DNA of 64,000 nt from Anaerobiospirillum thomasii (GTDB lineage: Bacteria > Pseudomonadota > Gammaproteobacteria > Enterobacterales > Succinivibrionaceae): NCBI RefSeq assembly GCF_900445255.1, contig NZ_UAPU01000005.1, positions 507,001 to 571,000 of the forward strand, in the 5' to 3' direction. Each line of letters opens with the position of its first letter. The first letter of the stretch is position 1. The notes under the pieces are model-generated. The model had not been told where the DNA came from and did no database searches. It saw only the letters and a list, made by a program, of their open reading frames with translations. Of the stretch, positions 1 to 64,000 are shown piece by piece. The translations under genes were made by a program, and so were the position numbers.

Positions 1-1
1 T

Positions 2-550
2 ATTAAAGATGACAGTGAAATTAAAACCTATGGTCTTGATGACTTCTGTCAGGTTCTCTCCTTGATGGGACAAAAGCCTCTTATCTACTGTAATGATGCT
101 ATCAAAGAGCAGATCTGCTCTAAAGCCGCTGCCTTTGAAATAGAGCCTACCTTCCTTGTAGTGCATGATGATGGCATGGCCAGCATTGTAGATATGAACG
201 GTGCTACAAGCCATACCTATACCTTTGAGCATATGGCCACCGACTATAAACTCTTTGAGGGCTTTTTAGATAAACTCTCTGACAAGTGCATTATCTCTGT
301 AGATATGCTCTCCATGCTCATTCTGCGCTCTATCTCAACTGTTTTCCCATGGGACAGACTGCTAGCCGGCGACTTTATACGTCAATATATAAAGGCCTAT
401 GGCGATCTTAATGAGGATAACATCAAGACTCTGCTTGAGATACGCTATGGCCGCTATGAGGCTCTTGACGCCAAGGAAAAAGATCCTGTGGCCTATCAGT
501 TCTTAAAGCTTGAGCGCAAGCTGTTCCTACAGTACCCAACTGACGATTAA
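2..550 (+). CDS. Unrecognised protein, C-terminal part (5' end outside window)
   Basis: The reading frame is open from base 2 to a TAA at 548-550, so the gene probably starts before the window; an internal TTG/ATG at 62-65 has no convincing ribosome site. About 182 residues are visible. They are soluble-looking, with no signal peptide or membrane segment, and include a short acidic C-terminal stretch. I recognise no family motif. The stop codon lies 4 bases before the start of dapE, so the two genes are probably cotranscribed. Function unknown. Confidence 0.6.
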   Translation: MKDDSEIKTYGLDDFCQVLSLMGQKPLIYCNDAIKEQICSKAAAFEIEPTFLVVHDDGMASIVDMNGATSHTYTFEHMATDYKLFEGFLDKLSDKCIISVDMLSMLILRSISTVFPWDRLLAGDFIRQYIKAYGDLNEDNIKTLLEIRYGRYEALDAKEKDPVAYQFLKLERKLFLQYPTDD

Positions 551-554
551 TATT

Positions 555-1703
555 ATGCAAACATATGATCCTTTAAGCCTGACCATTGAGCTGTGTAAAA
601 GGCGCTCTGTAACTCCTAAAGATGAGGGTTGTCAGGAGGTTATTGCCTCTTTGCTTGAGAGGCAGGGCTTTAACATAGAGTATTTTGAAAAAGACGGCAC
701 TAAAAATATCTATGCCACACTTAAAAATGGTGCTGGCCCTTCACTTATGTTCCTAGGGCATACTGATGTGGTGCCTGAGGGCGATCTTTTAAAATGGGAC
801 TGCGACCCTTATGCATGTGTCATCAAAGACTATGATGGCAGGCCGCATCTTGTAGCCCGCGGCAGTGCCGATATGAAAGGCGGAGATGCCTGTATGACTC
901 TTGCCCTGTGTGACTTTGTCAAAGAGCATAAGGACTTTAAAGGATCATTAAGTCTGCTTTTAACCTCCAATGAAGAAGGTGATGCTAAAGGCGGTGTGCC
1001 TTATGTTGCGCAGATTTTAAAAGAGCGCAATGATATTCCTGATATGTGCATTGTAGGAGAACCTTCATCCTCACAGGTACTTGGCGATACTATTAAAGTC
1101 GGTCGCCGTGGCTCTATGACTGCCCATATTACAGTACATGGTGTACAGGGCCATGTGGCCTATCCTGAGCTTGTAAAAAACCCTGTAGCTCTTGCCAATC
1201 CTCTTATTGAAAAGCTGCTTGAGCCTCTTGATGAGGGCAATGCCCTCTTTCCGCCAAGCTCCTTTCAGATTACCAATATCAAGGCCGGCACTGGTGCTGA
1301 AAATGTAGTGCCTGGTAGCTTATATTTTATGTGCAACTGGCGCTTTAACAATATGCAAAGCCCTCAGAGCATACAAAATACTGTAAGCTCCTACATAAAA
1401 AGCCTGAATCTTGAGTGTGATGTTGAATATGTTGTAAACGGTCTGCCTTTTGCCTGTGATGCAGACAGTACCCTGACGCAATGTGTAGAGGCATCAATAC
1501 AGGAGATAACAGGACTAAAAGCTACTCTGTCATCAGCAGGCGGTACCTCAGATGGTCGTTTTATTGCCCCTCTTGGCACGTCAGTGCTTGAGTTTGGCGT
1601 CTGCAACGGCACTATACACAAGGTCAATGAAAGAGTTGCCACAGAGGATCTATATACTCTAAAGCAAATCTATCAAAGATGTCTTGAAAAACTGTTTTTA
1701 TAA
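555..1703 (+). CDS. dapE: Succinyl-diaminopimelate desuccinylase
   Basis: M20-family zinc metallohydrolase that removes succinate from N-succinyl-LL-diaminopimelate in the cytoplasmic lysine/diaminopimelate pathway. The 382 residues match the usual DapE length (about 375). Visible family motifs are GHTDVV (His69, Asp71), RGSADMKGG (Asp106), the NEEGD catalytic and metal pair (Glu140, Glu141), VGEPS, and the late GTIHKVNE histidine. The frame is open further upstream, but the ATG at 555 is the one that gives a normal DapE N-terminus and sits just after the preceding stop. It probably forms an operon with the upstream gene. Confidence 0.95.
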   Translation: MQTYDPLSLTIELCKRRSVTPKDEGCQEVIASLLERQGFNIEYFEKDGTKNIYATLKNGAGPSLMFLGHTDVVPEGDLLKWDCDPYACVIKDYDGRPHLVARGSADMKGGDACMTLALCDFVKEHKDFKGSLSLLLTSNEEGDAKGGVPYVAQILKERNDIPDMCIVGEPSSSQVLGDTIKVGRRGSMTAHITVHGVQGHVAYPELVKNPVALANPLIEKLLEPLDEGNALFPPSSFQITNIKAGTGAENVVPGSLYFMCNWRFNNMQSPQSIQNTVSSYIKSLNLECDVEYVVNGLPFACDADSTLTQCVEASIQEITGLKATLSSAGGTSDGRFIAPLGTSVLEFGVCNGTIHKVNERVATEDLYTLKQIYQRCLEKLFL

Positions 1704-1802
1704 TATACAGCTAAAAGCCTGAAACCATGGTCTTTGGCTTTTATAACATAAACCTAACTTAAAAATACTAAAATACAGCCTCTGCAGATCACGGACAAAA
1801 AC

Positions 1803-4800
1803 ATGCAGCTATCATTTCTTCAGAAAATACTTATAAACATACTGTTAAGGCCATCTTACAGCTATCAGGATCCAAAAGATGATCCTCTTTTTGACTTTGC
1901 TGTAGATACAGTTTTGTCTGTAAAAGGCATTGATGATATAGATAATTACACTAAGTACTGGTATAACCGGAATTTTATTTTTGGCAATGAATTTAATATT
2001 AATACTTATTTTGTAGGAAATCTATTACCCGATGATCTTAATGACAATTGTATAACAGTACCAATACCTGATTATTATGATTATTATTTCAAATGTGGTC
2101 TGGACAGCTATGTCTACCAAGAGGTGTCACATGTTTTTGATTTTATTATAAAACCTAAAGGTAAAAGAAAAGATGTAAGCTGTGATGATTTTTATAAATT
2201 GCTTAATGCTGCTGTCTACTATAATAATCATAGTAAAGACTCTTTGAACAGGCATATTATTTTTGATACATTTTTAGATGATTTTTTAGATAGTATAGGC
2301 TATTCCTATAATAGTGTGTTTGACAAAGAGAATTACTCTTCACAGATTAAATTTAGACCTAGCTATTATGCAAAAGACAAAACTCTGCAGAAAAAATTTA
2401 AAACTATATTTAGCGTAAAAAAGGATCTAAAAGAAAGAATTGAAACTATAGCCAAAGATTACCAATGGTACCTTGTACTTACCTACTATATTGTACAAAA
2501 AATTTCTGAATCTTATCTAATAGATTTGATTGGCAATTTATGTGGCATTAAAAATAATCTGCTAACGCATCTTTTTTATCTAGCTAAAAATCACTCTGAT
2601 GCAAAACTATCTTCTTTTGCCCGCATTCTATCATTTAATAATTTTTCAGATCTTAACCTTCTGCAAAATAATACAAAAACACACAATATACACTTAGACT
2701 ACATAAATAAGTACTATTATGCAGTTCCTGAGGATGACAGTGAACAATATAAAAGTGCAGATGATAATACTCTGTATGAATCTTTAAAAACCATTACCAT
2801 TGCTGATAATAAAGATTACAGTTCATATATTCTGCCTTTTATTGATAACAATAGTACAGATACACAGAGCAAGAAAGCTAAAGATGCATTTATGCAGCTG
2901 TATTTAAATGATGAGTTAAAGCAAATAGATAATCTTTTATATAAACCTCAGACTGTAGCTGGCACTGATAATATTAATTCAATAAGATTTGTACTTAATG
3001 ATGATCTAATTGATTTTAACTACATGGTCTTTACCATAAGACAGAATGTTCCTGTAAAGGATCATGTACATGTACAGCCAAAGAGAATAAGTGAAATTGC
3101 AAATAAGGCTTTTTCTATAAGTGCCTTTATAAAAACTCAGGAGAAACAAAAAAATAAAACAATATCTATTGGCGCTGCCTATTTGGGCGACATGCAGCCT
3201 ATATTCAAAGGTGCAGCTCCCGTTGCCTTTGATCTAAAAAAAAGAGTAGCTTCATATTATCAAGATATTACATCTGATCTTATGGCCTGTGATCATGCCT
3301 TTAACGACTGGGCTTTTCACCTTGAAAATAAAGATAAACTTGATAAGGCAGCAACAGATCTTGTAGCTATGTACGAGTTAAGCCGTATTGCCAATGAGCT
3401 TTTTAATGCCAATGCCTTTGTTCCTGATATACTGACTGTACACTCAAATACTACCCATAGGCAATGCATCAAGATTGTACGTTTTGTCCCGGCAATTTTT
3501 ATACCAAAAATTGCAAGAGTGACTGAGAGTGTGGGACATATATTTAAAAATACTGAGCTTAGCTTATATGTCAGAGAAAATAGAAATTCCACAGATCTGC
3601 AGGCTGGAGTTGAAATACTCTCAGTATTTTTAAGCTCCATTGTCAGACGTAAAACTTTAGTTTATATGAGTGCAGGCTCTAAAGCTCTGCCATCGTATTT
3701 TACTGTCAAAGACAATGTATATACCCTCTTTGGCTACAACCGCAAAGGCTTTAACATTCATTCTGAAATCTATTGTACTCCTCTTGCAAGAGAAGAGAAG
3801 AGCAATGATTTTCTCAACCATCTTAAATCAACTATACAAAGACCTGCTGTTGTGTGCTATTCATCTTTATACACACCTGTGTTATGTCTTGAGAAAAAGG
3901 ATGAAAATAACTACAGCTTTGAGATAAAACTGCATCAGGAGCATGATACTGCCCTATACAGCCTCAAGAGTATTATAGATGGTATACACTCTACTCTTTA
4001 TGGTGCTCTTGAGATCTTTAGAATAAGATATGATCTTGATGCCATATGTAAGCTGCTTAATCTTGAGGCAAATGAGACCTATACATATGCAATATCCAAT
4101 CAGGAGTTAAGTGATTTTATAAATCATAAACTGTCCATAGCCAGAGCCCTCAATATAGAGCTGGAACTAGATAAGTCCTTAAATAAAATCTATACCCCAT
4201 TGCCAACTCTTGAGCTCAAGCTTGACAAGGCATGGAGCATGCAGGATGGCTTTTTAGGTCTTATGGATCTTATTGATTTTGACTGGCAGATTGCCATTGG
4301 CGATAAAAATTTATCTGTAGAGGAGTTCAACAGGCTTTTAGAGCAGTCAAAGGATATTTTAAGTTATGAAGGCGGCACACTGGTGCTTGATCCTGAGACT
4401 TTACAGGCTTTAAAGGACAAGATAAATAAAAAGCATAAGATTTCACGCTCCTCTTTGATACTTGCAGCTCTCACAGGACGCTATCAGAATCAGGGCATTA
4501 TTCTTGACAAAAAGCTTAAAAAAGCTTTGGCTGATATTATGGCCAAGGGCAATATAGAACAGCCACGGGATCTAAAGGCCACACTAAGACCTTATCAGCT
4601 GCGCGGCTTTAACTGGCTTCTTGGTAATGTTAAGGTAGGCATTGGCTCTATTATTGCAGATGACATGGGTCTTGGCAAAACCATACAGGTTATAGCCACA
4701 CTGCTTGCGATGCATGAGGCTCACGAGTTTGCAAAAAGCAAGGCTTTGATTGTAGTGCCTACCTCACTGCTCTTTAACTGGAGCCATGAGCTAAAAAGCT

Positions 4801-6005
4801 TTGCTCCGTCGCTTGGTTTTGATATTGTCTATGGCGATAATAAGATGTCAGATGCCATAAAATCGCCTCATCCTCTTATTATTACCACCTATGGCTATTT
4901 AAGCCATAATCACAAGACCTTTTTACAAGAGAGTTATCGTATCTTGGTCATAGATGAGGCTCAGGCTATTAAAAATCACACTACACAAAATGCTAAAAAT
5001 ATAAAGCAGATAAAAGCTCAGAGCTTTATTGCCATGACTGGCACACCTGTTGAGAACAGGCTTATGGAATACTGGTCTATTATGGACTGTGTCAATCCTG
5101 GCCTTTTTGGGACTGCTGCTGAATTTAAAAAGAACTATGTGGTGCCAATTGAAAAGGAGCATGATGAGGCTGCCATTGAAAATCTAAGGACTGTGGTTGC
5201 TCCTTTTGTGCTGCGCCGTTTAAAGACTGACAAGAGTATTATAAGCGATCTGCCAGATAAGATTGTCTACAATCAGTACTGTAATTTAAGTGCTGTACAG
5301 ACAGCCATGTATCAGAAAACTGTGGATCTGTTTTTAGATCAGCTCTCATCCTTAAAGATAAATATTGAGCGACAGTCACAGATCCTAACATCCATCCTGC
5401 GCCTAAAACAGCTGTGCAACAGCCCTGCTCTGATTGAGGCTACGGATAAAAATCTGCAGTCTGAAAATTCAGGCAAAGTGACAAACCTTTTGGCAATACT
5501 TGATGATCTTATTAATGAGAAAAACAAAAAGGTTATTATCTTTACGCAGTTTAAGGTTATGGGCGATCTGCTTGTAAGCTATATAGAAAAGGCCCTGGGC
5601 TTTAAGCCTGATTTTTTAAATGGTACGGTACCTGCATCAAGGCGCTCTCAGATGATAAATTCATTTCAGAGCGATGAGGGCAGCCCTGTGCTTATTCTCT
5701 CGCTCAAAGCAGGAGGTTCAGGTATCAATCTGACCCAGGCCAGTGTGGTTATACACTTTGATCTGTGGTGGAACCCTGCTGTTGAAAATCAGGCTACAGA
5801 CAGAGCATATCGTATTGGACAGGATAAAAATGTTGAGGTTATACGTTTTATCTGTCAGGACACGCTTGAGGAGAAAATTGATACCATTTTATCCAACAAG
5901 CAAAAGCTCTCTGATCTTACTGTACAGGAGAATGAAACCTGGCTTGGCAATATGTCTGATGATGAAATTCAAAAGATTTTTGCTCTGTCACAGGCCAAAG
6001 CTTAA
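1803..6005 (+). CDS. SNF2/Rad54-like superfamily 2 helicase
   Basis: A 1400-residue protein whose last ~480 residues form a complete Swi2/Snf2 ATPase. TLRPYQLRGFNWL (about 925) precedes the Walker A segment DDMGLGKT (about 955), a DEAQ box (about 1050), the TGTP motif, and a C-terminal helicase lobe ending in NPAVENQATDRAYRIGQ. Known members translocate on double-stranded DNA and remodel or displace bound proteins. The first ~900 residues are Lys/Asp/Tyr-rich and not recognised by me. No methylase, nuclease or phospholipase partner lies beside it, so a defence role (as for SNF2 genes in DISARM-like systems) is not supported here. Start chosen at the first ATG of the open frame; no clear Shine-Dalgarno. 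Confidence 0.9.
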   Translation: MQLSFLQKILINILLRPSYSYQDPKDDPLFDFAVDTVLSVKGIDDIDNYTKYWYNRNFIFGNEFNINTYFVGNLLPDDLNDNCITVPIPDYYDYYFKCGLDSYVYQEVSHVFDFIIKPKGKRKDVSCDDFYKLLNAAVYYNNHSKDSLNRHIIFDTFLDDFLDSIGYSYNSVFDKENYSSQIKFRPSYYAKDKTLQKKFKTIFSVKKDLKERIETIAKDYQWYLVLTYYIVQKISESYLIDLIGNLCGIKNNLLTHLFYLAKNHSDAKLSSFARILSFNNFSDLNLLQNNTKTHNIHLDYINKYYYAVPEDDSEQYKSADDNTLYESLKTITIADNKDYSSYILPFIDNNSTDTQSKKAKDAFMQLYLNDELKQIDNLLYKPQTVAGTDNINSIRFVLNDDLIDFNYMVFTIRQNVPVKDHVHVQPKRISEIANKAFSISAFIKTQEKQKNKTISIGAAYLGDMQPIFKGAAPVAFDLKKRVASYYQDITSDLMACDHAFNDWAFHLENKDKLDKAATDLVAMYELSRIANELFNANAFVPDILTVHSNTTHRQCIKIVRFVPAIFIPKIARVTESVGHIFKNTELSLYVRENRNSTDLQAGVEILSVFLSSIVRRKTLVYMSAGSKALPSYFTVKDNVYTLFGYNRKGFNIHSEIYCTPLAREEKSNDFLNHLKSTIQRPAVVCYSSLYTPVLCLEKKDENNYSFEIKLHQEHDTALYSLKSIIDGIHSTLYGALEIFRIRYDLDAICKLLNLEANETYTYAISNQELSDFINHKLSIARALNIELELDKSLNKIYTPLPTLELKLDKAWSMQDGFLGLMDLIDFDWQIAIGDKNLSVEEFNRLLEQSKDILSYEGGTLVLDPETLQALKDKINKKHKISRSSLILAALTGRYQNQGIILDKKLKKALADIMAKGNIEQPRDLKATLRPYQLRGFNWLLGNVKVGIGSIIADDMGLGKTIQVIATLLAMHEAHEFAKSKALIVVPTSLLFNWSHELKSFAPSLGFDIVYGDNKMSDAIKSPHPLIITTYGYLSHNHKTFLQESYRILVIDEAQAIKNHTTQNAKNIKQIKAQSFIAMTGTPVENRLMEYWSIMDCVNPGLFGTAAEFKKNYVVPIEKEHDEAAIENLRTVVAPFVLRRLKTDKSIISDLPDKIVYNQYCNLSAVQTAMYQKTVDLFLDQLSSLKINIERQSQILTSILRLKQLCNSPALIEATDKNLQSENSGKVTNLLAILDDLINEKNKKVIIFTQFKVMGDLLVSYIEKALGFKPDFLNGTVPASRRSQMINSFQSDEGSPVLILSLKAGGSGINLTQASVVIHFDLWWNPAVENQATDRAYRIGQDKNVEVIRFICQDTLEEKIDTILSNKQKLSDLTVQENETWLGNMSDDEIQKIFALSQAKA

Positions 6006-6099
6006 ATAAAAAAGATCTTATATTGCTCTTTGTTAAAGCCGTATGGCTTTTAAGTGCAGCTGCTGTATTGTCTACAGACAGCTGCCTTTTTATAAATAA

Positions 6100-7120
6100 T
6101 CTATCTTTACAGGACTTTACTCAGGTTGCTAGAAATACCAGCAATGACAATGCCAGAATAAAATTAACCTCAGATGGGGTCAAAAGCACCAGTCTGCACA
6201 CCTTTAACACTACCAGTCAAAAAGCCATGGGCGCCTTTTTAAATACCTTAAAAAGGCGCTTGGCCATGCCATTGCCGATATGTCCACAGCTCATATGCAC
6301 AGTAAATTTGGTGCAGATACCCCACTAAAGCGCGTATGGTACGTGAGACAGTAGATAAGGCTGCGCGTATTTCACACTCTATTGTCAAAAGCCTGATTTT
6401 AGCTACAGACATGATGCCTATAACGATCTTGTAAGATCCTTACTTGAGCAGAGTACACAAAGTGCCACAGGTCAAAATCAGCACAAAGAGACCCTGCCTA
6501 TTCCCAATATAGGCGGCAAGGAGAACCAGTCTTTCTGATACAAAACACTACGGCTGTGACATCTCCTTTACCTACTCTCTTGGCAGAAATGTTAATACCA
6601 CAGCCAATATCAAAGAAGACTGCATAAACTTTATGCTAGATGAGCTCTACAGATATATAAGCAATAACAGCTCTGATACTCCATCTGCCGATAAGGTCAA
6701 TACCATATACGTTCTTCTAAGCAACAGATCATGTCAGAGAGTAATTGAAGGACCTTTTGTCAGCCATAACAGCTTTAAAGCGCTCTTGCCTCCAATAACT
6801 ATAATCTGCACAGCTCAAGATATATGACTGTAGACAAAAGCTATAATGGCTCTTTTAAAATTGAGATTAAAAGCCACGATAACATAGGTGTAACAGCATA
6901 CAATGGCAAATTTAAAATTGGCTATGAGATCTTAATTGACGGCTCCTTTAAAGTCACAGACTTTAGTATGGCTCCAAAATTTGGCGCACAGGCCTCTGAG
7001 CTTGCCGCCACGCTCAAAGATACAAAGACCTCTGAAAAAGATCTGACATCAGATCTCACTAAGGCCTACAAAGAGGCCAGATCTCTCATCATGAGCACAA
7101 TGAGATCTCAAATGCTATAG
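6100..7120 (+). pseudogene. Degraded gene of unknown function with several frameshifts
   Basis: Coding-like peptides continue one another across three frames. A segment with LQDFTQVARNTSND leads to LGHAIADMSTAHMHSKFG, then RETVDKAARISHSIVKS, YGCDISFTYSLGRNVNTTA and finally NGSFKIEIKSHDNIGVTAY. Each break needs only a single-base change; for example, one missing A near 6800 joins the segment ending KALLPP to NNYNLHSSRYMTVDKSY. At least four frameshifts plus an in-frame stop show the gene is dead in this sequence, if the sequence is correct. The original product is not recognised; its place between the helicase and the immunity genes suggests an accessory gene. Confidence 0.5.
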
Positions 7121-7425
7121 CCACAAGACACAGCTAACATACACACTAAAGCATTTATCAAAAGAACTGTTATTGTAACAATGTCAGATATGCAAAAGCG
7201 TATCTCTGGCATTTATACTCTAAACCTTAATTGCGCCTCTGCCTTAAAGGCAGTGTCTAAAAACTCTCTTTGCAGTCTTTTTAATTTTATAATGCCTAAA
7301 ATTTATATTTGCAAACAATAAGTTATCTTTAAAATATAAAAGACAGAACTTTTTTCTTGATTTAAAGGTGTCTGAGTTTATTATCTAAAATATAACCTTT
7401 AATTTTAAAAATAAGGTGCAATCCT
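7121..7425 (+). other. Gene-free stretch
   Basis: AT-rich sequence with stops in all frames. It contains short coding-like remnants but no complete gene. A purine-rich AAGGTG near 7413 precedes the Imm17-like relic. Confidence 0.4.
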
Positions 7426-7669
7426 ATGAACAGCGAGCATATGAGCTAGTTGCAGCATTTTTGCAAGATTATTGGTATATAAGCGCGCTTATATGTGGCA
7501 TCTTTATTGTCATTGGAGCACTTTGCAATTTCAATTGGCTTTGAGATCCTAGCAGGCACATCGGATGCATACAGACATTCAAGAGGCTACAGGCGTACTA
7601 TCATCTTTTTGTCAGGTCTTTTTTTTAATTGTAGTTGGCATCTGGGGACTGGTACTTGAATTTACATAA
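7426..7669 (+). pseudogene. Imm17-like small membrane immunity protein, frameshifted
   Basis: Stitching frames gives a roughly 75-residue two-helix membrane protein of the Imm17 type: DYWYISALICGIFIVIGALC, then FEILAGTSDAYRHSRGYRRT, then LFLIVVGIWGLVLEFT and a TAA at 7667. One break lies at GGCTTTGAG (about 7541), another in a run of eight T (7619-7626), and probably a third near the start (7445). Imm17 proteins are predicted immunity factors with two transmembrane helices around a basic loop, as seen here. The homopolymer break could be real decay, slippage or a sequencing error. Confidence 0.55.
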
Positions 7670-7682
7670 AAGGTAAAAGGCT

Positions 7683-8225
7683 ATGCTGACAGAGAAATAT
7701 CCTACCTATCTTAAAGGCCATGTAAAAAGGTATGAGATAAAGCGTCTGCCCACTCTGACACTGTGCTCCTTAACGGGCAACGTGTTTCTTGAGATCTTAT
7801 ATTACGGCAAATTGCTCAGGCTACAGAGTGAGCCTCAGGCCTATATCATAGATGGCGATGAGGCCCCAGGCCTGATTGCAGCGCGAGATATACAAAGCGG
7901 CGAGACCTTTGTCATCTTTGATGGAGGGGTGCATGGCTATAACAATATGTTCTGCGATGTATATGATAAATCCATACTTGCAAACCGTCCCCTTAAAAAA
8001 TATGACATCCCAACATCTAAACTTTTGCTTGAGCTTGGCTATAGCATAGACTATGAAGATGAAAAAGAATATTTTATAAAAGATGGAGCTGACAGAGTGG
8101 AGCTTATAAACGGCGATAGTATGCCATGGCATCAGGTGTTAACAGATGGCTTTGACTATATAGCCCTTTACTATGTCAATAAGGCAGGTAAGCCTGTACA
8201 GATTATGGAGGCAGAGCTTGCATGA
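7683..8225 (+). CDS. Hypothetical protein of the immunity cluster
   Basis: 180 residues, acidic and soluble, with no recognised domain. It overlaps the next gene by the four bases ATGA, so the two are translationally coupled. It stands in a row of plus-strand genes of which several belong to polymorphic-toxin immunity families; an immunity role is inferred from that context only. The start is the ATG at 7683, following AAAAGG. Confidence 0.6.
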   Translation: MLTEKYPTYLKGHVKRYEIKRLPTLTLCSLTGNVFLEILYYGKLLRLQSEPQAYIIDGDEAPGLIAARDIQSGETFVIFDGGVHGYNNMFCDVYDKSILANRPLKKYDIPTSKLLLELGYSIDYEDEKEYFIKDGADRVELINGDSMPWHQVLTDGFDYIALYYVNKAGKPVQIMEAELA

Positions 8226-8617
8226 GTATATTAATTCAATCCTTTGATAAAGTGCATGACACTATAGTACTTAGCTACAGTGCAGACTTTGAGGCGCGCA
8301 CCCTTTATATACTCACAAAGACAGAGGATGGGCAGAGAGTATCCATTAGCTTTACAGGCCTTATGGCGCACTTTTTTGAAAATGTAATACTAGACAACAT
8401 CTTATCTGGCATGGATGAGATCACAACAGATGGATTTTTTAAAAAATACAGTGCTCTGCTTAATAGGAGCATGCCCTATGGTTTTCCTGCCTGCTGCTCT
8501 ATTGAGGATCTGCAAAAGCGCATGGAGCATGAGCACATCAGGGTATTTGTCATTGACTCATCCTTAGGTCTGTGTGGTTTTGTGCTGGCATTGGAGGTTA
8601 AAGTGCAATGTCTATAA
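8222..8617 (+). CDS. Hypothetical small protein coupled to upstream gene
   Basis: 131 residues, beginning inside the stop of the preceding gene (ATGA overlap). The predicted fold is beta strands followed by a helical part (FDKVHDTIVLSYSADFEART, then GLMAHFFENVILDNILSG). I do not recognise the family. Its size, acidity and position suggest a small immunity protein, but this is inference. The last residues (ALEVKVQCL) look unusual and may reflect a late frameshift. Confidence 0.55.
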   Translation: MSILIQSFDKVHDTIVLSYSADFEARTLYILTKTEDGQRVSISFTGLMAHFFENVILDNILSGMDEITTDGFFKKYSALLNRSMPYGFPACCSIEDLQKRMEHEHIRVFVIDSSLGLCGFVLALEVKVQCL

Positions 8618-8752
8618 ATAAAACAAGATCTACATAACTCTAAGAAGGCAAAGATATAACTGTGCAAATATCATGTATAGCTATGGATGCAAACGGCCCT
8701 GTACCTTTTAAAAAGTGCATAATTAAGATAAGGAGCTATATAAGGAGTTACT

Positions 8753-9358
8753 ATGACAGATGAGAATATGGCCTACATTACCAGCCTTAAAATTACAGAT
8801 ATCCCATGGCATAGGATAACTACAACCTATGGCCGGGGCAGTGATTTTCCTGAGCACCTGAGAGTTTTAGATCAGATGAGTGATTTGCCATCTGTCAAAG
8901 AGTCTTTTTATAAGATCACAGCTAATATGGAACATCAGAGCACGCTATGGCATGTTACCCCCTTTGGCACTGTGTTTTTATGCCGTATTCTCAAAAAAGC
9001 CTTTGCCAATAGCTATAAAAGCTCTGCTGCTAATTTTCTTTGTGAGGTAATTCTGTACTTTTTTGAAACCATACTTAACTGCGTCAATGATGTAGATGAG
9101 ATGGAGTATGCCAATTCTCTGCCTTTGTTTTCTGATCTGTTAAAGGAGGAATACCTGTGGTCAGAGGGTTATGACGAGGAAGATGATGAAATGCGCTATG
9201 AGGATGATGAGGTATTTCCAGATTACCTGTTCTTAAGCTTCTATCACTATTCATGGCTATCTGTAAAAGCCTATGAGGGTATATTTGATAACGTACCATC
9301 AGAGTTTGCAGATTCTGCTGCCAAAGTGCTTAGCCTTGTGCACATGAGACAGGTATAA
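8753..9358 (+). CDS. Predicted immunity-type protein, unnamed family
   Basis: 201 residues. The N-terminus carries the pattern KITDIPWHRITTTYGRGSDF, followed by MEHQSTLWHVTPFGTVFLCR, a combination that reads like a conserved immunity-cluster family I cannot name. The middle is helical and a strongly acidic loop (EEDDEMRYEDDEV) follows. No signal peptide or membrane segment. A ribosome site GGAGTT precedes the ATG at 8753. Context: immunity genes on both sides on the same strand. Confidence 0.6.
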   Translation: MTDENMAYITSLKITDIPWHRITTTYGRGSDFPEHLRVLDQMSDLPSVKESFYKITANMEHQSTLWHVTPFGTVFLCRILKKAFANSYKSSAANFLCEVILYFFETILNCVNDVDEMEYANSLPLFSDLLKEEYLWSEGYDEEDDEMRYEDDEVFPDYLFLSFYHYSWLSVKAYEGIFDNVPSEFADSAAKVLSLVHMRQV

Positions 9359-9431
9359 CAAAAAAGTGGCTTTTCTATGAAAAAGTTTTAGAAAAAGTGG
9401 TTTTGACATAATATAAATAAGGAGATAGCTT

Positions 9432-10208
9432 ATGGGCCTTGATATTTATGCAGGTACACTGACACGCTATTATTGTCACAATTGGAAAAATGTTGTTGAG
9501 CAGTGGGCTGATGCTAATGGATATGCCTTTCATAGGATCACGCCAGATGCAAAGACTGATGATAAAGATCAGCTCTCACCTGCAAAGGTTCAGGATGCAG
9601 TTGAGATCTGGCGTGATCAGATCTTAAGAGCTCTATCTCAACAAGATAAGTCCCCCTATGCCCCCTGGCTTGAGAATAATGAAAAACCTTATTATACAGA
9701 CAAGCCAGATTGGGATGCCTTTGGTGCTATGTTGCTGCTAGCTGCCTGCCATACATACGATAAGCCTGTGCCACCAACTGTGGATAAGGGCTGGAACTTT
9801 TATGAGCATCCACTAATAAAGCGCCTTGCATCAGATGAAAATCGTATATGGTCATTGTTTCGGGGAGCTGCCTGCTACCTGCCTCTTTCTGAGAGCTTTA
9901 TGTTCCAATGGCCCATGCCAACAAATGACAACGCAATAATAGCCACCCTTGGTGGACTGCAAAAGGAGCTTGAAAAGCTAAATGCACTTGCCTGGCAGGC
10001 CGATGAGAGCACTATACTTATCTGGTCCGATACGCAGGGATACCCTATAGATACAACTATAGATGCAAATGGAAATGGCATTCAAAAAGACATAAAGGAG
10101 CACACACAATATGACACACAGTCCCTTGCTAAGTTCTCCTTCTCCATATTCTATAGGGCCATGCTCTTTGCCAAGAAGCATCAGGTGCCAATTCTTCTTG
10201 ATTATTAA
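9432..10208 (+). CDS. Hypothetical protein starting MGLDIYAGTLTRYY
   Basis: 258 residues with a strong ribosome site (AAGGAG at 9419-9424). The N-terminus MGLDIYAGTLTRYYCHNWKN looks like a conserved start found in immunity-type proteins, and the rest is a mixed alpha/beta acidic protein with many Trp and Tyr residues. No catalytic motif is evident. It probably belongs to the same class of toxin-neutralising genes as its neighbours, but no cognate toxin is present in this part of the window. Confidence 0.6.
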   Translation: MGLDIYAGTLTRYYCHNWKNVVEQWADANGYAFHRITPDAKTDDKDQLSPAKVQDAVEIWRDQILRALSQQDKSPYAPWLENNEKPYYTDKPDWDAFGAMLLLAACHTYDKPVPPTVDKGWNFYEHPLIKRLASDENRIWSLFRGAACYLPLSESFMFQWPMPTNDNAIIATLGGLQKELEKLNALAWQADESTILIWSDTQGYPIDTTIDANGNGIQKDIKEHTQYDTQSLAKFSFSIFYRAMLFAKKHQVPILLDY

Positions 10209-10305
10209 GAGCTAGAGCACATGAGTAATAAAGTTTAAAGGCACAAGTTAAATGCTAACTTTTTAAAGGGTTGCCTTAGCTTAAACCCTATCTATGAGGT
10301 GTCTT

Positions 10306-11386
10306 ATGTATCAAATTGCATATATTGGTAAGTGGGAGAGTCTCCCTGAAACTGCTGCAGCCATCTGCGATCATGATATACCAAAACTTAAAGAGCTGCT
10401 AAAAAGTGGTCTTGATTTAAATGCTCCCATAGAGCTTAGCTCATATATTAAACTCACAGCACTTGAGATAGCAGTTTTTTTGCAATGCTGTGTCTATGAT
10501 CCACTTTCTTCTAGAGCATGGAGCAAATCCAGATCTGGCACAGGAACAGCCCCTGCTGCTTACAGCCACACGCTGCTGTGATCCTGATGTGGTGGCACTT
10601 TTTACAAAACAGGCTGAAAAATTAAGCCACAAGCAAAAAGAGCGGGCTTTTCAGGAAGTGCGCTGGGGCAAACGCCCTGAAAACATACAGGTTCTTGAGC
10701 TATCAGGGATCACTGTAAAGGAGTTTGGCGGAGAGGCCTTCAGGGCAGCTGTATCTGATGGTGATAGCAAACTTTCGAAACTGCTTTTGCAAAAAGGTGC
10801 AGATGTCAATTACCACAAGGCAGACATGGTATTTCCCAATGCCTCCACGGCAGTAACTGAAGCTGCACGACAAAACAATTTTCCCATGGTGCGCTGGCTT
10901 ATTGAAAATGGAGCCGATATCACCATTGCAGACAAATACGGTGACAGACCTTACACTGTAGCTGTTGCAAACAAAAATCAGGAGCTTGCTGACTACCTAA
11001 AGTCTCTTGAGCCTGAGGCCTGGCACAATGAGCAGGAGAAAATGCGCATGCTAAAGCCCTATAAGATCCCAGCCAGGCTTGTAAAATACTTAAAAGAAGG
11101 CCCGCTGAGACTTGAGTTTCCTATTCAAAAATGGGTAAAGTGGGCTGAACTCTACTCCTTTATGGATGTGCAGGAGATAGTCTGGAGGCGAAAAAAGCTG
11201 CTCTCTATCATGGTGCAGATGGACAACTACAGCGACTATCTACTGCTGTGGAGCCCTAAAGATAAAAAGCTGTGCTATCTTGATATAGAGCATGAGCAAT
11301 TTCACCCTCTTGCCACATGGGATGAGTTTATAACAGATCCGGGATTTTATCTAAACGGGATGATTGAAGGTGAGTTTGAGGGGTAA
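10306..11386 (+). pseudogene. Ankyrin-repeat protein broken by one frameshift
   Basis: The first part (from ATG 10306, preceded by GAGGTG) reads MYQIAYIGKWESLPETAAAI and enters an ankyrin repeat. The frame is lost in a run of seven T at 10474-10480. Removing one T continues it as AVFCNAVSMIHFLLEHGANP and on to the stop at 11386. Ankyrin consensus pieces such as LLLEHGANP, LLQKGADVNYH and WLIENGADITIADKYGDRPY are visible over about 200 residues, and a C-terminal ~110-residue region is not recognised. About 360 residues if repaired. Either a pseudogene, a slippage-controlled gene or a sequencing error. Confidence 0.65.
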
Positions 11387-11800
11387 AGTACATAATCATG
11401 CTTAAAGAGTTATATGAAATGGATGAGCCTGTAGAGCATGAAGTTATTGCTCTTCTCAATAGAAGCTCAGGAGGTGTATAGAAAAACATCGGCTTTTTTG
11501 AAATGACAGTCAAGATGTTTGGCATTTTGATAAAACCGCAGTTCTTAGCTATAGAGCCAAGCTTGAATTTATCAAAAAACTATTGATGCGTGAACAATTA
11601 TTCTGACTTTGTCTATCTTTTTGTGATAACATGCGACTGTGACCTTTTTTTTTTGTTTCATATTTTTTATAACATTTAAAGGTCACCAAATCAACGTAAA
11701 ATGGTCTACCTATGATGTTTTCATGCATTTTTAATAGTCATTTTTATCTGATTTTTACCAACATACGATCACAGATTAACCATCCTAAAATAACATAATA
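11387..11800 (+). other. Intergenic stretch with small gene remnants
   Basis: A 27-codon fragment begins at 11398 (MLKELYEMDEPVEHEV) and a second coding-like piece reads QDVWHFDKTAVLSYRAKLEF, in a different frame and without a start. Both look like relics of one small immunity-type gene. The remainder is AT-rich and holds no gene I can support. Confidence 0.35.
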
Positions 11801-11824
11801 AATCAATACATATTTTAAAAGAGC
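11801..11824 (+). repeat. 24-bp exact repeat, copy 1
   Basis: The 24 bases starting AATCAATACATATTTT are identical to 56769-56792, with weaker similarity for about 20 more bases (a CGGC..GCG pattern follows both). It lies about 90 bases before the DUF4241 gene. Meaning unknown. Confidence 0.6.
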
Positions 11825-11911
11825 CACAACACGGCTAGCGTATTGCGTTAGGTTCAATTATTGAACCCGGAAAGTTTAGTCAAAAAACATAATCAACATG
11901 AGGAAACTTTT

Positions 11912-12640
11912 ATGCCAACAACTCAATGGCTTGACAGATACGAGGCAATCAAGGATAAACTTAAATGCAAAGATAATCTTGAGGCCTATTTTACACAAAA
12001 AGTGATTGGGAACATATCAGTTGATGTACTTGATATAGGCTTAGTTAATTTTCCAACAGGACAGATCTTTGCCTGCGATCCGCTAATAGAGCTTGAGGAT
12101 GCTCCGCCATTTCTTCAAAGAATACCTGCCGGAGCCTATAGTCTAAAAATCTGCGTGGTGCCAAGTGCAAAATATGGCGATCGCTATGCCTGTATCAAGG
12201 TTGAGGTCAGCCATGAAACACCAGTTGTCTATGAGCTTGGCATGGTTGGCAACGAGCAGCTTGATACAGAGCTTGAAGATGATGAATACTTTGGTTTTGG
12301 CGTAGATGCAGGAATGGGCTGTATTGCAGACATACAGACACAAAATGCCTTTAAGGCATACTGGGCTAAGCGCCTTGCAGAGGATCCTGACATTGATCCC
12401 TACAACGACCTGTTTTGTGACCTGATGGAGGATAATGCCAAAGCTTATCCTAAATATCAACGAGACCACGGAGACTGGCTCAACTGGACAGTGCCAGAGA
12501 CAGACTGCAACCTACCAATATTCTCATCAGGCTGGGGCGATGGTTACTATCCTGTCTACTTTGGCTATGATGCAAAAGGTGAAATCTGCGCTGTGTATGT
12601 GCGCTTTATAGATATTAAAGATGAGTATAAAGATCAATAA
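11912..12640 (+). CDS. DUF4241 domain protein (predicted immunity protein)
   Basis: 242 residues from the ATG at 11912, which has GAGGA eight bases upstream; the frame is open 17 codons further but without a ribosome site. DUF4241 features are clear: FPTGQIFACDPLIELEDAPPF near the N-terminus, PAGAYSLKICVV, then FGFGVDAGMGCIADI and the C-terminal SSGWGDGYYPVYFGYDAKGE. DUF4241 is found in polymorphic-toxin immunity loci; a direct biochemical activity is not established. No toxin gene adjoins it, so it may be an orphan immunity gene. Confidence 0.8.
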   Translation: MPTTQWLDRYEAIKDKLKCKDNLEAYFTQKVIGNISVDVLDIGLVNFPTGQIFACDPLIELEDAPPFLQRIPAGAYSLKICVVPSAKYGDRYACIKVEVSHETPVVYELGMVGNEQLDTELEDDEYFGFGVDAGMGCIADIQTQNAFKAYWAKRLAEDPDIDPYNDLFCDLMEDNAKAYPKYQRDHGDWLNWTVPETDCNLPIFSSGWGDGYYPVYFGYDAKGEICAVYVRFIDIKDEYKDQ

Positions 12641-12655
12641 ATAAAGAGGCGCGCT

Positions 12656-13158
12656 ATGGAATTACCCAAAAGGGCCAGGACAGTAAAACCTGAAAATAAT
12701 GTCCTGACATTAGATGGTGAAAAGAAATTAGTAGATGTTGGCCTGCTGCGCAGGCTTTCACAGCTTGCACCTAGTGCATTTGACGAGGGTAATAGATTAT
12801 TTACCAAGTTAAAAGGTGCATTAACACAAAACTTTGTGCTGCAAACATTAATTACACAGTTTGAAGTAATCCCAAGATATTGGTCGCAGACAAATCCTCC
12901 TTATGAGGTGGATTTTATAATTCAGCGAGAGAATGATATTTTTCCTATAGAAGTTAAATCTAATGCAAATACTCAAAGTAAGAGCCTTAAAAAATTCAAA
13001 GAATTGTTTTACGATGAGGTTAACTTAAAATACGTTTCTCACTTGATAATCTAAAACTTGATGATGATGTACTTAACATCCATCTGTTTATGGCAGATCA
13101 TACTGATAGGCTTATAGGTCTTGCACTTGAGAGCAGAAAAATACACAAAAGTTTATGA
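12656..13158 (+). pseudogene. C-terminal fragment of an AAA/DUF4143 ATPase
   Basis: The 5' part of this gene family (an AAA P-loop domain, about 250 residues) is missing. What remains is the DUF4143 domain: LVDVGLLRRLSQLAP, KGALTQNFVLQTL, then PPYEVDFIIQ and IFPIEVKSNANTQSKSLKKF, a PD-(D/E)XK-like core (Asp, Glu-Val-Lys). The frame ends prematurely at 13054; a shift of one base continues it as RFSLDNLKLDDDVLNIHLFM up to a stop at 13156-13158, the usual end of the family. Truncated and frameshifted, so not functional as an ATPase. Confidence 0.75.
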
Positions 13159-13264
13159 TGGGCCTAGAATTATCTATAAAGGTCAGATTCATAGCCTCAA
13201 ACGCTTTTATGCTAATGTGAGTATAAACAAGATGATAAGTAACATATGAGAAAAAGGTGAGTAT

Positions 13265-14125
13265 ATGGCGCTACAAGATAAGAAGCTGATGGCACCGCCA
13301 TGGCTTGCCTACCCTGAGATTGAGCGTTACTCAATTGGCTGGCGCATGGGTTATGGAGAGAGTTATATATACAAATTTGGCACCTGGCTTGATACTTTAT
13401 CTGAAGATGAAAGAGCACAGTACCGAGCCCTCTTTGCAGAGCCTGTAACTTGGAGAGGCTGGTGGGATGATGATGACAGCTCGCTACCTCTTGTACATAA
13501 CAACTTTGTTATAGATGCCTGGCAGGCAGAGGGCAGGCCTAAGTATGATCTAAAGTGGCTTCAAAATGAGTACGGTGCAGGCAGAACAAAAGATCTGTGC
13601 CTGTTCTGGGGCCATAGGCCTTGCAAGGATGGCTCAATTGGCAAAGGCTGCTTTAGTCAGTGGTGGCGACAGTCCTTTAGTGCCATGAATTATACCTATC
13701 TGTACATGGAGCAGTATATGATGGCAGCAAAGGCTGAGCTCTTTGGTGATAGTGTAATCAGACAGCAGATTTTAGAGTGTGATGATCCAAAGCAGATTAA
13801 GGAGCTTGGCCGCAAGGTGCGTGGCTTTGATCACAAGGTATGGGATAAATTCAAATACTCCATTGTGCTAAATGGCAACTATCTTAAATTCAGTCAAAAC
13901 CGGGATCTTAGAGATTTTCTTCTCTCAACTTACGACAAAGTAATTGTAGAGGCCAGCCCCTATGATGCCATCTGGGGTATATGTCTGTCAGGCAGCGATC
14001 CAAAGTCCTGCGATCCAATGCTCTGGCGCGGCGAGAACCTGCTTGGTTTTGCTCTTATGGAGGTAAGAGATGAGATACATCGTGTCACAGAGCATGAAAA
14101 GCTCTGCTCTTTAAAAGCTCTATAG
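13265..14125 (+). CDS. NADAR domain protein (YbiA-like)
   Basis: 286 residues. Residues ~115-270 form a NADAR domain: CLFWGHRPCKDG, CFSQWWRQSF, the YLYMEQYMMAAKAELFGD helix, KELGRKVRGFDHKVWDKFKY, LKFSQNRDLRDFLL and VEASPYDAIWGICLSGSDP, all conserved in YbiA/NADAR. Family members cleave N-glycosidic bonds of riboflavin-pathway intermediates or remove ADP-ribose from nucleic acid. The first ~100 residues (Trp-rich) are an extra domain I do not recognise. The immunity-cluster setting makes reversal of a toxin's ADP-ribosylation a reasonable inference. Ribosome site AAAAAGGTGAGT precedes the ATG. Confidence 0.85.
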   Translation: MALQDKKLMAPPWLAYPEIERYSIGWRMGYGESYIYKFGTWLDTLSEDERAQYRALFAEPVTWRGWWDDDDSSLPLVHNNFVIDAWQAEGRPKYDLKWLQNEYGAGRTKDLCLFWGHRPCKDGSIGKGCFSQWWRQSFSAMNYTYLYMEQYMMAAKAELFGDSVIRQQILECDDPKQIKELGRKVRGFDHKVWDKFKYSIVLNGNYLKFSQNRDLRDFLLSTYDKVIVEASPYDAIWGICLSGSDPKSCDPMLWRGENLLGFALMEVRDEIHRVTEHEKLCSLKAL

Positions 14126-14203
14126 CAGTCACACTTTTTAGACTTTAACTACAAAGCTTTAGAAACTATCATTAAAGGCAGGACTGGTGGGAGCAAAAGA
14201 GCG

Positions 14204-14557
14204 ATGACAATTGAAGATATGTTCGGCGATCTCAAAAAGATAGATATTATTGCACAAAAGAGTAAAACCAATGAGGTTTTAATGGTTTTGGTGTGTAATG
14301 GTTTTATTGACGGATCTCCTGACACACAAAAGGCTCTCCTTGATAAAATTGAGGGTTATCTTAATCATACTCAAAGCGAGAAATTTAAAAGTGAATATGC
14401 AAACTGCTCTGTCATTTTGCAAATAACATTTACTCAAGAGCCAGATCATTTGATTGTGGCGCTGCTTAGCAGGTGCCAGCCCTGGGCTGATGATTATGGC
14501 GTAAAGCTTGAATTTAAAATTGCACTCAGAGATGTTCGTTTTGTAGAGAAAAACTAA
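14204..14557 (+). CDS. DUF6572-like small protein
   Basis: 117 residues with the layout of the DUF6572 family: an N-terminal KIDIIAQKSKTNEVLMVLVC strand pair, LLDKIEGYLNHTQSEKFKSE helix, a VILQITFTQEPDHLIVALL strand region and a final YGVKLEFKIAL strand. DUF6572 proteins occur in toxin-immunity neighbourhoods; activity unknown. Family assignment is from remembered pattern, not a search. It follows the NADAR gene after about 80 bases on the same strand. Confidence 0.55.
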   Translation: MTIEDMFGDLKKIDIIAQKSKTNEVLMVLVCNGFIDGSPDTQKALLDKIEGYLNHTQSEKFKSEYANCSVILQITFTQEPDHLIVALLSRCQPWADDYGVKLEFKIALRDVRFVEKN

Positions 14558-14988
14558 AATACCAGATTTGAGCTTCCACGCCTTGCACAGGTACAAGAGA
14601 GTAAAAAACTACAATATTTTGTAAAAGGATGGTTTTTATCAGGTGTTGAAGAGGCTCATGCCATTTACTAAGGCGCAAATGCTAAAGGCGCCCTAGCCAC
14701 AGCTACTTTACCTGCAGGATATTAGCCTGACTTGATTTTATCTAAAAAGCCCTTCACTTAGCATAAGACTTTGATGCACTGGCACAAGATGACTCTTTAT
14801 CTGTATACAATCTGTATCAAAAAGACTATGCTTTTATGAAGGCTACACACCACAAATTTATGGGTGGGCTGATGTGTATGAGTTCATAGACACCAGTTAG
14901 CTTTGAACAACTTTTTATTTATTGGGCAGCTGCGGCCTTGATGGAATCAGCTAGTGCCCCATAATTTTACAAAAGGAGAAGTTAAAAG
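14558..14988 (+). other. Stretch with degraded coding remnants
   Basis: No intact gene. Coding-like pieces in different frames read ELPRLAQVQESKKLQYFVKG (from about 14569) and FDALAQDDSLSVYNLYQKDY (about 14770), consistent with one or two decayed immunity-type genes. A ribosome site AAAAGGAGAAG at 14970-14980 serves the next gene. Confidence 0.4.
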
Positions 14989-15705
14989 GTGGAGCGCAAA
15001 ACATATAGACCTAAATCCATTGTGAAAATTACATTAGGCATAGTCTTTGGCGCCTGGCTTATGATGTGTGCCCCCACCGGCTGGATTTATGACCTGTGGG
15101 TCGGGATAGGAACAGGCCAGGGCCAGATACCTGATCCATCAGTTTCTATCCTGCATACAAAGTCTGATATGAAAAATGCCTATTTTAAAAAGACTCCAAT
15201 TACAGTAACCAAAGAAGGCCTGATTGAGGCGCCGTTGCTACGCCTGCGCGATATTGACGAGGCAGGAGAGCACACTCACAGAACCAGAACTGCTGGCAAG
15301 CAGACATTTTTCATTGACGAGTACATTCATGCTGCCTATCCAACGGGTCCTGTCAGAAATTTCCTGCTGCACACCATAGCCTCTGGCTACTATAACCGCT
15401 ATTACCTTGCGCCTTTACAGGATGGTAGCTATATCTGCATCTACTTTGACGATTACCTAATGCTTCTTCCCGGCAAGGCTCTGCCCACAGGTTATGTGCG
15501 CTATGCTACAGGTGGTGAGAAGAAAATGTTTCGCAGGCTTAAGGACAGTTATAATATAGACAGGACGTATGTGCTTGATATGTACCGTCAGGGCAAGATC
15601 TATATGATTTTAGATTTAGCTATCCGTGCAGGTGTTGGCCTTCTCCTGCTTATAGTAGGTTCAGTTATCATGGGCGATAAAAAAGATAATCCGCAGCAAG
15701 GCTGA
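14989..15705 (+). CDS. Hypothetical membrane protein
   Basis: 238 residues starting at a GTG, chosen because AAAAGGAG lies 8-10 bases upstream. A hydrophobic segment at about 12-30 and another at about 207-228 (AGVGLLLLIVGSVIMG) suggest two transmembrane helices with a ~170-residue domain between them, probably on the outer side of the inner membrane. No known motif was seen. It is the last gene of the first immunity array and may neutralise a membrane-acting toxin, but that is guesswork from position. Confidence 0.6.
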   Translation: MERKTYRPKSIVKITLGIVFGAWLMMCAPTGWIYDLWVGIGTGQGQIPDPSVSILHTKSDMKNAYFKKTPITVTKEGLIEAPLLRLRDIDEAGEHTHRTRTAGKQTFFIDEYIHAAYPTGPVRNFLLHTIASGYYNRYYLAPLQDGSYICIYFDDYLMLLPGKALPTGYVRYATGGEKKMFRRLKDSYNIDRTYVLDMYRQGKIYMILDLAIRAGVGLLLLIVGSVIMGDKKDNPQQG

Positions 15706-16008
15706 AGCATAAATTTAGATTCTAAAATTGCGCAATTAAAGAATAAGAGATCTTAGTTTACACAGATCTCCGTTCCCTCCCGTTCCCCTCCCTCTTATTT
15801 GATGATAAATAAAAAAATTTTAAATAAAAGATTCCCCATAAACTGTACTAATGGGGATTTACTTTAAGCTCATTATATCATATTCACTATCTCCCTAATC
15901 TTACCAAATAATTACATAAATCCTTTGTTAACAACAGATTCTTCTTTGCTCTATTATTGTGACATTATTAATAAAATCCATAAAAAAATACTATAAATAT
16001 ATTATTTT

Positions 16009-16040
16009 AACTGTACATATATGATATAATATGTACAGTT
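16009..16040 (+). promoter_or_regulatory. Palindromic operator-like site over a TATAAT box
   Basis: A perfect 12-bp inverted repeat (AACTGTACATAT and ATATGTACAGTT) separated by eight bases. A TATAAT hexamer at 16025-16030 lies within it, 50 bases before the transposase ATG. The arrangement suggests the transposase promoter is covered by a dimeric DNA-binding protein, perhaps the transposase itself; inference only. Confidence 0.5.
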
Positions 16041-16079
16041 ATATCTTAATTAATAGATAATATTTTGAGGGTTTTAGTT

Positions 16080-17762
16080 ATGTCTATACCTGAGAATATA
16101 AGAGCCGTCCCAAGACCTACAAATACTGTCGTAGTTCTATCTGGAACTGGCAGATATAGGTACGCTGTTCGTCAAAGATCTGGTACTAAGTATGATGCCA
16201 AAGGAAAGGCCCAGCCTATCAATGGAGCTATTATTGGTCATATTATTGATGGTCGTTATGTTGCCAAAGAGACTAAAATTGTATCTCAGGGAGTAATGCC
16301 AGATAAATTGTCTTATGGAGCCAGTGCTCTTGCTTTCTCGGTAGTCGGCGATATAAAAGACGATTTGAGGGCCGTGTATGAGTGCGGGGATGTGGATACA
16401 ATTCTCGCTATGGCCTTGCTAAGGGTAATAAGACCTAGAGTTACAAATACAAGATTGAAGTCCGCCTATGAGCATTGTTTTATTTCAAAATTTATACCTT
16501 ATGTGGGCCTTAGCAAGAATACAGTAGCAAAGTTCATCTACCACCTTGGCTCAAATTCTCAATTGATGCATGATTTTTATGCAAGACGTATAGACAGACT
16601 CCTGCCTTCTTGTCATATTGCTATAGATGGAACTCTTAAGCAGAATACAAGTATAGTTAACGATTTGTCTAACTTTTCAAGGAAGTCTCGTGTCAAAGGT
16701 TGCAGAGATGTCTCTATTATCTATGCTTATGTAATAGAAACCATGGAGCCATTATGCTCTATGATTTTACCTGGAAACATTATAGATGCCTCTGCTTATA
16801 GAGCCTTTATTAGGAACAATAATATAGAAAAAGGAATTATAGTAACCGACAAAGGCTTTCCACCAAATAAAATTAGACAGGAGCTCGCTGAGCACAAAGA
16901 TCTTCACTATATAACCCCAATAAGGCGCAATGATGTACGAATCAGTGAGTATTCTCTTTTAGAGTTTGACAGTGCCATCAGATATGAGGAAAAAGCAGTA
17001 GTTTGCAGGAAAGTTGTAACAAAAGACGGTCTTTATCTGTATTCTTTCAGAGATATATCAGGCTATGCAAAAGAAAATACAAACTACATAATGAGAACGA
17101 TAAAAAACAACTCATTTGACGCTCAGGAGTATAAATCTAGAGAAGAAAAGTCCGGATTGATTGTTTTTGAGTCAGATTTAGATCTAGAACCATCTTCTGT
17201 ATATAAGACATTCAAGGAGCGATGGCTTCTTGAGCTTATGTTTAATCGCTATAAAAATGAAGAGTACTTTGATGAGACAAGAGTTCACAATGACTTTTCT
17301 GTGCAGGGTCTTGAGTTTATAAACTTCATATCAACCTTGATTACATCAAGGATTCTAAACAAGCTTGAGGAAAATAATGTACTAAACGGCATAACATATG
17401 GAGAGCTTATGGAAGATCTCAATGCCGTATGGAGAAGAACTGATCCACCTATTGAAGGCATACCTGATTTAGATGATGGATACTGGGAAGTGGGGGTTAA
17501 ATCGAGCTTTGAGGCATTAATTAAACTTGGACTTTGTACCAATAAGCAGGCACCTGAAAAACTTAGAAAAGCTAAAGCTGGTCGACCTCATAAAGAGAAA
17601 AAAGAAGTGGACTCGCAAGGAGTTACATCTGAGCCCAAACCAAGAGGAAGACCAAAGAAAAAGCCTGAATTTATTGGACCCAAAAGAAAACCTGGCAGAC
17701 CTAAAATTGAAAAAACTGACAAGATTAAAAGACCGGTTGGCAGGCCCAAAAAGAGTTCATAG
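16080..17762 (+). CDS. IS4-superfamily transposase with AT-hook tail
   Basis: DDE transposase of 560 residues. The ATG at 16080 has GAGGG ten bases upstream. Likely catalytic acidic residues lie in CHIAIDGTLKQ, IIVTDKGFPPN and the ERWLLELMFNRYKNEEYFDE segment, the YxxRWxIE-like region of IS4/IS1634 enzymes. The last ~65 residues are very Lys/Arg/Pro-rich and contain four GRP cores (AGRPHK, PRGRPKK, KPGRPKI, PVGRPKK) typical of AT-hooks that bind the minor groove of AT-rich DNA. That tail is unusual for the family and may help binding to the AT-rich ends. Confidence 0.85.
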   Translation: MSIPENIRAVPRPTNTVVVLSGTGRYRYAVRQRSGTKYDAKGKAQPINGAIIGHIIDGRYVAKETKIVSQGVMPDKLSYGASALAFSVVGDIKDDLRAVYECGDVDTILAMALLRVIRPRVTNTRLKSAYEHCFISKFIPYVGLSKNTVAKFIYHLGSNSQLMHDFYARRIDRLLPSCHIAIDGTLKQNTSIVNDLSNFSRKSRVKGCRDVSIIYAYVIETMEPLCSMILPGNIIDASAYRAFIRNNNIEKGIIVTDKGFPPNKIRQELAEHKDLHYITPIRRNDVRISEYSLLEFDSAIRYEEKAVVCRKVVTKDGLYLYSFRDISGYAKENTNYIMRTIKNNSFDAQEYKSREEKSGLIVFESDLDLEPSSVYKTFKERWLLELMFNRYKNEEYFDETRVHNDFSVQGLEFINFISTLITSRILNKLEENNVLNGITYGELMEDLNAVWRRTDPPIEGIPDLDDGYWEVGVKSSFEALIKLGLCTNKQAPEKLRKAKAGRPHKEKKEVDSQGVTSEPKPRGRPKKKPEFIGPKRKPGRPKIEKTDKIKRPVGRPKKSS

Positions 17763-17782
17763 ACACTTAAATATGCTATTAT

Positions 17783-17846
17783 TTAAACGGCTTCTTGAGT
17801 GGAACAACTTTCCTTTATGATAGCGTCAAATATTGAAGCCGTTTAA
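17783..17846 (+). terminator. Inverted repeat after transposase 1, possible terminator
   Basis: A perfect 12-bp inverted repeat (TTAAACGGCTTC at 17783-17794 and its complement at 17835-17846) with a 40-base loop. A T-run follows at 17856-17860. The long loop makes termination uncertain; it may instead belong to the transposon end structure. Confidence 0.35.
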
Positions 17847-17895
17847 TAGTACAGATTTTTGGGAAACTTTTATTTAAATATAATAGGTAGCTACT

Positions 17896-18231
17896 CTATG
17901 ATTCATCTTCAGCCCAAGCTTCTGCGACTTCAATAAAACTCATGATTTGATAATCATTTGTTTCTTTTGGATATTTTTTAGCTAACCCCCTATAAGCTTC
18001 AACAAACTTATAAGATGGTTTTATCTGTGATATTTCATCTGAGATTTCAGACAAATAGATATATTCTTCAGCAGTCATATCATTTTGCATATATGCAATA
18101 AAATCATTAAATGCACAGTCATCTTCTGTAATCATTGTTATTAAGTCTTTACATATTTTATCAATCATATATTCCCAATCGGTATTAACTCGCTCTTTCA
18201 CTAATTCCTGGTATTTTTTCTTATCAAACAT
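17896..18231 (-). CDS. Candidate immunity protein for the EndoU toxin
   Basis: 111 residues, acidic and mostly helical (MFDKKKYQELVKERVNTDWE at the start, EVAEAWAEDES at the end). Family not recognised. The ATG at 18231 follows the reconstructed EndoU toxin stop codon by a single base, the classic toxin-immunity arrangement, so a role in neutralising that toxin is a strong inference from position. Its toxin is disrupted by an insertion sequence, leaving it a possible orphan. The stop is 17 bases from the end of IS element 1. Confidence 0.65.
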   Translation of the reverse strand: MFDKKKYQELVKERVNTDWEYMIDKICKDLITMITEDDCAFNDFIAYMQNDMTAEEYIYLSEISDEISQIKPSYKFVEAYRGLAKKYPKETNDYQIMSFIEVAEAWAEDES

Positions 18232-18339
18232 TTTATATCTTTCCTTTCTTCTTTGTGAATTGTTTTACATCTGGGAAGATTGTTGCTACCTTTCCATTAG
18301 TTTTTCTTACAACAACCTTAACACCTTTCCATGTTCCAT

Positions 18340-20347
18340 CCTAAAGTCCCATGATTTGTGTTACAACTAAATTTGTTATTTTTTCACTCTAACTTTTGTT
18401 TTTTTTCTTTTGACCTTTAGATTTAAGTATGATTTTTTTACTATAAGCCCATCCGGATCTACTATTGCTGCCAGCAAAGATTTTGCAAACTTGGTTGGAG
18501 CATTAACCTGATGTAAGTAATCAAGATTTTTCTCAACCTGACCTGATTCAAGTATTGCGATCTCGCTTTCTCTAAACTCAACTTTAATATTGTTCAAAGT
18601 CTCAACGGCATATTTATAAGATTTATTATTAGAGCGCAGAAAGCCTCTAATGCGTTGCATAATGGTTCTTTTTATAACCAAAGCTATGAAGAGAATAAAG
18701 AATTTGCCGTCTAAGGAGCTCTGGTTGTGAATGCCCAACGGCAGGCCGTTAAGGTCATTTTTTAAAATATCAAAGTTAGCCTCATCAATTTCACGCCTTC
18801 TATAATATTCCAAAGCATCCTGTGCTGTATAGTTAGCTTCAGGCTCTGAAAATAAGGCAAAAGTACCAAGACGATTAACATATTTTTGAGCTATAGCTTC
18901 ATCAAGAACTAATTTTCTACCTCGGCCTTTTCCTTGATACACAAAGCAGTTTTTTACATCTGCCATTATACAGGCTCCTGATGGAAGCTCTTTGGTATCG
19001 GCAATAGCTCTCTTACACTCCTCAAGGGATGAAAAGAAATCTGCCATCTTATTGGCACGCCTTTGAACGCTTTGGTATAAATGCAGTTTGAGTTTTACAT
19101 CGTTCCAGATAAAGTCCTCAGTGTAGCAATATAAGGTCTCGCACTCACCACTGCGCGTCTTTAAAGTTATGGTATTGGTTATAGATTGCTCTTTAGTAGC
19201 AATAGAGCTCAGATATTCGTCAACAGCCTTTATAGTTCCAGGAACACCTACAATAAATTTTAATTTAAGCTCTTTAAGGTGTCTGAGATTATCAAGCGTT
19301 GTCATACCTCTGTCCATAACGAGAGTAATATTCTCTGGGAGGTTGCGATCTAGCGCTGTATCAATAATATTCTTGAGATTGGCTTTGTCGGTAAGACTTC
19401 CTGAATAATGATCAAAAAAGACAGGTATGCCAGTACGCTCATTGCTAAATAAGGCATAGTTTACAAGTGGCAGATTTTCTACAGTTCCATGTGTGTAGCC
19501 ATACTCTGCCTCTCTCATAAGTTTTGCTTTTGAAGTAAAGGCAGTTACATCATAAGCCAGACAGTCGCTTCCTGATGCATAAGGGATCCATAACTTGAAG
19601 AAATCACGCAGTTTTTTGGTATCAAGATTGCGCATTAGGTAAGATGCAGCCTGCGATGTTACTCCTTGTGCATCATTGAAAGCGTTAAAGGTAGTAGACA
19701 GCTCTTCAAGTGCTTCAAGCGATGTTCTGCCAGATGCGTATACTGTTGCTATAAAGCACATAGAGTCAACAAGTCTTGAATCTTTAAAGGCTTCTATGAG
19801 TTTATCGTATAACCCTGACTGAAGGAGTGCTATATAGGCAATGGCCGGAAACGCTGGATATATTACAGCACCTGGTGCGTATTCAAAAGATGTGTGCTTC
19901 CCTGGCAGACCAACTTTAGCGTAATTAGCCTCAGGTAGTGCAAGATTTCTTAGTTTGTAATAGTTTTCATTTGGGTGCATTTGTGTGTCAGTACGCTCGC
20001 CATTTACAGGTACCCCGATGATGCGACGCTTGCGATTGCTCTTTCTTGAGCCATCATCATCTTTCCAAGGCTCTATAAATTCACAAATGTATAAATCAGG
20101 GCCTCTTTGGCGAAAGTATACATTAGATACTGGAATATCAACCGTTTTGTCTAAATAAATCATTTTTACACCGCCCAGTTGTAACACAGTAAGCACACAA
20201 TTTATATAAGAATAATAGAACAATAGCCTTAAAAAATCAAGGTTAAATTGATAAAAATAAGCTTTAATTACAATGGGATATGAACAGATGCGAGGGTGTT
20301 AGAAGTAGAAGTGCTATAAGTTGTAACACAAATCATTGGATTTTAGG
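18340..20347 (-). mobile_element. IS4-superfamily insertion sequence, element 2 (IS1634-like)
   Basis: 2008 bp. Inverted repeats of 29 bp at 18340-18368 and 20319-20347 (beginning CCTAAA) differ at only two positions. A 6-bp direct repeat TTCCAT flanks both sides (18334-18339 and 20348-20353), the size known for IS1634-type elements. It lies in the EndoU toxin gene. Confidence 0.9.
18376..20163 (-). CDS. IS4/IS1634-family transposase (element 2)
   Basis: 595 residues from ATG 20163, preceded by GGCGGTG on the minus strand; the frame is open a further 20 codons without a ribosome site. The DDE residues are likely in CLAYDVTAFTS, TLVMDRGMTTL and the YYRRREIDEANFDILKNDL region, which resembles the YREK signature of IS4 enzymes. 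The C-terminus is basic (KVKRKKTKVRVKK). It is intact, and with perfect-looking ends and a target duplication the element may still move. It shares architecture with the transposase at 21600-23354 but is clearly a different sequence. Confidence 0.9.
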   Translation of the reverse strand: MIYLDKTVDIPVSNVYFRQRGPDLYICEFIEPWKDDDGSRKSNRKRRIIGVPVNGERTDTQMHPNENYYKLRNLALPEANYAKVGLPGKHTSFEYAPGAVIYPAFPAIAYIALLQSGLYDKLIEAFKDSRLVDSMCFIATVYASGRTSLEALEELSTTFNAFNDAQGVTSQAASYLMRNLDTKKLRDFFKLWIPYASGSDCLAYDVTAFTSKAKLMREAEYGYTHGTVENLPLVNYALFSNERTGIPVFFDHYSGSLTDKANLKNIIDTALDRNLPENITLVMDRGMTTLDNLRHLKELKLKFIVGVPGTIKAVDEYLSSIATKEQSITNTITLKTRSGECETLYCYTEDFIWNDVKLKLHLYQSVQRRANKMADFFSSLEECKRAIADTKELPSGACIMADVKNCFVYQGKGRGRKLVLDEAIAQKYVNRLGTFALFSEPEANYTAQDALEYYRRREIDEANFDILKNDLNGLPLGIHNQSSLDGKFFILFIALVIKRTIMQRIRGFLRSNNKSYKYAVETLNNIKVEFRESEIAILESGQVEKNLDYLHQVNAPTKFAKSLLAAIVDPDGLIVKKSYLNLKVKRKKTKVRVKK

Positions 20348-20730
20348 TTCCATACATATTGTAGCCATCTTTAATATGCCTGTTACTCTTTAAAGCAGCC
20401 ACATGCTCGCCTGCCTTTAGTATATCATTGGCGGTCCACGAACTAGGAAACCAAGTTTGTCCATTACTATTACGCTTTTTAGGCTCTTTATGACCTTCTA
20501 CATTTCCCACACGAACACCATTTGAGTATGTTTTTATTATATTAAACTTGATTCCATACTTTTTTAATAGTTTAATATTATCTTCTCCATGTCCACCGCT
20601 TTTCATTCTAAAAGGACTTTTCTTGGGTTGAAGACTTTTTACATTCATAAATGTACCTTCATTTGAATGGACTAACGCTAATTCACTTACCTTTCTTCTA
20701 CTGCCTTTAGTATTTAAATATAATCCACTT

Positions 20731-21399
20731 CTACTTGTTCCCATCCACTTCTCCTTTCTTGACTCTATATGTCCAACTTTTATAGTTTATAAGTTCAACT
20801 TGTCCTTTAAAATCATTGAATATGCAATCTGGCATATCGCCATGCACTAATATCTTCTTAGGATTTAATCTTTTAACCATTTCTCTAATTCCATCCTTAA
20901 ACCTACTTTTATCTTCTTTAGTTCCGATACAACCCCATGTACTAACTGCATATATCCCATTTGCTTCTAAGCCATCAAAGGCAAATTCAAATGTTCTGTC
21001 ATCACCCCATCTTACATTTGGGATAGCTTTTATACCATTATTTTGTAAATAAACACCAATGGCTCTATTCATATATGTATTGGCCATTTGTAGGCATAAT
21101 GGCATGTCTATATATAAAGAGCAATCTGGAGATATAACGCCACCATATTTTCTAAATCTATCAAGATATTTCTTTGTATTTGTAATAACCTGTCTAAATG
21201 TAATATCATGCATATAAAAATGTATATATACATTTTTCTGATCTTCCTTACTTACTTTCTTGATTTTATCAAATGGAATAATATCCTTTGGAATATCAAT
21301 ATCTTGTTTTTTTATAAAAGGAATTTCCCATTTTCCATTAAATTCTGCTCCCTCTACCAGGTAAGCAGCAAACCCATCATCTATTACCGTTTTACTCAT
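20731..21399 (-). CDS. DUF4417 domain protein
   Basis: 222 residues. DUF4417 pattern: KNVYIHFYMHDITFRQVITN, YGGVISPDCSLYIDMPLCLQ, NTYMNRAIGVYLQNNGIKAI, VRWGDDRTFEFAFDGLEANG and KKILVHGDM. DUF4417 proteins are found on phages and other mobile DNA; the function is not established. Its last 14 bases overlap the start of the EndoU toxin reading frame, which implies coupled translation and a functional link with the toxin-immunity pair. No signal peptide. The gene is bracketed by IS elements 2 and 3. Confidence 0.8.
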   Translation of the reverse strand: MSKTVIDDGFAAYLVEGAEFNGKWEIPFIKKQDIDIPKDIIPFDKIKKVSKEDQKNVYIHFYMHDITFRQVITNTKKYLDRFRKYGGVISPDCSLYIDMPLCLQMANTYMNRAIGVYLQNNGIKAIPNVRWGDDRTFEFAFDGLEANGIYAVSTWGCIGTKEDKSRFKDGIREMVKRLNPKKILVHGDMPDCIFNDFKGQVELINYKSWTYRVKKGEVDGNK

Positions 21400-21563
21400 A
21401 ATCTATTTTCCAATTTTCTTCAATAAAATTTAAAAGTATGCTTTTAACAAGAAATTTTATTAATTTACAGCTGACAACTTTTTTTATACTTTTCACCTCT
21501 ACGATTATTTTTGCAAAAGCTTAAAAAAATGATCTTACCATCAAAAGAAATTTTTTTTTATAT

Positions 21564-23542
21564 CCTAAATCTCAGTATAGTTGTTTCATAACTAATCCGC
21601 TACTTTTTTAACTTTTTTGCACAGGATCTTGCTTTAGGCTTATGTACAAAAGAGTCTTTGATGCCAAGCTCTCTTGCCTTGTCTGCATCAATAAATCTAC
21701 ACAGTACTGACTGTGCAATCTTGGATTTAACCGACATATCAGCAAACCTGCCATCTCCTCTTAATTCAACAGGCTCATTTTCAAGTATTGTCACAAGGCG
21801 GTTAAAGCTTGATCTGCTCATGTTCAGAATGTCATTAGTCTTTTGTAAAATATGTCTTCTGATAATGGCGCTGATAAAGAGAATAAAGAATTTGCCGTGC
21901 ATGGCATCATTGCTCCATACGCGCAGAGGCAGGAGATGCAGATCTGTTTTAAGACAGTTGAATATTTCCTCATCTATCTCTCGGTTTCTAAATAGCCTTA
22001 GTGCATCATGGGAGTTATAGTTGCACTGGGCACTTGAAAACAGAGCAAAGCTTCCATATTTTCTCTTTTTTTCACGGTATTTTTCATTATCAACCCTGAA
22101 TGTAATGTTCTTGCCTTTGCCTTCTTTGATGATGCAGTCACGAGCGTCTTTTAAATACCCATCCTCAGGTAACTGATTGGTTTGACGAGCTATTTGAAGG
22201 CAGTGGGCTATATGATGATTCAGCTCCATAGATTTATCGTGGTTGATCTCTTCGTTGACATACAGGTGCAGGTTTAATTTTATGCCATAGTATTCAAATG
22301 GTACTGTTTTAGAGCGGCAACCATGCTCAGATATCGTCCCATCAAGCTTTTCTAGCAGAACCAGATCTTCAAAGTCAGTATTGTTTTCAAGCGTAAAGGC
22401 ATCAAGAAGCTCCATGGCACCCTTAAATGTGCCAGGGACACCCATTATAAAATTTATGTCCTTGTGTGTAAGCTCCTCAATGTTTGCCTTAGATGCAAAA
22501 CCTCTGTCAAATATCAATGACAGATTGCCAGGCAGGTGTCTCTCTATAGCACTGTCAATAACGTGCTGCAGGTTTTTCTTATCAGTTATAGATCCATAGT
22601 AAGATGAGTAATACAGAGGCATTCCTGTTTTACAGTTACACATCAGAGCATAGTTAACCTGTGGCAGCTCAGGACCTCCGTGTGCATAACCTCTTTGAGC
22701 ATATGTTATGTTTTTTGCCTGCGTAGGTAAGGCTGTAACATCATAGGCAATGGCATCATCACCGGCGGCTGCTGGCAGCCACTTATCAAAAAAGGCTTTG
22801 ATATTCTCACTCTTTAGGCCATTTGCTATAAGCTCTCTGGCATTTTTAGCATTAAGACCACGGGCGCTTTTATAGACATTGTGCTTCATGGCATGAAAGT
22901 CAAGACACTCAAGAGAGGTGTGCCCTGAGGCATAGTGTGTTGCCATAAAGATAATCTGCTCAGCTAACTGTTGTCCAAAGCACTGTGTAAGGATAGATGT
23001 AGCCTGACAGTCAATTAAAGCACAGGCGGCAAGCAGAGCAAAGCCTGGGAAAATGGCGGCTCCCTCTGCATATACAGTGTCGCATTTACGACCTGGTTTA
23101 GATATTTGTGCAAAATTTACAGCAGGCTTTTCAAGACCATGAAGCTCATAGTATGCCTCGTTTGGGTACATGACATTGCATTCAGGCTCAGCTCTGACCA
23201 GACGGCCAATTATTTTACTTCTTCTATTGGTGTTACGGCTGCCATCACTGGTTTTCCAGCTGTCTATCAGTTCACTGACATAAATAAAATGGTTTCTTTT
23301 TACTCTGGTAACGCCATTGGATGGCACAGAAACAGTCTGATCTAGAAATAACATGCTGAACTCCTTGTACCGATTATGTAATAAATATACATATAATTAT
23401 TATATAACATAATAAGATAAAAATCCAGATAAATAATAAAAAAACTAATGAAAAAAAGTAATTAAAGGATAGAAATAAGGGGATTACGTAGTGTTTTAGA
23501 TCAGATATAATTAGTTATGAAACAACTGTACTGAGATTTAGG
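21564..23542 (-). mobile_element. IS4-superfamily insertion sequence, element 3 (IS1634-like)
   Basis: 1979 bp. The 33-bp inverted repeats at 21564-21596 and 23510-23542 (beginning CCTAAATCTCAGTA) differ at one position. A 6-bp direct repeat TTATAT lies directly outside both ends (21558-21563 and 23543-23548). Complete element with an intact transposase gene. Confidence 0.9.
21600..23354 (-). CDS. IS4/IS1634-family transposase (element 3)
   Basis: 584 residues. Likely catalytic residues lie in AIAYDVTALPT, SLIFDRGFASK and LFRNREIDEEIFNCLKTDL, placed as in the element 2 transposase. The HYASGHTSLECLD and LPQVNYALMCN segments also align with that protein, so the two are distant relatives in one family. 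The C-terminal tail is basic (KPKARSCAKKLKK). ATG 23354 is preceded by AGGAG on the minus strand. Nothing suggests inactivation. Confidence 0.9.
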   Translation of the reverse strand: MLFLDQTVSVPSNGVTRVKRNHFIYVSELIDSWKTSDGSRNTNRRSKIIGRLVRAEPECNVMYPNEAYYELHGLEKPAVNFAQISKPGRKCDTVYAEGAAIFPGFALLAACALIDCQATSILTQCFGQQLAEQIIFMATHYASGHTSLECLDFHAMKHNVYKSARGLNAKNARELIANGLKSENIKAFFDKWLPAAAGDDAIAYDVTALPTQAKNITYAQRGYAHGGPELPQVNYALMCNCKTGMPLYYSSYYGSITDKKNLQHVIDSAIERHLPGNLSLIFDRGFASKANIEELTHKDINFIMGVPGTFKGAMELLDAFTLENNTDFEDLVLLEKLDGTISEHGCRSKTVPFEYYGIKLNLHLYVNEEINHDKSMELNHHIAHCLQIARQTNQLPEDGYLKDARDCIIKEGKGKNITFRVDNEKYREKKRKYGSFALFSSAQCNYNSHDALRLFRNREIDEEIFNCLKTDLHLLPLRVWSNDAMHGKFFILFISAIIRRHILQKTNDILNMSRSSFNRLVTILENEPVELRGDGRFADMSVKSKIAQSVLCRFIDADKARELGIKDSFVHKPKARSCAKKLKK

Positions 23543-23548
23543 TTATAT

Positions 23549-24085
23549 ATATGCAATAAATATATACTGTTTTTTTTGATAAATATATTTATCGCTTCTT
23601 TCATTTTGCTTTCATCTATTTAATACCAAACTCTCTTTAAATCTCTACGACAGTCAAATTAGTCATATTTTCATTCCATTTTCTAATATGATCATAGTCA
23701 CATTTTTACTTTTGATTTTTACTAAAAATCAAACTGTCATAAAGTAAATAACAAATAATATATTGTCTTCCAATAATTATTTGGAAGTGCAATATTAATC
23801 TATAATTAATTTAGCTTATAGCTTTGTAAAATTTCTGCCCATCTTTTATTGAGCTATTCTGCTCCTGTTTATAGTCACCACTTTCTGCTCATTTTTTTTA
23901 CAAAACCTTATCTATGTCTAATTTATGAAAAAATTTTTAAAAAAAAGCATTCCTTATGCCCAAAAAGGTTTATGGTGCTTTGCTATGATTTAGGATAAGA
24001 CAGTTTTAGAAATGACGCAGAACACTACCCTTTAGATTAACCCTCTAAAAATAGTGTCCCACCTTAAAACGCACAAGGAGTCTTC
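23549..24085 (+). other. Gene-free AT-rich stretch
   Basis: About 540 bases between IS element 3 and the second immunity array. Very AT-rich, with no coding frame or clear hairpin terminator seen. Confidence 0.4.
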
Positions 24086-24202
24086 ATGGCAATAATGGTA
24101 GCTAAAGATTGGACAATACTATCTAAAACCAGTTTTACAGCCTGCACTATGACTGCATCAGCCGTTACAACTGACAAGAGCTCTGATGAGTGTATTGAAT
24201 AA
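24086..24202 (+). CDS. Small 38-residue protein or gene remnant
   Basis: ATG 24086 with AAGGAG seven bases upstream; the product begins MAIMVAKDWTILSKTSFTAC and ends at a TAA at 24200. The strong ribosome site supports translation. The short length and abrupt end could mean it is the N-terminus of a longer lost gene. Function unknown. It ends 15 bases before the Imm33-fusion gene, so it may be the leader gene of that operon. Confidence 0.4.
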   Translation: MAIMVAKDWTILSKTSFTACTMTASAVTTDKSSDECIE

Positions 24203-24217
24203 TATGAGGTGAGAGAC

Positions 24218-25072
24218 ATGTATATCAGTCAATACTGGGGCAACTTGATTGGATGCTCTGCAGGAAGCCTAAACATTGTGGCTTTTTTAGCAGATCTAAA
24301 AAAAGAAGAAATCTCCTTAAGCGAAATTTTTGCAAAGACTGGTCTTGTCAGGCAGAACTTTGACTTTAGCCATACTGTTGAATATCTTGAGTTTACTCAC
24401 TCAAATGGCGATAAGATTGACTTTCACTTTGCTATTGATGTTATAGCCGACCTTGCTGCCATTATGCTTGAGTGCTCTGTTAACGGCAGTGTTAATCTTT
24501 ACGATCTTGATAGCTACAATGCCCCATCTCGCCATATCCGCATCACGGCCACAGCAGATGAACATAAGGCCATGAACAAGGCACTATCTGATTTTGCAAA
24601 AAATCCACAAAAATATGACCTTTGTCAGATGCTCACTAATGATGAGATCAGGCTGATGGCTATTGATGTTGAAGATATCAGAGCAGATCTGTATGAAAAA
24701 TCTGGCCTTATCAGTAACTATCGTATAAAGGCTGAGGATATAAAAGATCTGCTCAAAGACTATGAAGTAGCCGATGGCTGCCTGGCCTCACACCGCATTA
24801 CAGTTGAGGGCTTTAAGGTTGGCTACTGCTACAGAGAAAAGGCAGATGATGCCTGGGACAGCGGCTGGCGCTTTTGCGCAGGTGATGAGAGCGATGCGTA
24901 CATTAACGACCCCAGCTATTTAGGAATCTACAAACTAAATACTATCTGCAATTACGACACCGATATCATTAATCTTTTGCAGACACCTGCCCCCTGTGCT
25001 TTTTTGCGTGATGCAAACGGCATTTTTGTGCAGATTAAAGATGAAGATGGGATAGATAATGAGGAGCCTTAG
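24218..25072 (+). CDS. Fusion immunity protein: unnamed domain plus Imm33/DUF2185
   Basis: 284 residues from ATG 24218 (GAGGTGAG upstream). Residues ~1-165 form the same domain as the separate gene at 30635-31135 (shared patterns EEISLSEIFAKTGLVRQN, LECSVNGSVNLYDLD, DEHKAMNKALSDF). Residues ~190-275 are a DUF2185/Imm33 domain: CLASHRITVEGFKVGYCYRE, DSGWRFCAGDESDAYINDPS, YLGIYKLNTICNYDTDIINL. Imm33 is a predicted immunity family of polymorphic toxin systems. The stop TAG abuts the next ATG, so the genes are cotranscribed. The fusion suggests one protein countering two toxin types. Confidence 0.8.
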   Translation: MYISQYWGNLIGCSAGSLNIVAFLADLKKEEISLSEIFAKTGLVRQNFDFSHTVEYLEFTHSNGDKIDFHFAIDVIADLAAIMLECSVNGSVNLYDLDSYNAPSRHIRITATADEHKAMNKALSDFAKNPQKYDLCQMLTNDEIRLMAIDVEDIRADLYEKSGLISNYRIKAEDIKDLLKDYEVADGCLASHRITVEGFKVGYCYREKADDAWDSGWRFCAGDESDAYINDPSYLGIYKLNTICNYDTDIINLLQTPAPCAFLRDANGIFVQIKDEDGIDNEEP

Positions 25073-28000
25073 ATGGATATTTTAAAGCAGTGTCAGATAT
25101 GGCATGAAAATGGTGAATATCAGAACATTATTGATAAGCTTGAGGATATAGCAGCTCAAGATCGCAGCCCTGAGATGGACAGCGAGCTATCCCGTGCCTA
25201 TAACAATATGGCAGATCCTAATAAACCTACCTTCAGAAAAATGCTTAAAAAGGCACTGTCTCTTTTAAAACCTCATGAGCAATATTTTAAAGATGATCAT
25301 AACTTCAACTTTCGTATGGGCTACTCCTACTACTATCTTGATCAGGAGAGCCGGGCTCTTAAATATTTTAAAAAGGCTCTTGAGGCTAGGCCTGATGATA
25401 AGGATACCCTTGATTTTATAGATATGTGCCATCAGGGTATAACCCTGCCGCAATTTAATATGTGCTTTTATGAGCGCACGCAGCTGTGCTGGGACACCTT
25501 TTTAAAGATTGAGGCACAATTGCGTAAGATGATGGATGAGGACAAAGATGGCACAGGCGGTGCAAAAATCGTATCTCAGATGCAGGAGATCTTAAATCTT
25601 GTCTTTGATGACATCTCTTTTGAGATGGGTGTTAGTGGTCAAAAGTATGATCTTATCCTCACTCCAGAGGGTGACAAGGTCAAACTCTTTGAGCTGGTCT
25701 ATTTTCAAAAGTTTGCTCCTGAGAAGGTGCTTGATAACTGGAATATCATTGTAGGCCGTCAGGCAGTTGAAAACATAGCTCTGCGCACTGAGGATGGCAC
25801 AGAGATCTCTGGAGATGATGTGCAGATCTGGCTTGAAGATTGCGGTAAGAACAGATTTGCCATGGCCGTCTACTGTCAAAAGCTGCTTTCATTGCTTGAA
25901 AAGGAAGAAGGCCGGGCCTGGTGGATGCTCACTACACTAACAGATCAGGTGCTAGGTGAGATCTCGCATATGAGATACATAGACAGCTTTGATGTGCTTA
26001 AGGAGCCAAAGGCTGAGCCGTCCACGCCTATGTCCAGACTGCCAGATATTCTCAAGGGACGTGGACTTGATCTTTTAAATGATCCTAAAGCCTATCTTGA
26101 TAGTTACCTTGGCTATAAAATGCAGCCAGATGAAGATCCAGATGCTCCATGGCGCCTTGATATCATAGCAGGCTCCACCTGCTGCGCACCTCTTATCAAA
26201 GGCTATTTAAATGATGACAATGATTTTATAGAAGAACTTCATGCTAATGGTGCTGTTGCAGGCTTTTTCTGCTATCCATTAGATACGTTAAGTGGGCAGG
26301 AAGGATCGGATAAGATCTTTGACTTTAGAGACAGACTAGAGCAGGCGCTCACTGCTACCGCTTACCCTGAAGTTATAACCCTTACAGGAGGTGCCACCGG
26401 ACTTTACTGTGGTTATGTTGATTTTATAGCCTGGGATATTCAAAAGGTGCTGAACATAGCCAAAGAGTTCTTTGAGGGCACAGACATTCCATGGGCCATC
26501 TTCAACACCTTCTACCGTAAGGCAGATTTTGTAAATTTAAAATCTCAGAATAAAGAAGAAAATGAAAAAAACGATGATGAGCTAAACGACACACTTACAG
26601 GTATAGACTATATTCCTTATACAAAGGATAATGCTGAGAAGTTTTTCTTGCAGCTTGAGATGTGGAATGATAAGAGCGAGTACACACGCTGTATACAGGC
26701 GCTCAATGCCATACCAGAGGAGCACAAAGACTACCGCACAGCCTACGCTCTGGCCCGGGCACTTGAGAACTATGCCATCTTAGGAGATCATGATGAGGGA
26801 ACAATAAAGGTAAGGGCTGATAAAGCACTGCTAAAGGCCATTGAGGTGCTTGAGTCAGTATCAGATGAAGGTCAGAACAAGGCTCAATGGCATATGCGTA
26901 TGGCCTATGCCTATCAGTATCTTGATGGCCTTGAGGAAAAGGCTTTAGTCTATGCAAGGCGCTGGGCTGAGCTTGATAATGAGGACAAAGATGCCCTTAT
27001 TGTAATTAAAGAGTGTGAGACAATGATTAAAAAACGTAACAGAAGAATTGAGAACAGAGCAAAGTTTGTACCAGGTAAGATCCCTTTTGAAGGTGTTGAT
27101 CTTGAAAACTTCTGGGATGATAACAGCTATGCGCTTAAAGATTATGTAAGCGATCCACCATCTGATGAGCTTATTGCCGATATTGAAAAGGAGCTGGGCT
27201 ACAAACTGCCTGCCTCCTACATCTATCTTATGAAAAAGCACAATGGAGGTATGCCGGTTAATACCTGCCATCCATGTGACGAGCCTACAAGCTGGGCAGA
27301 AGATCATGTGGCTATCAGTGGCATTTTAAGCCTTGGGCGGGATAAAACCAATTCACTGTGCGGAGAGCTTGGTAGCAGGTTTATGATAGATGAGTGGGAG
27401 TATCCTGATATAGGTGTGGCTATCTGCGACTGTCCAAGTGCTGGACACGATATGATCTTTTTAGACTACCGCGCCTGCGGCCCTCAGGGCGAGCCTGCCG
27501 TTGTGCATGTTGATCAGGAATTTGACTTTAAAATCACCCATCTTGCTGACAGCTTTGAGGAATTTATCTGCAATCTGGTGCATGAATCACACTATGCCCA
27601 TGATGAAGATGATGTTGATGATACAGAAGATTCTGAAGGTGATACTGACAAGGATAAAAGTGATCCTAAGGGCTCCTTTGTAGGATCTGTGCTCCTTAGT
27701 GACGATAGCTGGGACAAAGAGCAGCTGATTTGTGATCTTAAAGAGCAATGGAACATAGTAGATGATAATACAGATGAGAGTGATGATGAGGACAGTGATG
27801 ATGCTCTTATCATGCACATTGGCGACATGATGCTCGTTGTGACCCTCTTTCACAGCCCCATCCCTGGCAATGAAGCTACGATAAATGCTCAAAATAACTA
27901 TATGTGGCCTGAGGCTGTAGAGGCAGCTACAGCCCACAAGGCCCATATTATGGTGGCTGTCCTTGGCGATGATATAAAACTTATAGAGCGCGGCAAGCTG

Positions 28001-28435
28001 TTCACCAAGGCTATGGCTGTGTGCTGCAGACAAAAATACGCAAGTGGTGTCTTCACCAGCGGCGTGGTGTTTGAGCCACGTTTTTATGCTGTGTTTGCCA
28101 ATATGCTCAAAGATGATGAACTGCCCATCTTCAACTGGATCTGGTTTGGCCTGTATCAAAGCAAAGGTGGCCTTAACGGCTACACTTATGGCATGGATGT
28201 GTTTGGCAAAGATGAAATGGAAGTGCTCAACGCAGATGCAGACCCCGAGGAACTGCGGGACTTTTTGGCAAGCCTTGCCTCCTATGTGCTCTATTGTGAT
28301 GTGACACTGCATGACGGCGAGACTATAGGATTTTCAGAAGATGACAAGCATAGCATCATAAGAAGTCCTGGTGTAGCACTACCTAATGAGCAGATGACAG
28401 TGAAGATAGGCTACGAGCCTGTACAGGAAGATTAG
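25073..28435 (+). CDS. Multi-domain immunity protein: TPR, SUKH/SMI1 and DUF4261
   Basis: 1120 residues. Residues ~1-125 are tetratricopeptide-like (FRMGYSYYYLDQESRALKYF); ~125-490 is a large region I do not recognise; ~514-650 is a second TPR block (WHMRMAYAYQYLDGLEEKAL); ~690-835 is an SMI1/KNR4 (SUKH-1) domain (IADIEKELGYKLPASYIYLM, KHNGGMPVN); a Asp/Glu-rich linker follows; ~867-1117 is DUF4261 (PIPGNEATINAQNNYMWPEA, HKAHIMVAVLG, NGYTYGMDVFGKDEMEVLN, DGETIGFSEDDKHSIIRSPG). SUKH and DUF4261 are predicted immunity domains. It starts immediately after the Imm33 gene. Cytoplasmic, no signal peptide. Confidence 0.85.
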   Translation: MDILKQCQIWHENGEYQNIIDKLEDIAAQDRSPEMDSELSRAYNNMADPNKPTFRKMLKKALSLLKPHEQYFKDDHNFNFRMGYSYYYLDQESRALKYFKKALEARPDDKDTLDFIDMCHQGITLPQFNMCFYERTQLCWDTFLKIEAQLRKMMDEDKDGTGGAKIVSQMQEILNLVFDDISFEMGVSGQKYDLILTPEGDKVKLFELVYFQKFAPEKVLDNWNIIVGRQAVENIALRTEDGTEISGDDVQIWLEDCGKNRFAMAVYCQKLLSLLEKEEGRAWWMLTTLTDQVLGEISHMRYIDSFDVLKEPKAEPSTPMSRLPDILKGRGLDLLNDPKAYLDSYLGYKMQPDEDPDAPWRLDIIAGSTCCAPLIKGYLNDDNDFIEELHANGAVAGFFCYPLDTLSGQEGSDKIFDFRDRLEQALTATAYPEVITLTGGATGLYCGYVDFIAWDIQKVLNIAKEFFEGTDIPWAIFNTFYRKADFVNLKSQNKEENEKNDDELNDTLTGIDYIPYTKDNAEKFFLQLEMWNDKSEYTRCIQALNAIPEEHKDYRTAYALARALENYAILGDHDEGTIKVRADKALLKAIEVLESVSDEGQNKAQWHMRMAYAYQYLDGLEEKALVYARRWAELDNEDKDALIVIKECETMIKKRNRRIENRAKFVPGKIPFEGVDLENFWDDNSYALKDYVSDPPSDELIADIEKELGYKLPASYIYLMKKHNGGMPVNTCHPCDEPTSWAEDHVAISGILSLGRDKTNSLCGELGSRFMIDEWEYPDIGVAICDCPSAGHDMIFLDYRACGPQGEPAVVHVDQEFDFKITHLADSFEEFICNLVHESHYAHDEDDVDDTEDSEGDTDKDKSDPKGSFVGSVLLSDDSWDKEQLICDLKEQWNIVDDNTDESDDEDSDDALIMHIGDMMLVVTLFHSPIPGNEATINAQNNYMWPEAVEAATAHKAHIMVAVLGDDIKLIERGKLFTKAMAVCCRQKYASGVFTSGVVFEPRFYAVFANMLKDDELPIFNWIWFGLYQSKGGLNGYTYGMDVFGKDEMEVLNADADPEELRDFLASLASYVLYCDVTLHDGETIGFSEDDKHSIIRSPGVALPNEQMTVKIGYEPVQED

Positions 28436-28503
28436 GATGAGGCTAAGAGCACTGAATGGATAATGTCTCATCTAATATTAAGAACATAAAGTAGAGGTCT
28501 GCT

Positions 28504-29706
28504 ATGAACAACATCAATGATTATAATCTTTTTGCCATTTACCTGCGCTGGTGCATAGAGCATGATCTGCTAAGCGATGACTTTTTAAAACAATACGGCG
28601 AGCTTGTCAGTAAGATCAAAGCCGACCCTGCAAGTTTAGATCTGCGCGCTTTTATTAAAGATGAGCTCAACGGGCAGATTATAGTGTCTATGTTCAATAA
28701 AACAGGACAGGAGTTTTGCGCCTACTACTATGGTCAAAAGGACAGTCCCAATTTCCCTGAGGACATTGAAAACTATGCTCTTGAATATCTGGGCCCTGAA
28801 AAGTATTACTCAAAGGAGCTTAGATTTAGGGCAGCAGATCTCATAGCCTTTGATGAGAACTACTATAAGGCAATGGCGCAGGTAATAGACAAGCGCTTTG
28901 CCAACTGGCAGGGACAGAGCTTTGATGATAAAACGCTTGAGCCATCTGATGTAGCTCAGGCTATCATGGAATATCTTGATTTTGAGTGTACCTATTTCCC
29001 ATCTATGGCTGATGATGACCCTATTATGTCAGCATACAGCTATGCAAGACGCGAGGGCATACAGGAGGGCTTTGTACCTGTGCTTATTATGGCACATGAT
29101 GAAACGCTGCTTGAGTGTCTGGTGATGAACTCAGATCCAGAGCATGATGCTGACATTTACGAATTTGACTTAAAAAATGTAACCGAGTATCGCAATAAGA
29201 TGCTCTTATCACCAGTAAAAGATGCCAGGGCTATTTTTGATAAGCTTATATCTGAGCGCAAAGAAGAAGCTTTGGACGATGATATGGACTTTGATAATGA
29301 GATCCTAGGTCCTATGGAGGGCGGCGAGATAAACGACCGCTTTGGCTCTTTGTGGAAATATGATGATACAGGCATGACCTATCCTCTTATCCTGGCAAAA
29401 ATTCCTGTAAAAAATCCATGGGAGATCTTTGCCTATCTGCCTTTTGGCGGCTGGAACGATTGTCCTGATACACAGGATCTGATGGCAGCAGCTAAATACT
29501 GGTATGAAAAGTATGGAGCCATAGCGGCGGTGATAAGTCATGATGAGCTTGAGTTTGTCCTAAAAGATCCTGTACCAAAGGCACAGGCTATGGAGGTTGC
29601 TATTGAGCAGTTTGGGCTGTGTCCTGATCACTTGCAAAATGGCAACATTGGCTCTCTTGCAGATTCACTCTGGCAGTCTAGAGTCTGGTACTTCTGGTGG
29701 GATTGA
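28504..29706 (+). CDS. DUF4253 domain protein (predicted immunity protein)
   Basis: 400 residues. The last ~110 form DUF4253: YPLILAKIPVKNPWEIFAYL, PFGGWNDCPDTQDLMAAAKY, WYEKYGAIAAVISHDELEFV, ending in SLADSLWQSRVWYFWWD at the extreme C-terminus as usual for the family. The first ~280 residues are an unrecognised acidic region with PIMSAYSYARREGIQEGF. DUF4253 is recurrent in immunity gene arrays. AGAGG lies upstream of ATG 28504. It stands 68 bases after the multi-domain gene and is probably in the same transcript. Confidence 0.8.
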   Translation: MNNINDYNLFAIYLRWCIEHDLLSDDFLKQYGELVSKIKADPASLDLRAFIKDELNGQIIVSMFNKTGQEFCAYYYGQKDSPNFPEDIENYALEYLGPEKYYSKELRFRAADLIAFDENYYKAMAQVIDKRFANWQGQSFDDKTLEPSDVAQAIMEYLDFECTYFPSMADDDPIMSAYSYARREGIQEGFVPVLIMAHDETLLECLVMNSDPEHDADIYEFDLKNVTEYRNKMLLSPVKDARAIFDKLISERKEEALDDDMDFDNEILGPMEGGEINDRFGSLWKYDDTGMTYPLILAKIPVKNPWEIFAYLPFGGWNDCPDTQDLMAAAKYWYEKYGAIAAVISHDELEFVLKDPVPKAQAMEVAIEQFGLCPDHLQNGNIGSLADSLWQSRVWYFWWD

Positions 29707-29721
29707 TGGAGGATTGTGCCC

Positions 29722-30479
29722 ATGAACACATTTGTTAGGCTATATATTGAACTTCAAAAGCAGTTTAAAGAGACTAAAGGCAGTACAGATACTGTCATAG
29801 CTCTATATGCCTTCAAGGAAATCGTTCTGATAAAAAGACGCTAAAACGCTTGGGCACGCTCAAGGACTATGCCCAAAGATGGGGTAATCATTATGCTCTT
29901 CCCAAGCCTAAAACGCCAAAGGAAAAGCTTGATGAAAGACAGAGGCTTGCAGAGCTTGATCTGCCTGCCTTTAAGTATCATCCCAACCCTCTTGAAACCG
30001 GAGCTTTTGAACAGTCTGCAGATGGTGTCGTCTGCAACTGCTGTTGCAAGATAACACATATTTTCTATACAGTCCCTTTTTATGCTGTGGAGGATATTGA
30101 TTATCTGTGCCCTTTGTGTATTGCAAGTGGCAAGACAGCAGATAAATATAAAGGCAGTTTTCAGGATGACTGCTTTGTGGATGATGGCGTTGAGGATCCT
30201 GCTCGACTTGATGAGCTCATTCACAAAACACCTGGCTACTGTGGCTGGCAGCAGGAATACTGGCGTGCCCACTGTGGCGACTACTGTGCCTATCTGGGCT
30301 GTGTGGGGGCAAGAGAGCTGCGAGCTCTTGGTGTGCTTGATGAGGTGCTTGATGATCCATTGTGGAATGATGAGCAAAAGGCAATGATAGAGCAATCCGT
30401 CAAAGGCGGGCATCTGCAATGTTATCTGTTTGAGTGTCTTCACTGCAAGAAACATCTTGTCTATATGGACTGTGATTGA
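29722..30479 (+). pseudogene. cbrC: CbrC (UPF0167) family protein with one frameshift
   Basis: The gene starts at ATG 29722 (TGGAGGA upstream) as MNTFVRLYIELQKQFKETKG and loses frame at 29817-29823. One extra A would give KENRSDKKTLKRLGTLKDYA and continue to the stop at 30479, for about 252 residues. The CbrC family is clear: LPAFKYHPNPLETGAFEQS, the VCNCCCK and CPLCIASGK cysteine pairs, TPGYCGWQQEYWRAHCGDYC. In E. coli, CbrC is associated with colicin E2 tolerance. The missing base at an A-run may be decay or a sequencing error; from TTG 29850 a shortened 209-residue product is still open. Confidence 0.75.
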
Positions 30480-30634
30480 TAAGGAGTAGGCAGCACATGA
30501 GGCGTATCATTGATAAACCATATTTTATATAATAAGGTTATAGTTATTAGAACGGCTGTTTTAAGAGATCCCACATTGGTTTTATCAGATCCTGTATCAA
30601 TGATAAATAACTTGAATAAAAAAAGGAGTGAGAT

Positions 30635-31135
30635 ATGTATATACAAAAATACCTTGGCAGCTATATATTTGGTGCAGATGAGTTTCTATACCTTGTTGAA
30701 TTTTTAGAAGATCAGAAACAAGAAGAAATTCCTCTAAGCGAGATTTTTGTAAAAACCGGCCTTGACAGACAGAACTGGGATTTTCACAAGAGTGTAGACG
30801 GCCTTGTATTGACGCTGTCAGATGACGTGATTGTTGATCTTATCTATGCCATTGATGTTATTAAAGATCTATCTGCCCTCCTTTTAGAGTGCAAGGTTAA
30901 CGGCAGTATAAATCTTCGTGATCTTGATGGGAGTGATGCTCCACCTTGTCACATATGCATTAGCGCCACACCAGATGAACATAAGGCCTTAAACAAAGCT
31001 CTGTCAGATTTTGTTCATGCTCCTCAGGAGTATGATATTTTTGAGATGATGGGCGAGGATGAAATTACACAAATGGCCTATGAGATGGAGATGGTCAGAC
31101 AGGAACTCTACGAAAAGAGCTCTGTTATGCCTTAG
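30635..31135 (+). CDS. Stand-alone paralogue of the Imm33-fusion N-terminal domain
   Basis: 166 residues preceded by AAAAGGAG. The sequence follows residues 1-165 of the protein at 24218-25072 (QEEIPLSEIFVKTGLDRQNW, LLECKVNGSINLRDLDGSDA, DEHKALNKALSDF), so it represents the same domain without the Imm33 part. Likely an immunity-type protein, acidic and cytoplasmic. Domain shuffling between the two loci is evident. It is the last gene of the second immunity array; transcription meets the converging jetD. Confidence 0.7.
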   Translation: MYIQKYLGSYIFGADEFLYLVEFLEDQKQEEIPLSEIFVKTGLDRQNWDFHKSVDGLVLTLSDDVIVDLIYAIDVIKDLSALLLECKVNGSINLRDLDGSDAPPCHICISATPDEHKALNKALSDFVHAPQEYDIFEMMGEDEITQMAYEMEMVRQELYEKSSVMP

Positions 31136-31225
31136 GTAAGATAAAAGCGCAGAATAGATCTGCCTGTAAGCATTTCTATAATCTACTCTTTTTATTAAAA
31201 CTTCTGCGCTTTATACGGCCTTAGC

Positions 31226-32416
31226 TTATAAAACAGACAGCGCCTGAGTAATATAGCTGTAGGCAATATACTCCTGCTCAAGGCGGACATTGCTGCCATA
31301 GGTATTATCTACAAGAGCTTTATAACAGCAAAGCTCATCTGCTGTCAGATACACAAGCTCTCCTAAAAAAGGCTTATCCTCTTTAACGGCACTTGCTAAA
31401 TTATCACGCAGCGTTGTCTCATTCATTAAAAATGACGTTATATTTATATCTTTGAGCGTAAAACGGCACTGATTTAAGATATTAAAACCATGTGTATCAA
31501 GATCGCCAAAATAATAAACTTTGCAGTCTTTAAGCCATTTAGCCTGAGACAAAGCTTCAAAACCATAGCCTTTGCCAAAAACAGCTATACCATCTTTAAC
31601 GTAAGGAAAGGATAAAAATGTAATTTCATTTTCTATAATAAAGATGGTTTTTGACTTTAAGTTCAAATGCGCAAAATCATCAGCATTTAAAGAGATCGAG
31701 TCTTTAAGAGATACATTGTCTATAAGCTTTAATGTATCATCAAGGGCTCTAAAGCGAATCATTTCAGGCTTTTGCTTAAAATAAAAGCGCCTGATAAACC
31801 CCTTTAGCGAGCGCTCTGTTACAGATGCGTCAAATCTGTCCTCATCTAGTACTATCTCAAGCATTTCAGAGATGATGGCATAGTGTTTTTCAATAAATTT
31901 GGTATCTGTGTCTTTTATATCAATCTGCCTTAAATAAAGTTTTCTGCAGTCATGCTCATTAAGATATAAAACAACATCAAGGGCCTTTAAATAAAGCTCT
32001 TCACTTTCATAGATTTTATAGATATTCTTTTTAAAATAGGCCTCAAGCACTGTATGAGCGCTACACAGTCTCTCAAAACGTAAGATAAAGGAATTAATCT
32101 TTGCTACGTTATAACCAAGCAGTGAGGCAAGATCATCAAAACTCTCAACCACAACCTCATCTGGTATACTCTGCGCGCCTAAAACTGCATTATTTAAAGT
32201 TTTGAAATTGACCCTGACCCCTTTGACACTCTTCCAGCTTTGCGCCCAGTTTAAAATCTGAGCAAAGGAGGCCTTAAGATCACGCGATAATGGCTTTTTG
32301 AGCTTTTTAACTATAGGCAGCTCCTTTTGCCCATAATAGTAGTCAAAAAGCTCATGCCTTTTGTCAATTTTTAAAAAATGCTCTTTTACATCGGCAAATG
32401 TTTCAAGCTTTAGCAT
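31226..32416 (-). CDS. jetD: Wadjet system nuclease subunit JetD
   Basis: 396 residues with the DUF3322 (N-terminal) plus DUF2220 (C-terminal) architecture of JetD. The Toprim-like metal motif is visible as FIIENEITFLSFP (Glu262/Glu264) and FGDLDTHGFN (Asp305, Asp307). In Wadjet, JetA-B-C form an SMC-like motor that recognises closed circular plasmid DNA, and JetD cuts it. Here jetA and jetB are absent and only a short piece that may be the jetC end lies upstream, 4 bases away, before a pair of ISL3 elements. Without its motor, JetD is not expected to restrict plasmids. The coding frame is intact. Confidence 0.85.
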   Translation of the reverse strand: MLKLETFADVKEHFLKIDKRHELFDYYYGQKELPIVKKLKKPLSRDLKASFAQILNWAQSWKSVKGVRVNFKTLNNAVLGAQSIPDEVVVESFDDLASLLGYNVAKINSFILRFERLCSAHTVLEAYFKKNIYKIYESEELYLKALDVVLYLNEHDCRKLYLRQIDIKDTDTKFIEKHYAIISEMLEIVLDEDRFDASVTERSLKGFIRRFYFKQKPEMIRFRALDDTLKLIDNVSLKDSISLNADDFAHLNLKSKTIFIIENEITFLSFPYVKDGIAVFGKGYGFEALSQAKWLKDCKVYYFGDLDTHGFNILNQCRFTLKDINITSFLMNETTLRDNLASAVKEDKPFLGELVYLTADELCCYKALVDNTYGSNVRLEQEYIAYSYITQALSVL

Positions 32417-32420
32417 AAAA

Positions 32421-32633
32421 TCAGGCCTTTTCTCCCTTTATTTTCTTAATGGCATTAGATATGTCATCAATAAAGCTCTTAGACTCTGCTTCATCCTGTA
32501 TTGCGCCAGATTTTGCATCAGCACTATTACTCTTCTGGCTCTGCTCGTACTGACTTATCTGCTGTAAGGATTTAAACAGATCATCATCCCCTTCAATATA
32601 ATTGCGCTCACTATTTACAGTATTGTGACTCAT
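32421..32633 (-). pseudogene. 3' remnant of the gene upstream of jetD (probably jetC)
   Basis: Only about 68 original codons remain (VNSERNYIEGDDDLFKSLQQ ... FIDDISNAIKKIKGEKA), ending four bases before jetD. The other end is cut by the inverted repeat of an ISL3 element. In jetABCD operons the gene before jetD is jetC, so this is read as its C-terminal tail by position; the low-complexity sequence alone does not prove it. An ATG at 32633 lies at the element border and is fortuitous. Confidence 0.5.
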
Positions 32634-32635
32634 CC

Positions 32636-34093
32636 CTAAATTTGGGGGTTGACATTATTTTCAACAGGCTCTGAAACTACGGCAGCTTTGAGTGTTGATT
32701 TTCTATCTCGAGACAGAGCCTGATGCATTTTCAATATATAGTACCCTATATCTCTAAAGCCGTAGGCTACCCTTTTAATGGTTTTGAATTTAGCATTGCA
32801 TCCCTCTAAAATACTGGTGTTTAAGCCAGTTGTAGCCGCATGAATAATATAACAGCTCCAATCTTTTAGCTTCTTGCAGAACCTTATCAGTAAAGGAATT
32901 TCTGTTGCTTCAGCTTGTGAATACAGGTTTTTAATTTCTGTTTCAACCTGCTCAGGTGTACCTCCGCTATGCCATAGATCTCTGATATGGTCTCCAAAAA
33001 TTGATATTGTAAACAAGGTCTTATTCTGTTTGAGGGTTTCTACAAGATCTTTTTGCGACTCTTCAAGAGTGTTGAGTTTATCTGAGCCCATGTAAGTCAG
33101 CCACTTGCTCTGTCTAAGATCTTTTATACGCTTCTTGTATTCACTTTTCTTTTGTTGATACTCGCCGGCGTCCATGGCGCCAAGCTCCTTGCGTAAATCT
33201 TTTATTTTATCAAGCCTTATGGCATCTGCCACTTCACTGTTAAACTGTTGCAGGCAGTGGAATAAATCAAGCACTATCTTTGCATTAGGGCAGAGCTCTT
33301 TGACTAGATTCTGATATCCGCAGTTGCCATCCATTACTGCACCTTCAATCTGGTCAAGCAGTCCAAGCTCTTTTAATCTATCAAAGAATGGCCTTAAATC
33401 ATCTTTCTTTCTGCCGTAGGCGGCATACAAAAGGCGCCTGGTATCGGCATCTATGATGACTGATATATACTTATGGTGCTTTTTAACGCTTATCTCGTCT
33501 ATAGCTATGTTCCTAACGCCTTCAAGGCTTATATCTTTGAACATCTCTATAAGCCTTGCCTTATCAATGTTCCTGATAATATCTGCCTCTACAGCCGTGA
33601 TAGCGCTTATTTTCTTTAAATCTAGATGACTCTCGCCCAAATCAAGAAGCTGCAGTATCTGCCCATATAAGCGTAAGGTTATCCTATGATGCGGATGGAC
33701 AAAGCTTGGCTTTAGCCACCTGGCATGATCACAACCACAACAAATGACCTTAGGTACGCGTATCTTTAAAATAACCGCAAATGGTCCTAGTGTGCAATCC
33801 TTTACTGTGCGCTCTCCCCAGTCCTTTATATTTACTTTATGGCAGCCACAGAGTGGGCAATTTTGTTCAAGCTCCTCTCTCCAAAGCGTATAGCCAAGAT
33901 GATAGGTAACAGTCATTGCCGTAGCATCTATTTCAGGCTCACCAGACATTACACAACCCGGGTACATATTGAGACCACCGTGTTCAAACTTACAGTGCAT
34001 TAATTCATTAGCACTGGCTTTGATTAAAGTTTCATTTGTTTCTGTATTGGCAGCAGTGTAGGAATTTATTATAATAGCACTAGGCTCTGTCAT
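32636..34093 (-). CDS. ISL3-family transposase, copy 1
   Basis: 485 residues. Zinc-binding cysteines (CPLCGC at 79-84, CCGCDH at 118-123) form the N-terminal finger of ISL3 enzymes. The DDE residues are likely Asp199 (IAIDEISVKK), Asp255 (VMDGNCG) and a Glu in LNTSILEGCNAKFKTIKR. It is nearly identical to the copy at 34384-35841, with about 11 amino-acid differences. The stop codon lies inside the left inverted repeat. ATG 34093 is preceded by GAAAGGA on the minus strand. Confidence 0.95.
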   Translation of the reverse strand: MTEPSAIIINSYTAANTETNETLIKASANELMHCKFEHGGLNMYPGCVMSGEPEIDATAMTVTYHLGYTLWREELEQNCPLCGCHKVNIKDWGERTVKDCTLGPFAVILKIRVPKVICCGCDHARWLKPSFVHPHHRITLRLYGQILQLLDLGESHLDLKKISAITAVEADIIRNIDKARLIEMFKDISLEGVRNIAIDEISVKKHHKYISVIIDADTRRLLYAAYGRKKDDLRPFFDRLKELGLLDQIEGAVMDGNCGYQNLVKELCPNAKIVLDLFHCLQQFNSEVADAIRLDKIKDLRKELGAMDAGEYQQKKSEYKKRIKDLRQSKWLTYMGSDKLNTLEESQKDLVETLKQNKTLFTISIFGDHIRDLWHSGGTPEQVETEIKNLYSQAEATEIPLLIRFCKKLKDWSCYIIHAATTGLNTSILEGCNAKFKTIKRVAYGFRDIGYYILKMHQALSRDRKSTLKAAVVSEPVENNVNPQI

Positions 34094-34204
34094 ATTCTTT
34101 CCTTTGGTCGGGTAAAGTTGTTGTCAGGGCCCTTATTTTATCTGAAATATAAAAATTAATCTCAAGGGAAAAATCTTTGGGATTTTTCATAAAGCTTTAG
34201 CAAA

Positions 34205-34276
34205 TGCAAAAGACTGACAGTCAATGATTGGCAAAGCCAACCCGTAAGGGCTCGTCATTGACGGACAGTTTTTGCA
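34205..34276 (-). other. Three-way-junction inverted repeat in the ISL3 leader, copy 1
   Basis: The outer arms TGCAAAAGACTGACAGTCAA and their near-complement (ending TTTTTGCA at 34276) pair over about 22 bases. Two small hairpins sit inside: TTGGC-AAA-GCCAA and CCCGTAAGGG. A second perfect 10-bp hairpin follows at 34293-34318 (GTCTTAAGCA and complement). The set lies upstream of the transposase start, so it is either an RNA leader or a cruciform DNA end structure. Confidence 0.55.
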
Positions 34277-34383
34277 TTGACAATTTGGCCGGGTCTTAAG
34301 CATTCTTGTGCTTAAGACCATAGATACCGTTTGCGATCTTGGGTCAACCCCCAATTTCAGGGAAGAACCTTTGCGACTCATCC

Positions 34384-35841
34384 CTAAATTTGGGGGTTGA
34401 CACTTTTTTCAACAGGCTCTGAAACTACGGCAGCTTTGAGAGTTGATTCTCTATCTCGAGACAGAGCCTGATGCATTTTCAATATATAGTACCCTATATC
34501 TCTAAAGCCGTAGGCTACCCTTTTAATGGTTTTAAATTTAGCATTGCATCCCTCTAAAATACTGGTGTTTAAGCCAGTTGTAGCCGCATGAATAATATAA
34601 CAGCTCCAATCTTTTAGCTTCTTGCAGAATCTTATCAGTAAAGGAATTTCTGTTGCTTCAGCTTGTGAATACAGGTTTTTAATTTCTGTTTCAACCTGCT
34701 CAGGTGTACCTCCGCTATGCCATAGATCTCTGATATGGTCTCCAAAAATTGATATTGTAAACAAGGTCTTATTCTGTTTGAGGGTTTCTACAAGATCTTT
34801 TTGCGACTCTTCAAGAGTGTTGAGTTTATCTGAGCCCATGTAAGTCAGCCACTTGCTCTGTCTAAGATCTTTTATACGCTTCTTGTATTCACTTTTCTTT
34901 TGTTGATACTCGCCGGCGTCCATGGCGCCAAGCTCCTTGCGTAAATCTTTTATTTTATCAAGCCTTATGGCATCTGCCACTTCACTGTTAAACTGTTGCA
35001 GGCAGTGGAATAAATCAAGCACTATCTTTGCATTATGGCAGAGCTCTTTGACTAGATTCTGATATCCGCAGTTGCCATCCATTACTGCACCTTCAATCTG
35101 GTCAAGCAGTCCAAGGTCTTTTAATCTATCAAAGAATGGCCTTAAATCATCTTTCTTTCTGCCGTAGGCAGCATACAAAAGGCGCCCGGTATCGGCATCT
35201 ATGATGACTGATATATACTTATGGTGCTTTTTAACGCTTATCTCGTCTATAGCTATGTTCCTAACGCCTTCAAGGCTTATATCTTTGAACATCTCTATAA
35301 GCCTTACATTATCAATGTTCCTGACAATATCTGCCTCTACAGCCGTGATAGAGCTTATTTTCTTTAAATCTAGATGACTCTCGCCCAAATCAAGAAGCTG
35401 CAGTATCTGCCCATATAAGCGTAAGGTTATCCTATGATGCGGATGGACAAAGCTTGGCTTTAGCCACCTTGAATGATCACAACCACAACAAATGACCTTA
35501 GGTACGCGTATCTTTAAAATAACCGCAAATGGTCCTAGTGTGCAATCCTTTACTGTGCGCTCTCCCCAGTCCTTTATATTTACTTTATGGCAGCCACATA
35601 GTGGACAGTTTTGTTCAAGCTCCTCTCTCCAAAGCGTATAGCCAAGATGATAGGTAACAGTCATTGCCGTAGCATCTATTTCAGGCTCACCAGACATTAC
35701 ACAACCAGGGTACATATTGAGACCACCGTGTTCAAACTTACAGTGCATTAATTCACTAGCACTGGCTTTGATTAAAGTTTCATTTGTTTCTGTATTGGCA
35801 GCAGTGTAGGAATTTATTATAATAGCACTAGGCTCTGTCAT
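34384..35841 (-). CDS. ISL3-family transposase, copy 2
   Basis: 485 residues, almost the same as copy 1; differences include Ser for Asn29, Ser for Ala124, Gly for Arg219 and the tail VEKSVNPQI. The zinc finger cysteines and the three acidic catalytic residues are conserved, so both copies look active. Two intact adjacent copies could mobilise together or recombine to delete one. Confidence 0.95.
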   Translation of the reverse strand: MTEPSAIIINSYTAANTETNETLIKASASELMHCKFEHGGLNMYPGCVMSGEPEIDATAMTVTYHLGYTLWREELEQNCPLCGCHKVNIKDWGERTVKDCTLGPFAVILKIRVPKVICCGCDHSRWLKPSFVHPHHRITLRLYGQILQLLDLGESHLDLKKISSITAVEADIVRNIDNVRLIEMFKDISLEGVRNIAIDEISVKKHHKYISVIIDADTGRLLYAAYGRKKDDLRPFFDRLKDLGLLDQIEGAVMDGNCGYQNLVKELCHNAKIVLDLFHCLQQFNSEVADAIRLDKIKDLRKELGAMDAGEYQQKKSEYKKRIKDLRQSKWLTYMGSDKLNTLEESQKDLVETLKQNKTLFTISIFGDHIRDLWHSGGTPEQVETEIKNLYSQAEATEIPLLIRFCKKLKDWSCYIIHAATTGLNTSILEGCNAKFKTIKRVAYGFRDIGYYILKMHQALSRDRESTLKAAVVSEPVEKSVNPQI

Positions 35842-35952
35842 ATTCTTTCCTTTGGTCGGGTAAAGTTGTTGTCAGGGCCCTTATTTTATCTGAAATATAA
35901 AAATTAATCTCAAGGGAAAAATCTTTGGGATTTTTCATAAAGCTTTAGCAAA

Positions 35953-36024
35953 TGCAAAAGACTGACAGTCAATGATTGGCAAAGCCAACCCGTAAGGGCT
36001 TGTCATTGACGGACAGTTTTTGCA
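35953..36024 (-). other. Three-way-junction inverted repeat in the ISL3 leader, copy 2
   Basis: Same structure as at 34205-34276, with one base change in the central loop (GGGCTTG for GGGCTCG). The arms and both inner hairpins are retained, as is the following 10-bp hairpin. Confidence 0.55.
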
Positions 36025-36153
36025 TTGACAATTTGGCCAGGTCTTAAGCATTCTTGTGCTTAAGACCATAGATACCGTTTGCGATCTTAGGTCAACCCCC
36101 AATTTTGGGAAGACCCCATTTTGCCAGTGAAAAAGGCTTTTTTATCTTTCACA

Positions 36154-36186
36154 TAACCAAAAAACAAAAGGCATCATACAGATGCC
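36154..36186 (-). terminator. Terminator after trxB
   Basis: On the minus strand GGCATC-TGTAT-GATGCC is followed by TTTTGTTTTTT. It lies 24 bases past the trxB stop, a standard rho-independent terminator. Confidence 0.7.
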
Positions 36187-36209
36187 CCTTGTGTGCCATA
36201 TCTTAAGAC

Positions 36210-37145
36210 TTAAACCATAAGATAGTGCTCAACATCTAAAGCAGCCTGACAGCCTGAGCCGGCTGAGGTAATAGCCTGGCGATAGATCTTATCTGCACAG
36301 TCACCTGCTGCAAATACGCCTGGAATTGATGTCTGAGTGGCTGTACCCTTATTGACCTCAATAAAGCCTTCAGAGTCAAGCTCAAGCTCATCTTTAAACA
36401 GTGAAGTCTCAGGGCTGTGACCGATGGCCACGAAGATACCCTGCAGAGCAATTGTTCTCTTTTCACCCTTGATATCGACCTTAAGGCCGGTTACAGTATT
36501 GCCATCGCCCTCAATATCATCCACTGTGGCATTTAATACAAATTCAACCTTGCCCTGCTGTTCAAGATCGCGCATCTTGTTGACTAAAACCTGCTCGGCT
36601 CTAAAGCCCTCACGTCTGTGCACAAGATAAACCTTGTTGCAGAACTGGGTTAAAAACAGAGCCTCAACAAAGGCTGATGAGCCGCCGCCTACTACAGCAA
36701 CATCTTTCTTTCTAAAGAAAAAGCCGTCACAGGTGGCGCAGGCAGAAACACCCTTGCCCTTGTACTGACTCTCACTCTCAAGACCTAAATAGCGGGCCTG
36801 GGCACCTGTTGCAATAATTACAGTCTTACATTTAAGTACATCGCCATTGCCTAAAGTCAGCTCTTTGATATCACCCTTTAAGCTGGCTTTGACAACTTTA
36901 TCATAAATGAATCTGGTATCTAAGGCTTTAGCATGCTCCTGCAGCTGCTGCATAAGATCGATACCGGCAGGATTTGTATGAGCACCAGGCCAGTTACCAA
37001 TCTCAGGTGTGGTAATTAACTGACCGCCAACTTCAGGACCTGCTACTAAAACCGGTGAAAGGCTGGCACGGGCTGCATAAATGGCAGCCGTACAGCCGGC
37101 AGGACCTGAACCTATAATTACTACATTTAAAATTTCATCACTCAT
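36210..37145 (-). CDS. trxB: Thioredoxin reductase
   Basis: 311-residue flavoenzyme that passes electrons from NADPH to thioredoxin in the cytoplasm. Motifs in order: FAD-binding GSGPAGCTAAIYAARA near the N-terminus, the redox-active CATCDGFF disulfide (about 135-142), the NADPH-binding VVGGGSSAFVEALFLTQ, and the C-terminal FAD motif GVFAAGDCADKIYRQAITSA. Length and motifs equal those of E. coli TrxB. GGGAGTTACC precedes the ATG. It marks the return to core genome between the ISL3 pair and the composite transposon. Confidence 0.96.
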   Translation of the reverse strand: MSDEILNVVIIGSGPAGCTAAIYAARASLSPVLVAGPEVGGQLITTPEIGNWPGAHTNPAGIDLMQQLQEHAKALDTRFIYDKVVKASLKGDIKELTLGNGDVLKCKTVIIATGAQARYLGLESESQYKGKGVSACATCDGFFFRKKDVAVVGGGSSAFVEALFLTQFCNKVYLVHRREGFRAEQVLVNKMRDLEQQGKVEFVLNATVDDIEGDGNTVTGLKVDIKGEKRTIALQGIFVAIGHSPETSLFKDELELDSEGFIEVNKGTATQTSIPGVFAAGDCADKIYRQAITSAGSGCQAALDVEHYLMV

Positions 37146-37492
37146 GGTAACTCCCGTTCTCTTCTAATTCATTTATAACCATTATCGTATATTTTTTATG
37201 CAAATTACATTAAATAATATTTAATTTTCATATGCTGTGAAAGACCACAATATTCTATGATTTTTCTCTTATGCCAACCCACTTAGATATAATTATGCTC
37301 TTGGCCACAACTCTTAAAATCATGTAAACCTGATTTTAATTTCATGACACTATAAGAATTGAAATTATAAAAACAGCCTTAAGACTTAACAGAGCTCAAG
37401 GCATTTACAAATATATGTTATTAATAGTTTTTTATATTTAAAGTGTGCACAAATTATGACTTTTAAAAAGTTTGTCACATCAATCTGTGCAG
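37146..37492 (-). other. Upstream region of trxB
   Basis: AT-rich, about 350 bases, with no coding frame supported. It ends at the 8-bp sequence ATCCTTTG (37493-37500) that recurs at the far end of the composite transposon. Confidence 0.4.
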
Positions 37493-37500
37493 ATCCTTTG

Positions 37501-37923
37501 GTAAGATACCCATGACCCCATAATTTATCAAAAATCGGATCAGGATGCGCAATATCCCTTGGGAGGCGGGTATCAGGTAGATGCGGGCAGTATCATGCCC
37601 ACCCGCGGTGATAGATTAGTTCAAGATCAGCTTTGGTCAGCTCTACTACAGATACTGTAGACGAGGCAGTCTTTGATATAAAAGCTCTGCGTCTGGCATC
37701 ACTTATTGCACCACAGAAGCTATTGAATTGGATACAGCAAAGTCTATCTATGTTCTGATAATAAGATTTAACAGTAATACCCTGAGATGAAATCTCCTGA
37801 TTCATTCTGTCATAATCAGCGCTTTTAAATCCTTTATAGCTCATGACCCACTCTTATATATCTGGTATGGGTCTATTATTACAAGCAGGAAGGATGTCAT
37901 CTAAGGGGTCATGGGTATCTTAC
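37501..37923 (-). mobile_element. IS66-type mini-element A
   Basis: 423 bp with 19-bp terminal repeats GTAAGATACCCATGACCCC at both ends, and a single small gene. It is nearly the same as element B (40494-40916) in the opposite orientation. No transposase catalytic gene. Its outer end forms the left boundary of the composite transposon; its inner end cuts a repeat-protein gene. Confidence 0.8.
37593..37844 (-). CDS. IS66 TnpA-like small protein (mini-element A)
   Basis: 83 residues, beginning MSYKGFKSADYDRMNQEISS. The pattern MNQEISSQGITVKSYYQ followed by an aromatic/basic helix recalls the helix-turn-helix accessory protein TnpA of IS66 elements. It differs from the copy in element B at one residue (NIDR versus NLDR), and both frames are intact, so the gene seems to be kept. 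No TnpB or TnpC accompanies it. Assignment is tentative. Confidence 0.5.
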   Translation of the reverse strand: MSYKGFKSADYDRMNQEISSQGITVKSYYQNIDRLCCIQFNSFCGAISDARRRAFISKTASSTVSVVELTKADLELIYHRGWA

Positions 37924-38192
37924 TCTTGAGTAGCCTCTTGCTCATTTAGTCTCATATTAACAAAGTAGTTGCTCACGCTATTGTCTTGAGCGTTATAGAC
38001 AAAGCCATTTCTATAGTAGATCTCAAACTTACGGCCAATTAAGCTCTTAGGCAGCGTTAATGATGTAATTTTATTCTCGTTGTCGAAGACTACACCACGC
38101 TCAATGAACTTAACGCCCTCAGGGATCACCACATCGCCGTTTGCTCCTGAATAACGAATTAGCGTACCATCATCTGAGATCTCAAAGTCCAT
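37924..38192 (-). pseudogene. N-terminal fragment of repeat-protein paralogue
   Basis: Begins MDFEISDDGTLIRYSGANGD and follows the first ~90 residues of the complete protein at 38288-40174 (GDVVIPEGVKFIERGVVFDN, TLPKSLIGRKFE, NAQDNSVSN) with scattered differences. It is then cut by the inner end of mini-element A, whose TAA at 37920-37922 ends the frame. It lies 95 bases downstream of the complete paralogue. Confidence 0.75.
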
Positions 38193-38287
38193 AGAATGTC
38201 ATCACTGCTAAGAGCCCATCGCTAAATAGAAAGCTGAGTCCCATCTAAGCTAAATCATAGTGATAGCAAACAACTACTTTTGTGCCG

Positions 38288-40174
38288 CTACAAGCTTAAA
38301 GATGACCTTCTGCTAGGCTTTTTGGATTTGGCCTTGCTTTTAGACTCTTGTTGCCTTTCAAGGAGCATTGCTGTGGCTTCATGTGCATTGTGCTCTGTGG
38401 CCACATCTATAAGCTTACTGAGGGTTTGTTTTGATTTAATCTGCTTAGAGTTGATGATTGTATTAACAGCGCTATGAGAGGAGCTCAAGATTGCTTGTTC
38501 AAATAAATCTACTAGATCTTTTGCTTTTACATCTAAAAGATTGAAGATCTTTGCAAACTCATTAGGCCCCTCCCGAATGATCACAGGAATATAGCAAGCT
38601 GGAATTGAGAAAGTCTTTCCGTCACTTGCTGCCCATTCAATGAGTTGAACCACACCTTGCAAATGATTCAAAATGGCACTATATAGCAAGTCGTTAAAAT
38701 AAACGTCTTTAAGATACTCTTTTTCTTCTTGCATGAATCTTTGCAGGTTTACGCCGTGAGAGTGTAAATAGCTGGCGATCTTAAATTCACTGCACATCAA
38801 AGCAAGAATGCAGATCATATTACAATCATTGTTATCTTCGATTATCAATGCCTCTCTGTCACACAAGAGCTCAAGGCACTTTAAGCGCTCATCCTCATCA
38901 AGTGGAGTCATGTTTCTTACCTCAACATTTGAGGCAATCACAAACGCAGAGTTATATTGACTGCCGTTAAACAGATGCTCTACTGTAACCCAATAATTAT
39001 AGTAGTTGCTATAAAGCTCTTTAGATAAAGTCTTAGGTTTACGTTGCAATTTAGCTTCAGCATCTAACAGCAAACGCAGCTTCTCTACACCACCATAGCG
39101 TATCGCTAAAGCAATGGCGTAATCGACAGTTTGTATAGGATTTCTGTCATATTCTTCAGCCTCTTTGTCATGCCATAACAACTCTGTAAGTGGCTTTAGA
39201 CTTTCATCAAGCAATTGTTGAAGATCTTGTACACTGCCTCTTAAGACAACTTCCAATAAGTAATGTGCTGCTCCCTTATTGCTAGATCTATCAATCTTCG
39301 GCAGCCTCTTTTTGGCCCATTCTTCTTTGTAAAAATCTTGTACAGCAGCAGCAGATGAGTTTACTTCATCACCCTTGTAGAGTTCCACCTCATTTCTCAG
39401 CAACATGCCGATATACTGCTGAGCAACCTCCTCATTATAGATTTGATGATTGTAACAATAGCCTAAGAGTAGCCCCAAACCAAGACTATCAACAAGTTCT
39501 TCTGACAAACTCAACTCAGGCATTATCGAAATAATGCGATCTTTACTTCTATCCCATGTTTCATCTAACTTACACAGCTCGCAGTGAGTTAGTTTTGGCG
39601 CAAACAAATGCATTTCGTCGCCGGGCAAGCGACCTAACTCATCTAATTGCTCAGTGCTTAGTGAGGCTCCCATATACCTAACTTTATTTACCCATTTTCC
39701 TGACATTTCATATGCTTGAAAGACTTTCTCAAATTCCTCAGGCAAGGTCAGTTCTTTACGGTACACGTATGGAATGTCTATGACGAACCTACGGCATTTG
39801 CTATAAAGCACGCCATCCACGCTCTCATAGACTGGATTTTCAGGATGAACAATGTATTTTTTTAAATTGGGAAGCCAAGGCACGTACAAATAAGAGTAAA
39901 GGTTGTCTTGAATAGCATCATTCTCTTTAAGCTCAGTATTAGCAAAGCAGTTACTTACACTATTATCTTGAGCGTTATAGATAAAGCCATTTTCCCAGTA
40001 GCTCTCAAATTTACGCCCAATTAAGCTCTTAGGCAGCGTTAATGTTTTAATTTTAGTCTCGTTGTCGAAGACTACACCACGCTCAATGAACTTAACGCCT
40101 TCAGGAATCACCACATCGCCGCCCGCGCCTGAATAACGAATTAGCGTACCATTATCTGAGATCTCAAAATCCAT
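38288..40174 (-). CDS. Repeat protein: LRR-like N-terminus and ankyrin-like C-terminus
   Basis: 628 residues. The first ~150 resemble BspA-type leucine-rich repeats (DVVIPEGVKFIERGVVFDNE, IKTLTLPKSLIGRKFE, RKELTLPEEFEKVFQAYEMS). From about 290 there is an array of helical hairpins with ankyrin-like spacing (AAHYLLEVVLRGSVQDLQQL, ALAIRYGGVEKLRLLLDAEA, SEFKIASYLHSHGVNL). The tail is basic and Ser-rich (KSKAKSKKPSRRSSLSL). Such repeats bind other proteins, so it could be the sensor or substrate adaptor of the MoxR-VWA pair upstream. Truncated paralogues lie on both sides, indicating a former tandem family. Confidence 0.65.
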   Translation of the reverse strand: MDFEISDNGTLIRYSGAGGDVVIPEGVKFIERGVVFDNETKIKTLTLPKSLIGRKFESYWENGFIYNAQDNSVSNCFANTELKENDAIQDNLYSYLYVPWLPNLKKYIVHPENPVYESVDGVLYSKCRRFVIDIPYVYRKELTLPEEFEKVFQAYEMSGKWVNKVRYMGASLSTEQLDELGRLPGDEMHLFAPKLTHCELCKLDETWDRSKDRIISIMPELSLSEELVDSLGLGLLLGYCYNHQIYNEEVAQQYIGMLLRNEVELYKGDEVNSSAAAVQDFYKEEWAKKRLPKIDRSSNKGAAHYLLEVVLRGSVQDLQQLLDESLKPLTELLWHDKEAEEYDRNPIQTVDYAIALAIRYGGVEKLRLLLDAEAKLQRKPKTLSKELYSNYYNYWVTVEHLFNGSQYNSAFVIASNVEVRNMTPLDEDERLKCLELLCDREALIIEDNNDCNMICILALMCSEFKIASYLHSHGVNLQRFMQEEKEYLKDVYFNDLLYSAILNHLQGVVQLIEWAASDGKTFSIPACYIPVIIREGPNEFAKIFNLLDVKAKDLVDLFEQAILSSSHSAVNTIINSKQIKSKQTLSKLIDVATEHNAHEATAMLLERQQESKSKAKSKKPSRRSSLSL

Positions 40175-40263
40175 AGAATATCCTTACTACTAAGTGCCCA
40201 TAACAAAATAGAAAGCTGAGCCACAGCTAAGTTAAATCAAAGCAAACAACTACTTTTGTGCAG

Positions 40264-40402
40264 CTACAAGCTTAAAGATGACCTTCTGCTAGTCTTTTTG
40301 GTTTTGGTCTTGCTTTTAGACTCTTGTTGCCTTTCAAGGAGCATTGCTGTGGCTTCATGTGCATTGTGCTTTGTGGCCACATCTATAAGTTTACTCAAGG
40401 TT
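40264..40402 (-). pseudogene. C-terminal fragment of repeat-protein paralogue
   Basis: The minus strand encodes LSKLIDVATKHNAHEATAML, LERQQESKSK and a tail SRRSSLSL, almost the same as the last 45 residues of the complete protein at 38288-40174. Upstream of about 40402 the similarity stops. It lies about 90 bases before the complete gene and shows that a third paralogue once stood here. Confidence 0.7.
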
Positions 40403-40469
40403 CGGATAATATGTAAATATTTTTCAAAATTCTTTTTTGAACATGGTACCTTTAGCTAGCTCTTACATC

Positions 40470-40491
40470 TGTCAATGCTAAATGAGAATGA
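40470..40491 (+). mobile_element. Solitary transposon end related to the 57.5-kb element
   Basis: The 22 bases TGTCAATGCTAAATGAGAAT + GA match the left terminus of the Mu/Tn7-like element (57498-57519) at 21 of 22 positions. Mini-element B starts two bases later, so only this end survives. Confidence 0.6.
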
Positions 40492-40493
40492 TG

Positions 40494-40916
40494 GTAAGAT
40501 ACCCATGACCCCTTAGACGACATCCTTCCTGCTTGTAATAATAGACCCATACCAGATATATAGGAGTGGGTCATGAGCTATAAAGGATTTAAAAGCGCAG
40601 ATTATGACAGAATGAATCAGGAGATTTCATCTCAGGGTATTACTGTTAAATCTTATTATCAGAACTTAGATAGACTTTGCTGTATCCAATTCAATAGCTT
40701 CTGTGGTGCAATAAGTGATGCCAGACGCAGAGCTTTTATATCAAAGACTGCCTCGTCTACAGTATCTGTAGTAGAGCTGACCAAAGCTGATCTTGAACTA
40801 ATCTATCACCGCGGGTGGGCATGATACTGCCCGCATCTACCTGATACCCGCCTCCCAAGGGATATTGCGCATCCTGATCCGATTTTTGATAAATTATGGG
40901 GTCATGGGTATCTTAC
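40494..40916 (+). mobile_element. IS66-type mini-element B
   Basis: 423 bp, nearly identical to mini-element A in the opposite orientation, with the same GTAAGATACCCATGACCCC ends. The flanking octamers (GAATGATG and CTAAGGCC) do not match. Together with A it forms a ~420-bp inverted repeat around the repeat-protein genes. Confidence 0.8.
40573..40824 (+). CDS. IS66 TnpA-like small protein (mini-element B)
   Basis: 83 residues, one difference from the copy in element A. ATG 40573 is preceded by AGGAGTGGGTC. The C-terminus (ELIYHRGWA) is encoded by the element's conserved right end, which is also found behind the different core of element C. Role presumed in transposition; it cannot catalyse it alone as no DDE motif is present. 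Confidence 0.5.
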   Translation: MSYKGFKSADYDRMNQEISSQGITVKSYYQNLDRLCCIQFNSFCGAISDARRRAFISKTASSTVSVVELTKADLELIYHRGWA

Positions 40917-41015
40917 CTAAGGCCAATATTTGGCTTGTAGTTAGTGCCATAGACACCTCTGAAAATATGCAGGACTGATGTTATTTTGATTCCTATACAG
41001 TAAATGGGATAAGAC

Positions 41016-41045
41016 TTAGCTACACTCAATTAAGAGTGTAGCTAA
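41016..41045. terminator. Perfect hairpin downstream of the MoxR gene
   Basis: TTAGCTACACTC and its complement (41034-41045) surround a six-base loop, 48 bases past the MoxR stop on the minus strand. It lacks a strong T-run, so it may be a weak terminator or an RNA 3'-end stabiliser. Confidence 0.45.
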
Positions 41046-41092
41046 CAATGGCGTTAATGAGCCATTAATGATGTGGTAGAACTTTAGGAAGA

Positions 41093-42598
41093 TTAGATCT
41101 TAAGGTCGTTTAAGACGTTGATGATCTCAATCTGACGCTCATGGAAGAGGAGTTCTTTATTGTGTTTGAAGTACTCATCACAACCGAAGGAGCTAATGAA
41201 GCTTACGGCATTTTTGTTGATGGTCAGCTCGCTAAGTAAGATCAAGATCTCTTGACCCTCACCAAAGGCTTGCTCGGCAAACTTAAATGCGGCATTAAGC
41301 TTACCTACAACCTTATCTGCATCACTCTCCATCTTCTTTACGCGCTTATCAAAGTCCTTTTTAACGGCCTTGAAAGCTACCTCATTGTCCTCTTCGCTAC
41401 CAATGATATTCAGCTCTTCATGCAGGATATTATCTACAGCCTTCATGCGACGAACAACATTTTGCGTTACGGTGCCACGATCTGCGGTATTTTTCAGCTT
41501 ATTGGTGTAATTATGCAGCAAGGTCTCAAAAAGATAGCGTGGCGTATTTGGATTGTTCTTTACTCCTTTCTTAAAGTCTTTTAATACTGCAAGTAAGTCC
41601 TTTAAGATCGCCTCTTCATCGTTAACCTTGCAGATATCTTCATGCAGCGCATTTAACATCAAGCCTAATAAAGCTAAGCGCTCATCAAATGCTGCGTTAC
41701 TTGCACGAGCCATGATCTCATCACTAGCTTTACCATCTAAAATGCTGCTTACCTGATAATCAGAGCGATATTTTTTGAAGAGATCGTAGTAACGAGCAAA
41801 TTCCTTAGCGACCTTTGGATGCTGTAAGTATTGCTCAATTAAAGGCAGATCAACTTTAATCTTCTTCTCTTCGTAGAGCTTGAGCATAGCACTAAGATCA
41901 AGCCAACCACGTGCAGTCACAAAGTATCTACCATCAACAGTTGTTTCGATCTTGTAGAAGTCTGACTTAATGGTCTCAAGATAAGTAAAGACCGCAGGGT
42001 GCACGCCTGAGCTTTGGGCATACTCCTTCCACACCATAAAGTCAGGGATAACCTCAATACGGCGCAGACGATCCCAAGTGGCAATATCAAACTCACGTAC
42101 AGAATTGTTGTACTCAGGTGGGTTACCTGCAGTAACGACGATCCAGCCATTTGGCAGCTTGTGGCGACCAAAAGTCTTATACTGCAGGAACTGCAGCATT
42201 ACAGGAGCTAAAGTCTCAGAGGTACAGTTAATCTCATCTAAGAATAAAATACCCTCTTTAACACCTGTGGTCTCAATGTACTCATACACGGATGCAATGA
42301 TCTCTGACATGGTGTACTCAGAGATCGCGTACTCCTTGCCGTCGTACTTCTTATGCTCAATAAGTGGCAGACCTAAGGCGCTCTGTCTGGTGTGATGCGT
42401 CATGGAGTAGCTAATTAGACCAACACCAGCTTCATGGGCAATCTGCTGCATTACAGCAGTCTTACCAATACCTGGAGGGCCGAGTAAGAACACTGGACGC
42501 TGAACCTCAGGTGGGATTAAGTAATCACCGAACTCGTCTTTTAAAAAGTAAACGGTTACTGCGTTTTTTATTTGATCTTTTGCTTGTTTAATATTCAA
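41093..42598 (-). CDS. MoxR-type AAA+ ATPase
   Basis: About 501 residues from the TTG at 42598, which has GAGG eight bases upstream; a longer frame to TTG 42661 lacks a ribosome site. Walker A is GPPGIGKT (40-47), Walker B ILFLDEIN (117-124), sensor-1 Asn is in TAGNPPEYN, and arginine-finger candidates lie in WDRLRRIEV. The C-terminal ~200 residues are helical and Lys/Glu-rich. MoxR ATPases act as chaperones or remodellers with a VWA-domain partner, and that partner is the gene directly upstream. Alone it cannot define a pathway; the association with repeat proteins suggests a conflict or stress system. Confidence 0.85.
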   Translation of the reverse strand: MNIKQAKDQIKNAVTVYFLKDEFGDYLIPPEVQRPVFLLGPPGIGKTAVMQQIAHEAGVGLISYSMTHHTRQSALGLPLIEHKKYDGKEYAISEYTMSEIIASVYEYIETTGVKEGILFLDEINCTSETLAPVMLQFLQYKTFGRHKLPNGWIVVTAGNPPEYNNSVREFDIATWDRLRRIEVIPDFMVWKEYAQSSGVHPAVFTYLETIKSDFYKIETTVDGRYFVTARGWLDLSAMLKLYEEKKIKVDLPLIEQYLQHPKVAKEFARYYDLFKKYRSDYQVSSILDGKASDEIMARASNAAFDERLALLGLMLNALHEDICKVNDEEAILKDLLAVLKDFKKGVKNNPNTPRYLFETLLHNYTNKLKNTADRGTVTQNVVRRMKAVDNILHEELNIIGSEEDNEVAFKAVKKDFDKRVKKMESDADKVVGKLNAAFKFAEQAFGEGQEILILLSELTINKNAVSFISSFGCDEYFKHNKELLFHERQIEIINVLNDLKI

Positions 42599-42808
42599 GG
42601 GAAAAACCTCAGTAAATGTAAGTCTGTATTGCTTAATTCTGTAGTCATTCAAGCTAGGCAATTAGGCACCGTGGACTGCACTGGATTATTTGTACTAAGG
42701 CCAGTTCAGTGCTCTTAAAGCCTGTGTGCGCTCAAGATTGCTTCGGCTTTAGCATGTTTTAGAGTTACCTAAGCTTGAGTGATTGACCAATGAGGCACTT
42801 ATGAGTGC

Positions 42809-44335
42809 CTATAGATCGTACTTATCTAAAACCAGTTTAATTGCCCATGAAGGCACCGCGACATCATCATATTCACCACGGATCATGACGAAAGCAGATT
42901 TATATGCTGGTGGCTTAGCAGGGAACTGCCCCATACAATCAGTAAAGTAGATAAGCCCCTTAAGATCATGAAGTTCGCCACTCTTGATGAGCTTATCTAC
43001 ATAGGTAAATACAGGTCTAAAATCAGTACCACCAAAGCCTTTTAGCTGCATGTGCTTGATGTAATCTTCAAACTCCTTGCGTGAGGTGATTTTCACATCG
43101 CTTTGGATCTCAGAGTCACATTGAATGATGTGCAAATTAATCTTGTTAAAGAAGCTCTCTTTTTGCATCAAGATGTTGTAGGTCTTGTTCATGAAAGCCT
43201 GCACTAAAGGACCATGCACCGAGCCTGAGACGTCAATGGCGATCACGAAGTCATGAATCTTCTTAACCTCACGATACTCCAAAGGCTCAATAAGCGGCAT
43301 GTTCTTGTATAGATCAAGACCATAGGTGTAATAGATGTAGTCAAACTCATCTGGACTCACCTTCATCTCTTCTCTAAAAGTGGCAAATTTCTTTAAAAAC
43401 TCAGAGTAGTTATAGTGCTCTCGAGTTACCTCAGTTAAGTTCTGAATCAAAGATCCAGCGCCATCTCCTATACCTTTTGAGGTGGTCTTAAGATCAGTGA
43501 GCATCTTCTCTGCGATGGACATCCACATATCAAGCAAGGCTTGTTGCTTGCCAGCAATATACGGAGTATTGCTAAGGCCACTATTGTTTTCATTTGGATT
43601 CTTAGGCAAGATCGTGGAAACATTATCCTGGCCACTTTGATTTGAGTTGTCCAGAGAAGGCTGTCCACCATTTTGCGGCACTTCTGAACCACCACTAGGT
43701 GGCTGTGATCCTGAGCTACCATTTGATGACTGTGATGAAGCGCCACTAGAACTTGCCCCATCACCAGCTAAATCGCCCGCTCCACCAGCTTGATTGTCCT
43801 TTGACGGATACCAAGGACTATGCTCGTCGCAAGTAAAAAGCTCTCTTAATACCTGTCGCTTGCTATCACTTGGAGAATTTGCAAGAAAATGACGATAGAT
43901 CTTTTCTGCAGTAAGGATCTTAACTTCTTTTTGTATGGTATTTAGATGCGAGCGCATTGCTGCATCATTATTAGTAGCAATGCTATCTTTCTTTAACTCG
44001 AGGATAGTGTTGGATACTGCGATATCACTAGCTAAATCCCACAGCTCACGATCTAGTGCTTTTGCCGAGAAAGGATGGTAGAGAACGCAATGGAGCAAAG
44101 AGTGCAAGTAGTTATGCACTGGACGAGCTTGATCATCACGGTACTCTTTAAGAACAAAGATAGGATTGAAGTAAAGAGCTTTACCATCAGTTGCTTGAGT
44201 CTCAATTGCCTCAGAGCAATTAAGTGGCAACCTATCTAACGCCGTGTCTAAGAAGCGAAAGTTCAGCACCAAGCGACTCTGCGCAAGCTTCATCACTTCT
44301 TGAGCTAGTTGACGAATCTTATCTTCATTCGACAT
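42809..44335 (-). CDS. VWA / DUF2201-like metallopeptidase-fold protein
   Basis: 508 residues from ATG 44335 (AGAGAG upstream). The N-terminal ~170 residues have the DUF2201 layout, with HNYLHSLLHCVLYH (His74, 78, 82, 87) where an active zinc protease would have HExxH, so catalysis is doubtful. Residues 182-262 are a Gly/Ser/Gln/Asn-rich linker. The C-terminal VWA domain has a full MIDAS: DVSGS (Asp368, Ser370, Ser372), GGTDFRP (Thr437) and Asp466 in YFTDCMGQ. VWA-MoxR pairs assemble together, the VWA presenting targets through a bound Mg ion. Stop and next start are about 210 bases apart. Confidence 0.85.
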   Translation of the reverse strand: MSNEDKIRQLAQEVMKLAQSRLVLNFRFLDTALDRLPLNCSEAIETQATDGKALYFNPIFVLKEYRDDQARPVHNYLHSLLHCVLYHPFSAKALDRELWDLASDIAVSNTILELKKDSIATNNDAAMRSHLNTIQKEVKILTAEKIYRHFLANSPSDSKRQVLRELFTCDEHSPWYPSKDNQAGGAGDLAGDGASSSGASSQSSNGSSGSQPPSGGSEVPQNGGQPSLDNSNQSGQDNVSTILPKNPNENNSGLSNTPYIAGKQQALLDMWMSIAEKMLTDLKTTSKGIGDGAGSLIQNLTEVTREHYNYSEFLKKFATFREEMKVSPDEFDYIYYTYGLDLYKNMPLIEPLEYREVKKIHDFVIAIDVSGSVHGPLVQAFMNKTYNILMQKESFFNKINLHIIQCDSEIQSDVKITSRKEFEDYIKHMQLKGFGGTDFRPVFTYVDKLIKSGELHDLKGLIYFTDCMGQFPAKPPAYKSAFVMIRGEYDDVAVPSWAIKLVLDKYDL

Positions 44336-44602
44336 ACACATCTCTCTGTTCACACACTGCACATGGCGTGGTATAAGCCATTTCCACAGCAAACAAAAAC
44401 TATTTAGACTCATCATAGATCAGAAAACTTAGCTAATTTTTAGAATGATCTTAATGAGCAAGTGAATTGCTCCTGCCAAATCTTACGATTATGGCGTGAG
44501 CTTCATGGCGTCGTTGCGCCAAATCTCATACGGTTAACAAGTTACCCATATCGGCTGAAACACGCAACCGCTATCAAATAGCTTCTTAACAGAAGCATTT
44601 TC

Positions 44603-44698
44603 GTAAGATACCCATGACCCCATAATTTATCAAAAATCGGATCAGGATTCGCAATATCCCTTGGGAGGTGGGTATAAGGTAGGTGCGGGCAGTATTAT
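44603..44698 (-). mobile_element. IS66-type right-end fragment D
   Basis: About 96 bases starting GTAAGATACCCATGACCCCA match the outer end of mini-element A with several base differences, then similarity stops near 44698. A relic of another copy, oriented as A. Confidence 0.65.
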
Positions 44699-44811
44699 CC
44701 TAAATTTTTCATGCAAAGTATAGTAATTTTCTCGGCCTTTAATATTTACTGATCATTTTTTAATAATTTACTGTTAGCAATGATTTTTTTAGTAAAATTC
44801 ATTGCTATTTA

Positions 44812-45648
44812 GTAAGATACCCATGACCCCTTAGACGACATCCTTTAATGCAGTATCTAAATAGAGCCTGTATTGATGTTAAGCGTACTCATATCTACAA
44901 AAATTAGTTGATAGACATCACAAATCTACAACAAAATAAAGGTCCTTAAAGCCACATTTAAGGGCCCAAAAAGCATGCCTGTCATAAGCCCTAAAAAACA
45001 CCTCTCACAGATCTGTAGAGATCTGTACAGATCAATAATACCCCTCAGATGAAAAAACTCACTCAAAAAAACAAGGCTCGACATAGGCATTTTAGAGGGG
45101 TTTTAAGAGGTCTGTAACGGCTTGTGCATGGGCTTTGTGGGTACTTTTGTCTATGGTAAAATATACCTAATTTAAAGGATAAAAGTAGGTGTTGTTTATG
45201 AGCAGTGGGTACGAAAATTTAAGTCAGGCTGAGCTTATAAAACTATTACAGAATACTACAGCTCAACTAGATAGAGCCAATAAAGATATTTCTATCGTAC
45301 AAAGCAAGCTCAATAGTGCTGAGAAGAAGCTCACTATTACTGTAAAGAAGCTAGAAAAGACAAGCAGGAGAATAAAGATTTAAAGATCACTAATAATATA
45401 TTGTGTTTTATTGCATCTAATTTTACTCAGGATGCACATGCTATTTTGCATGAGATAGACAAGAAATTTACAATTTATCCTCAATATGCATTTTCAAGGG
45501 ATGTTATAACTACCATTCAAATTCAAGAACTAATCTATCACCGTAGGTAGGCATGATACTGCCCGCACCTACCTGATACCCACCTCCCAAGGGATATTGC
45601 GCATCCTGATCCGATTTTTGATAAATTATGGGATCATGGGGATCTTAC
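44812..45648 (+). mobile_element. IS66-type element C with a different core
   Basis: 837 bp. The left end at 44812 has GTAAGATACCCATGACCCCT and the TAGACGACATCC that follows in A and B; the right end finishes at 45648 (GATCATGGGGATCTTAC, two changes from A/B). The core differs from A and B and encodes the start of a TnpC-like protein. It forms the right boundary of the composite transposon. Confidence 0.75.
45198..45550 (+). pseudogene. IS66 TnpC-like N-terminal fragment, frameshifted
   Basis: MSSGYENLSQAELIKLLQNT followed by a heptad-rich coiled coil (LDRANKDISIVQSKLNSAEK) resembles the N-terminus of the IS66 transposase TnpC. The frame ends at 45383; a one-base shift near 45355 continues it as DLKITNNILCFIASNF to QELIYHRR and a stop at 45548. 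No zinc finger or DDE domain remains, so it cannot catalyse transposition. Confidence 0.5.
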
Positions 45649-45764
45649 ATCCTTTGTTCAATATACTGGTAATTACTGTGCAGCTCTTATGGTTTTTGAG
45701 GTGTAATCTTATTGGCCTTCATGAATTTTCTTATCACATTTTTATTTTGGTTATAGTCAGATTT

Positions 45765-45795
45765 AATAAAAAACCCCGCATCTGCGGGGCTTTTT
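45765..45795. terminator. Bidirectional rho-independent terminator
   Basis: CCCCGCA-TC-TGCGGGG (45774-45789) with an A-run on the left and GC-TTTTT on the right. On the minus strand it ends the secreted-protein gene 22 bases away. Confidence 0.85.
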
Positions 45796-45816
45796 ATGTA
45801 TTGTTATTTATAACAA

Positions 45817-46401
45817 TTATGGAAGAGGAGCTGGTGCCGGAGCCTGAGCCTCAGGTGCTGGTGGTACTGGCTTAGCTGCTCTGATCTTGTCCTGAATGAA
45901 TGGGCAGGCAACATCCTTGAGCAGAGCTGGATCTTCCTTGATTACTCTGTCATAGAAGGCAATCTGCAGCTCGGCCTCTTTACGCTCTAAGTTACGTAAA
46001 GACATAGCCTGCTTTCTGATAGCACTGACATCTGGGCTTGATGCATTTACTAAACCGTCTAATACCTTTTTCTCTGCAAAGATGGTGTCATTTAAAGTTA
46101 CAAGAACGTGTGCATCCTTGCTGTACTTCTCATTGTTGATAAAGCTCTTTAAGAATAAGAAGTGCTGAACGTGACGTGGGTGGTGAATTAATCTGCCCTC
46201 GCCTCTTGGGCCTTTTGGAGCCTTTTTAAAGTGGGCAGGAGCTGGACCTACTTTGTCAAAACCGTATGGGCACTCGCCGTTAACTGCAGGACCTGGGCCC
46301 ATGGCACCTGGACCTGGTACAGGAGGAACTGCAAGAGCTGATGTGGCTGCAAAGGCTAAGGCAACAACTGAACCTAAAGCTAATTTTGTATAGTTTTTCA
46401 T
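45817..46401 (-). CDS. Hypothetical secreted (periplasmic) protein
   Basis: 194 residues with a clear Sec signal peptide (MKNYTKLALGSVVALAFAAT, cleavage likely after SALA). The mature protein has a Pro/Gly-rich start, a helical middle rich in His and Lys (LIHHPRHVQHFLFLKSFINN) and a Pro/Ala-rich end. The paired-helix core with LERKEAELQIAFYDRVIKED faintly recalls Spy/CpxP-like periplasmic chaperones, but the LTxxQ motifs are not seen. TGAGG lies upstream of the ATG on the minus strand. It is the first gene outside the composite transposon. Confidence 0.65.
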   Translation of the reverse strand: MKNYTKLALGSVVALAFAATSALAVPPVPGPGAMGPGPAVNGECPYGFDKVGPAPAHFKKAPKGPRGEGRLIHHPRHVQHFLFLKSFINNEKYSKDAHVLVTLNDTIFAEKKVLDGLVNASSPDVSAIRKQAMSLRNLERKEAELQIAFYDRVIKEDPALLKDVACPFIQDKIRAAKPVPPAPEAQAPAPAPLP

Positions 46402-46668
46402 AATCTATCCTCAGGGAGTTTTTTACTTGCTATAGTATATAGAATATATGTCAAAAATTAGTTTAATCTTAGTTTAGAAAAAAATTTTTGCCACTTATTT
46501 AAGTACTATTTTCTTTCCTCATTAATTTTACGCAAGAATTACATAATGTAAATAAGTAAATATTTTGTCTATACAACATATTTTAAAAAAACTTAGATTT
46601 TTTTTATCTTTTGATTAACAGACCGGTCCTTACAGTGTTTATTATATACAAAGCTGCTGCATGTATTA

Positions 46669-47331
46669 TTAATAGGCCAGCATCTGTCTGTATTTATCCT
46701 GCAGGTATATACAGACAGATTCTGACCATGGGTATTTAAGGCTTTTTAAATGATCACAGGCATAATCAAAATCAAAAACCTCAAGGCATTTTGTAGCACT
46801 TGGATAATACGATATATGCCAGGGCTCAAAACCTATGCTGTTATCCCCTGTATAGGGCATAAAAAAGTCATACTCTGCCATATACTCAACTAAGGCCTGA
46901 TGCATCTCATAAAAATAGCCACCTTGCGTGTACTCATAGGAGGCAAGAGCTAAAGAGCTGCCCTCTGGCAGCAGATCCTTTGAGTATATATCAAAATCAG
47001 AACCAAAGTGGTGGCGGGAAAAACCAGGCACCGATGAGAAAATACAGATAGCCTCAACTCTTTGCATAGGACTCATGTTCTCAAGATTAAGCTCATTATT
47101 GTCCCTGTCAAAGACCTTGCGCTGCATATTATATTTGGCGTTAAAAATTTCCATCTGCCGGGAAAAAGGTCTGAAGGCCGATGCAATATCAAGCACAAAG
47201 CCATGTGCTGCAAGACGCTTTTTTAAGTCACACAATGCTAAAAAAGCCTCAGCTGAGGCTTTCTGATTAGTATCTATATCAATAAGATGGGTCTGTTCAA
47301 GACCCATCACCATATCTTTAGTTATCTGCAT
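46669..47331 (-). CDS. VanY-type D-Ala-D-Ala carboxypeptidase (peptidase M15B)
   Basis: 220 residues. Zinc-site motifs of the M15B family: SAFRPFSRQ near 50, SRHHFGSDFDIY (His and Asp ligands, ~105-116), and the catalytic Glu and third ligand in FEPWHISYYP (about 168). Such enzymes trim the terminal D-alanine from peptidoglycan stem peptides. No signal peptide is seen, which is unusual, so either it acts on cytoplasmic precursors or the true start differs. The gene overlaps the end of fimV by 14 bases and is probably cotranscribed with it. Confidence 0.85.
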   Translation of the reverse strand: MQITKDMVMGLEQTHLIDIDTNQKASAEAFLALCDLKKRLAAHGFVLDIASAFRPFSRQMEIFNAKYNMQRKVFDRDNNELNLENMSPMQRVEAICIFSSVPGFSRHHFGSDFDIYSKDLLPEGSSLALASYEYTQGGYFYEMHQALVEYMAEYDFFMPYTGDNSIGFEPWHISYYPSATKCLEVFDFDYACDHLKSLKYPWSESVCIYLQDKYRQMLAY

Positions 47332-50300
47332 ATCTGCTCTTTAGATCTTCTGCAATCTGAATCAGATCAGGACTGCCCTGTTTTTTGACCTTCTCAACAA
47401 TGGCCAGTGCATCATCTGTATCTCCTGTTTCAAAGAACAGCTGTGCTAAATTGAGCTCATCGGTAAGTTTCTGATGCAGTCTTGAGTCTATGCCACTGTT
47501 GTCAGCCTGCTCATGCTCAATATTACCTGTATCATCATCAAAATGACTGGACAGAGCTGTATTTTCAAGATTATCGGCACTCTCAGGATCAACTATATCA
47601 TCAAGAGATGCCTCCTTTACAGTACTCTCATCGTCATTTTCCTTGAGCATATTGGCAATATCTCTTGAGCTTATGCCATCGGCACTTAAAATCTCATCAC
47701 CGGTGATTGGATCGCGCTGTATCTCATCACCAGCAAGCATGCTCTCAAGCATATCCCTGTCAGAATCAATAGCCTTTTCTATAGGATCTTTAGAGGAGAC
47801 ACTCTCAGAACTGTCATGATCTTTATCATGTATCTTATCTTCATGTTCTGTAACGTCAAAGTCAGAATCAGGCACTTCCCAGCTTACATCTGAGTTTTTG
47901 CCGCTTTTTACTGACTTATCCTCTGTCTCATTCTCAACCATCACATCAGGATCAACTATACCATCTAAGGATGTATCCTCATGTGCATCAGCATCAGGTA
48001 AGCTGTCTGCTGCTGTATCCTTATCGTCCTCAACCTCTAGGTCAAAATCATCCTCATCGTCATTGTCATTGCTCTCAGGCACCATCTCAGATGTGCTTGT
48101 ATCATCCTTGGCATGCTCAACTTCCTGATTTAAAAGTGAGCCAAAATCAAGATCATCGCCAATGACATGAACCTTGTCAGGTGTGCCGTTCAGACTGTTC
48201 TGTAAGGATGTGGCATCAAGAGGCAACTCTTCTTCATGAGCTTTATGCTCATCTGCATCATGGGCAAAAGCCTTATGCAGATCACCAAAGTCCTCACTGC
48301 GCTCATTACTCTCAAGTCTGGCAAGAGCATCATCTACACTCTCATGTCCTTTAAGATCATGATCCTCATCTGTGGCAAACATATCATGACTGCTGTGCAT
48401 GTCATCTATGCTCTCATCAGTGCCAACAATATCATCTAATGATAGCTCATCATCCTTTAAGCTCTCATCATTAGCGCTTGATGCATCTGTGTCTGTGCTA
48501 TCATCCTGTATAATATCTGATAAATGATCAGTCTGTGGTACCTGAACGTTATCCTGTACAGGAGGCTCAATCTTGGAGCTGTCACCTTCTAGAGCAGACT
48601 GTACCTTATCAAAGATGGAGCTGTGATCCTCAGCATCCTTAGGCTGTGGATACATAAGTTCATCTGAGCGCTGTTTCAGGGCTCTGGCAATATCCTCATC
48701 GCTCATGGCAGGTGAGGTATCAGCCTCTTTGCTCTCATTTTCAGTATCCATGCCCTTCTTGACATCATGGGCATTGTCAGTCTCATCAAAAGGATTGTTT
48801 TCAAACTTGGTCTCAAAAGGACTGTCTTGTGTCTTTGACTCAAAGAGATCATCATCAAGCTTGAGATTGTCAGGATCTACATGCTCAGAGTCTGTATCTG
48901 CATGACCTGAACTGTCCTGTGCCTCATGAGCTTCACCTGCCTTATCTGCATCAGCGACACGGGATGACATGGATTTTGCCATCTTCTCCATAAGCTCCTG
49001 CTCTTCAGCAGAGGCAGGTACATCATCCTCAAGCGATAAATCATGACCCATGCCATAATCAGTGTGATCTTGTGAGTTCAGATCATCAAGCGAACTCATG
49101 ACAATTTCATCATCATGCTGTGCATCATCATATGTATCAGAGTGCGTGCCGTAGAACTTTCTCTCAGAGTCCTCATCATGAGCGCTGTTGACATCAAGTA
49201 CGCTCTCATCAGCGCGGTCAAAGGCTTTTTGTGCAGTGTCCTCTAAACTCTCTCTAGGAGCATTTAAGGCAGCGGCCCAGGCCTGTGTCATAGCCTGCTC
49301 TTCATCACTGGCTGTAGATTTGTGCTGATCAGAGATTAAATTAGCTTTGGTATCAGTAGCCTTTGGTGTCTCATCTACCTGCTCATCTTTTTTGGTATCA
49401 ATTTCAAGAGCAGTATCATTATCATTCAATGAGGCAGCCCAGGCATCGGCCATGGCTCTTTCATCATCACCGTTAAGAACATCTAGATCTTTGCCAGTGC
49501 CATCAGGTGCATTGCTTTTTGAAGCTGTGATGTCTGCAGAGTCCAGTGCTGCTTTTGCATTGCCACTTTCCTTAGAATCATCACTTAATGATGATACCCA
49601 GGCATTGGCAAGAGCCTGCTCCTGCTCTAAGGTATTATGGGAGCCTAACTGACTTTCATCGCTGACAGCCTTAATGTCGCCGTCATCAATTGAAGTGCTT
49701 GGATCATTGTATGTATCAAGAGTCTCAATAACCTCGCCGTCATCTTCATCATCATCACTGACTGCTGTCTGCTGAGGCTCCTGAGTCTGTGGAGGCTCTG
49801 AGCTCTTATCCTGTGCGGCATCATTAGGCTCAGAGGTTAAAACCTGATCTTCCTCTCTTATAATATTCTTATTAGAACTGTCATCTTCAGCTACATCTAC
49901 AACGGTAGATTTATCATCAGACTCTGCATTGAGTGAGGCAGACCAGGCTGCCATCACATCATCTTCAGCTGGCGCTAACTGTTTTTTTTTTGAGGCTGCA
50001 GCCTCGGCTTTTTTCTTGGCTGCTTCCTCCCATGCTCTTTGTGCTTCTCTTTCGTGATCAGAAAGATCTTTATCATCTTCCTGAGGCGGCATTTCATCCT
50101 CGCCATTGAAGTTGGTCGGCACTATAAGCTGATCATCATAGGCATCCTTAATCTCCTGCTTGGTTCTGTCAACACTGTTGAGATTTGGATCCTTTGGAGC
50201 ACTGTCTTTATTGCTGCTGACACCGTCATCCTTGGAAACTCCAGCCTTGACTGCATACTCCTCTTCCTCAGCTGCATGCAGATCGGCCTTGTTGACGATA

Positions 50301-51727
50301 CCTGATGTAATGAGCATTTCTGATGAAAGATCGTCATCAGCATCCATACTATAGTCATCATTATTGTCATTATTGCTCTTTCTGCCTTTGAGCAGGAAGA
50401 AGGATATGGCAAGCACGAGACACAGTACACCCACGCCTAAAAGAATCCACATCATAGGTCCCTGCGGGATGCTCTCGTCACCGCTTTCGGTCATACCTAT
50501 ATACTGTGACTCAAGCTGTGAGAGCTTGTCAGCATTGCTAATAGAAATGGCTCGTACCTGATCAACCTGCTTGTTAAACTTGGAGATTGAGGCTCTAAGC
50601 TCGGCATTTGACTGCTGCAGATTGGCAATTACGCCCTCATAGTGTGATAAGGCTTTAACTACTTCATCCTTGGCAATAGATGAGGCTGAGCTTTTAGCTA
50701 CAGTTTCAGCACGCAGTACAGACTGATCAATTTTCTGATCAAGTTTTTCATTGGCCTTGGCAAACTGCTGCTGAGTGGTTTCAAGCATAGTCTTTACAGC
50801 AACCAGATCAAGCTCAGAGCCTTCAAGAGGCTTGGCATCCTTGTACTGTGAACGATCTATATTGGCCTTGGCTGGATCATTGTCTGCATTTACAGTAGTT
50901 CCCTCTGTATCACCTACAGAGCCATCATCATCGCTATAGTAATTCTTTGATGGATCATCAAGCTTGGCATTCATCTCTCGCAGCTTGGTTTCACGTGCCA
51001 CATAGACTGGAATGTCAAAATGTGATGACTTGGTGTTGTCAATTTTAGGCTCGCTATCAACAGGAGTCGGAGTCTGTGTATTTTTACCAGTGGCAGCGGC
51101 TACTGCTTCATTGATGGCATTGGTAACTTCCTGTCTGTTGATTGCAGGAGCAGCAGGTGCAGCTGGTGCAGCCTTGGCAGGAGTGACTGCGGCGGCTAAA
51201 GGAGGCAGAGTCATTGTGCCGTTACGTAATAACTGTGCGCCTGTGGCTGAGCTTTCTCTTGCAATATCTGCAGCTGACGGTATCCTTAAAGTTCCGCGAC
51301 GCAGATTGTTTATATTACCGTTGGCAAATGCCTCAGGGTTGTTACGATAAATTGACGCAATAGTCTGAAATTCGGTTACATTGCTATTTACCGGTGTAAA
51401 GCGTGAGGCTATTGACCAGATAGTATCCTGAGGTTTTACAGTGTAGTTTGTAGTAGCCTGAGCCTGGTTTACAGCAGGTGGCACAGCTGCAACAGTCAGT
51501 CTCTCAGGAGCTTGTGCTACAGGTCTTGGAGCTGGAGTCGCAGCCGCCTGTCTTGCAGGCCTCTGAGCCCTCTGCGGGTTTGCCCTTGCAGGAGTCTGTG
51601 TCTGCTGAGCGCTCTGCTCTTCAGGACCAGTGATTGTAATAGTAAAGGTGTTTCTCTCCTCGGCAACAGAGGCAAAAATACAGCCGCCTAAGAGCAATCC
51701 TAAAATATATTTATTAAAACTACGCAT
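47318..51727 (-). CDS. fimV: FimV-like peptidoglycan-binding polarity protein
   Basis: 1469 residues. An N-terminal signal sequence (MRSFNKYILGLLLGGCIFAS) precedes a Pro/Ala-rich stretch. A LysM domain at about 91-150 (TNYTVKPQDTIWSIASRF ... GTLRIPS) follows, then a coiled coil, one transmembrane helix at about 424-445 (WILLGVGVLCLVLAISFFLL), an ~950-residue Asp/Ser/Glu-rich cytoplasmic region, and the conserved FimV C-terminal TPR-like domain (LNLAQLFFETGDTDDALAIV). FimV organises polar pili and signalling in Pseudomonas and relatives. The usg gene upstream repeats the usg-fimV order known there. The acidic region contains repeated AWAASLN-type motifs. Confidence 0.9.
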   Translation of the reverse strand: MRSFNKYILGLLLGGCIFASVAEERNTFTITITGPEEQSAQQTQTPARANPQRAQRPARQAAATPAPRPVAQAPERLTVAAVPPAVNQAQATTNYTVKPQDTIWSIASRFTPVNSNVTEFQTIASIYRNNPEAFANGNINNLRRGTLRIPSAADIARESSATGAQLLRNGTMTLPPLAAAVTPAKAAPAAPAAPAINRQEVTNAINEAVAAATGKNTQTPTPVDSEPKIDNTKSSHFDIPVYVARETKLREMNAKLDDPSKNYYSDDDGSVGDTEGTTVNADNDPAKANIDRSQYKDAKPLEGSELDLVAVKTMLETTQQQFAKANEKLDQKIDQSVLRAETVAKSSASSIAKDEVVKALSHYEGVIANLQQSNAELRASISKFNKQVDQVRAISISNADKLSQLESQYIGMTESGDESIPQGPMMWILLGVGVLCLVLAISFFLLKGRKSNNDNNDDYSMDADDDLSSEMLITSGIVNKADLHAAEEEEYAVKAGVSKDDGVSSNKDSAPKDPNLNSVDRTKQEIKDAYDDQLIVPTNFNGEDEMPPQEDDKDLSDHEREAQRAWEEAAKKKAEAAASKKKQLAPAEDDVMAAWSASLNAESDDKSTVVDVAEDDSSNKNIIREEDQVLTSEPNDAAQDKSSEPPQTQEPQQTAVSDDDEDDGEVIETLDTYNDPSTSIDDGDIKAVSDESQLGSHNTLEQEQALANAWVSSLSDDSKESGNAKAALDSADITASKSNAPDGTGKDLDVLNGDDERAMADAWAASLNDNDTALEIDTKKDEQVDETPKATDTKANLISDQHKSTASDEEQAMTQAWAAALNAPRESLEDTAQKAFDRADESVLDVNSAHDEDSERKFYGTHSDTYDDAQHDDEIVMSSLDDLNSQDHTDYGMGHDLSLEDDVPASAEEQELMEKMAKSMSSRVADADKAGEAHEAQDSSGHADTDSEHVDPDNLKLDDDLFESKTQDSPFETKFENNPFDETDNAHDVKKGMDTENESKEADTSPAMSDEDIARALKQRSDELMYPQPKDAEDHSSIFDKVQSALEGDSSKIEPPVQDNVQVPQTDHLSDIIQDDSTDTDASSANDESLKDDELSLDDIVGTDESIDDMHSSHDMFATDEDHDLKGHESVDDALARLESNERSEDFGDLHKAFAHDADEHKAHEEELPLDATSLQNSLNGTPDKVHVIGDDLDFGSLLNQEVEHAKDDTSTSEMVPESNDNDDEDDFDLEVEDDKDTAADSLPDADAHEDTSLDGIVDPDVMVENETEDKSVKSGKNSDVSWEVPDSDFDVTEHEDKIHDKDHDSSESVSSKDPIEKAIDSDRDMLESMLAGDEIQRDPITGDEILSADGISSRDIANMLKENDDESTVKEASLDDIVDPESADNLENTALSSHFDDDTGNIEHEQADNSGIDSRLHQKLTDELNLAQLFFETGDTDDALAIVEKVKKQGSPDLIQIAEDLKSRYADN

Positions 51728-51817
51728 GCCACCACCATATTTCCAAAGGTCAAAAATACGGCATTTTTTGACCTTTATTTAACTTTTTATTATAAAAAGC
51801 AAAAATCGTGCTAACTT

Positions 51818-52816
51818 TTAGGCCTTATCAAAATTCTTGAGGATGTCAACACAAACCTGTGCCTCGCCAAGGCGAGTATTATCCATTAAGGCCATGAAAT
51901 TAAACCCTTTTCTATTAATTCTTGAGCGTCTTACTCTTGTCACAAGAATATCTTTGTGCTCTGAGGCATGACTTACCGGAGTAACAAAATCATCCTCAAT
52001 TAGCGCAAGACCAGGAGCATTGCCAAGAACTTCACGCAACTGCTCTACAGATGCGCTCTCCTCAAGCTCAACATATACCATAGCACTGTGTCCATAAAAT
52101 ACAGGTACCTGCACACATGATATATCCATATCATGCTCAAAGCGTCCAAGTACACGCTCTATCTGCATACGCAGAGCATTTTCATGAGCATCAGAGCCAT
52201 CATCAGCAATATCATCAGTTGCATAATGGATGTTAAATGCAAGCTGAGCCTTAAAACTGTCCACATCAATGGCCATGCCATTTAGTAAAAGTGTAGTCTC
52301 GTGAGCCAGGGTATCTGTGCCAAGCTGTCCATGCTCTGAAACTGACTCAAGTAAAGATATATGAGCCGTGTCTATGCCATACTCATCATGCAGTGGCATT
52401 AAAAGACGCGAAAGCATTACTGTTGAGGCAAGAGGAGTTGCTAAAACCCTGTGCTCTGTGCTCTCAGATGCAACATAATCATTGATACCTGGCACCATGA
52501 TATTGACATTCCTGTCATGACAGTAGAGTCTGCTGTTATCCACTACTATACAGCCACTCTCTCTTGCCATTGGCACCAGTCTTGCTGACTCATCCTGTGT
52601 ACATAAAAACAAAGCAACGTCTGCCTTTGCAAAATCAAAGGTATTTACGGATTCAATCATATGATTCTTACCCTTGAGCGCCACAGCGTCAAACTCACCC
52701 TCTAAAGGTGAAAGCGGGTAAAAATTTCTTATTTCCAGGTTACTGTCATTTAATAACTCTAAAAATAATTTACCTACATCAGTATCATATCCATATACAG
52801 CAAGATTCAAAGCCAT
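51818..52816 (-). CDS. usg: USG-1-like protein, aspartate-semialdehyde dehydrogenase family
   Basis: 332 residues with the two-domain fold of aspartate-semialdehyde dehydrogenase: an N-terminal Rossmann part (LNLAVYGYDTDVGKLFLELL), VVDNSRLY and VPGIND. The enzyme's catalytic Cys in the NCST-like motif is replaced (VLATPLASTVML), so dehydrogenase activity is unlikely, as in E. coli Usg. It lies directly upstream of fimV with a 90-base gap on the same strand; the same pair occurs in other gammaproteobacteria. Function unknown; no accessory-gene features. Confidence 0.85.
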   Translation of the reverse strand: MALNLAVYGYDTDVGKLFLELLNDSNLEIRNFYPLSPLEGEFDAVALKGKNHMIESVNTFDFAKADVALFLCTQDESARLVPMARESGCIVVDNSRLYCHDRNVNIMVPGINDYVASESTEHRVLATPLASTVMLSRLLMPLHDEYGIDTAHISLLESVSEHGQLGTDTLAHETTLLLNGMAIDVDSFKAQLAFNIHYATDDIADDGSDAHENALRMQIERVLGRFEHDMDISCVQVPVFYGHSAMVYVELEESASVEQLREVLGNAPGLALIEDDFVTPVSHASEHKDILVTRVRRSRINRKGFNFMALMDNTRLGEAQVCVDILKNFDKA

Positions 52817-53411
52817 ACAAAAATTTAGTCCTAATGATATCTTTTAAAAACTTTTTTAAGTTTTTACATTAAATTTCAAATCAGCGATCCACATAATTTT
52901 ATAATGGATAGCTTTATATTACAAAGAGATTTTGGCTTTATACAAGATCTCTTATATTGTCTTTTCGTTAAAAATTAAATATTTAGACTAAGATCAGATC
53001 TTTTTGCCATAAGCTATATCAATTTACGGCCATAATTGTATTTTTTTAAGATTTTTTCAGAAAATTTACCAAAAATTCTAAAATCATGTACACCAGCTCC
53101 TGGTTTTTATCGATCTGTGACACTTCCACAATATTATTTTTAAGCGTGTTTTTTATTAAATAACATACATAATTTTATTAAAATATAACAAAAATCGTAC
53201 CTGTAAAAGATTTAACCCATAATAAGAAATGAGCATTAATAGTGCACTGTTTACCGCAAGCATAGGACACGGCCACTTTATTTTGCAAAGAAATTGGTAC
53301 AAACATAAAGATACATGGCAGAAGGCAAAGAGTTGATATGAACTTCAAATTTAAAGAGCTGTATATATGTAAAGACAGGATATGGAGACAGTAAAGTTGA
53401 TGGGTATCAAA
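52817..53411. other. Gene-free stretch upstream of usg
   Basis: About 595 AT-rich bases. It must hold the usg-fimV promoter (minus strand). A 36-codon plus-strand frame from 53230 has no good ribosome site and is not called. Confidence 0.4.
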
Positions 53412-53438
53412 GCAGGACAGATAAACTGCCCTGCTTTT
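53412..53438. terminator. Terminator-like hairpin
   Basis: GCAGGACAG-ATAAA-CTGCCCTGC, followed by TTTT on the plus strand. It lies 13 bases after the stop of the secreted-protein gene on the minus strand. Confidence 0.55.
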
Positions 53439-53450
53439 AAAACTTATATA

Positions 53451-54107
53451 TTAGTTTTTGTTCTTGAATCTTTCAATCTGCTCTTTCATCAGAGCTAGCT
53501 CAAGATCTTTCATCTTTTGCAGATCAGCATCAATCTGGGCAATTGCCTCTTCCTTATTGGCGTCATTGCCATAGAGCAGATCCTGCTTCTGAGTCTTTAA
53601 TTTTTCCTGCATCGAACCAAGTTCGCTAATGCTCTGCTCTAACTCTTCATCTGTAAGCTTGGCAGGCTCTTTAGGCTCTGCACCCTGAGCAGAGGCTGCT
53701 GACGGGAAGAGCATGCTGTACACCATCATACCGGCCATGGTGCCTGCCATTGAGCTTAAGAATGGTGAACCTCCTCCCATACGACCCTGATTGGCAGCAG
53801 CTGCAGGAGCACCCTGTGCATTAGGAGCGGCTCTGTTGGCGGCAGCTGGTGCAGTCTGCTGTGTGGCAGGAGCTGCCTGCTGGGCCGGAGCCTCTCTTCT
53901 TGGCTGTGTTGCTGTATTTTTTGACTGATAAGTAGATGGTGTGGCACCTCTTGGGCGACGAAACGAGCCCATGCGCTTTACCTGATCCTGGCTTTCAAAC
54001 ATTGACAAAAAGCCTGAGGCATAGTTTAAAGGTGATGCCTGGACATTGCTGAAGGCTGATAATGACAGAACAATGGCTGAAGAGCACAGAACATATTTTA
54101 ATTTCAT
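53451..54107 (-). CDS. Hypothetical secreted protein, Ala/Pro/Gln-rich
   Basis: 218 residues. A signal peptide (MKLKYVLCSSAIVLSLSAFS, cleavage after VQA) is followed by a low-complexity linker of Ala, Pro and Gln, a Gly/Met-rich hydrophobic segment (AGTMAGMMVYSMLF, about 118-132) that could sit in a membrane, and a C-terminal coiled coil (LTDEELEQSISELGSMQEKL). No family recognised. It is a single-gene unit with a terminator-like hairpin behind it. Periplasmic or membrane-associated by inference. Confidence 0.65.
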   Translation of the reverse strand: MKLKYVLCSSAIVLSLSAFSNVQASPLNYASGFLSMFESQDQVKRMGSFRRPRGATPSTYQSKNTATQPRREAPAQQAAPATQQTAPAAANRAAPNAQGAPAAAANQGRMGGGSPFLSSMAGTMAGMMVYSMLFPSAASAQGAEPKEPAKLTDEELEQSISELGSMQEKLKTQKQDLLYGNDANKEEAIAQIDADLQKMKDLELALMKEQIERFKNKN

Positions 54108-54312
54108 TTTAATCCTCGAAAAATTAGCAATTTTTACGATTTTAATTAAATTTGCTATTTTTAAAATAGAAATGATAAAAAGATATCAGTTAAATTTTGA
54201 AAAACTTATGTCAGATCAAATTGTCATGGCACAGCAGATCTGATGCCTACCCTATTATCTATGCAAAAACTTATGAAAAAATTAGCATAAAGTTTTTTTT
54301 GCGTCTACAACT

Positions 54313-54340
54313 AAAAAGCCTGCTTATTTTAAGCAGGCTT
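54313..54340 (-). terminator. Terminator of the chemoreceptor gene
   Basis: On the minus strand AAGCCTGCTTA-AAA-TAAGCAGGCTT is a perfect 11-bp stem followed by TTTTT. It lies 18 bases after the stop at 54358. Confidence 0.85.
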
Positions 54341-54357
54341 AGATTTAAGGTATATTT

Positions 54358-56115
54358 TTAAACCGGCATTGGTGTTACGCCAGGAGCACTATTCTGTGGT
54401 GTCTGTACAGCCTGTGCGGCAGTCTCGCCACCTTCTTCTGTCATCTGAGAAAACTCATTGGCCAGATTTTCGTGAACAGTCTTCATACGGGCCTGATCAA
54501 TACTGAAGAAATCAAGCTCTTTAATAATGTTGTCAATAAGTTTTACAGAAATGTTGGATACATTTACAGCATTATTGGATACATCATTAAAGTTCTGTGC
54601 AATTTCAGTAATACCCTGCATATTAGATGAAATCTCTGATGTGGCAGTAGTCTGCTCCTCAGCTGCTGTGGCAATCTGAGAGATCTGTGAGTTTACATCA
54701 TTTACACTTGACATAATGGTGTTAAGAGTTGACTCAAGCTCGCCTGCTCTTTCAGCTACACTCTCCATCTGTACTACAGACTCATTCATAGAATCAGTTG
54801 CAGTCTTGGAGTCCTCCTGAATAGAGCGCACCATGGCTGTAATTTCCTGAGTTGATTTTGAAGTGCGCGAGGCCAGGGCACGCACTTCATCGGCAACCAC
54901 TGCAAAGCCTCTGCCTGCCTCACCGGCACGGGCAGCCTCAATGGCGGCGTTGAGGGCTAAGAGGTTGGTCTGAGCTGCAATCTCATCAATAGTGCCAACG
55001 ATAGAGCCAATCTTCTGGCTCTGCTCTGCAAGACGCATAACCTTTTCAGCATCTTCACGGGTAAATACACTCTGTTCTTTAATTGAAGCTACAGTTGAAC
55101 GTACCTTGTCTACACCGTTGTTGGTCTCATTGCGGGCAACCTCAGAGGTTTCTGAGGCAATATGACAGTTCTTGGCAATATCAGCTGTGGTGGATACCAT
55201 CTCATCGGCAGCAGCAGCAACAGTTAATGACTGAGTCTCTGCGTGTTTTGCTCCATCATTGATTGACCATGAGGCCTGATTTAAATCATTTGAGTACTTG
55301 CGCAACATCTCTGATACACCTACAACACGGGATATGGTATTGCTTAAAGTATCGCTGATCTCAACATATGATTTGTAGATATCGCCAATCTCATCGTTTG
55401 GAATATCTTCTTTTCTAATATGCAGCTGGAAATCACCATTTTCAATCTGAGCTGCAATATCCTTAATATTATTAGTGTGCTTGACAATATAGTTGGCAAG
55501 AGCAAAGCAGATGGCAAGAGCTGCAAGCACTGCAATGGCAGTTACAGTTATAATTACATACATATAGCTGCGCATATTTAAAAGACTTACCTGATCATCT
55601 ACAATGCCGGCATAACCTTCAATCAGCTGTGAGAAGTTTCTGTTGGACTGTGACAGAGGGCCTAATACCTCATTCATAAATACAGAATCAGCCTCTTTGA
55701 ATTTGCCATCAAGGTAAAGCTCAATAAATCTGCCTTTAATCTTCTCAGCAAGTAGGAGCATATTCTGACGGTTTGATGTGGCAAGATCACCAAATGTGGT
55801 TGGCTTTGGACCTGCCAGAGCCTTTTTGGTCAGATCCTCCATGACTGCAACATAATCAAGTCCTTTGCGGGCCATTTCTACACTTGGATGAGCCTGCAGC
55901 TGATGGAGCCAGGCGTGTACATCATTGTAGGCTGCAGAGAGAATAATGGTCTTTCTCATGTCGTGCGATACTGAAACCTTGAGCTGATTTTCTACCTTTA
56001 TAGTGGTATTAATAGCAACAATGGCGATACTGGCAACGACAAGCGAGAGGAAAATAATTAAAAGGAAGCCACCAAATAACTTGGTTCGCATCTTAAGATT
56101 TCTAAAATAAGTCAT
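54358..56115 (-). CDS. Methyl-accepting chemotaxis protein
   Basis: 585 residues. The first transmembrane helix is at about 13-35, a ~150-residue periplasmic four-helix-bundle sensor follows ([20 protein letters not shown]), then a second helix at about 187-208, a HAMP domain ([20 protein letters not shown]) and a cytoplasmic coiled coil. The CheW/CheA-binding tip is intact: [35 protein letters not shown]. It transmits ligand signals to the CheA kinase. No C-terminal CheR-tether pentapeptide is present. Ligand not predictable. Single-gene transcript with its own terminator. Confidence 0.95.
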
Positions 56116-56768
56116 AGTATCCCTCTTTTAAAACGGACAATATAAATAATTTGTAGATGACACAGTATTCATCCTCAATAAAACAGCATTTTAAAGCTAT
56201 CGAAGTTGAATTGTTGCCCTTTTAAAATAAATACTGACTATTTTGGGATTAAATCTTCTTTAAACAATTATTAATGTAAATTTAATGAAAATTGCTGAAA
56301 ATATAGATGTATGCCGTAAATAAATGTTATGCCTGTTCATTCTTTTATGTATTTATAAAAGAATGGACATCTTAATGACCAACAGGATGAAGACGTATCG
56401 GCATGATGATAATACATCTGCCAAGCACCTTTCCCCTGTTCGTTCAATAAAGGCACTCCTGAATAAGTCTTCTCTGGCATCTTGTTGTTATATAGAAATT
56501 ATGATTTAAACATGGCAAAGTAAAAGCGTATACAAAATGTATATTACAAACCTTCCTTAAAAAATATGCAAAGGCTATCTGATATTGTACATGCTTTGAC
56601 TTTTCAAACAAAAAGACAAAGTGCTCAAATACACTAAGCTATAAAGTGAATTTATATGTTAAATATCTTGTGCTAGACTAAACTTAATCTTTACAATGCT
56701 GACCTATAAAAAATATAAGACAGACTATCCACAGCAATATTTTAAGCTTAAAAATATAAACCCTAAAT
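56116..56768. other. Gene-free stretch
   Basis: About 650 AT-rich bases upstream of the chemoreceptor gene. A 61-codon plus-strand frame at 56324 has no ribosome site and unconvincing composition, so no gene is called. Confidence 0.4.
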
Positions 56769-56792
56769 AATCAATACATATTTTAAAAGAGC
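56769..56792 (+). repeat. 24-bp exact repeat, copy 2
   Basis: Identical to 11801-11824 (begins AATCAATACATATTTT), again followed by a CGGC..GCG pattern. It lies about 90 bases past the stop of the UmuD-like gene. Confidence 0.6.
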
Positions 56793-56882
56793 AGCAGTTC
56801 GGCACGCGAACAGCTCAATACTGATTTATAAACCCTAACTGCCAAGCCAATAATTAACCTAAAACTTGTGGTTATTAGTTAA

Positions 56883-57257
56883 TTACATGCCCTGACGCAG
56901 CCTACGCATAATACCTACCACCACACCTATAATGTGACAAGCAGGATTAAAACGCAGATCTATAATTTCATCTCCTGCAGCCGTCACTAAAGAAGGAACA
57001 GGATCATTACGCCATATGCGCATAACAAACCTGCCCTGGTGCACAGCAACGACAATGTCATGTGGCGATGGGATAATATCCCTGCGACACACAACCACAT
57101 CACCTTTATAAATGGCAGCATCTGACATAGCATCAGATTTCATGTCAAATAAAAAGGTGCCAGGCATATCAATATTTAAAAACCTGTTTAGATCCTGTCC
57201 TTTTAGCGAGCCTTCATGCAGATGAATCTCACTTTCCTCACTAACAATCGGCAACAT
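56883..57257 (-). CDS. UmuD-like S24-fold protein lacking catalytic residues
   Basis: 124 residues with the LexA/UmuD C-terminal fold: FLFDMKSDAMSDAAIYKGDV (where the family has SDSM or GDSM), VVCRRDIIPSPHDIVVAVHQ, GRFVMRIW. The nucleophile Ser is Ala43 and the general-base Lys aligns with Arg80, so self-cleavage is not expected. UmuD proteins form the regulatory subunit of error-prone polymerase V after RecA-stimulated cleavage, but no umuC lies beside this gene. It may be a constitutively uncleaved regulator or polymerase partner. It ends near the 24-bp repeat and begins 240 bases from a transposon. Confidence 0.75.
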   Translation of the reverse strand: MLPIVSEESEIHLHEGSLKGQDLNRFLNIDMPGTFLFDMKSDAMSDAAIYKGDVVVCRRDIIPSPHDIVVAVHQGRFVMRIWRNDPVPSLVTAAGDEIIDLRFNPACHIIGVVVGIMRRLRQGM

Positions 57258-57604
57258 ATAGCTGATCCTTTAGTAAAAAATCAGACAAAACAAACAAATC
57301 CCTAACTAATAATAATATTTTTAAATGGCTATCTCAAGGCACAGACGTGGCACAGGTCAAATTTTTACTAACAAATTGTAATTATCTGCATACTGACTCA
57401 CTTTTCTGAAAAAATTCTATTTTTTACCCTGAAAATGCTGTTTTTGAAAAAAATTATCTTCCAGCAGATACTTTACCTGCTCTGTACATTTACCTGTTGT
57501 CACTGCTAAATGAGAATGACGCATTTTAGCTAAGTCATTTTGTCATGCCTTTAAAGCATTTTGTTCTAATTGTATTAAATAACCTCAAATAGCACATAAA
57601 AAAA

Positions 57605-57625
57605 ATGATCCCATATAGGGACCAT
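57605..57625 (-). terminator. Terminator of the transposition genes
   Basis: On the minus strand ATGGTCCC-TATAT-GGGATCAT, then a long T-run. It lies 33 bases after the AAA ATPase stop, inside the transposon. Confidence 0.75.
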
Positions 57626-57657
57626 TTTCGTGTATTATCCTTCTTGTATTATCTTCT

Positions 57658-58512
57658 TTATCCCAAACACATGTTTGGTGGCAGTTCTCTTTCAATGACA
57701 GCTCTAACAAGATCTTCATTGATCACAGACTGTCTGCATTTAGCTGCATAGATCAGAGAATGTGTGCAGATTTTGTTGATAACTCTAGGCACGCCAGCTG
57801 AGGCGTTACTTATCATCTCTATAGCGGCCGATGAAATTATGGTGTCATCGGTTCCTGCATATTTGAGATGTGTCTCTATGTACTGAGCAACCTGCCAGTT
57901 ATCCAGAGCCGGAATCTTGCAGATCTGATCTATGCGCTGAATAATAGCCTTATGATCTTTATGTGCTATCAAGTCCCATAACTCGTTCTGGCCAGAGAGG
58001 ATTAGACTCAGAGGATTGCCAGAATCAAATTCGCAATTGAGCATAAATCTAATTTCCTGCAGAGTGCTACGATTATTGTGATGATCTACCAGGTGAGCCT
58101 CATCTACAATTATGACTACATTCTTGCCCTTGACCTCCATTTCCTTATAGAGCATATCCTGGAGCTGTATACGTGCATCTTTGGTATGGAACTTGGCTTC
58201 ATAGCCCATTTTTGTCAGAGGTATTGCATAGAGCCAGCGGGCAGAGAGATTACTGTCAGATACATAGAGAATAGTGTACTTGTCATCATCAAGTTCGGCA
58301 CTAAGAGCTCTTAGCAGAGTACTTTTACCACAGCCAGGGGCTGCTGTAAGTACAGCAAACTGCTTGTTTTTGGCAGCATAGAGCAGACGCCCCATGCTGT
58401 CTAGAAACTGCTCTGACTGATAGAGGGCCTCGACAGGTATATTCTGCGTAAATGGGGTAGATGACATATTGAAAAAAGCCTTAAAATCCAGGTTTGGCAG
58501 ATTCTCGTACAT
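57658..58512 (-). CDS. Transposition AAA+ ATPase (TniB/ExeA-like)
   Basis: 284 residues. Walker A APGCGKSTLL (about 58-67), Walker B VVIIVDEAHLVD, and a sensor region SLILSGQNELWDLI fit the ExeA/TniB/TnsC class. Such ATPases bind DNA as filaments and direct the DDE integrase to its target, often giving target immunity. It starts 10 bases after the integrase stop, so translation is probably coupled. The AAA domain is complete; no truncation seen. Confidence 0.85.
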   Translation of the reverse strand: MYENLPNLDFKAFFNMSSTPFTQNIPVEALYQSEQFLDSMGRLLYAAKNKQFAVLTAAPGCGKSTLLRALSAELDDDKYTILYVSDSNLSARWLYAIPLTKMGYEAKFHTKDARIQLQDMLYKEMEVKGKNVVIIVDEAHLVDHHNNRSTLQEIRFMLNCEFDSGNPLSLILSGQNELWDLIAHKDHKAIIQRIDQICKIPALDNWQVAQYIETHLKYAGTDDTIISSAAIEMISNASAGVPRVINKICTHSLIYAAKCRQSVINEDLVRAVIERELPPNMCLG

Positions 58513-58522
58513 AATTTATATC

Positions 58523-60076
58523 CTATAAAGTGTTGTTATCATTGTTGATTTTGCTTTGAACAGCATATGGAGATGCCACCTCTGGGCCTCTTGCCATATT
58601 TCTGCTCTCAGTGCTCTTATAAAACTTACTGTTAAAATCTCGGACAAACTCATCCTCAGTAGTATAGGTGCCATCCCGTCTGGCTTTGTCTCGTGACAGA
58701 GCCATACAGTAGCGGGGTGGGCATGTGTTGACCTCATCAGGGCGCTGTTTATGTCCCTGTCCTTTACCTCCAGTCTTTGCAGGTTTGTCACAGGCATTGT
58801 CTGCAGGTGCCTTATTATCTGAATCTGTTTTATAATCTGGCTGAGGGCAGCTCTTGAGATTTAAAGGCTCAATGACTCTTATATCTTTAACATCCAGGAC
58901 CTGATAAACAATGCCTTTTTCATCTATCATGAATTCTGCAGAGTCATTGACATAAATACCTTTAGAGGAATCCACAATAGCTTTATAGCTTATGTTATTG
59001 ATACTCACAGTACCGTCCTTGCCTATAACGCGTGTTTTAGTAATTCTAAAAGCAGTATTGATGATGTCAGGAGTAGTAAAGCGCCTTGGAAACGTGTCTG
59101 CATCAAACACCTGATTTGGCGTCTTGTTGTCCAGGGTTGAGTGTGATCTGTTGTTATGCTCATTAACCCATATCTCCACAATCTCCCTGAGACCTTCAAT
59201 ACTTATGTTTTTCAGATGTTTAATGTCATTCTCAATTTCATTAAGATCCAGATTTACTCTCTCAACCATACCCTTGGACTCTGCTGCATATGGACGGCAG
59301 TAATGCAGCTTCATATCAAGCAGATAAGCAGCTCTGGCCAGTATTTTGCTGCGATATATAGAGCCATTGTCCAGAACCAGTGTTTTAGGTATACCCAGAT
59401 TGCAGACCAGTGATTTAATTGAGTCTGTCACCAGCTGTACCTTCTGCTCGGTCGACACAGCAAATGAAATGATTTTTCTTGAGTGATTGTCCACGCAGAG
59501 CTGTATATAGGCATTGCAGCTGATACCACTGTCGTCTGTAATCAGACCTTTAGGCAGCTCCTTTACGTCACACTGCACAGAATCAAGCACATGCTTTTTG
59601 CGGTAGCGCAGATAAATCTCTCTGTAATCGCAGGTGTCCTTTTTAATCTGTGTTCTGTTGCAGTTGTTGCGCTTGAGATATAACTGCACTGTAGAGCGTT
59701 TTAGCAAACCGACAAAATCAGGGAACTCACTTTCAACTACACGTAAAAGCTGAGGCACAGTTAAAGTCATATTTTCTTTGCGATAGGCAATGACAATCTT
59801 AATAGCAGCGTCAAAGAGCCTATTGGTCTTTGCCTTTGGCTCTGAGCCTTTATAGGATGGCTTTAAAGCCTGAATATCTTTACCATTATTAATGTATCGC
59901 TCCAGCCAACGCTGCAATGTCCTGACCGAGCATCCTGCATTAGCAGCTGCCATTTTTATCATGGCAGTAAAGGTAGTGCCGTCAGTGCATCCTGTATTTT
60001 TGGCAATGATAAGCGCTGACAGAATGCGTAATCTGGCGTCTAAATCGACAATATATTTTTTCTTTCTTATGGTCAT
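58523..60076 (-). CDS. DDE integrase/transposase (TniA/Mu-type, rve domain)
   Basis: 517 residues. An N-terminal helix-turn-helix (CSVRTLQRWLERYINNGKDI) is followed by a retroviral-integrase core with D170 (VQCDVKELP), D236 (LVLDNGSIY) and E272 (SKGMVERVN), giving 35 residues between the last two (D,D35E). A Mu-type C-terminal beta domain and a disordered tail follow. The enzyme cuts and joins transposon ends. It is the middle gene of the element, 35 bases after the zinc-ribbon gene on the minus strand. GGGAGGGG precedes the ATG. Confidence 0.9.
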   Translation of the reverse strand: MTIRKKKYIVDLDARLRILSALIIAKNTGCTDGTTFTAMIKMAAANAGCSVRTLQRWLERYINNGKDIQALKPSYKGSEPKAKTNRLFDAAIKIVIAYRKENMTLTVPQLLRVVESEFPDFVGLLKRSTVQLYLKRNNCNRTQIKKDTCDYREIYLRYRKKHVLDSVQCDVKELPKGLITDDSGISCNAYIQLCVDNHSRKIISFAVSTEQKVQLVTDSIKSLVCNLGIPKTLVLDNGSIYRSKILARAAYLLDMKLHYCRPYAAESKGMVERVNLDLNEIENDIKHLKNISIEGLREIVEIWVNEHNNRSHSTLDNKTPNQVFDADTFPRRFTTPDIINTAFRITKTRVIGKDGTVSINNISYKAIVDSSKGIYVNDSAEFMIDEKGIVYQVLDVKDIRVIEPLNLKSCPQPDYKTDSDNKAPADNACDKPAKTGGKGQGHKQRPDEVNTCPPRYCMALSRDKARRDGTYTTEDEFVRDFNSKFYKSTESRNMARGPEVASPYAVQSKINNDNNTL

Positions 60077-60111
60077 AACAGACCCCTCCCTTTAAAAAGT
60101 AGGCTCTTGCC

Positions 60112-61089
60112 TTAGGATGAGTCTATTTTCATATCTAACAGTCCTTCTAGCCATAACAGATGTGTTGATACATTAGGAAAATGGTGGGTGAGCAGGGCCT
60201 GCAGCCTGTAGGCTGCAGATGTATGCTGTTTTAAAAAATCACTGCAATCTTCAGGAACAAAATCAGAGCTTTCTTTAACACCGCCAGCCTTTTGCGATTT
60301 ATCATGCTCCTTTTGCGCACTTAAGCCTGAGTTAAGCATCCTTGATATGTTGTTATACACTTTGAATATCAATTTGGCTGTAGGCTCGAGCAAAAGCGCT
60401 TGTAGATACAGCGCTATGCTCTGTACTCTCTCATCGTTGACCGCATTTTTCTCAAGCTGCAAACACTTTCTGATATGCCGATAGACAGCTTTAATGTCAT
60501 TATCATTTTTTAATATTATCAAAGCCTCTACAGTATCTAATGACAAAGATGTAAATGGAAAAGATATAGGGCTTAAAACCAAATGTGTAGGCCTGTGCTT
60601 CTGAGTATGAGCGACAAGTACTATTGGCTTCTTTTTCTTTGCTTTTTTGTTATCAGTTGCTTTAGCATGCCCACACTGCACCTGTGTACCATCCTGCTCC
60701 TTACTTTCATCAGGTTGGTTACTATCCTGAGTTTTGGATATTCTTAATCTTGTTTTACCTCTGCAGTCATGGTTGGTGCACTGCATTCTGTTGCACTTTA
60801 GGTAATAGACGTTGTTGCTATCCATGACAGCATAAAGACACTCGTTAAGCTCATCTTTAAAGGCTTTGTAGTGATAACCAAAGAAGTTTAAAGGATGGCC
60901 ACAGTAAGGACATACAGCCTTGTCTCTTTGATCCTCACCTATGGTGCAGTCAATAACCCTGGCCTTAAAGTCGGTCTGACCGTCAACAAGCGTGGCTCTA
61001 TCAGAAAAGCGTGCAAATGAAGCAGGAATAATTTGTTCTTTATATATTTTATTGCGTGAGTTTTGATGACAAAGTTGTGATATAATCAT
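60112..61089 (-). CDS. Zinc-ribbon protein of the transposon (DUF6431-like)
   Basis: 325 residues. A CPYCGH pair at about 61-66 and a CNRMQCTNHDC group at about 99-109 can bind zinc, recalling DUF6431-type or TniQ-type zinc fingers. A Lys-rich linker (DNKKAKKKKPIVLVAHTQKH) leads to a helical C-terminal half. Found with integrase plus AAA genes, such proteins are candidates for end or target recognition, as TnsD/TniQ do for Tn7-like elements; that role is inferred. First gene of the operon; its promoter should lie at 61090-61320. Confidence 0.6.
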   Translation of the reverse strand: MIISQLCHQNSRNKIYKEQIIPASFARFSDRATLVDGQTDFKARVIDCTIGEDQRDKAVCPYCGHPLNFFGYHYKAFKDELNECLYAVMDSNNVYYLKCNRMQCTNHDCRGKTRLRISKTQDSNQPDESKEQDGTQVQCGHAKATDNKKAKKKKPIVLVAHTQKHRPTHLVLSPISFPFTSLSLDTVEALIILKNDNDIKAVYRHIRKCLQLEKNAVNDERVQSIALYLQALLLEPTAKLIFKVYNNISRMLNSGLSAQKEHDKSQKAGGVKESSDFVPEDCSDFLKQHTSAAYRLQALLTHHFPNVSTHLLWLEGLLDMKIDSS

Positions 61090-61791
61090 ATTGCTTTTTG
61101 AGCAGGCTACAGCTGATGTCGTCCAAAACAGTGCAGCTGTAGCCCATATAAAATCTAACTCTATAAGAAACCCACCTAATTTTAATTAAAAATCACATAA
61201 AAACAAAGAGCACAGGTAAGCATATGCAACCCTGATCTTTGTGCACACTCTATTCCAAATTTTCAGATCACATGCATGTAGATAAAAATAATGTATGAAA
61301 AAATAGCTGACACAATAAAAATAAGTATGACAAACTGATTTAGCTATAATTGGTCATACTCATATGTCATAGACACCACCTCCTGAGGCCTTACATATAA
61401 TGAGCTCTGTAGGGTATGACAGCACGACTGCATTGATGTCTTAAGCTCACTTTTACTTAAACCATGATTTACAAATGTTAAATTCATCTATACTTTTTTA
61501 ATATAAAATTTACAAATATATCTAAAAGTGTCTAAACATGCAGAATATAGCATTTTGTATAGACATAAATATCTGATATTTAATTAAAATTTATAATTTT
61601 TGACTTTATTTACTTGTAACAAATGTTAAATATTGCGAGAATGCGCACAGATATTTAAAAAAGTGCACCAAAATTGTCTGCTATATGTGAATAATAGATG
61701 TCAAGATTAGGTCTTTAATAAGTTTTTGGTCTATGATCAAATAGATATTTTTATATAATACCTAAAATGTATAGGCTTGAGTAAATAAAAT
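61090..61791. other. Intergenic region with the transposon right end
   Basis: About 700 AT-rich bases. It contains the inverted end of the Mu/Tn7-like transposon (61327-61375) and, beyond it, the promoter region of the Aer-like gene. No gene is supported. Confidence 0.5.
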
Positions 61792-63357
61792 ATGCGTGTA
61801 AATCTTCCTGTAACCAACGAGGAGATGAAAGTTCCCGCTGGTAGAAAAATCATATCAGTTACAGATACAGAAGGCATTATCACCGACTGCAATGATATTT
61901 TTATCGAGATGTCCGGCTTTAGCAGAGAAGAGCTTATAGGACAGAATCACAATATCATCCGTCACCCTGATATGCCGCCAGAGGCTTTTGCACTGATGTG
62001 GGATACTCTAAAACAGGGCAAGCCTTTTATGGCCATTGTAAAAAACAGACGCAAAAATGGTGGTTTTTACTGGGTAGATGCCTTTGTCAGCCCTATTATG
62101 GTTGACGGCAAGATTGTAGCCTATGAGTCAGTGCGAGTGCAGCCAGATCCTGCTGATGTGGCCAGAGCAGATGCCCTGTACAAGAAGATCAATGCCAAAA
62201 AGAGATTAACCCCTCTGTTTAAGATTCCAAAGGTTTCCACCAATATCTTTATTCTCTCAGCTCTTGCCTCAGCTGTAAGTGCAGCCTTTTTGCCGCTGGC
62301 CTCAGCTGCCGTTGCCATAGGTGGTGGCGCTCTTGCCATGTATATAAAGGAAAAAGAGCAGACTTCAGTCTATAAAGAATTAAAAGCTATTCTACCATCA
62401 GTCTATGAACACCCTGTGGGCATTCTTACCTATACAGATGATGATATAAATCTAGGCGCCCTGCGCCTTGAGCTCAAGGCCGCCCAGGCTTATGTCAGAA
62501 CCATTTTCTCACGTGTCGATCAGGCCATTGGCTTTGTAAAGGACATTTCTCACAAGAGCTTTGAATTATCAGATCAGACTTCAAAGGATATGGGTGTGCA
62601 AAGTGAAAGAACTTCATCTATTGCAGAATCAACTGCCAGCATGTCGCAAAACCTTGATCTGCTGCAGACCAATGTCGTGTCCACTGCAAACTTTGCCCTT
62701 GAGGCCAACACTATGGCAGAGGATACAGCCAAGCTTGCCATTGACTCAAAGGATGCACTAAACCGTATCAACGAAAGCTCTGTCAAGATTGAAGAGTCAG
62801 TAAGTGAAGTATCAATTCAGGCTCAGAAAATTGATTCCATGCTTGAGTCAATCAAGGATATTGCTAAAAAGACCAATCTTTTAGCTTTAAATGCCGCAAT
62901 TGAGGCAGCCCGTGCCGGTGAGTTAGGCCGTGGCTTTGCTGTGGTGGCAGATGAGGTACATGCCCTGTCTCGTAAGACAGATTCATATGCCCAGGAAATT
63001 AACGATGTGGTGCAAACCCTTGTTACCAATTCAAAATCTGCTGTGGATATGTCCAAAAAAGGCCGTGAAATTGCCAATGAAGGTGCTGACAAGGTTACAG
63101 CTTCAGCCGATCTGCTAAATCGCATCTGCAACAACATCAAAGAGATCTCTGAGATGACCAACTCAATGGCTGAAACATTGCGTCTGCAGACTGATAATGC
63201 ACAGACTATTAAAGAAGATGTGGCAGAGGTGTCATCCCTCTCTGAGGACTGCTCTGAACGTTCTCGTCAGTCCAACTCATCCATTTCAAGACTGCAGATT
63301 ATCACCAAGAATCTAGGTGACATGCTGCTTCGTTTTGAGCATGACTACTATAAATAG
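61792..63357 (+). CDS. Aer-like PAS-domain chemoreceptor
   Basis: 521 residues. An N-terminal PAS domain (about 18-125) includes [20 protein letters not shown], close to the FAD-binding region of the energy sensor Aer, and [12 protein letters not shown] hydrophobic stretch at about 148-182 anchors it in the inner membrane without a periplasmic domain. The signalling tip is intact ([38 protein letters not shown]). By analogy it senses redox or electron transport and signals through CheA. No HAMP domain is obvious. A strong terminator follows. Confidence 0.9.
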
Positions 63358-63384
63358 CCTTTTGCAAAATAATACGTCTAATGC

Positions 63385-63421
63385 GCAGATGGCACCACCT
63401 CAGGTGGTGCCATCTGCTTTT
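63385..63421. terminator. Strong terminator between convergent genes
   Basis: A perfect 16-bp inverted repeat (GCAGATGGCACCACCT and complement at 63402-63417), followed by TTTT, 27 bases after the Aer-like stop and before the converging exonuclease gene. Confidence 0.9.
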
Positions 63422-63432
63422 AGCGTATTTAC

Positions 63433-64000
63433 TTAATACTGAATCTTGTATTTATTCTTAGAGCCTATCTTGATACATTTGGCATTGTCACGGGCATTGT
63501 ACATAGTATTTAGAATATCAAACTGCACATTAAGCTCCTGCTCATTTGATACAGTCTTGACCCAGCACTTGTGCACACCATTGTAGCTATATCCCAGCTC
63601 TTTGAGTTTATCTTTGATATCAAAGGAATTGTAGGCAAGGATCTTATACTGTGAGCTTAGCGCATTATTTAAAATCATATCAAGAGCATCAGGCTCTATA
63701 AACAAAAGCCAGGCTACAGCCAGACAGTCGATAAAGGCGCGGTGGGCATCGTAGAAGAAACCTGCACTCTGGCACAGATAGGAGAGCTTGACGCCGTCAT
63801 ACCCTAATATATCCCATTTAACATCATGTATAGAGCAGGCCCAGGACAGATCGCCAAGAGCTGGAAAACGTCTGTCAAACAAAGGTCGGTCAAATCTGGC
63901 ATTATGGGCAATAATCAACGGTCTTCCTGCCACCATCTGTCCTACTCTGTCATCATCAATGACATGATCGCGCACCATCTCATCTGTAATATGAGTAAGA
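63433..64000 (-). CDS. DnaQ-type 3'-5' exonuclease (start outside window)
   Basis: The frame runs out of the window (LTHITDEMV at the edge), so the N-terminus with the first DxE motif is missing. Visible DEDDh features are the HITDEMV loop, the AHNARFDRPLFDRRFP segment (Exo II Asp) and HRAFIDCLAVAWLL (Exo III His and Asp). The family includes the polymerase III epsilon subunit and related exonucleases. The last ~80 residues (YNSFDIKDKLKELGYSYNGV ... WVKTV) are an extra domain of a kind found behind some DnaQ-like proteins. The C-terminus lies 12 bases after the terminator. Confidence 0.8.
   Translation of the reverse strand, partial: LTHITDEMVRDHVIDDDRVGQMVAGRPLIIAHNARFDRPLFDRRFPALGDLSWACSIHDVKWDILGYDGVKLSYLCQSAGFFYDAHRAFIDCLAVAWLLFIEPDALDMILNNALSSQYKILAYNSFDIKDKLKELGYSYNGVHKCWVKTVSNEQELNVQFDILNTMYNARDNAKCIKIGSKNKYKIQY

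Follow-up and report, generated by a model that had tools for sequence, protein, structure and literature searches.

The two gene fragments that flank a complete repeat-protein gene in the window (the whole 64,000-nucleotide stretch of Anaerobiospirillum thomasii DNA analyzed here) are the truncated neighbors of that gene in a former tandem LRR-plus-ankyrin array, which probably forms the third, variable part of a VWA-MoxR system. The complete LRR/ankyrin-type gene, at 38288..40174 on the reverse strand, encodes 628 aa, with residues 1 to 287 of one paralog type and residues 288 to 628 of another. On one side of it, on the same strand, lies the N-terminal fragment of a third tandem paralog (37924..38192; the first 89 codons, or 269 bases), which matches at both the DNA and the protein level. 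On the other side lies the C-terminal fragment of an upstream tandem paralog (40264..40402, reverse strand; 46 codons including the stop). When the 628-aa protein was searched against its own genome, residues 1 to 90 matched 37923-38192 with 80% identity (E = 1.3e-41), and residues 580 to 628 matched 40267-40413 with 84% identity (E = 4.6e-17); beyond itself and the two fragments, this search gave no further match.

The two intergenic spacers, at 38193..38287 (about 90 bp) and 40175..40263, both read on the reverse strand, are repeats of each other and belong to a longer direct repeat, in which 37924-38426 corresponds to 39906-40402 over about 503 columns with 88% DNA identity. Chance cannot account for such a repeat. 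Each copy consists of a gene end, the spacer of about 90 bp, and 269 bases from the start of the following gene. With two such junctions present, at least three gene copies must once have stood in a row. The preliminary description had assigned both fragments to the family of the complete gene and had proposed at least three tandem paralogs; the alignment of the three copies upheld both points, through the protein matches and the 88% DNA identity over the direct repeat. It had also proposed that mini-element A cuts one paralog and that the other fragment stops near 40402, and the boundaries agree with this. The terminal repeat of mini-element A ends at 37923 and gene homology starts at 37924, so that the truncation of the N-terminal fragment coincides exactly with the boundary of the element (the ORF call, 37920-38192, extends 4 bp into it). 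The homology of the C-terminal fragment is lost at 40402, 91 bp short of mini-element B (40494-40916). The intervening 91 bp (40403..40493) are of unexplained origin and had no match in the other loci fetched.

The repeat protein and the MoxR-VWA pair

Profile A2 of the repeat protein matched ankyrins (designed ankyrins, E = 1.3e-5), and residues 295 to 616, approximately, of the model aligned with the ankyrins of RNase L, FEM1B, and KIDINS220 at Z scores of 8.5 to 10.7, which are moderate for helical repeats. An ankyrin solenoid is predicted to extend over this region. The N terminus gave a profile match to the LRR of PcpA (E = 3e-7), and LRR_5 was matched by 1 of the 17 family members, single proteins being mostly below the Pfam cutoffs; the N terminus appears LRR-like, an assignment that is weak for any single protein. 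The model of the N domain had low confidence past residue 57 or so, except for a stretch near residues 105 to 125, and a fold search with a separate N-domain model was dropped because the model was too uncertain. With its PcpA LRR and designed-ankyrin profile matches and the ankyrin fold in the model, the family is similar to BspA-like LRR (PF13306) and ankyrin-repeat proteins, but it differs from them in being a tandem family found in VWA-MoxR loci.

Two genes of the pair lie next to the array remnant, both on the reverse strand. The MoxR-type AAA+ ATPase (41093..42661; 522 aa) matched PF07728 (4.6e-8) and, under its cutoff, bpMoxR (3e-5); its Walker A (GPPGIGKT) and Walker B (ILFLDE) motifs are conserved and intact. 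The VWA protein (42809..44416), for which the real start is likely at MSNEDK, at about 44335, has DUF2201_N and DUF2201 (VWA-like) domains, with a match to PF09967 above the cutoff (1.9e-13). Its MIDAS motif reads DVSGS, and D-x-S-G-S and GGTD are conserved in three genomes. Because the VWA-like domain extends as far as residue 530 of 535, the protein has no C-terminal effector; a separate gene may encode one. The HExxH-like site of DUF2201_N reads HNYLH or HDYLH, and this domain is therefore probably not an active peptidase. With PADLOC, the repeat protein and the VWA protein had no match, and MoxR had only weak matches to IetA (AAA ATPase).

Related arrays and transfer between genera

The repeat-protein family is linked with VWA and MoxR in three genomes, namely, the window genome, A. 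succiniciproducens DSM 6400, and a same-genus relative (G011). DSM 6400 carries seven paralogs on the contig with VWA-MoxR (C45, NZ_AXWV01000053), in the order repeat gene, repeat gene, VWA, MoxR, dprA-like, and B1 to B5, the last being cut by the contig end. Four more (C1 to C4) reach the end of a second contig (C29), and three further copies are dispersed and full length. The dprA-like gene that separates MoxR from the array (L025 7685-8686) matched PF02481 (3e-54). The ends of the two contigs may be neighbors, which would give one array of about 11 copies. In G011, the order is VWA, GNAT-like (a weak match), repeat gene, repeat gene, NADAR, repeat gene, and MoxR, with the NADAR gene (L055 7373-8242) matching PF08719 (6e-50). 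The window contains a NADAR-domain gene at 13265-14125 that is similar to the one inside the G011 array. Since the protein identity between G011 and the window is only 48% for VWA and 59 to 61% for MoxR, the association of VWA, MoxR, and the repeat family is old. Copy number beside MoxR-VWA, which had been suggested for examination in other strains, does vary, with one intact copy in the window, 7 to 11 in DSM 6400, and 3 in G011.

The order of the copies also differs. In DSM 6400, B4 precedes B5, the ortholog of the complete window gene, yet the end of B4 has only 79% DNA identity to the upstream (C-terminal) fragment of the window, which resembles the end of B3 (95%). The array thus seems to have been reshuffled since the two loci split, with the caveat that the DSM 6400 assembly is a draft in which each array stops where its contig stops, and misassembly is possible.

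The search for relatives covered 57 genomes of the family and, from the order and the phylum, about 400 sampled genomes apiece. A profile search of 394 genomes of the order gave matches only in DSM 6400 and the window genome, and in 398 genomes of the phylum, a VWA search at a strict threshold (E = 1e-20) returned only the window genome; the subfamily therefore looks narrow within these samples. No relatives were found among plasmid or phage records, nor in IMG/VR contigs by a peptide-pattern search. A separate ankyrin-repeat protein is encoded at 10490-11386 of the window (Ank_2, 5e-13); own-genome searches did not place it in the repeat family.

Window positions 40918-44459, containing MoxR and VWA, had 95.8% DNA identity to DSM 6400, and positions 39046-40402 had 93.0% identity to the end of B4 plus B5. 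Between the two genomes, which a genome search placed in different genera of one family, dS was 0.09 for MoxR, 0.09 for VWA, and 0.04 for the repeat gene, whereas TrxB, encoded next door, had 59% protein identity with saturated silent sites. The low dS of the system compared with that of trxB points to a recent exchange or to a common source for both, and the system appears to have moved horizontally between genera. The protein encoded at 38288-40174 has a seven-residue insertion near residues 355 to 362 that is absent from B5. Beside trxB in DSM 6400 (L059 8161-12397), there are four tandem flagellin-like genes with a common N terminus.

IS66-type ends around the locus

Mini-element A (37501..37923, reverse strand) is an internally deleted IS66-type element with terminal repeats of 19 to 20 bp (GTAAGATACCCATGACCCC) and an ORF of 83 aa (37593-37844). 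Mini-element B (40494..40916, forward strand) is an inverted copy of A with 98.8% identity. A third IS66-type remnant (44603..45648) consists of a solo end (44603-44695) and a deleted element (44812-45648) with its outer end directed to the right; it shares its ends with A and B, with three differences. The terminal repeats begin with GTAAG, which sets the element bounds given here and corrects those of the preliminary description. IS66 ends begin with GTAA, as do the two outer terminal inverted repeats, GTAAGATACCCATGACCCC at 37501 (forward) and GTAAGATCCCCATGATCCC at 45648 (reverse). These two outermost, outward-facing ends are flanked by an identical 8-bp target-site duplication, ATCCTTTG, at 37493..37500 on the left and at 45649..45656 on the right; the flanks of the five inner IS66-type ends had no match. 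The chance that one pair of 8-mers matches in the window is about 5e-5, and 8-bp target duplications are made by IS66 elements (PMC3281130).

The window genome has a longer IS66-type copy (C5, 335642 to about 343.2 kb) whose first ORF, of 129 aa, is similar to the 83-aa ORF of the mini-elements. This copy encodes an IS66 transposase (PF03050), shares its left end with them, and appears to hold an inserted IS21-like element. In G011, trxB lies beside Spy-like and VanY-like genes, only about 100 bp away from them, and the block 37501-45648 is absent from this syntenic site; in the window, the Spy-like and VanY-like genes lie beyond the far side of the block from trxB. The IS66-type ends, the identical 8-bp flanks, and the absence at the syntenic site in G011 are most simply explained if 37501-45648 is a composite IS66-type transposon of 8.1 kb, which carried the reduced system when it inserted next to trxB. 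It shares GTAA ends, an 8-bp duplication, and a longer IS66-type copy in the genome with IS66-family composite transposons and IS-derived MITEs. It differs from these composite transposons in that its end elements are internally deleted, so that movement would need transposase in trans, and in that its cargo is a MoxR-VWA system. Two near-identical ISL3-family transposase genes stand in direct tandem just downstream of trxB, at 32636-34093 and 34384-35841.

Where DSM 6400 has 8.8 kb of sequence, from the dprA-like gene through most of B4, the window has mini-element B and the 91 bp instead, and IS activity probably trimmed the array. Only about the first 38 bp of the dprA-like gene appear to be left in the window, next to mini-element B. 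The preliminary description had missed that the locus appears to be the reduced remnant of an array, lying within a composite IS66-type transposon and holding a system seemingly acquired horizontally. It is quite possible, if short of probable, that the system entered this genome as the composite transposon in an already reduced form, rather than as a full array that was then reduced here: as the 8-bp duplication shows, the reduced unit of 8.1 kb was inserted at this site in one piece, but none of the other 56 family genomes searched, DSM 6400 among them, has the ORF of the mini-elements, and the several copies and remnants in the window genome mean that the unit may have formed here and moved locally.

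Mosaic structure and possible function

In a comparison of six full-length close copies, the complete window gene (and B5, as far as it is known) was like B4 and C1 to C3 up to about residue 287 and like B3 from there on. MaxChi, with 541 informative sites, placed the switch at about residue 287, where the match fraction changed from 0.23 to 0.88 (P = 0.001, 1,000 permutations). Between the complete gene and B3, dS was 0.94 over residues 101 to 287 and 0.19 over residues 288 to 628; against B4, it was 0.36 and then 0.82 past the switch. The constant dS between B4 and C1 (0.45 and 0.47) points to the window gene, with its ortholog B5, as the recombinant. Third codon positions showed the same step in sliding windows, and pure selection as the cause of the mosaic was ruled out by this switch of the silent sites. 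In the tree of the C-terminal half, the window gene grouped with B3 with 100/100 support, and a pairing with B4 was rejected (P = 1e-6). The tree of the N-terminal half preferred B4 without formally rejecting B3 (P = 0.12), so that the claim of a mosaic rests on distances, silent sites, and MaxChi. These were six-copy trees, half-gene trees with distant outgroups having been uninformative because of long branches. Further patches were found among C1, C2, and C3 near residues 480 and 580, and C4 had about 91 to 94% DNA identity to the main group over the first 30 or so codons and 31 to 39% thereafter. Since the ankyrin solenoid starts at about residue 295 in the model, the exchange lies near the domain border. 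Recombination between paralogs, suggested in the preliminary description, is thus well supported, most sharply at a breakpoint close to where the ankyrin domain begins, and the swapped halves may be specificity parts of binding proteins.

The LRR/ankyrin family may have a role in recognition or defense. The repeat proteins could be exchangeable binding arms of a MoxR-VWA machine, with the array as their bank. In such a scheme, the array would supply many binding proteins differing in specificity, which the MoxR ATPase and the VWA co-chaperone would load, remodel, or be triggered by, probably in a response of the conflict (anti-invader) type. The conserved arms, made up of the gene end, the spacer, and the first 30 or so codons, may promote unequal crossing-over, and IS insertion with IS-linked deletion would have reduced the array to one complete gene. 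We put forward, tentatively and as a possibility only, a recombination-diversified recognition repertoire, in which a tandem bank of LRR/ankyrin binding proteins is served by one MoxR-VWA chaperone pair and gains new specificities by crossing-over near the boundary of the LRR side and the ankyrins, with no diversity-generating retroelement, and which passed from one genus to another and was pared down by IS elements. Such a repertoire would be a bacterial counterpart of plant NLR clusters. Succinivibrionaceae are not known for a multicellular habit.

A rival explanation, in which a client or scaffold of MoxR-VWA was amplified for gene dosage or housekeeping and recombination is a neutral by-product of the tandem repeats, seems unlikely. 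Tandem arrays commonly undergo gene conversion in the absence of selection for diversity, and dN/dS was about 0.2 to 0.8, below 1 for all pairs, indicating mostly purifying selection; however, copies of the same array fall to 20 to 40% identity, with the first 30 or so codons more alike, whereas dosage should keep them alike, and copy number and content differ greatly among genomes. Far less credible is a local duplication of a single gene during an IS-mediated rearrangement in place of an inherited array: the genome has a single complete copy at this place, together with two mini-elements in inverted orientation, but a recent duplication would be near-identical throughout, and this reading was rejected on the divergence of the fragments, the two junctions differing by up to 22% of DNA positions in segments and the N-terminal fragment being nearer to B4 (92 to 97% DNA identity) than to the adjacent complete gene (78 to 91%). 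Under the array-bank model, the members are predicted to bind different ligands and to have a common MoxR-VWA partner.

The nearest models for the locus are the MoxR-vWA ternary and DGR-sensor systems, which it appears to resemble without being placed in any defined subtype. The ternary conflict systems contain VMAP, iSTAND, FtsH, and later iSTAND2 and TERNS3 (Kaur et al. 2020, PMC7159879; 2021, PMC8195603). Shared with them are the pair of a MoxR AAA+ ATPase and a vWA co-chaperone, a fast-diverging linked further component, and lateral spread, and the NADAR and DprA-like neighbors of the arrays would fit a nucleotide-signaling or defense setting. Unlike in these systems, the window vWA begins with a DUF2201_N domain and lacks a C-terminal effector, and a tandemly arrayed LRR/ankyrin family takes the place of the third component; this family had no Pfam match to VMAP, iSTAND, FtsH, iSTAND2, or TERNS3, some of which may lack Pfam models. 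MoxR-vWA systems are thought to join a conserved switch with a variable sensor, a diversity-generating retroelement being one described route, and DGR-diversified sensors are attached to such systems (PMC10907252). A variable putative sensor beside MoxR, often with vWA, and an IS/MITE-linked duplication of the locus are features in common (PMC10907252), but no reverse transcriptase or lectin-type gene was present in the ORF lists of the loci analyzed here, and the variation here, in Succinivibrionaceae, stems from tandem arrays and recombination near a domain boundary. The literature searched on DUF2201, and on MoxR with LRR and ankyrin proteins, did not describe such an arrangement.

Two further observations concern neighboring genes of the window. 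A JetD-like gene (31226-32416; PF09983, 7.7e-41, and PF11795) lies close to the island. Immunity-type proteins (Imm68/Imm33 and SUKH/TPR) are encoded next to one another at 24209-28435, which suggests a polymorphic-toxin immunity cluster.
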